Of a DNA stretch of 35,789 nt, positions 1-35,789 are shown piece after piece. This DNA is from Deltaproteobacteria bacterium. Lineage in GTDB: Bacteria > Myxococcota_A > Polyangia > JAAYKL01. Position numbers and translations under genes: made by a program. The stretch covers positions 1 through 35,789 of the forward strand of contig JAUVDV010000053.1 in the NCBI GenBank assembly GCA_030595125.1, given 5' to 3'. The notes under the pieces were generated by a model. It saw nothing but the letters and a program-made list of their open reading frames with translations, did no database searches and was not told where the DNA came from. Every line of letters begins with the position of its first letter. Position 1 is the first letter of the stretch.

Positions 1-102
1 GGATCGCAGGTATCGGTGTCAGAATCGGAATCAGTGTCCGTGTCGGTATCCGTATCGGAATCGGTGTCCGTATCAGTATCAGTGTCGGTGTCCGTGTCAG
101 TA
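1..102 (-). repeat. Asp-Thr/Asp-Ser codon repeat tract
   Basis: Six-base degenerate repeats (GAY plus ACN or TCN, read on the minus strand) encode the linker of the truncated lipoprotein. Read on the plus strand the same bases give a Ser-Val repeat, which is a shadow and not a gene. Confidence 0.85.
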
Positions 103-239
103 CTCGCGTCGCCCGGCGGGTTCAACGACCCGAAATCATCGAACGCCCCGCAGGACGTCATCGCCATTAATCCGGCGACAATGAAAAACCACGCCGTAGG
201 CTCGGCGAAGGCGGGCAACGTCTTTGTCATCCATTTCAT
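1..239 (-). CDS. DTD-linker lipoprotein, 3' end outside window
   Basis: This is the N-terminal part of a lipoprotein that runs off the left edge. The protein begins MKWMTK at position 239. It has a hydrophobic signal segment ending in a lipobox (MTSC, Cys30) and then enters an Asp-Thr/Asp-Ser alternating linker of at least 20 residues. The start directly follows the stop codon of the upstream gene (TAA then ATG), and a GGGGAAGG ribosome binding site lies six bases before it, so translation is probably coupled. No folded domain is inside the window. By analogy with the other DTD-linker proteins here it would carry a C-terminal extracytoplasmic domain, but that is inference. A second in-frame ATG at 230 is possible. 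Confidence 0.8.
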   Translation of the reverse strand, partial: MKWMTKTLPAFAEPTAWFFIVAGLMAMTSCGAFDDFGSLNPPGDASTDTDTDTDTDTDTDSDTDTDTDTDSDSDTDTCD

Positions 240-1100
240 TTAAAACCTTCCCCTCAATAACAACCCACCGCCGCCGTCCGTCGGAGCCGGACCGAACCCG
301 GTCACCTTTACGGGGGCGTCGTCCACGTCATCGAAATCCACCACAAAGAAAAGCACCGCTGTCGTGACCAGCCCGGCGGCCGCAAAGCCGAGCAATACCC
401 GGTCCGCCGTCTGCAGACTCCGCGCGGAATCACGATCGTCGAGCCATTTTTCCCTGTCCGCGTCGCTCTCCTCAAGATCCTTGTACTTGCCGTGAACAAC
501 GATGTCGGTGATTCCCCAGGCGATCAACAGCGCACCGGTCACACCGGCGCTAACGTACATGACCGCGGGAGAGACCCCACCCTCGTCCTCGTCGGGCCCC
601 TCCACAACCGGCTCCTCAACAACCGGCTCCTCGACAACCGGCTCCTCTACGACCGGCTCCTCTACAGCCGGCTGGGCCGCGACCGCTTTTTGCAACGAGA
701 GCGCCACAGAACCCCTCAACCACTCGAGCACCACGAAGAACCCGGCCGTGCGCTCGGCCGTAACCTTCTCCCTGTGGGCGTACACAATCTTCAGCGAATA
801 GCTCGTCTCATCCTCAACCACCACGCCGACCGCCACCGCCTCGTCGGCGCCGAGATCGCTCGCCGTTTTGGCCAGACAGTCGCTGTCCTCACATGAGCTC
901 TGTTCCACCTTGACGACCTCGAACCCGGCCTCTTGCGCGCCCTTTGCCACCTCGTCCTCGATCTTCTTCACTGTCTGCGACGATACTTCCCCGCCGTCGG
1001 CCCGCGCGTAGGACACCGGAAGTATCGCCACCTTGTCGGCGGCAGCCGCCACGGGCAGAAGGCACGTGATCAGCGAGCAAATTGCGATCAAGCCTCGCAT
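240..1100 (-). CDS. TolB-like exported membrane protein with PVVEE repeats
   Basis: A 286-residue protein with a cleavable signal peptide (residues 1-20, cut after an Ala-rich site). The following 100-residue domain begins VAILPV and carries a C-E-D-S-D-C-L motif followed by LGAD. This pattern recurs in deltaproteobacterial TolB-N/CsgG-like domains that report on envelope components; that comparison is from memory. Residues 147-167 hold four copies of a PVVEE repeat, likely a spacer. Two hydrophobic segments follow, near 178-197 and 235-255. The gene sits 3' of a porin-like gene (one base between them) and its stop touches the start of the next lipoprotein, so the three form an operon. No specific function is recognised. 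The start is a plain ATG with the signal peptide directly after it. Confidence 0.75.
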   Translation of the reverse strand: MRGLIAICSLITCLLPVAAAADKVAILPVSYARADGGEVSSQTVKKIEDEVAKGAQEAGFEVVKVEQSSCEDSDCLAKTASDLGADEAVAVGVVVEDETSYSLKIVYAHREKVTAERTAGFFVVLEWLRGSVALSLQKAVAAQPAVEEPVVEEPVVEEPVVEEPVVEGPDEDEGGVSPAVMYVSAGVTGALLIAWGITDIVVHGKYKDLEESDADREKWLDDRDSARSLQTADRVLLGFAAAGLVTTAVLFFVVDFDDVDDAPVKVTGFGPAPTDGGGGLLLRGRF

Positions 1101-1976
1101 CTACAGATTCACCCCCACGTTCACGCTTCCCCACACAACCGTCTCGTGAGGCTGGTCTGCGATTTCGTCGTAGTAACCCGAAGGCAGGTTGGGATCGCTC
1201 GTGTCGCTTGCGTGGCTGGCCTCGAAGTTGGTGCGCGCCACGTTGATCGCCGGTATCACGTAGAAATCGTTCGGCAAGGATATGGGCAGCGCTGTCCGGA
1301 AGGTTACGTCGTGTGTGTTATTGACAATGCTATTGTCCTTCCAGATCTTGTAACCATAGCCCAGCGAGATCTCCAAGCCGACTACATTGCCGAATTCGAA
1401 GCTCTTGCCCAGCACCGGATTGATATAGAAGTAGCTGGCGTCCCTCAACTCCTCCTGCAACCCCGCGAAGTAGGCAAAGTTGATGGATAAATCGAGCACA
1501 GAGTAGATCCCGAAGCGCATGCCCGGTTCGAGGTACGAGGGGTTGGTCACCCCCGCCAGGTCCGGATCGGCGGCCGGGAAGAAGTAGTATACAACCCAGA
1601 AATTAAGGCCGAGATCGTGCGGCAACTCCAGATCGTACGTGACGAAAAGATCCTGCTCGGCCCCTATTCCCCTGTCGATGTGACCGCGCACATCGTCGCC
1701 GTTGAGCTGGTACGCGCCCCAATAGCCCACGCCCAGGCCCGTATCGAAGATGGACCAGGTGATACCCGGAGAGATCAACATGTTCTGGTCTCGCTGATCG
1801 TCATCCATGAAGATATTCAGCCCTCTAAAGACATATGCCGTGGCGAAGCCCACATCGAAATTGAGGCCCGCGTCGCCGCCGGTATCTGTCGATGCCTCTA
1901 CTTCCTGCGCCCCGAGGCCACCCCCGGTCAGCGTCAGGATGAACGCCGCCATACACGCAATACCTGCTCTTTTCAT
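1101..1976 (-). CDS. TorF-like putative outer-membrane porin
   Basis: A 291-residue exported protein with a signal peptide ending near Ala-Gln (residues 1-23). The mature region opens with a FDVGFATAYVFRGL segment typical of the TorF/Gcw_chp family of putative porins, whose members begin with a YxFRG strand. The rest alternates aromatic and polar residues in short strands separated by Asp/Gly/Asn turns, as expected for a beta-barrel. The last strand ends in NVGVNL rather than the classical C-terminal Phe. A strong GAGGAGG ribosome binding site precedes the ATG. It is first in a three-gene minus-strand operon and is divergent from hflK. Substrate unknown. The family call is by motif only. Confidence 0.7.
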   Translation of the reverse strand: MKRAGIACMAAFILTLTGGGLGAQEVEASTDTGGDAGLNFDVGFATAYVFRGLNIFMDDDQRDQNMLISPGITWSIFDTGLGVGYWGAYQLNGDDVRGHIDRGIGAEQDLFVTYDLELPHDLGLNFWVVYYFFPAADPDLAGVTNPSYLEPGMRFGIYSVLDLSINFAYFAGLQEELRDASYFYINPVLGKSFEFGNVVGLEISLGYGYKIWKDNSIVNNTHDVTFRTALPISLPNDFYVIPAINVARTNFEASHASDTSDPNLPSGYYDEIADQPHETVVWGSVNVGVNL

Positions 1977-2054
1977 GGTACCTCCTCAGTCTATTTAGCC
2001 AGTCCACTCGTTGACGAACTTCGATAGCATACGAATTTTTAAAGTTTCAACAAC

Positions 2055-2082
2055 TTTACGGGATTCGTTCCTGTGCTATGGT
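2055..2082 (+). promoter_or_regulatory. Putative sigma-70 promoter of hflK
   Basis: TTTACG (2055-2060) and TATGGT (2077-2082) are separated by 16 bases. A TG one base before the -10 box fits an extended -10 element. It lies 42 bases before the hflK start. Seen by eye only. Confidence 0.4.
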
Positions 2083-2123
2083 CCCTCCAACAAGACACCA
2101 CTCATCATCAAGGGGAAAAATAA

Positions 2124-3152
2124 ATGAACCAAAATATGCATCCATTTCCGGGAGGCTCGCCGCTGGGCGACATCGTGAAGATTCTCAAGAAACACAAATC
2201 CTATGTCGTCATCGCGGGCATCGTGCTGTTCGCACTAATCATCGGGAGCATGTCGGCGTATCAGGTCGAACCCGAGGAGGTGGGCGTGGAGACCAGGTTC
2301 GGGAAATTTTTGCGGATCACCGACCCCGGGCTCAACTGGAAGATCCCTTTCATGGATCTCGTGGATACCATTCCAGCAAAACAACAGCTCAAGGCCGAAT
2401 TCGGATTTCGCACGGTGGACGCGGGGGTCAAGTCCTCGTTCACCCGGGATCGCTCGACATACAGAGAGTCGATGATGCTCACCGGCGACATGAATGTGGC
2501 GGTTGTCGAGTGGATTGTCCATTACCAGATCAATGACCCCGAGGCTTACATGTTCAAAGTGAGAAACGTGGACATGACCCTGCGCGCCCTGTCTGAAGCC
2601 ACCATGAGGGAGGTCGTGGGCGATTACTCGGTCACCGAGGTGCTCACCCGGGGTCGGGAGGAGGTCCTGCAAAAAGCCAAGGACAAGCTGACCGCGCTCT
2701 GCGACATCTACGAGACCGGGCTCACCATCCAGCGAATAGAGCTCAAGGACTCCGCCCCGCCGGATCCGGTCAAGCCCTCCTTCAACGAGGTGAACCAGGC
2801 CGAGCAGGAGCGCGACCGCCTACAGAACGACGCGTGGGCCCAGTACAACCGGGAGATCCCAAAGGCACGCGGGCAGGCGCTCCAGATGATCCAGGAGGCC
2901 GAAGGGTACGCGGTAGAGCGCGTGAACATGGCCCGCGGTGAGGTTGCGCGCTTCCTCCATCTCCAAAAGGAATACGAAGCCGCTCCAAGCGTCACCCGAA
3001 CCAGGCTCTACCTGGAAACCATGAACAAGGTCATCCCGATGGCCGGCAAGAAGATCTACGTGGACGAGGGCGCCAAGGAGGGCGTCATTCCAATGCTCTT
3101 CCCCATGGGTAACGTCGGGCCTGCAGGCGCCACGAAGGGAGGTGCGCGATGA
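2124..3152 (+). CDS. hflK: HflK, SPFH-domain modulator of FtsH
   Basis: A 342-residue SPFH/band-7 protein. It has a short cytoplasmic head, one membrane anchor (about residues 27-45) and the family hallmark VEPEEVGVETRFGKF followed by PGLNWKIPF. The SPFH fold continues to about residue 210, then a charged helix rich in Glu/Arg/Gln (about 225-310) that in this family forms the ring wall. HflK and HflC form a large membrane cage around the FtsH protease and regulate degradation of membrane proteins. The ribosome binding site AAGGGG lies 8 bases upstream. The stop overlaps the hflC start by four bases (ATGA), so the two are translationally coupled. E. coli HflK is longer, with a Gly-rich N-terminus that is absent here. 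Confidence 0.92.
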   Translation: MNQNMHPFPGGSPLGDIVKILKKHKSYVVIAGIVLFALIIGSMSAYQVEPEEVGVETRFGKFLRITDPGLNWKIPFMDLVDTIPAKQQLKAEFGFRTVDAGVKSSFTRDRSTYRESMMLTGDMNVAVVEWIVHYQINDPEAYMFKVRNVDMTLRALSEATMREVVGDYSVTEVLTRGREEVLQKAKDKLTALCDIYETGLTIQRIELKDSAPPDPVKPSFNEVNQAEQERDRLQNDAWAQYNREIPKARGQALQMIQEAEGYAVERVNMARGEVARFLHLQKEYEAAPSVTRTRLYLETMNKVIPMAGKKIYVDEGAKEGVIPMLFPMGNVGPAGATKGGAR

Positions 3153-4342
3153 AAAAGCCACAAATAGTCGCAATCGTTGCGGTCGTGCTCGGACTCATCG
3201 TCATCTACAACGCCGCGTACACCGTCGGACAGGCCCAGCAGGCTGTCATCGTCCGGTTCGGAAAGATCGTCGAAACCGTCCTCGAGCCCGGTCTTCATTT
3301 CAAGACCCCCTTCGTGGACGACGTGCGCATCTTCGAAAAACGCTGGCTGGAGTGGGACGGCGACCCCAACCAGATAACCACCGCCGACAAGCGCTACATC
3401 TCCATCGACGTCTTCGCCCGATGGAGGATCGCCGATCTCAACGTCTTTGTGGAGAAGCTCAGCAACGAAACCCGCGCCCAGAGCCGTCTCGACGATATCA
3501 TCGACAGCTCCACGCGCAACGTGGTGGCCAACCACAACCTCATCGAGGCCATCCGCACAACCAACAGGCAGTTCGTGGAGACCGACGAGGAGATGCGCGC
3601 CGCCGGCGGCAAGACGGACGAGGAAAAGGACAAGGCCAAAGCCGAGAAAGACCGGGAAGCCGAGATAACCAAACGCGAAGCCGAAAAGAAAACAGAAAAA
3701 ACACAGGAACAAGAAGAAGAACAGGATGAAGATGATCGGATCGCCGTGGACGGCGGAGTTGCCGAGGAACTTGTCAAGACTCCCGTTGCTGTTGAACCAC
3801 CCGAGGAAGCACAACCGTCTTCGGGCGACGACATGCTCATCGGCGGCGCCCGGAACAAAGAGGGCTCGTACCGTATCGAGGTGGGTCGACAGAAGCTCAC
3901 CCGGCTCATCCTCGAAAACGCGCGCCAGGACGCGGCCAAGCTCGGCATCGAGCTCAAGGACGTGCAGATCAAGCGCATCGACTACATCGAGAGTGTGCAG
4001 GTCAAGGTGTTCGACCGGATGATCTCCGAGCGGCGTCGGGTAGCAGAGGCCTTCCGATCCCAGGGTCAGGGTCTCTCGGCGGAGATCCTTGGAAAGAAGG
4101 AACGCGAATTCAAGAACATCCAGTCCGGCGCCTATCGGAAATCCCAGGAGATCAAGGGGCGCGCGGACGCCAAGGCCGCCGGTATCTACGCAACGGCCTA
4201 CAAGACGGATCCGGAGTTTTACAAGTTCCTCAAGACCCTGGAGAGCTACGAACAAACGATAGATGAGGACACCTGGCTGCTGCTGACCACCGACGCCGAC
4301 TACATTCATCACTTGAGTAAGATGAAGGGATCTGCGCGCTGA
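3149..4342 (+). CDS. hflC: HflC, SPFH-domain FtsH modulator with charged insertion
   Basis: A 397-residue partner of HflK. It has one N-terminal membrane segment (about 5-22), then the SPFH core (QAVIVRFGKIVETVLEPGLHFKTPF is split here by position 30-55), and ends with the helical ring-forming segment, where the ERRR near 294-297 and a Glu/Arg/Ala-rich stretch resemble other HflC proteins. E. coli HflC has about 334 residues. The excess is a Lys/Glu/Asp-rich insertion at about residues 144-243, placed between the SPFH core and the GRQKLTRLIL helix. The insertion starts coiled-coil-like and ends in a Pro-rich, acidic loop. The gene overlaps hflK by four bases and is followed by an overlapping J-domain gene. 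Confidence 0.9.
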   Translation: MKKPQIVAIVAVVLGLIVIYNAAYTVGQAQQAVIVRFGKIVETVLEPGLHFKTPFVDDVRIFEKRWLEWDGDPNQITTADKRYISIDVFARWRIADLNVFVEKLSNETRAQSRLDDIIDSSTRNVVANHNLIEAIRTTNRQFVETDEEMRAAGGKTDEEKDKAKAEKDREAEITKREAEKKTEKTQEQEEEQDEDDRIAVDGGVAEELVKTPVAVEPPEEAQPSSGDDMLIGGARNKEGSYRIEVGRQKLTRLILENARQDAAKLGIELKDVQIKRIDYIESVQVKVFDRMISERRRVAEAFRSQGQGLSAEILGKKEREFKNIQSGAYRKSQEIKGRADAKAAGIYATAYKTDPEFYKFLKTLESYEQTIDEDTWLLLTTDADYIHHLSKMKGSAR

Positions 4343-4800
4343 TCGATTTCGACCCATCCATCGACTACTACTCGGTCCTGGGTGTAGGCCACCGCGCGGA
4401 TCAGGCGGAGATCACCCGGGCCTACCGCGAACTCGCAGCGCGCTACCATCCGGACAAACACCAGGGCAACGAGCTGGAAGAACTGGCCCAGGAGAAGCTC
4501 TCCGAGCTGAACAAGGCTCACTCGGTGCTCTCCCGCGCAGAGACCCGCGCGAACTACGACGCGGCCAGGCGAGGCGCAATTCCGCCCCATGCCGGAAGGC
4601 CATCCGGCACGGCGGGGGTTTCACCGCGACGGGGCGTCTTCGGAACGATCAGGAGCATCCTGATCATCATGCTGCTCTTCACCGCCCTCCCCTACATCTT
4701 CAGGATCTTCAAGAACCCGAAGACGCTTCTGGTGATAGCCGTTGTCATCGCCATCGCCTGGTGGGGCCCCAGAATTGTGCGCTACTTTAAAAAGAAATAA
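4339..4800 (+). CDS. Membrane-anchored J-domain (DnaJ-like) protein, CTG start
   Basis: The frame encodes a J domain (residues 9-70: DYYSVLGV, the HPD motif at 37-39, and an RANYD-like end) followed by a Pro/Gly linker and two hydrophobic segments ending in RYFKKK. J domains stimulate the ATPase of DnaK-type Hsp70 partners, so this would recruit DnaK to the membrane. No ATG, GTG or TTG can include the whole J domain. The frame is closed by a TAA at 4318-4320, and the only sensible start is CTG at 4339, overlapping the hflC stop, with GAAGGGA eight bases upstream. An ATG at 4525 would remove the J domain. Its location suggests co-operation of HflKC-FtsH with a chaperone; that is inference. Confidence 0.8.
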   Translation: MIDFDPSIDYYSVLGVGHRADQAEITRAYRELAARYHPDKHQGNELEELAQEKLSELNKAHSVLSRAETRANYDAARRGAIPPHAGRPSGTAGVSPRRGVFGTIRSILIIMLLFTALPYIFRIFKNPKTLLVIAVVIAIAWWGPRIVRYFKKK

Positions 4801-4804
4801 TGCT

Positions 4805-4905
4805 CATCTGAATCCAGTCCTGTTGACTGGCCTGTTCACCGCGCCCTTCTCCCGCGGGTGTAAAACCCGCGGCCACGATGCGCTTCGCGCAAGCCCTGCG
4901 GGCTT
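4805..4905. repeat. Intergenic repeat family 2, copy 1
   Basis: This stretch matches 6186-6274 over most of its length. Shared blocks include GGCCTGTTC, CCGCGCCCTT and GATGCGCTTCGCGCAAGCCC. It contains a perfect eight-pair hairpin (4852-4872, loop GTAAA) in the part that differs from the second copy. It lies just 3' of the J-domain gene. Confidence 0.7.
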
Positions 4906-4918
4906 CAGGAGAGTCTTC

Positions 4919-4965
4919 GATCTCCCCTCCCTGTAATGGGGAGGGGCCGGGGGTGGGGTCGGCTT
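4919..4965 (+). repeat. Hairpin repeat family 1, divergent copy E
   Basis: A perfect eight-pair stem (CCCCTCCC with GGGAGGGG, 4924-4946) is followed by CCGGGGGTGGGGT. This resembles copies at 5564, 23567, 31174 and 35636. It sits between convergent genes and could act as a bidirectional terminator, although no U-tract follows. Confidence 0.6.
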
Positions 4966-5547
4966 TTAAGGGGCGTCTTTTACGCAGAGAACGTAGAACT
5001 CGTCGCTGAGCAGCTCGCAGGTCCAGGCAGCGCCGCCAAGTGGCATCATCGACCTGCCGTCGTCCGCGCTGGTCACCGTGCACTCCTCGTCCATCCAGAA
5101 ATCCATACTCTGGATTCCGGTGGTGAACATGTCAGAACAGTCATCGCTCGAGGAGCACGAGTCACAATCGCTCGAACCGCAGTTGTCCAGTATTCCCTTG
5201 AATTCGTCGAGAGTGGGCAGGCGCCAGTTGCCGCTACATTCCCCGGACGCGTCGGCGCCGGTAATGGCGGAGGCGCTGCCGGTACTACATGCCGCTCCAT
5301 CCCAGCTCATCCCGACCGGGCACCTTGTCCAGCAGAGATCCGCGCCGTCATCGTATGCCTCGTCGTCATCGCACGGATCACTATCGGTATCGGTGTCCGT
5401 GTCGGTATCCGAATCCGTATCGGCGTCGGTGTCGGTATCCCCGGCATCCGGCGGCAGTTCGTCCCAGATCTTTGCAACGCCCAGAGCCGGGTCACACGCG
5501 GCAACGCAAAACACGATTGAAGCCAATATTGCCAAAGTCCTTAACAT
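4966..5547 (-). CDS. DUF1566-like lipoprotein with DTD linker
   Basis: A 193-residue lipoprotein with lipobox CVAAC (Cys18) and a short DTD/DSD linker (about residues 36-57). The C-terminal domain is Cys-rich and contains NWRLPTLDEFKGIL, the signature of the DUF1566/Lcl C-terminal family of exported proteins, and a late AWTCELLSDEFYVLCV strand. Ten or more Cys suggest disulfides outside the cytoplasm. A good AAGGAGGG ribosome binding site precedes the ATG and overlaps the edge of hairpin repeat copy A. It is monocistronic in appearance, convergent with the J-domain gene and divergent from tadA. The biochemical role is unknown. Confidence 0.8.
   Translation of the reverse strand: MLRTLAILASIVFCVAACDPALGVAKIWDELPPDAGDTDTDADTDSDTDTDTDTDSDPCDDDEAYDDGADLCWTRCPVGMSWDGAACSTGSASAITGADASGECSGNWRLPTLDEFKGILDNCGSSDCDSCSSSDDCSDMFTTGIQSMDFWMDEECTVTSADDGRSMMPLGGAAWTCELLSDEFYVLCVKDAP
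5376..5442 (-). repeat. Short Asp-Thr/Asp-Ser codon repeat tract
   Basis: Six-base degenerate repeats on the minus strand encode the linker of the DUF1566-like lipoprotein. This is one of six such tracts in the window. Confidence 0.75.
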
Positions 5548-5563
5548 GTTTCATTCCCTCCTT

Positions 5564-5620
5564 GAAGCTGGTCGCCGTCATCTTCCCCTTCCCCTCGCAG
5601 GGGAAGGCCGGGATGGGGTT
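5564..5620 (+). repeat. Hairpin repeat family 1, copy A
   Basis: It starts GAAGCTGG, continues with TCATCTTCCC, then has a nine-pair stem CCTTCCCCT/AGGGGAAGG with loop CGC (5587-5607), and ends GCCGGGATGGGGTT. The same order of blocks is found at 23567-23625 and, inverted, at 31174-31230, with identical stems and different loops. Confidence 0.8.
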
Positions 5621-5675
5621 CCCTAGAGTCTACCCAAAGCTAACGCTTTGGTCCATTCATTCGATGCATCGTCGT

Positions 5676-5704
5676 TTGACAATTTGCGGGCGCGACGGAT
5701 AGCC
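5676..5704 (+). promoter_or_regulatory. Putative promoter of tadA
   Basis: A perfect TTGACA (5676-5681) is followed 16-17 bases later by a weak -10 (GATAGC or ATAGCC). The expected transcription start falls at or just before the GTG start codon at 5712, so the message may be leaderless. No Shine-Dalgarno sequence is visible. Confidence 0.35.
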
Positions 5705-5711
5705 TGTCGGC

Positions 5712-6182
5712 GTGATCGACGAAGAGCACAATATGTACATGGGCCTGGCCCTCGACCTGGCGATACGCGCATCGTCGCACGGAGAGGTGCCGGTGGGCGC
5801 CGTGGTGGTCAAGGACGGCCGCGTAATCGGCCACGGCTCCAATCGCCGCGAGCAAGATCAGGACCCCCTCGCCCACGCCGAGATCCTGGCCATCTCGCAG
5901 GCGGCCCACGACACCGGGTTCTGGCGCCTGGACGACACAACCATCTACGTCACGTTGGAGCCCTGCCCGATGTGCGCCGGCGCCATAATCAACGCCCGGA
6001 TCCCGAGGGTCGTTTACGGCTGCGACGACCCCAAAGCCGGGGCCGCCGGAACCCTGTACAACATCCTTGGGGACGACCGCCTCAACCACCGCTGCGAGGT
6101 CATCCGCGGCATCCGGGCAAAGGAATCGTCAAAACTACTCCAGGATTTTTTTCAGAATCTGAGAAAACAGGGAAAGAAATAG
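5712..6182 (+). CDS. tadA: tRNA-specific adenosine deaminase TadA
   Basis: A 156-residue cytidine-deaminase-fold enzyme. It deaminates adenosine 34 of tRNA-Arg(ACG) to inosine in the cytoplasm, allowing wobble decoding. The zinc and catalytic residues are visible: HAE (His55, Glu57) and PCPMCAGA (Cys85, Cys88). EVPVGAVVV near residues 25-33 and the DPLAHAEI context are typical of TadA rather than of free-nucleoside deaminases. Length is normal for the family. The chosen start is GTG at 5712, because the next Met (residue 8) would trim the first helix. No ribosome binding site is seen; see the upstream promoter entry. Confidence 0.94.
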
Positions 6183-6185
6183 GTT

Positions 6186-6274
6186 CATCCGGATCCAGCA
6201 GTGCTGACAGGCCTGTTCGCCGCGCCCTTATGAGGACGCGGTCAGGATGCGCTTCGCGCAAGCCCGCCGGGCTT
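6186..6274. repeat. Intergenic repeat family 2, copy 2
   Basis: It is similar to 4805-4905, sharing GGCCTGTTCRCCGCGCCCTT and GATGCGCTTCGCGCAAGCCC. The central hairpin differs: here CCGCG/CGCGG with an inner CCT/AGG around 6219-6240. Like copy 1 it lies directly after the stop codon of a plus-strand gene. Confidence 0.7.
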
Positions 6275-6319
6275 GGCCGGTAGCTCCCCCGGGGGTTGCA
6301 GAAACGTAGGTCATACTGA

Positions 6320-6341
6320 CCGCGCCCTATTCAGGGCGCGG
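6320..6341. repeat. Perfect nine-pair hairpin between tadA and VWA gene
   Basis: CCGCGCCCT and AGGGCGCGG flank the loop ATTC. The stem is related to the CCGCGCCCTT core of the neighbouring repeat family 2. It lies between convergent genes and may stop transcription in either direction, though no U-run is present. Confidence 0.6.
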
Positions 6342-6369
6342 TGCGCAACGGCGAGTGGTTGCCCTGTCG

Positions 6370-7455
6370 TTATTCCAAAATGGTTTCGCAACCGAAAGAG
6401 GCGTACACCTCGGAAACAATGCCCCATTTATAATCGTAGCAAAGCTGGCTGCACAGCTCGATGGTATCCTCGTCCAGCCAGTGCCATCCGGAAGTATTTG
6501 AGCAGTCCTCGCTGAACGGAATTATTACGCCGTCCACGTACAGGTTGACCATCGCGGGATCCTTGGACGCGCTCGCGTCAAGAGAATCCCAGTCCACATC
6601 GAATTTGCATTCGGTGGTCGTCGCAGCGATCTCCTGCAGCGCGGTCATCAACTGATCGGAGCCCTCATCGGTCTGTGCGGGGTAGTAGTCGCCTGTACCG
6701 CCGAGTGAAGCTACCGTGGAGAGCACCTCATCCCATACATCCCACACCCCGCCGAGGCCTATGACGAAAGTGCTTACCCCCCAGAAGTCGTGATACTCGA
6801 TGACCTTTGAGTAGGTATTCTGATCGTCGAGGCACGCGAGTGGAGTGGGACAGGTAGGTGCTGTTGAGATACACGTGCTGCAGCTCAACGTGGGATCGCT
6901 GGAGCAGTTGGGGGCGCCGTCCGTCGCGAGAATGACGAACTTCTCGGATTCCGTCTCGATGTTCACGAGATACTCGTATGTCTTGTGCAGCGCCGCAGCC
7001 GTGGGCGTCCCTCCGCCATTGGGGTAACCCCCGATGAGCGCAACTTCGATGTCCGCCGCGTTGATCGGGGCGATGGGCACGACGGGATCCTCGTCATTGA
7101 CATCGCAACCGACCTCGTTGGGAAAAAGGAGCAGCCCGAACTGGATCTGGTTGTCCATCTGAGCGGTGCTGACCGTAATGGCGTCGACGCATGCCGGCCA
7201 CGCGTTTGTGCCGTCTACCCCCATGCTTCCCGACCGATCCAGCACGATCATCATGAGCGGCGGATGCCCCGCAACCGGGAAATCCACACCCTCACACTCC
7301 TCGTTGGTGTCGGTGTCGCCCGAGTCAACGCCCCCGTCGTCGCTCGTTCCCGAATCGAGCGGGCTCACCTTGTGATTGCCGTCGTTGCACGCAGCAACGA
7401 GCCAGAGAAACAGCGTCGCGGTCAGAACTGCCACCTGGATAGATTTGTTGCTCAT
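6370..7455 (-). CDS. VWA-domain lipoprotein
   Basis: A 361-residue lipoprotein (lipobox LVAAC, Cys23) with a short acidic linker and a von Willebrand A domain. The MIDAS metal site is intact: D73-R-S-G-S-M, a Thr in GGGTPTA, and the Asp in ATDGAP. The last 85 residues form a Cys-containing module (NLYVDG, IPFSEDC, GWHW, ELC, FGC) that also ends the two VWA lipoproteins at 23630 and 24962. Translation starts at 7455, where ATGA overlaps the stop of cobO. The open frame extends upstream to 8070, but those residues are only the shadow of cobO, and the lipobox fixes the true start. VWA domains bind protein ligands through a metal ion; the ligand here is unknown. Confidence 0.88.
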   Translation of the reverse strand: MSNKSIQVAVLTATLFLWLVAACNDGNHKVSPLDSGTSDDGGVDSGDTDTNEECEGVDFPVAGHPPLMMIVLDRSGSMGVDGTNAWPACVDAITVSTAQMDNQIQFGLLLFPNEVGCDVNDEDPVVPIAPINAADIEVALIGGYPNGGGTPTAAALHKTYEYLVNIETESEKFVILATDGAPNCSSDPTLSCSTCISTAPTCPTPLACLDDQNTYSKVIEYHDFWGVSTFVIGLGGVWDVWDEVLSTVASLGGTGDYYPAQTDEGSDQLMTALQEIAATTTECKFDVDWDSLDASASKDPAMVNLYVDGVIIPFSEDCSNTSGWHWLDEDTIELCSQLCYDYKWGIVSEVYASFGCETILE

Positions 7456-8003
7456 CTCTCTATCCCGTCTCTCGCCGAGAGTTTCTCGGTGTTGAAGGGG
7501 TGCCGGATTTCCTTCATCTCCGTAACGAGGTCGGCACGCTCGATCAGCGCCTTTGGCGCGTAACGCCCTGTACATACTAATTCTACACCATGCGGCCTCG
7601 AGTCCACCAGATCCATGAGATCCGCCTCTTCTATCAGCCGAAAATGAACCGCCACAGAGATCTCGTCGAGCACCACTATCTTGTGCTTCGCCAACTCCAG
7701 AATCTCGCGGCATCTGCCGAGCCCGGCGGCCGCAAGCTTCACGTCGACCTCGGCCGGCTCCTCCTTCCACGGGATGCAAGTTTCCGAACCGAACTGCTCC
7801 ACGGTTACCAGGCCTGAAAACCGTCGCACGGCGAAAATCTCTCCGTATTCGTAGCCCTTCATGAACTGCCCTATGAAAACGGGCAATTCCCTGCCCGCCG
7901 CGCGAAGCGCCAGCCCGAAAGCGGCAGTGGTCTTGCCCTTCCCATCCCCGGTGTAGACCTGCAGGCAGCCCCTTGTCCACGGCTCGCTGGAAATCTCGGG
8001 CAT
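7452..8003 (-). CDS. cobO: Cob(I)yrinic acid a,c-diamide adenosyltransferase
   Basis: A 183-residue CobO/CobA/BtuR-family enzyme. It transfers the adenosyl group of ATP to cob(I)alamin or cobyrinate diamide, the step that makes coenzyme B12. The P-loop GDGKGKTT (19-26) follows the typical QVYT strand, and FIGQFMKG, VVLDEIS and ELVCTGR match the expected positions of the family. The size is normal. No other cobalamin gene is in the window, so it may serve salvage. It overlaps the VWA lipoprotein gene by four bases (ATGA), an odd pairing for a cytosolic B12 enzyme. It is divergent from xerD across a 65-base gap. Confidence 0.92.
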   Translation of the reverse strand: MPEISSEPWTRGCLQVYTGDGKGKTTAAFGLALRAAGRELPVFIGQFMKGYEYGEIFAVRRFSGLVTVEQFGSETCIPWKEEPAEVDVKLAAAGLGRCREILELAKHKIVVLDEISVAVHFRLIEEADLMDLVDSRPHGVELVCTGRYAPKALIERADLVTEMKEIRHPFNTEKLSARDGIER

Positions 8004-8068
8004 ATATTCTCCATTCCACGACGCCGGTCTTTTGGAACCCGGCGAGGCTCGATGATACCATCTTTCTC

Positions 8069-8959
8069 ATGGAAGATCTGTCAACGCCGATCGATCTCTA
8101 TTTGAATCACGTGAAAGTGGAGCGTGGCCTCTCGCCCCACACGGTGGAGGCCTACGCGCGGGACATCGCGTCCTTCGCGGATTTCGCACAGGATCGAGGA
8201 GCGAACGAAAAACCGATAACCGCCGAAACGATCTCAGCCTACATGGCCCATCTCTCAAAAAACGGCATCGCGCGCAGATCCCAGGCCCGCATCCTGAGCG
8301 CGTTACGCGGTTTTTTTCGTTATCTTCACGAGGAAAAACTGATCGAGACGAACCCCACCGAGGACATCGACGCCCCCAAACCCCACCGGGTTCTGCCGAC
8401 GATCATCACCGTCGATGAAATGGAACTCCTGCTCATGGCGCCCGACATCGAAACCCCACGGGGGATGCGCGACGCGACCATGCTGCACACCATGTACGCC
8501 TCCGGGCTTCGAGTCTCCGAGTTGGTGTCTCTGCGCCTCGCAGATGTGGATCTGGAGGCGGGATTTTTGGCCGTGACCGGCAAGGGCGACAAGCGTCGCC
8601 TGGTTCCGCTGGGGGAATGGGCCGTCGACATGATCGATCGCTACCTGATCGGGATCCGACCCATGTGGGCACTTCCATCCCAGAACGCGATCTTCCTCAC
8701 CAACCGCCGGGCGCCCATGACCCGCCAGGGTTTCTGGCTCGTGGTCAAAAAGTACGCGGCGGCCGCCGGCATCGGCACTAAACTCAGCCCACACAAACTT
8801 CGGCACTCGTTCGCAAGCCACTTGCTCGATCGCGGCGCCGACCTTCGATCGGTCCAGGCAATGCTGGGCCATGTGGACATTTCAACCACTCAGATCTACA
8901 CACACGTCACGAACACGAGGATCTCAAAGGTCCACAAGCGGAGTCACCCGAGAGGCTAG
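8069..8959 (+). CDS. xerD: Tyrosine recombinase XerD-like
   Basis: A 296-residue site-specific recombinase of the size of chromosomal XerD. The N-terminal SAM-like domain (5-90) contains ERGLSPHTVEAYARDI. The catalytic set is complete: Arg148, Lys172, His242 and Arg245, His268 and Tyr277. The run LGHVDISTTQIYTHV and the ending SHPRG are typical of XerD. XerC and XerD resolve chromosome dimers at dif with FtsK. The ATG at 8069 is preferred because the domain begins there, although no Shine-Dalgarno sequence is visible before it; the frame is open back to 7973. pgi follows four bases after the stop. XerC cannot be excluded from sequence alone, and no dif site was noticed. Confidence 0.85.
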   Translation: MEDLSTPIDLYLNHVKVERGLSPHTVEAYARDIASFADFAQDRGANEKPITAETISAYMAHLSKNGIARRSQARILSALRGFFRYLHEEKLIETNPTEDIDAPKPHRVLPTIITVDEMELLLMAPDIETPRGMRDATMLHTMYASGLRVSELVSLRLADVDLEAGFLAVTGKGDKRRLVPLGEWAVDMIDRYLIGIRPMWALPSQNAIFLTNRRAPMTRQGFWLVVKKYAAAAGIGTKLSPHKLRHSFASHLLDRGADLRSVQAMLGHVDISTTQIYTHVTNTRISKVHKRSHPRG

Positions 8960-8963
8960 GCAA

Positions 8964-10220
8964 ATGAAAGTCGATCTTGCATACACCGGAAACATCGACC
9001 CCAACTCGATGATCGAAGATGCCAAAGAGGCCAGACGAACCCTGGAGACGGGATCGGGCAAGGGTTCCCACATGAGGGGGTGGCTCGACCTTCCGCACAG
9101 CACGACGGAAAAAGACCTGCAGGCCCTGGCGGACACCGCGCGTGAAATCCGACAAAACGACGCGCTGTTGGTGCTGGGAATCGGCGGCTCGAACCTGGGC
9201 GCTCAGGCGGTGATCGACGCTCTAGTATCACCGTTCGCAAGTGATTTTCCCGTCCTGTTCGGAGGAAACCATCTCGATCCGGACTATCACGCCACCCTGC
9301 TCGACCACCTCTCCGAGACGCGCTACTGCGTGAACGTCATCTCCAAAAGCGGCAACACAATGGAGCCCGCGATCGCCCTTCGCCTCTTTCGACAAGACCT
9401 CATCAACCGCTTCGGACGGGAAGAAGCCGCCAGGTTGCTCTTTGTCACCACGGGATCAAAGACGGGTGCCCTCAACGATCTCGTACACGTGGAGGGGTTG
9501 ACCACTTTTGTTGTTCCCGAAGACGTTGGAGGTCGATTCAGCGTCCTTTCGCCTGTGGGCTTGTTGCCAATAGCGGTCGCCGGGCTGGACATTGTCGCGC
9601 TGCTGGACGGCGCAAGAGAGATCTCCAAAATCTTGAGGGCCGATGACAACGACACAGCAGATTCAAACCCGGCTCTGGCTTACGCCGCGTATCGGCTGGC
9701 ATGTTATCGAGCGGGCAAGAAGAACGAGGTGCTGGTGTCCTTCACACCGCGGCTTCGCTCTTTATGCGAGTGGTGGAGACAGCTCTTCGGAGAATCCGAG
9801 GGCAAGGACGGCAAGGGGATAATCCCTGCAGCATCAACCTACACCACGGACCTTCACTCCATGGGCCAGTGGATGCAGGAAGGCGAGCGAACCGTCCTGG
9901 GAACTTTCATCGACGTCGAAACGAGCGGCGACCTTGTCATCCCCACCTCGAGCAACGACATCGACGGCCTGGAGTACCTGGCCGGGCGCCCGCTGAGGGA
10001 GGTCAACCGGACGGCCGTCAAGGGGGCCATCCGGACTCACCGAGACGGGGGGGTCCCCTGCGCGAGGATAGAGATTCCCTCTCTGGACGCGAAGAACCTG
10101 GGAGCGTTGCTTTACATGTTTGAATACGCATGTGGGATTAGTGCCTACGCCATGGGCGTCAATCCCTTCGACCAACCCGGCGTAGAGTCCTTCAAGAAGA
10201 ACATCAGAGAACTCCTCTAA
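8964..10220 (+). CDS. pgi: Glucose-6-phosphate isomerase
   Basis: A 418-residue phosphoglucose isomerase of the shorter bacterial (Bacillus-like) type. It interconverts glucose-6-phosphate and fructose-6-phosphate in glycolysis and gluconeogenesis. Visible motifs are GIGGSNLG (72-79), ISKSGNTMEP, the FGESEGKDGKG sugar-binding loop, and the C-terminal NPFDQPGVESFKKN with its catalytic-region Lys. The ATG at 8964 begins MKVDLAY. An open frame continues upstream into xerD, but that part is a shadow of the xerD 3' end. It probably forms an operon with xerD (four-base gap). Confidence 0.93.
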   Translation: MKVDLAYTGNIDPNSMIEDAKEARRTLETGSGKGSHMRGWLDLPHSTTEKDLQALADTAREIRQNDALLVLGIGGSNLGAQAVIDALVSPFASDFPVLFGGNHLDPDYHATLLDHLSETRYCVNVISKSGNTMEPAIALRLFRQDLINRFGREEAARLLFVTTGSKTGALNDLVHVEGLTTFVVPEDVGGRFSVLSPVGLLPIAVAGLDIVALLDGAREISKILRADDNDTADSNPALAYAAYRLACYRAGKKNEVLVSFTPRLRSLCEWWRQLFGESEGKDGKGIIPAASTYTTDLHSMGQWMQEGERTVLGTFIDVETSGDLVIPTSSNDIDGLEYLAGRPLREVNRTAVKGAIRTHRDGGVPCARIEIPSLDAKNLGALLYMFEYACGISAYAMGVNPFDQPGVESFKKNIRELL

Positions 10221-10259
10221 GCACTGTACCAGACGCCATAATCTGACCCGCACCCCTCA

Positions 10260-10326
10260 TCTGCAAAAGTGACTGGCACTTCTGTAAAAAGTGACTGGCA
10301 CCCTTCTGCAAAAGTGACTGGCACCT
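10260..10326 (+). repeat. Three tandem copies of an AAAGTGACTGGCAC unit
   Basis: Three imperfect copies start at 10260, 10281 and 10305, each reading TCTGYAAAA(A)GTGACTGGCAC. They sit in the 235-base gap between pgi and the next lipoprotein. The rest of the gap is AT-rich and holds a putative promoter. Confidence 0.75.
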
Positions 10327-10373
10327 TAAAAACACCCCAAAATATATAGTTTACTTTTTTTTCCAAGAAACTC

Positions 10374-10401
10374 TTGCACTTCCAAAAACCGGCCATACAT
10401 T
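10374..10401 (+). promoter_or_regulatory. Putative sigma-70 promoter
   Basis: TTGCAC (10374-10379), a 16-base spacer, then TACATT (10396-10401), in an AT-rich stretch 55 bases before the lipoprotein start at 10456. Confidence 0.4.
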
Positions 10402-10455
10402 ATTGTCCATTAGGGCTGTGGACTTTGCGGCCCGGAACATCATGAGGAGAAAAAA

Positions 10456-13065
10456 ATGGAAAAGAAATTAATACTATTCGTATGGCTTGCATTAACTATC
10501 GGGGTAATGCAGGTCGGTTGTGACGACGGTGACGGTGGTGACGGTGGTGACGATGTCGATGGCGGCACCGACACAGACGCCGACACAGACACAGACGCCG
10601 ACACGGACACCGACTCGGATACCGACTCGGATACCGACTCGGATACCGACTCGGACACGGACACCGATACCGTCCCATGTGTCGATCCGGTCGCCGGAGA
10701 TCCGACTGTCACATCGGCGCTCAGTTTGGCCGTTGTCATGGGAGTTACCAGTGACTCCTACACGCTGATCTTCTCAGAGGATGTATTTGGCGTTGACACT
10801 ACCAGCGTTACCTGGGCGACAACCACCGGTTCCGGAACCATCGACAGTATTACGGCTGTCGACGGCGCCAACTACACAGTGGCCTTCTCGGGAGTGGCGG
10901 ACGGTGATTCCTACACTCTCACGGTGGGCACTTCGGTGGAAGACACCTGCGGCAATACCCTTGCGGCTGCGGTGGATATTGGCATCGTCGGATTTGCTCC
11001 CTACTTCGTTGAGGATTTCGATGTCTTTACGGGAACCTATCCAGACACGCAGAACGGCTGGACTTCCAGTCCGACAACCGGCTACGCGTGGCAACTGGAC
11101 ACCGGCACAACTGGTTCCAGCAGCACGGGCCCCGACGGGGATCACACGGCGGGCACCGGTACGTATGTCTATACGGAAGCATCCAATGGAGTTACAGGCG
11201 ACACCACTATGTTGATCTCGCCCTCCATCGACCTCACCGGCGCCACAGCTCCTCAGATTGGGTTCTGGTACCACATGTACGGCTCGACCATCGACAACCT
11301 GGCCCTCGAAGTGGACGACGGCTCCGGATACACCAACGTCTGGACCATGGCCGGCGAGCAGCAAACGGATGACACCGATCCATGGCTTGAGGCAACTGTT
11401 GATCTCACCGCCTATGCCGGCAGCACCGTTACAATTCAGTTCGTGGGAACAAGGGGCACCAGCTACTACGGCGACATGGCCATCGACGACATTTTTATAA
11501 GTGAGCCGATGCCGCCTGTGGCGGAGTTTGCAGCCAACAACACACTTGTGATTCCCAATGATATTATGGACTTCACGGATCTATCGGGTAATGCTCCCAC
11601 AAGCTGGGCCTGGACCTTCACCGGCCCCGGCGTCGCAACATACGAGGGCGGCACCGCTGCCACCGATCAAGATCCACAGGTTTCATTCTCCGCTCCCGGC
11701 CTGTACACAGCGGAGCTGGTAGCTACGAACGTAGTCGGTAGCGACACGGAGACAAAAACAGAGTACGTCACGGTGCTCGACGCTTATTTCTATGAAGATT
11801 TCGAGACCATGACCGGCACCGGTGGAACCGCCGACGAGCCAAATGGCCAGAACGGATGGACCAGCTCGCCTCTCACGGGCTACGAGTGGCGCGTGGATAC
11901 CGGCACAACTCCTACCGGCAGCACAGGTCCGTCAGGCGATCACACCACGGGCTCGGGAATGTACGTGTACACGGAAGCCAGTAGTGGCGTTACGGGCGAT
12001 ACCACTTTGCTAACTTCAGCGTCCATCGACCTCACCGGCGCCACCGCACCTCAGGTAAGATTCTGGTACCACATGTACGGTTCAAACACCGACGACCTGG
12101 CTCTCGAGGTTGACGGCGGTTCGGGATACGCCGCCGTCTGGAACATGACCGGCGAACAGCAGACGGATGACACCGACCCCTGGACGCAGGCGTTTGTCGA
12201 TCTCACCGCCTATGCCGGCAGCACCGTTACAATCCAGTTCGTGGGAACACGAGGCGGCGGCTTATACGGCGACATGGCTGTCGACGATATCGTAGTCGGC
12301 GAGCCGGTTGCGCCGGCGGCAGACTTTGTCGCGAGCCCCACTGTGGCTCAGACGGGTGACCTTATCGCGCTGACGGATCTCTCCGTAGATGGACCCGCAA
12401 GCTGGCTCTGGACCATCACGGGACCTGGAACCGTGACTTATGAAAACGGCACGAGCGCAACCGACCAGCACCCGGAGATTTCGCTGGACACGGTCGGCCT
12501 GTACACTGTGGCTCTTGCGGCGACCAACGCCGTCGGTTCCGATACCGAGACCAAGACCGACTACATCCAGATATACGTTCCACTTTTCTTCGAAGATTTC
12601 GAGACATGGCCGCTAACCGGATGGACCATCGTCAATAATGGCGGAACCTGTGTATGGACTGACAACGTAACCGATGGTCGACCCAACTACGCCGGCGGAT
12701 CGGGTCTCGCCGCCTCCGCCGACAGCGACGACTGCGGCAGCGGTTCCACCATGGACACTGAATTGCAGACCCCGGTGCTCGATCTATCATCCCTGTCGAT
12801 AGCCTCGTTGGGCTTTGTGGCGGCATATAATGACTTTGGCGGTGGGGAGTACTTCGAGGTGATCATCTCGACGGATGGCGGCACCACCTGGGATCCGACG
12901 CCGCTCCTTTCGTGGGATGAAGATCATAGCGCATACGGCCCCGGCGAGTCGGTCCTGATCGACCTGACGCCTTTCGTAACCTCATCGACTATCGTCATCT
13001 CCTTTCACTACGTAGCTGACGGCTGGGATTGGTGGGGACAGGTCGATGACGTAATGGTCATGTAG
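10456..13065 (+). CDS. Large multidomain lipoprotein (Ig-like, MAM-like, PKD)
   Basis: An 869-residue surface lipoprotein with lipobox MQVGC (Cys22). A DTD/DSD linker (about 35-75) leads to an SbsA-type Ig-like domain (about 78-180) with FSEDV and EDTCGNTL. Two near-identical blocks follow, each a MAM/choice-of-anchor-J beta-sandwich (EDFxxxTGT, NGWTSSP, DLTAYAGSTVTIQFVGTRG, YGDMA-DDI) joined to a PKD domain (WxWTxTGPG, GLYT, NVVGSDTETKT). A third EDFE beta-sandwich closes the protein and ends QVDDVMVM. MAM/anchor-J and PKD domains bind carbohydrate or protein in secreted proteins; no catalytic residues are apparent. GGAGA precedes the ATG. The repeated blocks suggest internal duplication. 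Probably an adhesin or scaffold, by inference. Confidence 0.85.
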   Translation: MEKKLILFVWLALTIGVMQVGCDDGDGGDGGDDVDGGTDTDADTDTDADTDTDSDTDSDTDSDTDSDTDTDTVPCVDPVAGDPTVTSALSLAVVMGVTSDSYTLIFSEDVFGVDTTSVTWATTTGSGTIDSITAVDGANYTVAFSGVADGDSYTLTVGTSVEDTCGNTLAAAVDIGIVGFAPYFVEDFDVFTGTYPDTQNGWTSSPTTGYAWQLDTGTTGSSSTGPDGDHTAGTGTYVYTEASNGVTGDTTMLISPSIDLTGATAPQIGFWYHMYGSTIDNLALEVDDGSGYTNVWTMAGEQQTDDTDPWLEATVDLTAYAGSTVTIQFVGTRGTSYYGDMAIDDIFISEPMPPVAEFAANNTLVIPNDIMDFTDLSGNAPTSWAWTFTGPGVATYEGGTAATDQDPQVSFSAPGLYTAELVATNVVGSDTETKTEYVTVLDAYFYEDFETMTGTGGTADEPNGQNGWTSSPLTGYEWRVDTGTTPTGSTGPSGDHTTGSGMYVYTEASSGVTGDTTLLTSASIDLTGATAPQVRFWYHMYGSNTDDLALEVDGGSGYAAVWNMTGEQQTDDTDPWTQAFVDLTAYAGSTVTIQFVGTRGGGLYGDMAVDDIVVGEPVAPAADFVASPTVAQTGDLIALTDLSVDGPASWLWTITGPGTVTYENGTSATDQHPEISLDTVGLYTVALAATNAVGSDTETKTDYIQIYVPLFFEDFETWPLTGWTIVNNGGTCVWTDNVTDGRPNYAGGSGLAASADSDDCGSGSTMDTELQTPVLDLSSLSIASLGFVAAYNDFGGGEYFEVIISTDGGTTWDPTPLLSWDEDHSAYGPGESVLIDLTPFVTSSTIVISFHYVADGWDWWGQVDDVMVM
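10567..10674 (+). repeat. Asp-Thr/Asp-Ser codon repeat tract
   Basis: Repeated GAY-ACN/TCN/GCN units include four successive copies of GACTCGGATACC. They encode the linker of the 869-residue lipoprotein. Confidence 0.85.
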
Positions 13066-13123
13066 GTAAGACCGTCTGCGAATACCCTCCCCTGAATTCA
13101 CCTCTTCATGATATTGTTGGAAT

Positions 13124-14203
13124 ATGAAAATATTCAACAACACTCCTCTATTACACGCGGCGTACCTGACAGTTCTCTTGCTGGTCTGCGCGTGCGGTTC
13201 GGTGACGGACCCGGTCGGTTCGAGCAATCTGGACGGAGGAACCGACACAGATACCGACGGCGACACGGACTCCGATACGGACTCCGACACGGATTCCGAC
13301 TCCGATACTGATTCCGACACCGATTCCGACACGGATACGGACACCGACACGGATACGGACACCGGCCCGGTAACGGATGAATACATTTGCGACGACCTTG
13401 ACGATGATTCCGACAGCGAAATCGACGAGGGCTGCGACGACGACAGCGACGACTACTGCGACGAGAACATGGCCATCTCGGGAACCCCTCTGGAGTGTCC
13501 CAACGGAGGCCACGACTGCGATGACGCGAACCCGGACATCTACCCCGGGTCCACGACTCACCAGGAGGGTATCGACTACGACTGCGACGGGCTGAACGAG
13601 TACATGATGACCCTGGTCCTCTCCGTGGACGATGTCCTGGTGGATCTGTGCCTTAACGGGAACTTCGTCTCCACGCTGGGTGCCTACTCCAACCAGTGGC
13701 CGTACACGGACACCTATTACCTGGTAATGGAAACCGGCGACAACACCCTGGGCATCCACGGTCAAGATCTCGGCCTCGCCATCTCGGCGTTCATCGCCAC
13801 TGTCGAGGTTGACGGGCAGGAGTTTCGGTCCGACGGAGTGATGCCCCCTTCGAGCAGCATCCCGTACACGAGCGCGGATCCCGAATGGACCCAGACCGAG
13901 TGGCGCTACTTCCCGACACTGGCCACGGGTCCCGAGGTCAACTGGTGCCACCCGGTGTTCGACGACTCATCGTGGGGACCGGCCATCAGGTCGGGAATAG
14001 ACGGAACCACCCCGGTCTCCAACTGGGGATGGCTGGGCTACGCCCCGTGGAACTTCGGCTGCCCCACTGCGCCCAACTGCCCGGGGGATTTCTATTCGTA
14101 CTACACGGATTCCATCACCGACAACGAGCCCATGTGGATATGGGACTACAACCCCACCTCACTCGCGGACGCCTGGTTCCGCCTCAACGTCACGATCCCG
14201 TAG
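13124..14203 (+). CDS. DTD-linker lipoprotein with MopE-type metal-binding motif
   Basis: A 359-residue lipoprotein with lipobox VCAC (Cys24). The DTD/DSD linker spans about residues 38-80. An acidic Cys-rich region (about 88-155) follows, with DDDSDSEIDEGC, DDYCD, HDCDDANPDIYPGS and DYDCDG. This is the putative metal-binding motif found in MopE-like and thrombospondin type-3-like calcium-binding proteins. The C-terminal 200 residues hold several Trp-rich strands (WTQTEWRYF, SSWGPAIRSG, MWIWDY) and look like a galactose-binding-like sandwich; that fold call is tentative. The last 45 bases overlap the 3' end of the opposite-strand SctJ-like gene. Function unknown; probably surface exposed. Confidence 0.82.
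   Translation: MKIFNNTPLLHAAYLTVLLLVCACGSVTDPVGSSNLDGGTDTDTDGDTDSDTDSDTDSDSDTDSDTDSDTDTDTDTDTDTGPVTDEYICDDLDDDSDSEIDEGCDDDSDDYCDENMAISGTPLECPNGGHDCDDANPDIYPGSTTHQEGIDYDCDGLNEYMMTLVLSVDDVLVDLCLNGNFVSTLGAYSNQWPYTDTYYLVMETGDNTLGIHGQDLGLAISAFIATVEVDGQEFRSDGVMPPSSSIPYTSADPEWTQTEWRYFPTLATGPEVNWCHPVFDDSSWGPAIRSGIDGTTPVSNWGWLGYAPWNFGCPTAPNCPGDFYSYYTDSITDNEPMWIWDYNPTSLADAWFRLNVTIP
13240..13368 (+). repeat. Asp-Thr/Asp-Ser codon repeat tract
   Basis: About 20 six-base units (GAY plus ACN/TCN) encode the linker of the MopE-type lipoprotein. The complementary strand reads as a long Ser-Val ORF, which is not a gene. Confidence 0.85.
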
Positions 14204-14791
14204 CCTCCTCCACCTGCGCAGCTTGATCCCCGCGAAGATGAGCCCAATGGCCAGTAAAATGCACGCGCCGAGCAACGCTCCGATGATCGCCCGGGCTGCG
14301 CTCACGGACGAGGAGACGACCTCGATGGGACCGACGAACTCGGTTAGCGTGACCGGAACCTTATCCTGAGTAACGATAACCTTTACGTTACGGGGTTCGA
14401 GACCCTCGATGGCAGCGCAAGCCAGCTCAACGAGTTGCCGATCCAGGGACGGCGCCGGACCGTTTGTCCGCACGAGCACCGCGGCTGTCGCCTCGACCTC
14501 GCGATCCCGAGACAAGAGGCTCCGATCCGCCAGGGTGAGATGCACCCGCGCCGCCTTCACCCCTGGAATCTCCCTGATAGTTTCGCAGAGTTCACCCGCC
14601 AGGGCGTGCTCCCGCAGGAGTTTACCGTCATCGTGACCGGGAATGAGCGAGCCCGAAAGCAGCTCTTCCACCCCCGGTTGCATTCGCGCTACCGGTGGCT
14701 GATCGTCCTGCCCCACGCAACACGACGCGATCGCACACAGGAAAACCAGGACGATGGGCTCTATCGCCCGAAAGACGTCGGATGTTCGCAT
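14159..14791 (-). CDS. SctJ/FliF-like secretion-ring lipoprotein
   Basis: A 210-residue protein with a lipobox (IASC, Cys24), a soluble domain, one C-terminal membrane segment (about 164-188) and a basic tail. This layout is the one found in SctJ (YscJ/PrgK), the inner-membrane ring protein of type III secretion. The soluble part matches the second ring-building motif of SctJ/FliF: REHALAGELCETIREIPGVKAARVHL is covered by residues 60-85, followed by ATAAVLVR and GLEPRNVKVIV. The first ring-building domain seems to be missing. It lies three bases after the pseudokinase stop, so the two are co-transcribed. No other secretion or flagellar gene is in the window. Its 3' end overlaps the opposite-strand lipoprotein gene. 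Confidence 0.75.
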   Translation of the reverse strand: MRTSDVFRAIEPIVLVFLCAIASCCVGQDDQPPVARMQPGVEELLSGSLIPGHDDGKLLREHALAGELCETIREIPGVKAARVHLTLADRSLLSRDREVEATAAVLVRTNGPAPSLDRQLVELACAAIEGLEPRNVKVIVTQDKVPVTLTEFVGPIEVVSSSVSAARAIIGALLGACILLAIGLIFAGIKLRRWRRLRDRDVEAEPGVRE

Positions 14792-14794
14792 TTG

Positions 14795-16714
14795 TCAGTA
14801 GATCTCGAACCACCATGATGTCGCGGTTCGAGGAGAAGATGACGTGGGGAACTTGATGCCGCGCACCTTGGAAGCGACGCACTTCTTGAGTTTGGCGCTG
14901 CCCTGTTTAACCGAGGTGCCAATCACCCGTCCATTGCTACCCACGGCGATATTCATATCCACCCGGTTGGCAGATCCGTCCATGCACGGAATGAATCGCC
15001 GGACGTTACCATCCATCACCTGCTCGATCACCGCCGCGCTGAGCTGACGCTGGCCAGAGTTGTTGCCCAGGCTCCCCATCTCCACGCCCATGGCCATGGC
15101 CTCCTCGTATGTCATTCCATCGACAAAGTTGCCACTGCCGCCCTTCCCGCCCTTCCGTCGCTTGCCTTTTCCGCGCTTCTTTTTGCCGGACAGATCCCCA
15201 CCGGTTTTCAGCTTGATCTCTCCGCTATCCAGAGCGGCGATGAGATCGTCCTTGGAGAAAGTCTTCTCCTTGCGCAGACTCCTTGAGAGGAAGTAACCAC
15301 CCACTCCGAGGCCGATCACACCGATCACGATCAGGGTGACCATCACCTTGAAGGCAGTCCCGCGCTTCTCTGCCGTCTTCGTGCGCTGTAATGCGGCTTC
15401 CTCCTCCATCTTCTTTTTCTTGATTCTGTACTGCTCGAGATACTGATCGAATTCGCCCCACGCCTTTACCTTCTTGCGCACCCCGGTGTCCATGTTCAGC
15501 AGGTTGTGCTTGTAGAGCACCTCGCCCATCATGATCATCTGGATGAGTTCGCGATCGGTGAAAGGACCGTGATCGAACTTGTCCTTCTGGACCATCCAAC
15601 GAGCCGCCTCGCTCTTGCCGAGGTTTGAGAGCAACGCTCCCATGTCGATAGTCGACACACGATCGTCCGAACTCGGCGGATCCCCGTCCGTGCCAAGACC
15701 ACCGGACGGCGGCGCGGGCAACCCGGGCGCATTCACGAGCGAGCCGCCAGCCTTGCCTGTGGTGCCGGCTCCCTTCTTGTCGGTGAACGTGGGTACCGGC
15801 TCCTTGAACTTGGCCCCGGGCTCCACAACTCCCATGTCGCCGAGATCGATCTCCACATCGACTCCAAGATCGTCGTCGACGGCGCCGGCCACGTTCTTGG
15901 CGAGGAGATCCTCCTCCTCCTTGACCAGCGAGGAGACGGCATTCTTGACGGCGTCCGCGTTCTCGAAACGCTGCAACGGATCCGCTGCCATGCAGCGCGC
16001 CACCACCGTATCTACGTCTTTTGAAAACCCTACCTGGCTGGGAGCCTTCAGCGGGCGCTTGGGCGGCACACCGGTGATCAGCTCGTAAAAAAGCGCTCCG
16101 AGGGCATAGACATCCGACCGGGGAGTTGCCGCGGCGGGGTTCTTCAGCACCTCCGGCGCCCAGAAAACCCCCTCGACCTTCTTCCTGCCCGGATAGCTTT
16201 CCAGCCGGGTCCTAATGACCGACAGACCCCAATCGCTGATCTTTACGCGCCCCGCGTTGTTGACCATGATTGCTCGTGGGCTGAGCGCGCCGTGAAACGT
16301 TTTCTTGTGCGCGTAGGTGAGCGCGTTGCACACGTGACCGACAATGTTGTAAGCGCCCTTGAACGAGAACCGCTTGCCCTCTTGCGAACGCTTGGAAAGC
16401 AAAGACCTCAGGTTTTGGCCCTCTATCCACTCAGTGGCTATGAAAATGGTGCCGTCATCCTCAACGCCCATGCCGAAAGTCGCGCGAACATTGCGGTAGG
16501 TCAGAGTGGACGCTTCCTTTACCCGCATGCGAAGACGATCAACGTCGGCCTCGTTGGAAATCAGCTCACCGGGGATCACCCTGAGCGCTATTAGCTTTTT
16601 GTTTTTTACGTCGCGCGCCTTATAGACAAAACCCAGGTCGCCCTTGCCGACCAGTTCCTCGATCGAGAATCGTTCGCCTATCAGGGTATCTTTGACCAGA
16701 ATCTGTTGCTCCAT
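14795..16714 (-). CDS. Transmembrane pseudokinase with GYF_2-like and AgmX/TonB-like domains
   Basis: A 639-residue protein. Residues 16-262 have a PknB-type kinase fold: GKGDLGFVYKA loop, DWG at 161-163, APE at 186-188 and SDVYALG. The catalytic residues are lost, however. The VAIK lysine is Arg45, and the HRDxKxxN loop reads HGALSPRA (141-148), so the Asp, Lys and Asn are all replaced. A Pro/Gly linker leads to a GYF_2-like domain (372-415, W, HGPF, MMGEV) and a basic helix. One membrane segment (456-477), a Lys/Gly-rich stretch and a C-terminal domain (558-639) with two Cys (577, 612) and NGRVIGTSV follow; this last domain resembles the AgmX/PglI TonB-like domain. The AAGGTGG site precedes the ATG. 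Probably a cytoplasm-to-periplasm scaffold or sensor. Confidence 0.82.
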   Translation of the reverse strand: MEQQILVKDTLIGERFSIEELVGKGDLGFVYKARDVKNKKLIALRVIPGELISNEADVDRLRMRVKEASTLTYRNVRATFGMGVEDDGTIFIATEWIEGQNLRSLLSKRSQEGKRFSFKGAYNIVGHVCNALTYAHKKTFHGALSPRAIMVNNAGRVKISDWGLSVIRTRLESYPGRKKVEGVFWAPEVLKNPAAATPRSDVYALGALFYELITGVPPKRPLKAPSQVGFSKDVDTVVARCMAADPLQRFENADAVKNAVSSLVKEEEDLLAKNVAGAVDDDLGVDVEIDLGDMGVVEPGAKFKEPVPTFTDKKGAGTTGKAGGSLVNAPGLPAPPSGGLGTDGDPPSSDDRVSTIDMGALLSNLGKSEAARWMVQKDKFDHGPFTDRELIQMIMMGEVLYKHNLLNMDTGVRKKVKAWGEFDQYLEQYRIKKKKMEEEAALQRTKTAEKRGTAFKVMVTLIVIGVIGLGVGGYFLSRSLRKEKTFSKDDLIAALDSGEIKLKTGGDLSGKKKRGKGKRRKGGKGGSGNFVDGMTYEEAMAMGVEMGSLGNNSGQRQLSAAVIEQVMDGNVRRFIPCMDGSANRVDMNIAVGSNGRVIGTSVKQGSAKLKKCVASKVRGIKFPTSSSPRTATSWWFEIY

Positions 16715-16889
16715 CAGCCCACCTTGCCCGCAAGAAGAGGTAATTCTGAACTTTCAATTATTAGCCGAGACGGCTGTATCGTGCAACCTCGCACTTGGGA
16801 TCGAAAAAAATGGAGCTTTTTTCTCGGGATATGCATACAAAAGCACTACTCGCGTCTATCTGCATGAGAACGGGAAAGGAGCTACCCCG

Positions 16890-17534
16890 ATGAATTTGAC
16901 AAAATCAGTTCCGATATTCCTTGCCGTTGCGCTCGCTCTGGCACTCGTGACGAGCGATGCCTCGGCGGTCAATTTCACGCAAGTTGAAAAGGATAAGCTG
17001 TCTGCGGGCAAGACCGTCAAGAAACCCCTCCCCAAATCCGGAGAGAAGGGATTCTACGGCGGTACCGGGTACACGATCATCGACGCCCCCGTGGATGTCA
17101 TCTGGGCCGCTATCAATGACTGGAGCGCATATCCCAAAATTTTCCCGAAGACTGTTTCGGTGAAAGAACTTTCAAGGAAAGGCAACAAGTCGCTTGTTCA
17201 CCTGCAGATGGGCCACAAGCTCATCAGCGTGGAATACTACATGAGCATCAAGCGCGACATTGAGAAGCACGTCCTCTCCTTCTCGCTGGTCCCAAACCGG
17301 CCCAACGACATCGAAGAGTCACGCGGTTACTGGCGCCTCTTCCCCCAGAAGAACGGTCGTACGCTGGTGGCATACGTGGTGGCCACGCAGATTCCCATGG
17401 GGATCATCAACCTCATCAAGCCCGAGCTCGTGGCCAAAATTCAACGACACCTGCTGGGCGCGCCCAACGAAATTAAAAAGTGGGTAGAGGGGCCCAAGGG
17501 AGCCAAATATAGAACCATGACCGCGAAGAAGTAG
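16890..17534 (+). CDS. Secreted SRPBCC/START-like protein, copy 1
   Basis: A 214-residue protein with a signal peptide (1-23, ending SDASA). The mature part is an SRPBCC (polyketide cyclase/START-like) fold: the FYGGTGYTIIDAPVDVIWAAI segment, the W-S-A-Y-P-K-I-F-P helix, SVKEL and a GYWRLFP strand. SRPBCC domains have a deep hydrophobic pocket and bind lipids or other small hydrophobic ligands. The start at 16890 is chosen for AAAGGAG eight bases upstream; the open frame reaches back to 16644 without support. It is paralogous to the next gene, of identical length, and is followed by a clear terminator. It is divergent from the pseudokinase gene. Probably periplasmic; ligand unknown. Confidence 0.82.
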   Translation: MNLTKSVPIFLAVALALALVTSDASAVNFTQVEKDKLSAGKTVKKPLPKSGEKGFYGGTGYTIIDAPVDVIWAAINDWSAYPKIFPKTVSVKELSRKGNKSLVHLQMGHKLISVEYYMSIKRDIEKHVLSFSLVPNRPNDIEESRGYWRLFPQKNGRTLVAYVVATQIPMGIINLIKPELVAKIQRHLLGAPNEIKKWVEGPKGAKYRTMTAKK

Positions 17535-17561
17535 CTCCCTTCGCGTACGTGTTGTTCGATT

Positions 17562-17594
17562 GAGGGCGGGTCTTTTGGGCCCGCCCTTTTTTTT
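17562..17594 (+). terminator. Rho-independent terminator
   Basis: GGGCGGG pairs with CCCGCCC across a short loop and is followed directly by eight T. It lies 30 bases after the stop of SRPBCC copy 1, so the two paralogues are separate transcription units or the second is read at reduced level. Confidence 0.85.
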
Positions 17595-17706
17595 ATGGGG
17601 CCAAGATGGGGTTTTATTCAAAAAAAGAACACCAGCTCTTTTTTTTACATTTTTGATCTTCTCCATTCGTTTATCCAGATAGAGAAGAAAAAAAGGAGCT
17701 ACCACA

Positions 17707-18351
17707 ATGAAAACCATGGCAAAGACACTGCTGGTCATATTCGCTGTTGCCGGCGGCCTCATGGTCGCCAGTCAGGCCCGGGCGGTTTCCTTCACAAAAA
17801 AGGAAAAGAGTTCATTGGCCGCAGGCAAGACCGTCAAACAGCCCCTGGCCAGGTCGGGCGTGAACGGTTTCTACGGCGGGACGGGCTACACCGTCATCAA
17901 CGCGCCCATCGACGAGATCTGGGCGGCCATAGAAGACTGGAATGTGTACCGCAAGGTCTACCCCAACACCGTCTCGGTGAAGGAGGTATCCCGCAAGGGA
18001 AACCGGTCGCTGATCCGCATGGAGCAGGGACACAGGCTCCTCAGTGTTTCGTACTTCGTCGAGGTGGAGCGCGACACCGAGAAGAACATGCTCTCGTTCA
18101 ATCTGGTCAAGAACAAGCCGCACGATATCGATGAGACACGCGGCTACTGGCGGCTCTTTCCCCAGGCGGACGGAAGCACCCTGGTGGCCTACGCGGTTGC
18201 GGTTCAGGTCCCCAGAGGCATAGTCAGCATCCTCGGTTCGAGCCTGTCCAGGGCGCTCGAACGCGCCATCCTGGGAGTGCCGGGCTCCCTCAAAAAATGG
18301 ATGGAAGGACCGTCCGGCAACCGCTATCGCACCCTCACGGCCAGTAAATAG
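17707..18351 (+). CDS. Secreted SRPBCC/START-like protein, copy 2
   Basis: A 214-residue paralogue of the preceding gene. It has a signal peptide ending SQARA, then the same order of motifs: AGKTVK, FYGGTGYTVINAPIDEIWAAI region, SVKEVSRKGN, a GYWRLFPQ strand, and a KKWMEGP...YRTLTA end. Even the translation leader is conserved (AAAGGAGCTACC before both starts), so the duplication included the ribosome binding site. Sequence divergence is highest in the signal peptide and the ligand-facing C-terminal third (PRGIVSILGSS against PMGIINLIKPE). This suggests that the two copies bind different ligands; that is inference. The upstream 100 bases contain a T-rich stretch but no clear promoter. Confidence 0.82.
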   Translation: MKTMAKTLLVIFAVAGGLMVASQARAVSFTKKEKSSLAAGKTVKQPLARSGVNGFYGGTGYTVINAPIDEIWAAIEDWNVYRKVYPNTVSVKEVSRKGNRSLIRMEQGHRLLSVSYFVEVERDTEKNMLSFNLVKNKPHDIDETRGYWRLFPQADGSTLVAYAVAVQVPRGIVSILGSSLSRALERAILGVPGSLKKWMEGPSGNRYRTLTASK

Positions 18352-18393
18352 CAAAAACCTGTTGGCCAACCCCCTGATTTCCGATCTACTGTA

Positions 18394-18939
18394 ATGCTCA
18401 TGAACCTTGAGTGGACAAGCATACTTGTCTTGATCCTGTCGCTTCTCACAATCGGCTGCGGCTGCACAGATACGGAGGTCAGCAAGATGCAGAACGGTTT
18501 CTACTGGGCCGTAAACGACAAGATCGCGGGCATGCCGCGACCCGGCGCGACCGTGCCCCTCAAAAACGACCTGGATTTCCTGCAAGCGCAAAAAATCGAC
18601 CTCCTGATCTCTCTCACCGAGCAGCCAATCCCCCAGGCCGAACTGGCGTTACACGGTATCGATGGTCTCCATCTCTCTATCCCTGACTATCAGGCTCCGA
18701 CCATGGAGCAGATGACCACCTTCGCAACTACCGTTTCCGGAGTCATCGCCCAGGGAGGCCGCGCAGGAGCGCATTGCGCCGCCGGAAAAGGTCGCACGGG
18801 AACCATGCTCGCAGTTTACCTCGTCCACACAGGCATGACCGCCGCCGCCGCCATCGCGCGCATCAGGCAACTCAGCCCGGGATCAATCGAAACTGCCGCC
18901 CAGGAAGTCGCAGTGGAGGCATATTATCAGGGGATGTAG
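18394..18939 (+). CDS. DUSP23-like protein phosphatase lipoprotein
   Basis: A 181-residue dual-specificity phosphatase of the DUSP23 (VHZ)-like family. The active-site loop HCAAGKGRTGT holds Cys128 and Arg134 (CX5R). Asp98 in SIPDYQAP is the likely general acid, and LISLTEQPIP and LSPGSIETAAQE match family-specific segments. DUSP23-like enzymes remove phosphate from tyrosine or Ser/Thr residues and are normally cytosolic. Here a hydrophobic segment and the lipobox LTIGC (Cys22) precede the domain, which predicts an exported lipoprotein. If so, its substrate would lie outside the cytoplasm, or the segment is an uncleaved anchor. It follows the SRPBCC pair on the same strand after 42 bases. Confidence 0.85.
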   Translation: MLMNLEWTSILVLILSLLTIGCGCTDTEVSKMQNGFYWAVNDKIAGMPRPGATVPLKNDLDFLQAQKIDLLISLTEQPIPQAELALHGIDGLHLSIPDYQAPTMEQMTTFATTVSGVIAQGGRAGAHCAAGKGRTGTMLAVYLVHTGMTAAAAIARIRQLSPGSIETAAQEVAVEAYYQGM

Positions 18940-19039
18940 GCCGACGCCGGTTGTTGACGGTAAGACGGATCTTTCTCTTGGCAGTCGTTTTGATTTATGA
19001 CAGTTTTGAAGGACTGAACATACTTTCAGAATTGAGGAC

Positions 19040-19783
19040 ATGATGAAACTTCTGCCAGACGGATACCAGAAGAAGGTAGGCAAGGCCGTCAGCCACTACT
19101 GGTACACTCTGTCTGCCCAGGCAGCCAAGCAATCTTCCAAAGACGCTGACAGGGGTAGAAGGGCGGCGGTTACCGGCGGGAAGCAGATGGATGGTTTCTG
19201 CGATCTCCTGCGGTGGCTTTTCATCAAAAACGGGCTAAAAGACGCCGATATTCACCTTTCGGGCAAGTCAGAGCTAACTATTCCCGGGTTCTTCCGGCCA
19301 ACAAAGCAGTGGGATATCCTTGTTGTTCATAACGCTTGTCTGGTGGCGGCGGTTGAGTTCAAATCCCAAAGGGGGCCGTCTTTCGGAAACAACTTCAACA
19401 ACCGGACAGAAGAAGCGCTCGGAACAGCAGAAGACTTATGGACGGCGTATCGTGAGGGAGCTTTCGGAGAAAAGAACCCGAAACCGTGGGCCGGCTGGCT
19501 GATGCTTCTTGAAGACTGCGATAAGTCGAAAGCCCCCGTTGGAGTCGCCGAGCGTCATTTTCCGGTAAGAAAAGAATTCAAGGAAACTTCCTACTCCAAG
19601 AGGTACGAACTTCTTCTCAGAAAACTGGTTCTCGAAAAGAAATACGATGCCGCTGCTTTCATCATGGCAACACAAAACGAAGGAATAGCGGGCAAATACT
19701 CAGAACCAGCCGATGATCTTTCTATGAAGAAGTTTTTGGCGAGCCTTGCCGGACATATTCGCACATATATTGAGGGGCTCTAG
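19040..19783 (+). CDS. XhoI/PaeR7I-type type II restriction endonuclease
   Basis: A 247-residue endonuclease of the PaeR7I/XhoI family, which cuts CTCGAG. The family core is visible: GKQMDGF (47-53), PGFFRPTKQWDILVV (82-96), and a PD-(D/E)XK site made of Asp92 and Glu106-Phe-Lys108, followed by SFGNNFNNRTEEALGTA (114-130). Length is close to that of PaeR7I as remembered. The specificity is inferred from family membership. GAGG precedes both possible starts (19040 and 19043); the second has better spacing. The gene is visibly lower in GC than its neighbours (for example 25 of 60 bases at 19561-19620), which points to horizontal transfer. The methyltransferase begins two bases after its stop. 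Confidence 0.9.
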   Translation: MMKLLPDGYQKKVGKAVSHYWYTLSAQAAKQSSKDADRGRRAAVTGGKQMDGFCDLLRWLFIKNGLKDADIHLSGKSELTIPGFFRPTKQWDILVVHNACLVAAVEFKSQRGPSFGNNFNNRTEEALGTAEDLWTAYREGAFGEKNPKPWAGWLMLLEDCDKSKAPVGVAERHFPVRKEFKETSYSKRYELLLRKLVLEKKYDAAAFIMATQNEGIAGKYSEPADDLSMKKFLASLAGHIRTYIEGL

Positions 19784-19785
19784 AC

Positions 19786-21483
19786 ATGGCTTCTCAGCTC
19801 TCAATCGGCCTGCCTGTATCGCTACCGCAAGAAGCGTATAGCTACGGCGAGAGATCATCCGGTGAGACCCACGGTGTTGTTCTCACAAAACGCCATGTCG
19901 TAGATTTGATATTGGACCTTTCCGGTTACCAGGTGGAAAAAGATCTTTCCCGGTTTTCTCTGCTTGAACCTTCCTGTGGTGAGGGCGCTTTCCTGCTGCC
20001 TGCAGTTGAAAGGCTCCTCGCGTCAATCGAGACCCACAACCGGAATGCAGAAGAACTGAAAGACCGATTTCTTGCCTTCGATATTGATCCCGACCACGTG
20101 AAAACCACTCGCAGCAAGGTCTCTGAGCTGCTCATGAAGCACGGTTTCTCAGTTGTTGAGGCGGATAATTTGGCTTCTCGATGGGTTGTTGAGGGCGATT
20201 TCTTGCTTTCGGATATCCGTCAAACCTTCGATTTCATCGTCGGCAATCCGCCTTACATCAGGATTGAACAGTTGGGCCCAGCACTACAGGCTGAATACAG
20301 ATCCAGATTTGTGTCTCTGTTTGATCGAGCAGATCTGTATGTTGCCTTTATCGAGCGCGGCCTAGACCTCATTTCCGACACAGGAAGGCTTACCTATATT
20401 TGCGCCGACCGTTGGATTCTAAACAAGTATGGTGCGCCACTCAGAAACAAGATAGCCAACGGGTTCAAGGTCCACAGCTACGTTGACCTGCACGACGCCT
20501 CACCATTTGACGCGGAGGTTATTGCCTACCCTTCCATTTTCTCCATCGGACGAGGCATATCAAAAGATGTCAAAGTGGCTGCTTTGAAGACCGCCTCGGA
20601 GGAAGAGTGCACGCAAGCGGCCAAGTTGCTTATCAAGACTGGGAAGAGGAAATCGGAAATAGAGGTTCACACCTACCATGACTGGTTTGCTGGAAATGCC
20701 CCCTGGGTTCTCAGCTCACCGAAGCACCTCTCGGTTCTTCGAGAACTCGAGTCGAAATTTTCTCCTATTGAGGCGGACGGGCAAACAAAAATCGGTATTG
20801 GTGTGGCCTCGGGAAACGACAAGCTCTTCATCGTCGGCGGTGATACCGGCATTGAGAAAAAACGATTGGTTCCCCTGGTCAAGCGAGAAGACATCACCGA
20901 AGGGAAAATCAAAGACGCCAGGCGCTATGTGATAAATACGTTCGAGGATTCACAGGGGACAATTTCTCTAGAACGCTACCCCAAGTTGAAAGCCTATTTT
21001 CATAGACACGAAGAGCTGATCCGGAAACGCCACGTCGCAAAGAAGAACCCGAACAGCTGGTTTCGAACGATTGACAGGGTTTATCCCGAACTCGTAAAAA
21101 AACCGAAATTGCTCATTCCCGATATAGCCGGATCAAACGAAGTCGCTTTTGATAAAGGCAGATTTCATCCTCACCACAACCTCTACTACATCACCTCTGA
21201 CACGTGGGATCTGGAAGTTCTCGGCGGTCTTCTCAGCTCAGAAGTGGCTCTGTTTTTCATCTGGTCTTACGCCGTAAAAATGAGGGGGGGGTACCTACGT
21301 TTTCAGGCGCAGTACCTACGAAGGATTCGCATTCCGCGCCCCAGCGACATTGCCACTGCTTTGCAAAAAGAGATTAGGCAGGCTTTTCGAAACCGCGATT
21401 TCAAATCGTTAGATCTGCTTGCTCTTCAAACCTACGGCTTGGAGGAACTTCCCTGTTTCGATTTTGTTGATACCAGGGATTAG
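19786..21483 (+). CDS. Adenine-N6 DNA methyltransferase of the XhoI/PaeR7I-type system
   Basis: A 565-residue gamma-class N6-adenine methyltransferase. The SAM-binding motif EPSCGEGAF (61-69) and the catalytic NPPY (154-157) are present in the expected order, and the C-terminal half carries a target-recognition region with the YITSDTWDLEVLGGLLSS segment (around 465-485). It would methylate CTCGAG and protect the host from the adjacent endonuclease. GAGGGG lies eight bases before the ATG, inside the end of the endonuclease gene. The unit is ordered restriction gene first, then modification gene, with no controller gene seen. Codon use is AT-richer than in the surroundings, as in its partner. 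Confidence 0.9.
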   Translation: MASQLSIGLPVSLPQEAYSYGERSSGETHGVVLTKRHVVDLILDLSGYQVEKDLSRFSLLEPSCGEGAFLLPAVERLLASIETHNRNAEELKDRFLAFDIDPDHVKTTRSKVSELLMKHGFSVVEADNLASRWVVEGDFLLSDIRQTFDFIVGNPPYIRIEQLGPALQAEYRSRFVSLFDRADLYVAFIERGLDLISDTGRLTYICADRWILNKYGAPLRNKIANGFKVHSYVDLHDASPFDAEVIAYPSIFSIGRGISKDVKVAALKTASEEECTQAAKLLIKTGKRKSEIEVHTYHDWFAGNAPWVLSSPKHLSVLRELESKFSPIEADGQTKIGIGVASGNDKLFIVGGDTGIEKKRLVPLVKREDITEGKIKDARRYVINTFEDSQGTISLERYPKLKAYFHRHEELIRKRHVAKKNPNSWFRTIDRVYPELVKKPKLLIPDIAGSNEVAFDKGRFHPHHNLYYITSDTWDLEVLGGLLSSEVALFFIWSYAVKMRGGYLRFQAQYLRRIRIPRPSDIATALQKEIRQAFRNRDFKSLDLLALQTYGLEELPCFDFVDTRD

Positions 21484-21557
21484 CTGCGTATTTGAACAGT
21501 CGAACCTGTTCTGAAAATTATTGGGTAGCAGTCTGAGAAGAGCCTATCTCTTGACGC

Positions 21558-22019
21558 CTACTCGGGATCTTCCTTCTCGCCCGAATCGTCCGCATCTTTC
21601 TCGAACCCCACGGCGATACAGACCAGGGACAAGGCCAGACAGACGACCCAGCCCGCGAGGCGCGCCCTCAGGAGGGCGATGAACTCCATGCTTCCGGGAC
21701 CATCCGAACCGGCGATCTGCCACACCATTTCCCGGTGTTCGCCGAAAAGATCCACCGTGTGGCTGATGCACAGATAGGCCACGGCGCCCCACACGAGGAT
21801 GCGCCCCATGGTCATGGGCCACGAGGAACGGTACTTCCACGCTACCATGTAGTTGATCACGTACAGAGCCGACAGGATGGCAAGCCACTGCCTGATCAGC
21901 CCCACGCCATCCCCCTGCGCCTCTACGGAGGAAAAGTCCGCCGCTCCCAGGTACAAGAAGAGCGCCAGGGCTGCGATGGGCCCAAGGGCGATGGCTATCA
22001 GTTTGTTTCTTGGGAGCAC
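21558..22019 (-). CDS. Small membrane protein of unknown function
   Basis: A 153-residue protein with four hydrophobic segments (about 7-26, 40-58, 72-90 and 120-138) and an acidic tail. No family is recognised. The start is GTG at 22019, because no ATG is in frame upstream within the open frame. AAAAAGG lies about 12 bases before it. It stands alone on the minus strand, convergent with the methyltransferase gene and divergent from the SH3-domain protein. The GC content returns to the host level here, marking the right border of the restriction-modification island. Confidence 0.6.
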   Translation of the reverse strand: MLPRNKLIAIALGPIAALALFLYLGAADFSSVEAQGDGVGLIRQWLAILSALYVINYMVAWKYRSSWPMTMGRILVWGAVAYLCISHTVDLFGEHREMVWQIAGSDGPGSMEFIALLRARLAGWVVCLALSLVCIAVGFEKDADDSGEKEDPE

Positions 22020-22153
22020 GAGATTTTCATACCTTTTTTTCGCTTCCTACAACCCAGCGCTCATTCTGTCCATCCATGAACTTGCCCTTCCTCTTCAGTA
22101 TTGGTACCCCAAAAGGAAGCACCGACGTTATCGATCTTGAATGAGCCATAGAG

Positions 22154-23119
22154 ATGATGAAGAAACCACACGACGAATACAACAAGAAGCCGCGGCCCGG
22201 CAAGGGCGACAAGGTCGAGGTCGTCAAGATCCTGATCCTGGCCCTGGTCTCGTTTCTGGCCGGCTTCGCTCTGGTCTTTCTCTTCTTGCGCCCTTCATCT
22301 CCGTCCGACGAGTTCGATGACGAGGAACTGCTCCCTGACGAGACCTCTGTTGTTCGGGGAGATGACACTGCTGGCGGTTATGCCCCCTCGGGGTCTCCTG
22401 ATCCGCAGGCCGCAGAGCCCATGGGTTACGCGCCGCAGGATAACACGGCGGGTGGGGCCACGAACGAGGGAGACGCTCCCCCGGAAGTGCTGCCCGGAAA
22501 GACTCCCCAGGGTGTGGCGATCGACGGAAAAGCGTTCTATCTCAAGTGCTGGGACAGCGACGGCATAGAGCATACCGGAGCAGACTGCGACCGACTCACC
22601 ATACTGGAAAAGCGTTTCTCGACACGCCTGTATGTCGTGGACAAATGCCGCGAACAGCGCGCCGGGAAGAGCTCCCACGGCAAGCTCAGCGTCGCCAGTG
22701 AAGTAGATTTCTCCAAGATGAAGATCAGTTTCTGGAACGGCGCCTCGTCTGACATCAACAAGTCGTCGGAGATCGGCTCGTGCATGAGGGAATCCCTGTC
22801 CGGACTCCCCATCCACGGCATCGATCACAAGTTCGCCCGCTACCGGTTGTTCTTCACCGTACTCTTTGGCGACGCAGCCAAGAAGAAGGAAGCCGATGAG
22901 GCCAAGAAGGCGGCGAAGTACGTTGCGGGAAAGGGCCAGCTCGTGGATGTCGTCAAGGACCGGGTGCGCGTGCGCAAGACCCCGGTGGACGGTGATATCA
23001 TCGGCAAGATCAGCACGGGAAATCAGGTTCGACTCATCAAGAAGAAGGGGGACTGGTGCAATATCATCACCCCCAACAAAAACGAAGGCTGGATGATCTG
23101 TGATGCGCTCGATAAGTAG
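22154..23119 (+). CDS. Membrane-anchored protein with C-terminal bacterial SH3 domain
   Basis: A 321-residue protein. The basic N-terminus is cytoplasmic, followed by one membrane segment (24-47) and a Pro/Gly/Asp-rich linker (50-120). A middle domain (120-240) has Cys at 132, 145, 165 and 210 and resembles AgmX/TonB-like energiser domains (GKLSV, ISFWNGASSDINKSSEIGSC, YRLFFTVLF by position). The end is a bacterial SH3 domain (261-319) with VRVRKTPVDGDIIGKI, GDWCNI and EGWM. SH3 domains of this kind bind peptidoglycan or peptides in the envelope. The next lipoprotein overlaps its 3' end, so they are probably a unit. A second Met at residue 2 is equally possible as start. Function unknown. Confidence 0.72.
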   Translation: MMKKPHDEYNKKPRPGKGDKVEVVKILILALVSFLAGFALVFLFLRPSSPSDEFDDEELLPDETSVVRGDDTAGGYAPSGSPDPQAAEPMGYAPQDNTAGGATNEGDAPPEVLPGKTPQGVAIDGKAFYLKCWDSDGIEHTGADCDRLTILEKRFSTRLYVVDKCREQRAGKSSHGKLSVASEVDFSKMKISFWNGASSDINKSSEIGSCMRESLSGLPIHGIDHKFARYRLFFTVLFGDAAKKKEADEAKKAAKYVAGKGQLVDVVKDRVRVRKTPVDGDIIGKISTGNQVRLIKKKGDWCNIITPNKNEGWMICDALDK

Positions 23120-23552
23120 CATAGTAATTGTGCTCGCCTTTACGGCTTGCTCTTCGGGCGACGGCGGTCGCACCGAATTCAACAACCTGGAAAACGCACT
23201 CACTTCCCTGGCAAACGCCCCCGAAGCCGACTGGATCGATCAGCTGGGAAAGATCGAACAAATGGAGATTGCGGATCCAGGGGTGAGAGAAGTCAGAAAT
23301 TTATGCGTATCCGCCTACCAGGCTTTCGGCGCGGCCACGGTCAAACTGCACGAGGCACGCGGTCAGGTTGCGGCGGTCGAATCCAGCCTCGACACACAGC
23401 GAGACTCCGGGGTCGACGCCCTCTCGTCATTGAAAAAGACAGCCCAGGCTGCGGTGGATGACGTCACGAACTCCCTGGACAAAGCCGAACGCCTTGTCAA
23501 AAGCTGCGCGCAACGGCGAACCTCCCTGCGCAACGAGATGGCCGCTCGCTGA
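23103..23552 (+). CDS. Small helical lipoprotein
   Basis: A 149-residue lipoprotein (lipobox FTAC, Cys16) that is predicted to be largely alpha-helical. Residues 60-145 are rich in Ala, Lys, Glu, Gln and Leu with heptad-like spacing, which suggests a coiled coil. It has two Cys in the mature part (near 67 and 137). The start codon overlaps the 3' end of the SH3-domain gene by 17 bases; GTG at 23100 is an alternative. It is convergent with a VWA lipoprotein gene, with hairpin repeat copy B between them. No family recognised. Confidence 0.68.
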   Translation: MRSISSIVIVLAFTACSSGDGGRTEFNNLENALTSLANAPEADWIDQLGKIEQMEIADPGVREVRNLCVSAYQAFGAATVKLHEARGQVAAVESSLDTQRDSGVDALSSLKKTAQAAVDDVTNSLDKAERLVKSCAQRRTSLRNEMAAR

Positions 23553-23566
23553 ACCGGGATGAATTT

Positions 23567-23625
23567 GAAGCTGGCCTCCATCATCTTCCCCTTCCCCTCG
23601 CAGCAGGGGAAGGCCGGGATGGGGT
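23567..23625 (+). repeat. Hairpin repeat family 1, copy B
   Basis: Same block order as copy A: GAAGCTGG, CATCATCTTCCC, stem CCTTCCCCT/AGGGGAAGG (23590-23613) with loop CGCAGC, and GCCGGGATGGGGT. It fills the gap between two convergent genes, where it could stop transcription from both sides. Confidence 0.8.
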
Positions 23626-23629
23626 CAAC

Positions 23630-24946
23630 TCACGAAGTCGATGAGGGGCAGCCGAAGGTGGCTGTAATATCGGTGACGTTGCCGTCCTTGATGTCCTGAC
23701 AGGTTGTGGGACAGAACTCCACCTCGGTCTGTGCCGGGGTCGTCCATCTCCAACCTATGCCCACTCCCGGAGGAGTCTGATTACAGTCGGAGTTGTACGG
23801 CACGAGTATGCCGTCAAAATAGAAATTCACCTCGTCTGGATCGTAGTCCGGAGTCGAGGGCGGAGGCACCGGGTAGATGCATGGCACAACGTCGTTGACG
23901 ATACTCTGAAGCGCGGTTTCGAGCTGGGCTGCATTGTCAGCGGTGAAATATCCCGCCGGCGGGTAGCTCGGATATCCGCCATTGTTTGCGATGGCCAGAA
24001 GAGTGGTCGTGGAGACCCCGCTCCCAAAGCCCACCATTATTGTAGTGACTCCGAGGACACTGGACAGGGTCGCGGCCATGTTACCCAGCTGAATGTCGCT
24101 GTACGTGCCGCATCCGTAGTCGTCACCGTCGGCGATGAGCACCAGATAAGAGTTGGGGTTGACGGCCGTGTTGAGGAAAACAGGAGCATACATTGTATTG
24201 ATGAACTGGTTCATCGACAGATATAGCGGCGTGAGACCGTTTGGAGCAGACATTCCGTTTATGAAGTTGTAGATATTGGTCGCATGGGTTGGGCCCCAGG
24301 CGCAGTCCGTCTGCACACTCATGGCCATTCCGCAGTCTCCGCTGCGGGGGAAATAGTCAAATCCGAAATCGACGAGTCCGGACGGCAACGAGCCGGCCAC
24401 AAGAATCTGATACAGGGCGTTCTTGGCCGATGTCCACTTGGTTCCAGCCATGGATCCGGAGTAATCGAGCAGGATCATCAACTTGACGTGATCGATGGTC
24501 AGGGGCAGATCGGTCTCGCCGCAGGTGATGTCCGTATCCGGCGGACCCTCGTCGGTCTCCGTATCGCAGTCCTGGTTGATGCCGTCGCCTTCCGAGTCTA
24601 TGGCGCCGGGATGGATGGTGGAGTCGCTGTCATTACAATCGAACGGCAGGCACCACCAGTCGCTGTCGTTGTCGACGCAACCGGGACCGGCGTCCATGTC
24701 CGTATCGGTGTCGCTGTCCGTATCGCTGTCAGTGTCCGAATCAGTATCAGAGTCGGTATCTGAATCAGTATCAGAGTCGGTGTCGCTGTCCGTATCGTTG
24801 TCGGTATCCGTGTCGATATCGGTATCGGTGTCAGTGTCGGTATCGGCGCCCGAATCGAGAAGAAAGCTTGAACTGCTTCCATCTTCACACGCGATCAGAC
24901 TGATCGCGAGAAAGGGAATAATGATAACAAACCCCGGTTTTCCCAT
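23630..24946 (-). CDS. VWA lipoprotein with DTD linker and metal-binding motif, copy 2
   Basis: A 438-residue lipoprotein (lipobox LIAC, Cys20). A DTD/DSD linker (about 32-88) is followed by a MopE-type acidic motif ([28 protein letters not shown]) and a VWA domain with MIDAS residues DYSGSM, a Thr in GLTPLY and the Asp in IADGDD. The final 85 residues form a Cys module (NFYFDG, VPYNSDC, GWRW, EFC, TFGC). It is a tandem paralogue of the next gene upstream. The start has GGGAGG seven bases before it, and 15 bases separate it from the preceding stop. VWA proteins of this form bind ligands at the cell surface; the ligand is unknown. Confidence 0.88.
   Translation of the reverse strand: MGKPGFVIIIPFLAISLIACEDGSSSSFLLDSGADTDTDTDTDIDTDTDNDTDSDTDSDTDSDTDSDTDSDTDSDTDSDTDTDMDAGPGCVDNDSDWWCLPFDCNDSDSTIHPGAIDSEGDGINQDCDTETDEGPPDTDITCGETDLPLTIDHVKLMILLDYSGSMAGTKWTSAKNALYQILVAGSLPSGLVDFGFDYFPRSGDCGMAMSVQTDCAWGPTHATNIYNFINGMSAPNGLTPLYLSMNQFINTMYAPVFLNTAVNPNSYLVLIADGDDYGCGTYSDIQLGNMAATLSSVLGVTTIMVGFGSGVSTTTLLAIANNGGYPSYPPAGYFTADNAAQLETALQSIVNDVVPCIYPVPPPSTPDYDPDEVNFYFDGILVPYNSDCNQTPPGVGIGWRWTTPAQTEVEFCPTTCQDIKDGNVTDITATFGCPSSTS
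24682..24784 (-). repeat. 103-base tract identical to 26026-26128
   Basis: The linker-coding part and its left border match the paralogous gene base for base over 103 bases, while flanking coding sequence differs at several positions. This indicates recent gene conversion or unequal exchange between the two VWA genes. Confidence 0.85.
24699..24849 (-). repeat. Asp-Thr/Asp-Ser codon repeat tract
   Basis: About 25 six-base units encode the linker of VWA copy 2. The left part belongs to the 103-base identical tract. Confidence 0.85.
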
Positions 24947-24961
24947 CGATCCTCCCGATGG

Positions 24962-26308
24962 TTACGAAGTCGAGGAGGGGCAACCAAATGTGGCGGTAAT
25001 ATCGGTGACGAGGCCGTCCTTGATATCCTGGCATGTGATGGAGCAGAACTCCACCTCGTCCTGGAGTACGGTCGTCCATCTCCAGCCTACGTTCACTCCC
25101 GGAGGCGTCTGGTTGCAGTCGGAGTTCCACGGCACGAGCACGCCGTCGAAATAGAAATTAACCTCGTCGGGATCGTAGTCCGGACTCGACGGCGGCGGCA
25201 CCGGGTAGGTGCACGGCACGATGTCGGCTACGATGTCCTCTATGGCGTCCTCGAACTCGGTCGCGTTCTCTGCGGTGAAATATCCCGCCGGCGGGTAACC
25301 CGTATATCCACCGTTGCTGGCGATTGCCAGAAGAGTGCTCGTCGAGACCCCGGTTCCGAAACCCACCATGATGGTGGTGACCCCGATGGAGTTCAGGCTG
25401 GCCGCCAGGGCGCCGAGCTGAGCCGATGAGTGCCCACCACACGATGAGTGATCGTCGCCGTCTGCCACCAGCACCAGATAGGCGTTGGGGTTGGCTGCCA
25501 CGTTGAGGAACACAGGAGCATAAAAGGAGTTGAGGAACTTGGCCATCGCCAGATACAGGGGAGTGAGATTGGTGCCGGCGGGTGTGGACAGTCCGTTGAT
25601 CGCCGTGGCGATGCTCGAGGCGTGGGCGGCGCCCGGCAAGCAGTCCATGAATACCGAGGAATGAAGAACACAACCCGTGCCGATGGGGAAGTACTCGAAG
25701 CCGAAGTCGACAAGTCCTCCCGCCAGAGAACCGGTGAGCACAGAGTTGAGCGCGGTCTTGGCCGAAAGCCACTTGTTTGGTGTTCCGCTGTTCATGGATC
25801 CGGAGTAGTCGAGCAGGATCATCAGCTTGGCGTGATCGATGGTAATGGGCAGATCGCTTTCGCCGCAGGTGATGTCCGTATCCGGAGGACCTTCGTCAGT
25901 CTCCGTATCGCAGTCCTGGTTGATGCCGTCGGATTCCCAGTCTATGGCACCGGGGTGGATGGTGGAGTCGCTGTCATTACAGTCGAACGGCAGGCACCAC
26001 CAGTCGCTGTCATTGTCGATACAATCGGGACCGGCGTCCATGTCCGTATCGGTGTCGCTGTCCGTATCGCTGTCAGTGTCCGAATCAGTATCAGAGTCGG
26101 TATCTGAATCAGTATCAGAGTCGGTGTCCGAATCACTGTCGGAATCGCTGTCCGAATCCGAATCACTGTCGGAATCCGTATCGCCGTCGGTGTCCGCGTC
26201 GGTATCGGTACCTGAATCGAAGACCAGGCTTGATCCGCCTCCGTCCTCACACGCGATCAGGCAGACCGCAAGAAAGGTTACAATGATTGCAAATCCTGGT
26301 TTTTTCAT
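24962..26308 (-). CDS. VWA lipoprotein with DTD linker and metal-binding motif, copy 1
   Basis: A 448-residue paralogue of the following gene, with the same order of parts: lipobox LIAC (Cys20), DTD/DSD linker (about 32-90), MopE-type acidic motif, VWA domain (DYSGSM, a Thr in NLTPLY, VADGDD) and the C-terminal Cys module (NFYFDG, VPWNSDC, GWRW, EFC, TFGC). The ATG at 26308 is chosen because GGGAGG lies seven bases upstream and the signal peptide then matches that of the paralogue. An open frame runs to 26365 but lacks such support. This is the first gene of the tandem pair and faces a 287-base AT-rich gap. Confidence 0.88.
26026..26128 (-). repeat. 103-base tract identical to 24682-24784
   Basis: Second member of the identical pair described at 24682. 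Outside it the two genes differ, for example in the number and order of Asp-Ser units to its right. Confidence 0.85.
26040..26214 (-). repeat. Asp-Thr/Asp-Ser codon repeat tract
   Basis: About 29 six-base units encode the linker of VWA copy 1. It is the longest such tract in the window and has an Asp-Ser-rich right half absent from copy 2. Confidence 0.85.
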
Positions 26309-26421
26309 GATTCCTCCCGAATAAATCATCGCCGACAACCCCTTGCCGAGATAAAACTCAGCCATGCAAACAACCCACGTTCATCAGCTTAGTTGTCAAG
26401 TCATTAGTTTTTTTCCATATA

Positions 26422-26449
26422 ATTATACTCATATAAAGAACAATTTAAC
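26422..26449 (-). promoter_or_regulatory. Putative promoter of the VWA gene pair
   Basis: On the minus strand GTTAAA (26449-26444) and a perfect TATAAT (26427-26422) are 16 bases apart. The surrounding gap 26309-26595 is strongly AT-rich and separates two divergent genes. No clear promoter was found for the plus-strand gene in it. Confidence 0.35.
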
Positions 26450-26595
26450 ATTTCCTCTCGTCTTACAGTATTTGCACAATCAGAACGGTTGATGAATTTT
26501 TCAATATTGTTCAACTGTAAAACAATGCGACATGGTCGGGATTTCTCTGCTATTTAGTTGGTTCTGAACAACTCAACACCCTCGGGAGGGTATGG

Positions 26596-27906
26596 ATGGC
26601 CGAAACACATGCAGGAGATAATGTTCATTTCTGGGCGGCGACAGACGTCGGTCGGGTCCGCGATCACAACGAAGACAACTTCCTGGTGGACAAGGGGCTG
26701 AACCTGTTCGTGGTGGCTGACGGGATGGGCGGTCATGCTGCCGGGGAAGTCGCCTCGAGCATTGCGGTCAACCAGATGAGAGACGTGGTTCGCCAGAACA
26801 AGGACTTGCTGGACTCGTACAAGGAAGGCTCCCAGATAGCGTCCACACGCGATGTCCTGAGCCTCCTGGAACACGCAGTGCAAAAAGCCTGCGTGGAGAT
26901 CCACGATCTCGCCGAAAAGGAAACCGAAAAGCGGGGAATGGGAACAACTCTGTCAGGCCTCCTGATCATCGGCAACAAGGGGTTCATTGCCCACGTGGGA
27001 GACAGCCGGATCTACCTCCTTCGCGGGGGCCGAGTGGTGCAACTGACCGAGGATCACTCCCTGGTCAACGAGCTCATCAAGCGCGGAAAACTGGCCGCGT
27101 CCGAAGCCGAGAGCTCTCCGTATAAAAACGCCGTCACCCGCGCCGTAGGCGTGTACGAGAGCGTTGAAGCGGACACCATGGATTTCGATGTGTTGCCGGG
27201 CGATCTGTTTCTGCTCGCCTCTGACGGACTCACCGGCTACCTGAAAAACGAAGAGATCGAGCCGGTTGTAGAGGGTGCGGATGACCTCAAGGAAATCCCT
27301 GGGGCCTTCATCGATATGGCCAACGAGCGCGGGGGTAAGGACAACATCACCAGCATCGTCGTCCGTCTCGAAGACGCCGAAGGAAAGGCCTCCGAACTCA
27401 ACAAGGAAATAGAACTGAAGATCGAAACCATTCGGCGAATGCCGATCTTCAAGTTCCTGACCTACAATGAACTCGTCCTGATAATGAACATCACCACCGT
27501 CAATGATATCGGCCCCAACGAACAGATCATCGCGGAAGGTGACGAGGGTGAAGATCTCTTCATCGTGCTGAAGGGAAACGTCAAGGTGCACAAGGGCGAA
27601 ACCGAGATCGTGACCCTTCGCGACGGCGACCACTTCGGAGAGATGGCGCTAATCGACAAGGCGCCGCGCTCGGCTAGTGTAACCGCCCTCACCGACACCA
27701 AGCTCCTTCAAATCGGCCGGACAAACTTCTTCGAGATCATCCGAAAAAAACCCAGGCTCGCCACCAAGCTCCTGTGGAGTTTCCTGCAGGTTATCTCCGA
27801 TCGTCTTCGCACCACCAACCGCGAGCTCTCCGGCGTCAGAGCAGACACCATCGTGGACCTCACCGAGGAGTTGTTCGAGATCGAAGTGAATGTGGATGAT
27901 GACTAA
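26596..27906 (+). CDS. PP2C-type Ser/Thr phosphatase fused to a cyclic-nucleotide-binding domain
   Basis: A 436-residue cytoplasmic protein. Residues 9-262 are a PP2C phosphatase with the metal-binding motifs TDVGRVRDHNEDN (16-28), ADGMGGH (41-47), HVGDSR, LASDGLTGYL and GGKDNITSIV. Residues 290-420 are a cNMP-binding domain of the CRP/PKA-R type (IIAEGDEGEDLFIVLKG is covered near 310-326, FGEMALIDKAPRSASV near 348-363). PP2C enzymes dephosphorylate the targets of PknB-type kinases; the second domain may gate activity with cyclic nucleotide. The GEMAL and RSA elements of the phosphate-binding cassette are present. GGGAGGG precedes the ATG. It is convergent with mepA, with overlapping stop codons. 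Confidence 0.9.
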   Translation: MAETHAGDNVHFWAATDVGRVRDHNEDNFLVDKGLNLFVVADGMGGHAAGEVASSIAVNQMRDVVRQNKDLLDSYKEGSQIASTRDVLSLLEHAVQKACVEIHDLAEKETEKRGMGTTLSGLLIIGNKGFIAHVGDSRIYLLRGGRVVQLTEDHSLVNELIKRGKLAASEAESSPYKNAVTRAVGVYESVEADTMDFDVLPGDLFLLASDGLTGYLKNEEIEPVVEGADDLKEIPGAFIDMANERGGKDNITSIVVRLEDAEGKASELNKEIELKIETIRRMPIFKFLTYNELVLIMNITTVNDIGPNEQIIAEGDEGEDLFIVLKGNVKVHKGETEIVTLRDGDHFGEMALIDKAPRSASVTALTDTKLLQIGRTNFFEIIRKKPRLATKLLWSFLQVISDRLRTTNRELSGVRADTIVDLTEELFEIEVNVDDD

Positions 27907-28721
27907 TCCAGGGCCAGGGCCATGAGTTCTTTGGTTGTCCACCGCTTGCCATGCTCGCCCTTTTCAATCCACGGCCACACTGGTCCCAGGTCCTTGCAGC
28001 GGGCGCCGGCGGCGCCATCCGGACAATAGATTCTCACATGAAAATGATCGTCGTGAGGCGCCGAATCCCCGGGCTGATGCAGGATCGACGCGGCCCTGCG
28101 AATGATTTCGATGTCTCTTTCGTGATTGAGCGCCCACTCCAGCAAGATCGCCTTCAACCCGTGGCTCACGAATATCCATTGAACGCGGCTCTCCTCATCG
28201 GCGATGAGGGCCTCCACCACCATCCAGTTTCTCTGTGCATCGAACCGGCAGACCGTCTCTTCCCTGAGGCCTGCGCCGAAACGATCGAATCGCGTGAGGG
28301 GCCACCCGTGAATCGGCTTCCCCGACGGAGAGGTAACGAAGAACGCCAGATCCACATCCCGCCCGCTGCGATGGGAGTGATGCTCGCTGATGAATCCCCC
28401 ACCCTGCCCGCTCAGATCTCCCAGGAGAAGCACCGTTCCGGGAAACTCGCGATCCAACGTTTTGGATACCCTCTGCACGAGTCCCGTCAGCTCCCGAATC
28501 CCGTAGCGTCGATCTCGCGCGCGATAAAAACGAAAATGCTCCCCTCTTTTCGCAAGATGCTCACCGCCCAGGAGGAGCCCTCGGGATGCAGTCCCCAGAG
28601 ATCCGGTCTCGCCACCATTCACCACGCCGGCCCACGGAAGACACCCTGCGATCGACGTGGACGCGAGGTAGACAAAAATCGACAGGAACCCGGCCGTCCT
28701 TCTGAAATCCGCTGTGATCAC
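27903..28721 (-). CDS. mepA: Penicillin-insensitive murein endopeptidase MepA-like
   Basis: A 272-residue zinc peptidase of family M74 that cleaves the D-Ala-mDAP cross-links of peptidoglycan in the periplasm. The signature GGEHLAKRG, RRYGIREL and LLLGDLSGQGGG lead to the zinc motif EHHSHRSGRDVDL (113-125), and HDDHFHVRIYC provides the later histidine ligand. The N-terminus has a hydrophobic segment with a lipobox-like IAGC (Cys27), so this may be lipid-anchored, unlike E. coli MepA. Translation starts at GTG 28721, overlapping the stop of the kinase gene by four bases (GTGA). Its stop overlaps that of the PP2C gene on the other strand. Confidence 0.88.
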   Translation of the reverse strand: MITADFRRTAGFLSIFVYLASTSIAGCLPWAGVVNGGETGSLGTASRGLLLGGEHLAKRGEHFRFYRARDRRYGIRELTGLVQRVSKTLDREFPGTVLLLGDLSGQGGGFISEHHSHRSGRDVDLAFFVTSPSGKPIHGWPLTRFDRFGAGLREETVCRFDAQRNWMVVEALIADEESRVQWIFVSHGLKAILLEWALNHERDIEIIRRAASILHQPGDSAPHDDHFHVRIYCPDGAAGARCKDLGPVWPWIEKGEHGKRWTTKELMALALD

Positions 28722-29653
28722 AGGAGTTGCTGCGCGAGATCTTCGATTGCGGCAGCTGCATGCTCGGCGTCGGGGTATCGATCATCGGGTATCTTGGCAA
28801 GCATCTTGAGAACCACCGGATCGACCTTCCCGGGGACGGGACGGGATATAGTTGTCCTGGACGGGGGCACTGGCTGGCTCTTGAACTGGGCGAACAGCAC
28901 CTTGCCGGGCGCCCCGACGAAAGGCGTACGACCGGTCAGCATCTCGTAGAACAGGATACCTGCGGCATACTGATCCGAGATAGGTGTTGCGTCCCCTCCT
29001 GTTGCCTGCTCCGGTGAAATGTACTCCGGGGTTCCGAAAACCTGCCCGGTAGCGGTTAGTCTAAGATCGCCCTTCATGCGCGCCAGGCCGAAATCGAGGA
29101 TCTTGATGCGCTCTCCCCCGTCGGCATCCTCGATCAGCATGATGTTCTCGGATTTGATATCCCGGTGGACCACTCCCAGACTGTGCGCCCCGTGCAAGGC
29201 CCTCAACACCTGGAGGATGATGTCGAAAACCTGGGCGAGGGGCAACAATCCGCGATCCAGGCGCCGGGCCAGCGTGATCCCGTCCAGATACTCCAGCGCG
29301 AAAAACGCATTGCCGTCCGGCAACTCCCCGAGTTCGAAGATCTCGACGATGCCGTCGTGCCGGGCAGCACGAGCGGCCTTGACCTCCCTCAAAAACCTGA
29401 TGCGTTGCGTGGAGTCTACGGCAAGCTCGGGCCTCAGTATTTTGATCGCCCTCACCTCGTTGTTACGCAGATCCAAAGCCTTGTAGACAATGGCCATGCC
29501 CCCGGCGCCGATCCTCTTTTGCAACTGGTATCGCTCTGCGAAGGTCGTGCCTACAAACTCGTCTTTCCTGGAAAAGAGCTTCATCCCATCCACCGGGCAA
29601 AACTTATCCGCATCCGAGTAATTGGTGCGACAGATAGGACAATACATAGTCAT
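28718..29653 (-). CDS. PknB-type Ser/Thr protein kinase with N-terminal zinc ribbon
   Basis: A 311-residue kinase without a membrane segment. A short Cys motif (CPIC...FCPVDG, Cys5, 8 and 19) typical of deltaproteobacterial kinases precedes the kinase domain (42-305). All catalytic residues are present: GAGGMAIVYKA loop, Lys71 in AIK, HRDIKSEN (163-170), DFG (187-189), GTPEYISPEQ and SDQYAAG. It should therefore phosphorylate Ser/Thr in the cytoplasm. The ATG at 29653 is chosen because the Cys motif begins there; the open frame extends to 29740. It is coupled to mepA through a four-base overlap and faces a PP2C phosphatase beyond, which suggests control of cell-wall enzymes, an inference. Confidence 0.88.
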   Translation of the reverse strand: MTMYCPICRTNYSDADKFCPVDGMKLFSRKDEFVGTTFAERYQLQKRIGAGGMAIVYKALDLRNNEVRAIKILRPELAVDSTQRIRFLREVKAARAARHDGIVEIFELGELPDGNAFFALEYLDGITLARRLDRGLLPLAQVFDIILQVLRALHGAHSLGVVHRDIKSENIMLIEDADGGERIKILDFGLARMKGDLRLTATGQVFGTPEYISPEQATGGDATPISDQYAAGILFYEMLTGRTPFVGAPGKVLFAQFKSQPVPPSRTTISRPVPGKVDPVVLKMLAKIPDDRYPDAEHAAAAIEDLAQQLL

Positions 29654-29718
29654 GGCATGCGTTCCGAACGTTGCAAAACTAACGTGGCATTGAGGGTAGC
29701 ACATTCGACCGTTTTCGC

Positions 29719-30726
29719 TCAAGCCAGCAGCTGCCCGCACGCCGCATTTATGTCGGCGCCTCGTCGCCTGCGCAGGAAGGCGGATACGTCCCTGGACGTG
29801 AGGATCTTCTGAAAAGCGGCCACGCGCCCATCGTCGGGAGGCATCAGGTCGGTCCTGTCGTGAGGGTTGAGGGGAATCAGGTTAACCTTCACCTTCAGCG
29901 ACGAGAGGAGCCGCACCAGGTTTCTCGCATCGACATCGCGATCATTGATCCCCTTCACCAGCACGTACTCGATTGTGAAGCGCCGCCGTTTGGGAAGGGG
30001 GTATCTTTTCAGCGCTTTGACAATATCCACGAGGCTCGCACTGACCCCCGGGACCAGCCGCTTCCTGGTTTCCTCGTCGGCCGCGTGGAGGGATATCGCC
30101 AGGGCGGTCTTCCCCGAAGTGGCCTTCGCGAGTCGGTCGATCCCGGACGGGATACCCACTGTCGACAACGTGATCCTCCTGCTCGAGAGCCCGATACCGT
30201 CGGGATGCCCCATGAGTTCGATCGCGCTCAGGACCCGCTCCAGGTTGTGCAGCGGCTCTCCCACCCCCATCAATACCACGTTGCTCAGTCGCTCACCCGA
30301 GAGGTGCTCACCCCTGCCCAGGAAGATCTGTCCCAAGATCTCCGCTGCGGTCAGGTTTCTCTTGAGCCCGTCCTTTCCGGAGCGGCAGAAGACACAACCC
30401 ACCGCGCAGCCGACCTGCGTGGAGATACACTGGGTGAGTTTATCGCCATCGGGGATGAGCACCGTTTCAACCCTCGCCTCATCCGCAAGAACAACCTCCA
30501 ACTTCCGTGTTCCATCCGATGAGCGAAGCACCGTTCCCCCTTTCATGGGGAGGATCGGTTCGAGGGTTGCGAGATGGTCCCGCAACTCCCTTGGCAAATT
30601 GGTCATCTCCTCCGGATCTGTAACTCCCCGCTTGTGAATCCAGGAAAAAAGCTGAGAGCCCCGGTAACCCGGCAACCCCAGGGCGATCGCCATATCCGAG
30701 AGCTCCCCTGGAAGCATCGACAACAT
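29719..30726 (-). CDS. rlmN: 23S rRNA (adenine2503-C2)-methyltransferase RlmN
   Basis: A 335-residue radical-SAM methyltransferase. It methylates C2 of A2503 in 23S rRNA and of A37 in some tRNAs. The iron-sulfur cluster Cys are in CAVGCVFC (107-114); the family segments LPGYRGSQLFSWI, MGVGEPLHN, RRITLSTVG, LAISLHA and LIPLNPH are in order; and the second catalytic Cys lies in INAACGQL (about residue 330). The start at 30726 gives the usual N-terminus (MLSMLPGELS); the open frame extends to 30963 through the shadow of the next gene. It follows a small lipoprotein gene by 20 bases and precedes the kinase gene. Confidence 0.93.
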   Translation of the reverse strand: MLSMLPGELSDMAIALGLPGYRGSQLFSWIHKRGVTDPEEMTNLPRELRDHLATLEPILPMKGGTVLRSSDGTRKLEVVLADEARVETVLIPDGDKLTQCISTQVGCAVGCVFCRSGKDGLKRNLTAAEILGQIFLGRGEHLSGERLSNVVLMGVGEPLHNLERVLSAIELMGHPDGIGLSSRRITLSTVGIPSGIDRLAKATSGKTALAISLHAADEETRKRLVPGVSASLVDIVKALKRYPLPKRRRFTIEYVLVKGINDRDVDARNLVRLLSSLKVKVNLIPLNPHDRTDLMPPDDGRVAAFQKILTSRDVSAFLRRRRGADINAACGQLLA

Positions 30727-30746
30727 ACAGGTTGGGTTGGGCAAGA

Positions 30747-31148
30747 TCAGGACGGCGTGGAGGTTACGATGCAGTCCCATGACGCCGGGGCCATGCATCC
30801 GCTCGGGCTTTCTCCGACAGCTCCAACGCAATTGATGTACGAGGGGCAATCGGGGGCGCTTGTCCTGCAGTCGAGAATTAAAGCGAGCCAGGCCTGGTCC
30901 GCAGTGCAACCTGTAATTGCTGCCGCGCAACCGCACGGTTCCACTGTAAGGTTGAAACCGCACAGCTCCTCTACCGCCGCCTTGAAATCATCACAGATCA
31001 CCATCTGGTTGTTGATGGGGACAGGATCGCAAGTGGAGTAGTCGCCGCCTTCGCCTGTATTATTGTTTTCTTTCTGATCCACACACCCCACGGCGAATGA
31101 AAGAACAACCCCCAACACCGTGAATAGTGTTAAATTGCGATACCACAT
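30747..31148 (-). CDS. Small Cys-rich lipoprotein
   Basis: A 133-residue lipoprotein (lipobox FAVGC, Cys22). The mature region has about ten Cys (CDPVP, ICDD, LCGF, PCGC, TGC, DCRT, DCPS, NCV, GCM, DCI), implying several disulfides. No family is recognised. The start at 31148 (MWYRN) has GGAG nine bases upstream and gives a compact signal peptide; ATG at 31163 would add five residues. Hairpin repeat copy C lies directly upstream. It may be co-transcribed with rlmN, although a functional link is not evident. Confidence 0.72.
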   Translation of the reverse strand: MWYRNLTLFTVLGVVLSFAVGCVDQKENNNTGEGGDYSTCDPVPINNQMVICDDFKAAVEELCGFNLTVEPCGCAAAITGCTADQAWLALILDCRTSAPDCPSYINCVGAVGESPSGCMAPASWDCIVTSTPS

Positions 31149-31173
31149 TATCGTTTTCTCCATACTGCCAAAA

Positions 31174-31230
31174 TCCCCATCCCGGCCTTCCCCTGAGATA
31201 GGGGAAGGGGAAGATGATGGAGACCGCTTT
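31174..31230 (-). repeat. Hairpin repeat family 1, copy C (inverted)
   Basis: Read on the minus strand it has GAAAGCGGTCTCCATC, ATCTTCCC, the stem CCTTCCCCT/AGGGGAAGG (31186-31208) with loop ATCTC, and GCCGGGATGGGGA. It lies at the 5' side of the Cys-rich lipoprotein gene. Confidence 0.8.
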
Positions 31231-31347
31231 CAAAAAGCCCATTGTCACAAGCCCGATACCTGACTGATGATATTCGGCACGCTGTCGTTGTCAATCAAAG
31301 GCCTCTACGGCTCCTGTATTTTTTGGGTACGTTTGACATGGGCCTGG

Positions 31348-31366
31348 TTTTCAGCCAGCCTGAAAA
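31348..31366 (+). promoter_or_regulatory. Inverted repeat just upstream of receiver gene
   Basis: TTTTCAG and CTGAAAA are separated by five bases and end four bases before the start codon at 31370. It could be an operator or a translational hairpin; there is no further support. Confidence 0.35.
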
Positions 31367-31369
31367 TAG

Positions 31370-31759
31370 ATGACTGATGAAAAGAAGAAACCCCTGCTCC
31401 TGATCGCCGATGACGACCCCGAGTTGATCGGAATTCTACTCAAGAGACTCCAGGTCCTCGAATGTGAAATCATCACCGCTTCAAACGGCGCCGACGCGCT
31501 GGATCTGGTCAAGGAGAAGAGACCCGATGCGGTCATTCTCGACGTGATGATGCCCCGGATGAACGGCTGGGAAGTATGCAAGTCCATCCGGTCCGACGAG
31601 GAGATATCCGATACCCCGGTAATGATTCTCACCGGCATCGGGGAGAACCTGAACGAAATGACCTCGCCCCTGTACGAAGCGGACGATCATATAGACAAAC
31701 CTTTCAATTTTGCGGATCTCCTGTTCAAGGTAAAAAGGCTGCTCGCCGGCCGCTCCTGA
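31370..31759 (+). CDS. Stand-alone response-regulator receiver domain
   Basis: A 129-residue CheY-like receiver with no output domain. The acidic pocket (Asp14-16), phosphoacceptor Asp58 in ILDVMMPRMNGWEV, Thr88 in ILTG and Lys110 in DKPF are all present, so it should accept phosphate from a histidine kinase; none is in the window. It may act by protein binding, as CheY does. No good ribosome binding site is visible; instead an inverted repeat TTTTCAG/CTGAAAA (31348-31366) ends four bases before the ATG and could hide the start region. The next gene begins five bases after the stop. Confidence 0.88.
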   Translation: MTDEKKKPLLLIADDDPELIGILLKRLQVLECEIITASNGADALDLVKEKRPDAVILDVMMPRMNGWEVCKSIRSDEEISDTPVMILTGIGENLNEMTSPLYEADDHIDKPFNFADLLFKVKRLLAGRS

Positions 31760-31764
31760 TCACC

Positions 31765-32277
31765 ATGTCCTTTCATCCATGCACAGTGCCCATCGCGATC
31801 GTTCTTCTCGCGCTCTGCTCTTGTAGTTCCAGGGGACCGGTCCAGCCGGAGGGCGCCACCGGCAACGTCCATCCTTCATCCGTCGATGATGTGCATGTTG
31901 ACCGGAGCGAACGCCCGGACCGTATGTTGCGCCTCACCATCCGCCTCGGGGAGGAGGGAGCGGAGGTGATCGACGTCGTCGAGGCCCCCAACACCATCAA
32001 CCGGAGGGATCCGCATTCAAAATCCAGGGCTTTCTATCGAGCGCACAATTCCACAGGCGAAGTTCTGACCGAACGGGGCTTTCGCCTCGAGGACCACATT
32101 CGCGCAGAGATTCCCGGCGAGGACGGCCAGCTCGAGGGACAACTCGTTCCCGTCGAGGACCGGATCATCACCCTGACCGTTCCCGCGCACGACGATCTCC
32201 AGGTGATCCGCCTCTACAGGTCGACAACGGGCGGCGACCGTAAGGACGCGGAACTGTTGGCCCAGATCCGACCATGA
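31765..32277 (+). CDS. Lipoprotein paired with M64 peptidase
   Basis: A 170-residue lipoprotein with a lipobox (LCSC, Cys20). The mature part looks like one beta-sandwich domain (about 50-160) with alternating hydrophobic strands (MLRLTIRLG, AEVIDVVEA, RIITLTVPAH, LQVIRLYRS). No named family is recognised. Its stop overlaps the start of the M64 protease gene by four bases (ATGA), so production is coupled. Some M64 proteases carry an extra N-terminal beta domain; this lipoprotein may be the split-off equivalent, a speculation. The start at 31765 is fixed by the signal peptide; an open frame upstream to 31576 lies within the receiver gene. Confidence 0.72.
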   Translation: MSFHPCTVPIAIVLLALCSCSSRGPVQPEGATGNVHPSSVDDVHVDRSERPDRMLRLTIRLGEEGAEVIDVVEAPNTINRRDPHSKSRAFYRAHNSTGEVLTERGFRLEDHIRAEIPGEDGQLEGQLVPVEDRIITLTVPAHDDLQVIRLYRSTTGGDRKDAELLAQIRP

Positions 32278-33563
32278 GAGTTCTTGCTATCGCGGCTTTT
32301 CTCTGCGCATCACTGCCCGCGGTCACCGTTCAGGGACAACACACACTCGATATTGTCGAAAACAACGGCCTGTCGGAAAACCGGATAGATCTCGTGATCA
32401 TGGGAGACGGTTACACCTCCGGGGAGCAGCAGGACTTCGCCTCCGACGCGCAGAACGCCATCGATCATCTGTTCTTGAAGTGGCCGTCGAATCAATATCG
32501 GGAATTTTTCAACATAGTCACGATCTCAACCGCCTCCAACGAATCCGGCGCGGACCACCCCTCAATGAGCGAATTCGCGGACACGTTTTACGACTGTGCG
32601 TACGATTGCGCGGGGCTCGAACATCTCATTTGCTGCGACTACTCGACCATCCTGTCCGTGGCAGGCGCACAGTACCCGGCGCACGACGTCGTAGTGCTGA
32701 TGGTCAACGACCAGCAATACGGCGGATCCGGCGGCACGGTCGCCATCGCGTCCATCAGCCCGGTAGCCAAAGATATCCCCTTTCACGAGTTCGGCCACAC
32801 CATCGCCGGTCTCGGAGACGAGTACGATAGCCCTTATCCCGGGTATGTCTGCGAAGACATCTTCCCAAATATCTCGTTCACCTCCGACCGGGACGATCTC
32901 AAGTGGAATCATTGGGTCAACGAAGACACACCACTTCCCACTCCCGAATCCGCCGCCGTGAACAATCTGGAGCCCGTGGGCGCGTACGAGGGCGCGTGTT
33001 ACCAGACCGTTGGGCTCTTCCGCCCGGTCGACGAGTGCGTCATGCGATCATTGAACAACGACTTCTGCGCCGTATGCACAGAACAGATGGTGCTTTCCTA
33101 CTACGGATTCGTGGAGCCCGTGGACACCTACTCCCCCTCCCAAAACTCACATGACGGCGTCTTTGGCGACTCGATCGAGTTCGTAGTCGAAGCGGTCGAA
33201 CCCGATCCGAACACCCTGACGTACACATGGGATCTGGACGGAGAGCTGCTGTCATGGTCCGACTCCGCAGACCTTGAATTCCTCTTCAAATGCGTGGATC
33301 AAGGCGAACATCAGCTCACCGTAACCGTTTCCGATCTCACAAGCATGGTCATGGTCGATACCAAAAACCTCATGACCACGTCGGTCTCCTGGACAATCAC
33401 CCGCACGGACGACGGCCCGGTGGATGACTGCGACGACCTGAACGCCGGGGTCGACGCCTGTCCCGACGGTGGCGACAACCCGGAAAAATCAGGCTGCGGG
33501 TGCCATACGATCCCGGCGCGCCGCACATTGATTTCCTCCCTTTTAGCGTTGCTTTTTCTCTGA
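32274..33563 (+). CDS. Secreted M64 (IgA-peptidase-like) metalloprotease
   Basis: A 429-residue exported zinc protease. A signal peptide (1-21) is followed by DLVIMGDGYTSGEQQDF (39-55), a hallmark of family M64, and the zinc site HEFGH (171-175) with GLGDEYD (179-185). Several Cys (108, 112, 120-121 and later) suggest disulfides. A PKD/Ig-like domain (about 285-385; TYTWDLDGELL) follows, then an Asp/Cys-rich spacer and a terminal SGCGC plus hydrophobic segment ending LLALLFL. This tail resembles a MYXO-CTERM anchor but lacks the usual Arg cluster. The family includes bacterial proteases that cut immunoglobulin A; the target here is unknown. Start codon overlaps the upstream lipoprotein gene. 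Confidence 0.88.
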   Translation: MRVLAIAAFLCASLPAVTVQGQHTLDIVENNGLSENRIDLVIMGDGYTSGEQQDFASDAQNAIDHLFLKWPSNQYREFFNIVTISTASNESGADHPSMSEFADTFYDCAYDCAGLEHLICCDYSTILSVAGAQYPAHDVVVLMVNDQQYGGSGGTVAIASISPVAKDIPFHEFGHTIAGLGDEYDSPYPGYVCEDIFPNISFTSDRDDLKWNHWVNEDTPLPTPESAAVNNLEPVGAYEGACYQTVGLFRPVDECVMRSLNNDFCAVCTEQMVLSYYGFVEPVDTYSPSQNSHDGVFGDSIEFVVEAVEPDPNTLTYTWDLDGELLSWSDSADLEFLFKCVDQGEHQLTVTVSDLTSMVMVDTKNLMTTSVSWTITRTDDGPVDDCDDLNAGVDACPDGGDNPEKSGCGCHTIPARRTLISSLLALLFL

Positions 33564-33657
33564 ATCGGAAACCATGCCCAATGAGGTTGTGTTCCCGCCC
33601 AAAAAACAATAAATTGCTGCGGCAATCAACTGGGCCCAAAGACCAAGGAGGAAAACC

Positions 33658-34530
33658 ATGAAAATTCTCATTTCCGACGCTTTTGACCCGTCCCTGTCCG
33701 AACGACTGACCAAATTCGGGGAGGTCTTCGATGACAAGGGAAGACAGAGTGAAGCGGAGGCCGTGCTCGTTCGCTCAAAAACAAAATGCACAAAAGAGTA
33801 CATAGACAGCGCCCCGAACCTCAAGCTCATCATCCGCGGCGGGGTCGGCATAGACAACATCGACGTGGAATACGCGAAATCCAAAGGAATCGAAGTTCGC
33901 AATACTCCGACCGCGTCCTCTGTGGCGGTCGCCGAGGTGGCCATGGCTCTGATGCTGGCGGTTCCCAACAGTATCCCCTTCGGTCACGAGGGAATGGTCA
34001 AGGGCGACTGGCGCAAGAAACAGATCAAGCGCACGGAGCTGTTCAAGAAGACCCTCGGGCTCATCGGTATCGGCCGCATCGCCACGGAGGTGGCCATTCG
34101 AGCCAGAGCATTCGGAATGAAGGTAATCGCATACGACAAGTACGTGGACAGCTCCGATCACGCGGAGATGGCGACCCTCGATGAGGTCATCGCCGGCGCG
34201 GACTACATATCGCTACACACCCCGCTAACCGATGAAACCAGGGGGATGCTGAACAAGGACACCATCGCCAAGATGAAGGACGGCGCCGTCATCATCAACA
34301 CCGGGCGAGGCAAGTGCGTGGTGGAAGAGGACGTTGCCGCCGCTCTCGAATCGGGCAAACTGGCGGGCTACGGAACCGACGTGTGGTACTCGGATCCGCC
34401 CGAAAACACGCCCATCTCAAGTGCACCCAACACGGTCATGCTGCCGCACATCGGCGCATCAAGCAAAGAGAACCTGCTTCGGATCGGCGACATCTGCGTC
34501 GAAATCTTCGAGGAATTCACCGCAAAATAG
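33658..34530 (+). CDS. serA: D-3-phosphoglycerate dehydrogenase-like 2-hydroxyacid dehydrogenase
   Basis: A 290-residue NAD-dependent dehydrogenase. The nucleotide-binding GIGRIA (137-142), catalytic-loop NTGRGK with Arg217, and LPHIGAS with His264 are visible. The usual Glu of the triad (in a TEP-like motif) appears as Asp246 in YSDPP. It lacks the C-terminal ACT or ASB regulatory domains, so it is the short form, probably not serine-inhibited. It would oxidise 3-phosphoglycerate, the first step of serine synthesis; the neighbouring serC, 12 bases downstream, supports this over other 2-hydroxyacid dehydrogenases. AGGAGG precedes the ATG. The family call is firm; the substrate is inferred from context. 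Confidence 0.85.
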   Translation: MKILISDAFDPSLSERLTKFGEVFDDKGRQSEAEAVLVRSKTKCTKEYIDSAPNLKLIIRGGVGIDNIDVEYAKSKGIEVRNTPTASSVAVAEVAMALMLAVPNSIPFGHEGMVKGDWRKKQIKRTELFKKTLGLIGIGRIATEVAIRARAFGMKVIAYDKYVDSSDHAEMATLDEVIAGADYISLHTPLTDETRGMLNKDTIAKMKDGAVIINTGRGKCVVEEDVAAALESGKLAGYGTDVWYSDPPENTPISSAPNTVMLPHIGASSKENLLRIGDICVEIFEEFTAK

Positions 34531-34542
34531 GGAGGAACCGCA

Positions 34543-35628
34543 ATGGAAAATAGAATATTCAATTTCGCTGCCGGCCCCTGCACACTCCCGGTATCGGCGC
34601 TAAAAAAAGCTCAAGAAGATTTTATGGATTACGAGGGCGCCGGGATGTCCCTCATTGAGATGAGCCACCGAGGCGAGCACTACGACAAGGTACACAGTGC
34701 GGCAATGGCCAACGTGCGAGAGGTTCTCGGAGTAACGGACAACTACGACGTGCTGCTGCTTCAGGGAGGCGCCACCCTCCAATTCGCGATGATCCCCATG
34801 AACTTCCTGCCACAAGGGAAGACCGGCGAATACGTCAACACGGGCACGTGGGCCAAGAAGGCCATCTCCGACGCGAAGAAGATCGGTTCCACCAGGGTGA
34901 TATGGGACAACGAAGCGGACAAATACACCCGCATGCCCGCCGTCGGCGAGATCAAGAACAGCGACGACGCCGCCTATGTCCACTTGTGCAGCAACGAAAC
35001 CATCGGCGGGATCGAACTTCAGGAGTATCCGGACACTGGCGACGTGCCGCTCATCGTGGATATGTCCTCCAACATCTTGTCGCGGCCGGTGCCCATTGAA
35101 AAGATCTCCATGATCTACGCTGGCGCTCAGAAAAACATGGGGCCGGCAGGCCTCGGAGTGGTCATCATCCGCAAGGATCTCGTAGAAAAGGCCGCGGACA
35201 ACCTGCCCGCTTACCTGTCCTACAAGACCCACGCGCCCAAGGACTCCCTCTACAACACGCCTCCCGTGTTTGCCATCTACATGATGAAGCTGACCCTCGA
35301 CTGGATGAAGGATATCGGCGGGCTCCCCGCCCTCGAGGATCTGGCCGTCAAGCGATCGGGCGCAATCTATGACGCCGTCGACGAATCCGACGGCTACTTC
35401 CGCTGCCCAGTCGACAAAGCTTCCCGATCCCGAATGAATGTCGTGTGGCGACTGCCGAGCGAGGATCTCGAAAAGAAGTTCATTGCCGAGGCGCTCAACG
35501 CGGGATTCTCCGGTCTCAAGGGCCACCGCTCCGTCGGCGGCTGCCGGGCCTCCATGTACAACGCGATGCCCATCGAAGGCGCTGTCAGCCTCGCCCAGTT
35601 CATGCTCGATTTCAAGAAGAAGAACTAG
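34543..35628 (+). CDS. serC: Phosphoserine aminotransferase
   Basis: A 361-residue PLP enzyme that converts 3-phosphohydroxypyruvate to phosphoserine. Hallmarks are FNFAAGPCTLP (7-17), SLIEMSHRG (36-44), LLQGGATLQFAMIPMN (72-87), the PLP-binding Lys197 in GAQKNMGPAG, and GHRSVGGCRASMYNA near the C-terminus. Length is normal. GGGAGGAA precedes the ATG. It follows the serA-like gene by 12 bases, which makes a serine-biosynthesis operon; serB is not in the window. A hairpin repeat follows its stop. Confidence 0.95.
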   Translation: MENRIFNFAAGPCTLPVSALKKAQEDFMDYEGAGMSLIEMSHRGEHYDKVHSAAMANVREVLGVTDNYDVLLLQGGATLQFAMIPMNFLPQGKTGEYVNTGTWAKKAISDAKKIGSTRVIWDNEADKYTRMPAVGEIKNSDDAAYVHLCSNETIGGIELQEYPDTGDVPLIVDMSSNILSRPVPIEKISMIYAGAQKNMGPAGLGVVIIRKDLVEKAADNLPAYLSYKTHAPKDSLYNTPPVFAIYMMKLTLDWMKDIGGLPALEDLAVKRSGAIYDAVDESDGYFRCPVDKASRSRMNVVWRLPSEDLEKKFIAEALNAGFSGLKGHRSVGGCRASMYNAMPIEGAVSLAQFMLDFKKKN

Positions 35629-35635
35629 ATCGGTT

Positions 35636-35670
35636 ACCCCATCCCGGCCCCTCCGTAGGCCCGGAGGGTG
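35636..35670 (-). repeat. Hairpin repeat family 1, divergent copy D (inverted)
   Basis: On the minus strand a seven-pair stem (CCCTCCG/CGGAGGG, 35649-35668) is followed by GCCGGGATGGGGT. It lies seven bases after serC and may serve as its terminator. Confidence 0.65.
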
Positions 35671-35694
35671 TCGCTTTTCTACCCGAAGCATAGT

Positions 35695-35722
35695 TTGAAG
35701 TATATGGCATGTGTGGTATATT
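35695..35722 (+). promoter_or_regulatory. Putative sigma-70 promoter
   Basis: TTGAAG (35695-35700) and TATATT (35717-35722) are 16 bases apart. The expected transcription start lies at or next to the ATG at 35730, so the next gene might be leaderless. Confidence 0.4.
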
Positions 35723-35729
35723 GGTCTGC

Positions 35730-35789
35730 ATGAGCAACTCAAGAAGTTATCCCAAGAAGAGACCATCGAAGAAACTTCCCGAGACAGCA
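35730..35789 (+). CDS. Start of a gene cut by the right edge
   Basis: Twenty codons from an ATG run to the window end without a stop. The peptide begins MSNSRSYPKK and is basic. No ribosome binding site is seen, but a plausible promoter lies just upstream. Identity cannot be judged. Confidence 0.4.
   Translation, partial: MSNSRSYPKKRPSKKLPETA

What the first reader, a model, noticed from the sequence alone, without database searches (positions are those of the whole stretch)
14159..16714. Pseudokinase coupled to a lone SctJ/FliF-like ring lipoprotein
Seen: a 639-residue transmembrane protein with a kinase fold lacking the VAIK Lys (Arg45) and all of the HRDxKxxN loop (HGALSPRA), followed by GYF_2-like, membrane and AgmX/TonB-like periplasmic domains. 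Three bases after its stop begins a 210-residue protein with lipobox, one SctJ/FliF ring-building domain and a C-terminal membrane segment. Known: SctJ/FliF proteins form 24- to 34-mer rings in type III secretion or flagella, always with many partner genes; none is here. Inference: the pair may form a new envelope-spanning assembly in which the pseudokinase is the cytoplasmic sensor or scaffold and the ring protein a simplified basal ring without the first ring-building domain. This is the best candidate for an undescribed system in the window.
Basis: partly seen in the sequence, partly recalled or inferred. Interest (0 to 1): 0.8.

Follow-up and report, generated by a model that had tools for sequence, protein, structure and literature searches.

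The report
Pseudokinase–SctJ pair of scattered T3SS
The ring protein and inactive kinase are a deeply conserved two-gene unit of myxobacteria, and the missing secretion-machine parts are not absent but scattered one by one over the rest of the genome, so this is most likely a reduced, needle-less-type type III secretion machine with an unusual membrane adaptor rather than a new ring system.

Summary
In detail: a 639-residue pseudokinase–GYF–TM–TonB-like-tail protein and, 3 bp downstream, a 210-residue SctJ with one ring-building domain (YscJ_FliF 1.9e-13; fold match EscJ Z 14.2, 0.9 Å). The pair is a real unit: SctJ lies directly downstream in 17 of 18 informative Myxococcota loci, and Arg45 (replacing the VAIK Lys) is invariant in 18 orthologues. 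The central inference ("no partner genes, new assembly") fails. The same genome lacks FliF but carries single SctR, S, T, U, V, N and Q genes on six other contigs; its SctV falls with the non-flagellar proteins (100/100 split from FlhA). Only one YscJ_FliF protein exists, the one in the window. It is therefore most simply the SctJ of a scattered T3SS akin to the Myxococcus needle-less T3SS*. Unusual: dispersal across a whole class; in this family SctJ has lost ring domain 1 and SctU its autocleavage domain; SctJ is repeatedly encoded beside AgmX/GltJ-tail membrane proteins, and SctS/T with a GltJ-like one. Best model: the pseudokinase protein is the inner-membrane adaptor of the SctJ ring. Against strict coupling: one relative without any T3SS keeps the pseudokinase.

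The parts
14795..16714 (-). 639-aa pseudokinase–GYF-like–TM–TonB/AgmX-like-tail protein (P0001)
   Evidence: orthologues next to SctJ
15896..16684 (-). pseudokinase domain, residues 11-273; Arg45 for VAIK Lys, HGALSPRA for HRD loop, DWG for DFG
15455..15604 (-). GYF_2-like domain, residues about 371-420 (DHGPF motif invariant)
   Evidence: (weak in homologues)
15284..15358 (-). transmembrane helix, residues about 453-477
   Evidence: sequence read directly (hydrophobic stretch); part of a long helix plus low-confidence stretch in the model
14798..15043 (-). periplasmic TonB/AgmX-like tail, residues about 558-639
   Evidence: NF033768 E 0.002, secondary structure order
14159..14791 (-). 210-aa SctJ-type inner-membrane ring lipoprotein lacking ring-building domain 1 (P0002)
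14717..14791 (-). signal peptide with plausible lipobox IASC (Cys24)
   Evidence: sequence read directly
14360..14638 (-). ring-building domain 2, residues 52-144
   Evidence: EscJ Z 14.2, rmsd 0.9 A, 81 residues
14222..14305 (-). C-terminal transmembrane helix, residues about 163-190
17707..18351 (+). divergently encoded exported START/polyketide-cyclase-like protein, conserved neighbour of the pseudokinase in the family (role unknown)
   Evidence: Pfam Polyketide_cyc 3.4e-7; homologue upstream of the pseudokinase in 8 family loci

Best explanation
The pair is the inner-membrane ring/adaptor module of a reduced non-flagellar type III export machine whose other genes are scattered over the genome. 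SctJ, lipid-anchored and crossing the inner membrane once, oligomerises through its second ring-building domain around the SctRSTUV export gate. The upstream protein sits in the same membrane: its cytoplasmic pseudokinase and GYF-like domain act as a non-catalytic docking platform (for cytoplasmic T3SS parts or signalling proteins), and its periplasmic TonB-like tail reaches outward, perhaps standing in for the missing SctD/secretin side of the machine. Shown: homology, conserved pairing, scattered T3SS set, loss of kinase residues. Inferred: ring formation, docking, contact between the two proteins, any role in predation.
For: SctJ identity by profile, structure and phylogenetic context. One YscJ_FliF protein and no FliF in the genome. 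SctV, SctR(+FliO-like), SctU, SctS/SctT, SctN and SctQ single-copy on contigs C80, C120, C43, C50, C26 and C168, all over 8 kb from a contig end, SctJ on C145. SctV tree: non-flagellar and FlhA proteins split 100/100; relatives with a flagellum hold both. A relative lacking all eight searched T3SS families (G008) lacks SctJ too. Pair order in 17/18 loci. AgmX/GltJ-type tails within two genes of SctJ: 12/111 genes against 10/905 elsewhere, most of the latter in SctS/T operons; NCBIfam finds the tail domain (E 4e-4 or better, three over the curated cut-off) in nine of ten such neighbours tested and in the SctS/T neighbour. Purifying selection: dN/dS 0.34 (SctJ), 0.11 (pseudokinase). Precedent for secretin-less myxobacterial NF-T3SS and for scattered NF-T3SS: PMC3459982, PMC10433427, PMC12075869.
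Against: G008 keeps the pseudokinase orthologue (55-58% identity) although all searched T3SS parts and SctJ are gone, so the protein has a use without them. The kinase domain is eroded in family f11 and absent in f17. In several families SctJ has other neighbours, and lineages f7/f12 have SctV without a detected SctJ. No interaction or ring was modelled; no canonical SctD was found, but that search had no positive control. Tail similarity of P0001 itself is sub-threshold. The tail model was trained on several of the neighbours, so the enrichment figure is optimistic.
Confidence: 0.6

Rival explanations
1. The pair is a T3SS-independent assembly: a simplified SctJ ring plus a pseudokinase sensor, exapted from the T3SS and working alone.
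For: Pair adjacency is stronger than any linkage to other T3SS genes; SctJ lost ring domain 1 in this family; stand-alone ring-building proteins exist (SpoIIIAG matches the model, Z 9.5).
Against: A single-copy export core is present in the same genome with no other SctJ to serve it, and SctJ is lost where that core is lost (G008).
Confidence: 0.12
2. Relic: a decaying T3SS whose parts were dispersed and are being lost; the pair is left-over.
For: SctJ without ring domain 1, SctU without the NPxH autocleavage domain, shortened SctV, lipobox not evident in some family members.
Against: Intact ORFs across many genera, dN/dS 0.34 and 0.11, the same truncations shared by the whole family, components retained in nearly every member.
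Confidence: 0.12
3. Co-transcribed but not physically linked: the pseudokinase protein belongs to another envelope system (Agl-Glt/TonB-like) and merely shares an operon with sctJ.
For: Pseudokinase protein kept without T3SS in G008; its tail and GYF-like part resemble GltJ-type proteins of the gliding machinery (compare); conserved divergent START-like neighbour that does not depend on SctJ.
Against: The order persists across the class, and other AgmX/GltJ-tail proteins recur next to SctJ or SctS/T in different arrangements, which points to function rather than hitch-hiking.
Confidence: 0.16

Closest known systems
Needle-less T3SS* of Myxococcus xanthus / 'Myxo' NF-T3SS (PMC3459982, PMC10433427, PMC12075869)
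   Same: non-flagellar export core with ATPase and SctJ, myxobacterial host; no T3SS secretin or needle is among the parts found here
   Different: there the genes form a cluster (mxan_2434-2464) that includes SctD; here each gene or gene pair stands alone, SctJ lacks ring domain 1, SctU lacks its cytoplasmic domain
Scattered NF-T3SS of Chlamydiales (PMC3459982)
   Same: a T3SS encoded in several loci
   Different: Chlamydial systems have a secretin and at least four loci, several with more than one core gene
SctJ (EscJ, PrgK) and FliF
   Same: ring-building domain 2, lipobox (SctJ), C-terminal TM
   Different: 210 aa, no ring-building domain 1, no FliF ring domain 3
GltJ/AgmX and GltG/PglI of the Agl-Glt gliding machinery (PMC3169522)
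   Same: single-pass inner-membrane proteins with a cytoplasmic regulatory domain (Zn-ribbon/GYF or FHA) and a TonB-like periplasmic tail
   Different: cytoplasmic head is a pseudokinase; gene is in line with sctJ, not with gliding genes

Membership tests
SctJ (T3SS inner-membrane ring lipoprotein) | YscJ_FliF profile over its curated cut-off | tested here: met
   51.1 vs 24.4 bits; the equivalog TIGR02544 is below its own cut-off (29.3 vs 162 bits)
SctJ (T3SS inner-membrane ring lipoprotein) | two ring-building domains | tested here: not met
   only domain 2 here and in the whole family; both in other families of the class
SctJ (T3SS inner-membrane ring lipoprotein) | lipobox and C-terminal TM segment | tested here: met
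   sequence and model; lipobox not evident in some family members
SctJ (T3SS inner-membrane ring lipoprotein) | forms a ring around the export gate | not testable with these tools
   no oligomer prediction available
FliF (flagellar MS ring) | about 550 aa with three ring-building domains, in a flagellated genome | tested here: not met
   210 aa; no FliF and only the non-flagellar-type SctV in the genome
Non-flagellar T3SS | SctR, S, T, U, V, N, Q and J present in the genome | tested here: met
Non-flagellar T3SS | genes clustered (usual, not universal) | tested here: not met
   seven contigs, each gene over 8 kb from a contig end; SctV and SctJ about 190 kb apart on one contig in G079
Non-flagellar T3SS | SctD present | tested here: inconclusive
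   Yop-YscD_ppl_1st found in none of 29 genomes nor in the controls
Non-flagellar T3SS | secretin and needle subunit | not tested
   genome searches exhausted; Myxo systems are known to lack them (PMC3459982)
Protein pseudokinase | kinase fold with loss of catalytic Lys and Asp | tested here: met
   ATP binding itself not testable
GltJ/AgmX-type proteins | AgmX/PglI C-terminal domain NF033768 over its cut-off | tested here: not met
   E 0.002, 18.2 vs 40 bits; met by the GltJ-like protein in the SctS/T operon (55.7 bits)

The most novel reading that the evidence does not exclude
In these Myxococcota the T3SS export core has been rebuilt around TonB/AgmX-tailed membrane proteins: a pseudokinase-headed one replaces SctD as the outer partner of the SctJ ring and a GltJ-like one accompanies SctS/T, giving a secretion machine that borrows envelope-coupling parts of the gliding/TonB type instead of a secretin and is steered by kinase-fold domains.
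Probability: 0.3. Interest if true: 0.82.

Novelty: new variant of a known kind. Interest (0 to 1): 0.6.

Why it matters
How the needle-less T3SS* of predatory myxobacteria connects to the outer membrane is open (PMC12075869). A class-wide, gene-by-gene scattered T3SS in which SctJ and SctS/T are repeatedly paired with TonB/AgmX-tail proteins names concrete candidates for that connection. It also shows that a non-flagellar T3SS can persist without a gene cluster, and that detection methods which rely on gene clusters will miss such systems.

Tried and rejected
Lone ring protein: rejected after searching the genome for export genes. Flagellar remnant: rejected, no FliF, SctV on the non-flagellar side of the tree, NCBIfam yscR/hrcV/SctN models score above the flagellar ones (but SctS, SctT and SctU scores lean slightly to the flagellar models, and a FliO-like gene sits before SctR). 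Contig fragmentation as the cause of scatter: rejected, genes lie well inside contigs and the scatter repeats in relatives. Chance adjacency: rejected (17/18). A catalytic kinase: rejected by invariant Arg45 and lost HRD loop. SctD search gave nothing and had no positive control. SctI-like proteins beside SctJ in other families: suggestive only (PF17001 E 0.005 at best). Whole-model Foldseek of P0001 is filled by kinases and says nothing about the tail. Literature searches found no description of this pair or of a scattered T3SS in this class; the held library lacks most subscription papers.

Full report
What is there. On the minus strand the window encodes P0001 (16714..14795, 639 aa) and, 3 bp on, P0002 (14791..14159, 210 aa). 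P0001 has a kinase domain (9.7e-26) with Arg45 in place of the VAIK lysine, HGALSPRA in place of the HRD loop and DWG for DFG; a GYF-like domain, one TM helix and a TonB/AgmX-like tail follow. P0002 matches YscJ_FliF at 1.9e-13, but only the second half of the profile; the AlphaFold model (mean pLDDT 82) superposes residues 52-144 on EscJ with Z 14.2 and 0.9 A over 81 residues.

The pair is real. In the same family the order pseudokinase then SctJ recurs in all genomes where both are assembled. A scan of one genome per species found 19 loci, all from MAGs filed as Deltaproteobacteria or Myxococcota, some as Sandaracinaceae or Polyangiaceae. Where downstream DNA is held, SctJ follows in 17 of 18 (in three loci my gene caller missed the gene and it was read by hand). 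Arg45 is invariant in 18 sequences. Between two species of the genus dN/dS is 0.34 for SctJ and 0.11 for the pseudokinase.

It is not alone in its genome. P0002 is the only YscJ_FliF protein of the genome; there is no FliF. But the genome has one SctV (C80), one SctR with a FliO-like gene (C120), one SctU (C43), SctS and SctT side by side (C50), one SctN (C26) and one SctQ-type protein (C168) (all but SctQ re-checked). NCBIfam scores favour the non-flagellar models for SctR (190 vs 162 bits), SctV (483 vs 468) and marginally SctN (476 vs 473); SctS, SctT and SctU lean to the flagellar models. A SctV/FlhA tree separates the two kinds with 100/100 support, and flagellated relatives hold both. 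All these genes lie over 8 kb inside their contigs. The scatter is found in other families too; in G079 SctV and SctJ are about 190 kb apart on one contig.

Co-occurrence. G008 (88% complete) has none of the eight searched T3SS families; its pseudokinase orthologue is followed by an unrelated lipoprotein. G033 and G041 likewise lack SctV, SctR and SctJ. Conversely most genomes with SctJ have SctV and SctR. Exceptions: families f7 and f12 have SctV without a detected non-flagellar SctJ.

What is peculiar. In the window's family nearly all SctJ start at profile position 72-88, i.e. lack ring-building domain 1 (one fragment at a contig end in G011 is unclear), whereas other families mostly match from position 7-13. 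The family's SctU proteins found are 230-241 aa without NPxH. SctJ neighbours in other families include GYF-TM-tail proteins related to the C-terminal half of P0001 (f5, f11, f14, f17; one with no kinase domain) and other AgmX/GltJ-tail proteins. SctS/T in the window's genome follow a Zn-ribbon–GYF–TM–AgmX-tail protein (NF033768 4e-15; partial GltJ match 2e-31). The SctQ-type gene stands divergent to a kinase with intact catalytic motifs in several family members.

Mechanism. Shown: homology, conserved pairing, loss of catalytic residues, presence of a dispersed export core. Inferred: SctJ rings the export gate; P0001 is a non-catalytic platform whose cytoplasmic head gathers partners and whose tail extends toward the outer membrane. 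The architecture head–TM–TonB-like tail parallels GltJ and GltG of the gliding machinery (PMC3169522). By analogy with Myxococcus (PMC12075869, PMC10433427) the machine may serve contact-dependent prey lysis; nothing here tests that.

Limits. No complex was modelled. The tail call on P0001 is below its curated cut-off. Gene calls in relatives come from a simple in-house caller and can misplace starts. The tail enrichment (12/111 vs 10/905) used a model trained partly on the same proteins; one search is the independent check. The class identity (Polyangia-like) is inferred from the titles of related MAGs, not from a placement of this genome.

Verdict. It deserves attention for the dispersal, the domain losses and the recurrent pairing with tail proteins.

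Noticed in passing
G000:C50, L123:9332-13344: SctS and SctT lie in an apparent operon with a GltJ-like Zn-ribbon/GYF/TM/AgmX-tail protein and an MshEN–receiver–TPR protein; the tail protein recurs in the SctS/T loci of relatives.
   Followed up: partly
G000:C168:6300-8700 (L155) and relatives (L156-L163): The SctQ-type gene is divergent to a Ser/Thr kinase with intact VAIK, HRD and DFG motifs in several genomes of the family; a possible active partner for the pseudokinase.
   Followed up: partly
window 16644-18351: Two tandem exported START/polyketide-cyclase-like proteins divergent to the pseudokinase; one is conserved there in 8 family loci, including the relative without T3SS.
   Followed up: partly
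L085:9417-10109 (G000:C43): SctU of this family lacks the cytoplasmic NPxH autocleavage domain; a short SctU is also seen in G055 (L097).
   Followed up: partly
window 26596-27906: PP2C phosphatase fused to a cyclic-nucleotide-binding domain, near a kinase gene with intact motifs (28718-29740, minus).
   Followed up: no
window 19040-21483: Adjacent 247-aa and 565-aa genes that look like a restriction endonuclease and an N6-adenine methylase pair (read from sequence only).
   Followed up: no
window 14159-14203: The 3' end of sctJ overlaps by 45 bp the convergent gene for an acidic-repeat lipoprotein with a MopE-type copper motif; the overlap is kept in the sister species (L044).
   Followed up: partly
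window 10456-14203 and 23630-26365: Several lipoproteins carry long DTDTDSDTD acidic repeats after the signal peptide; the same kind of protein is seen at other loci of this genome.
   Followed up: no
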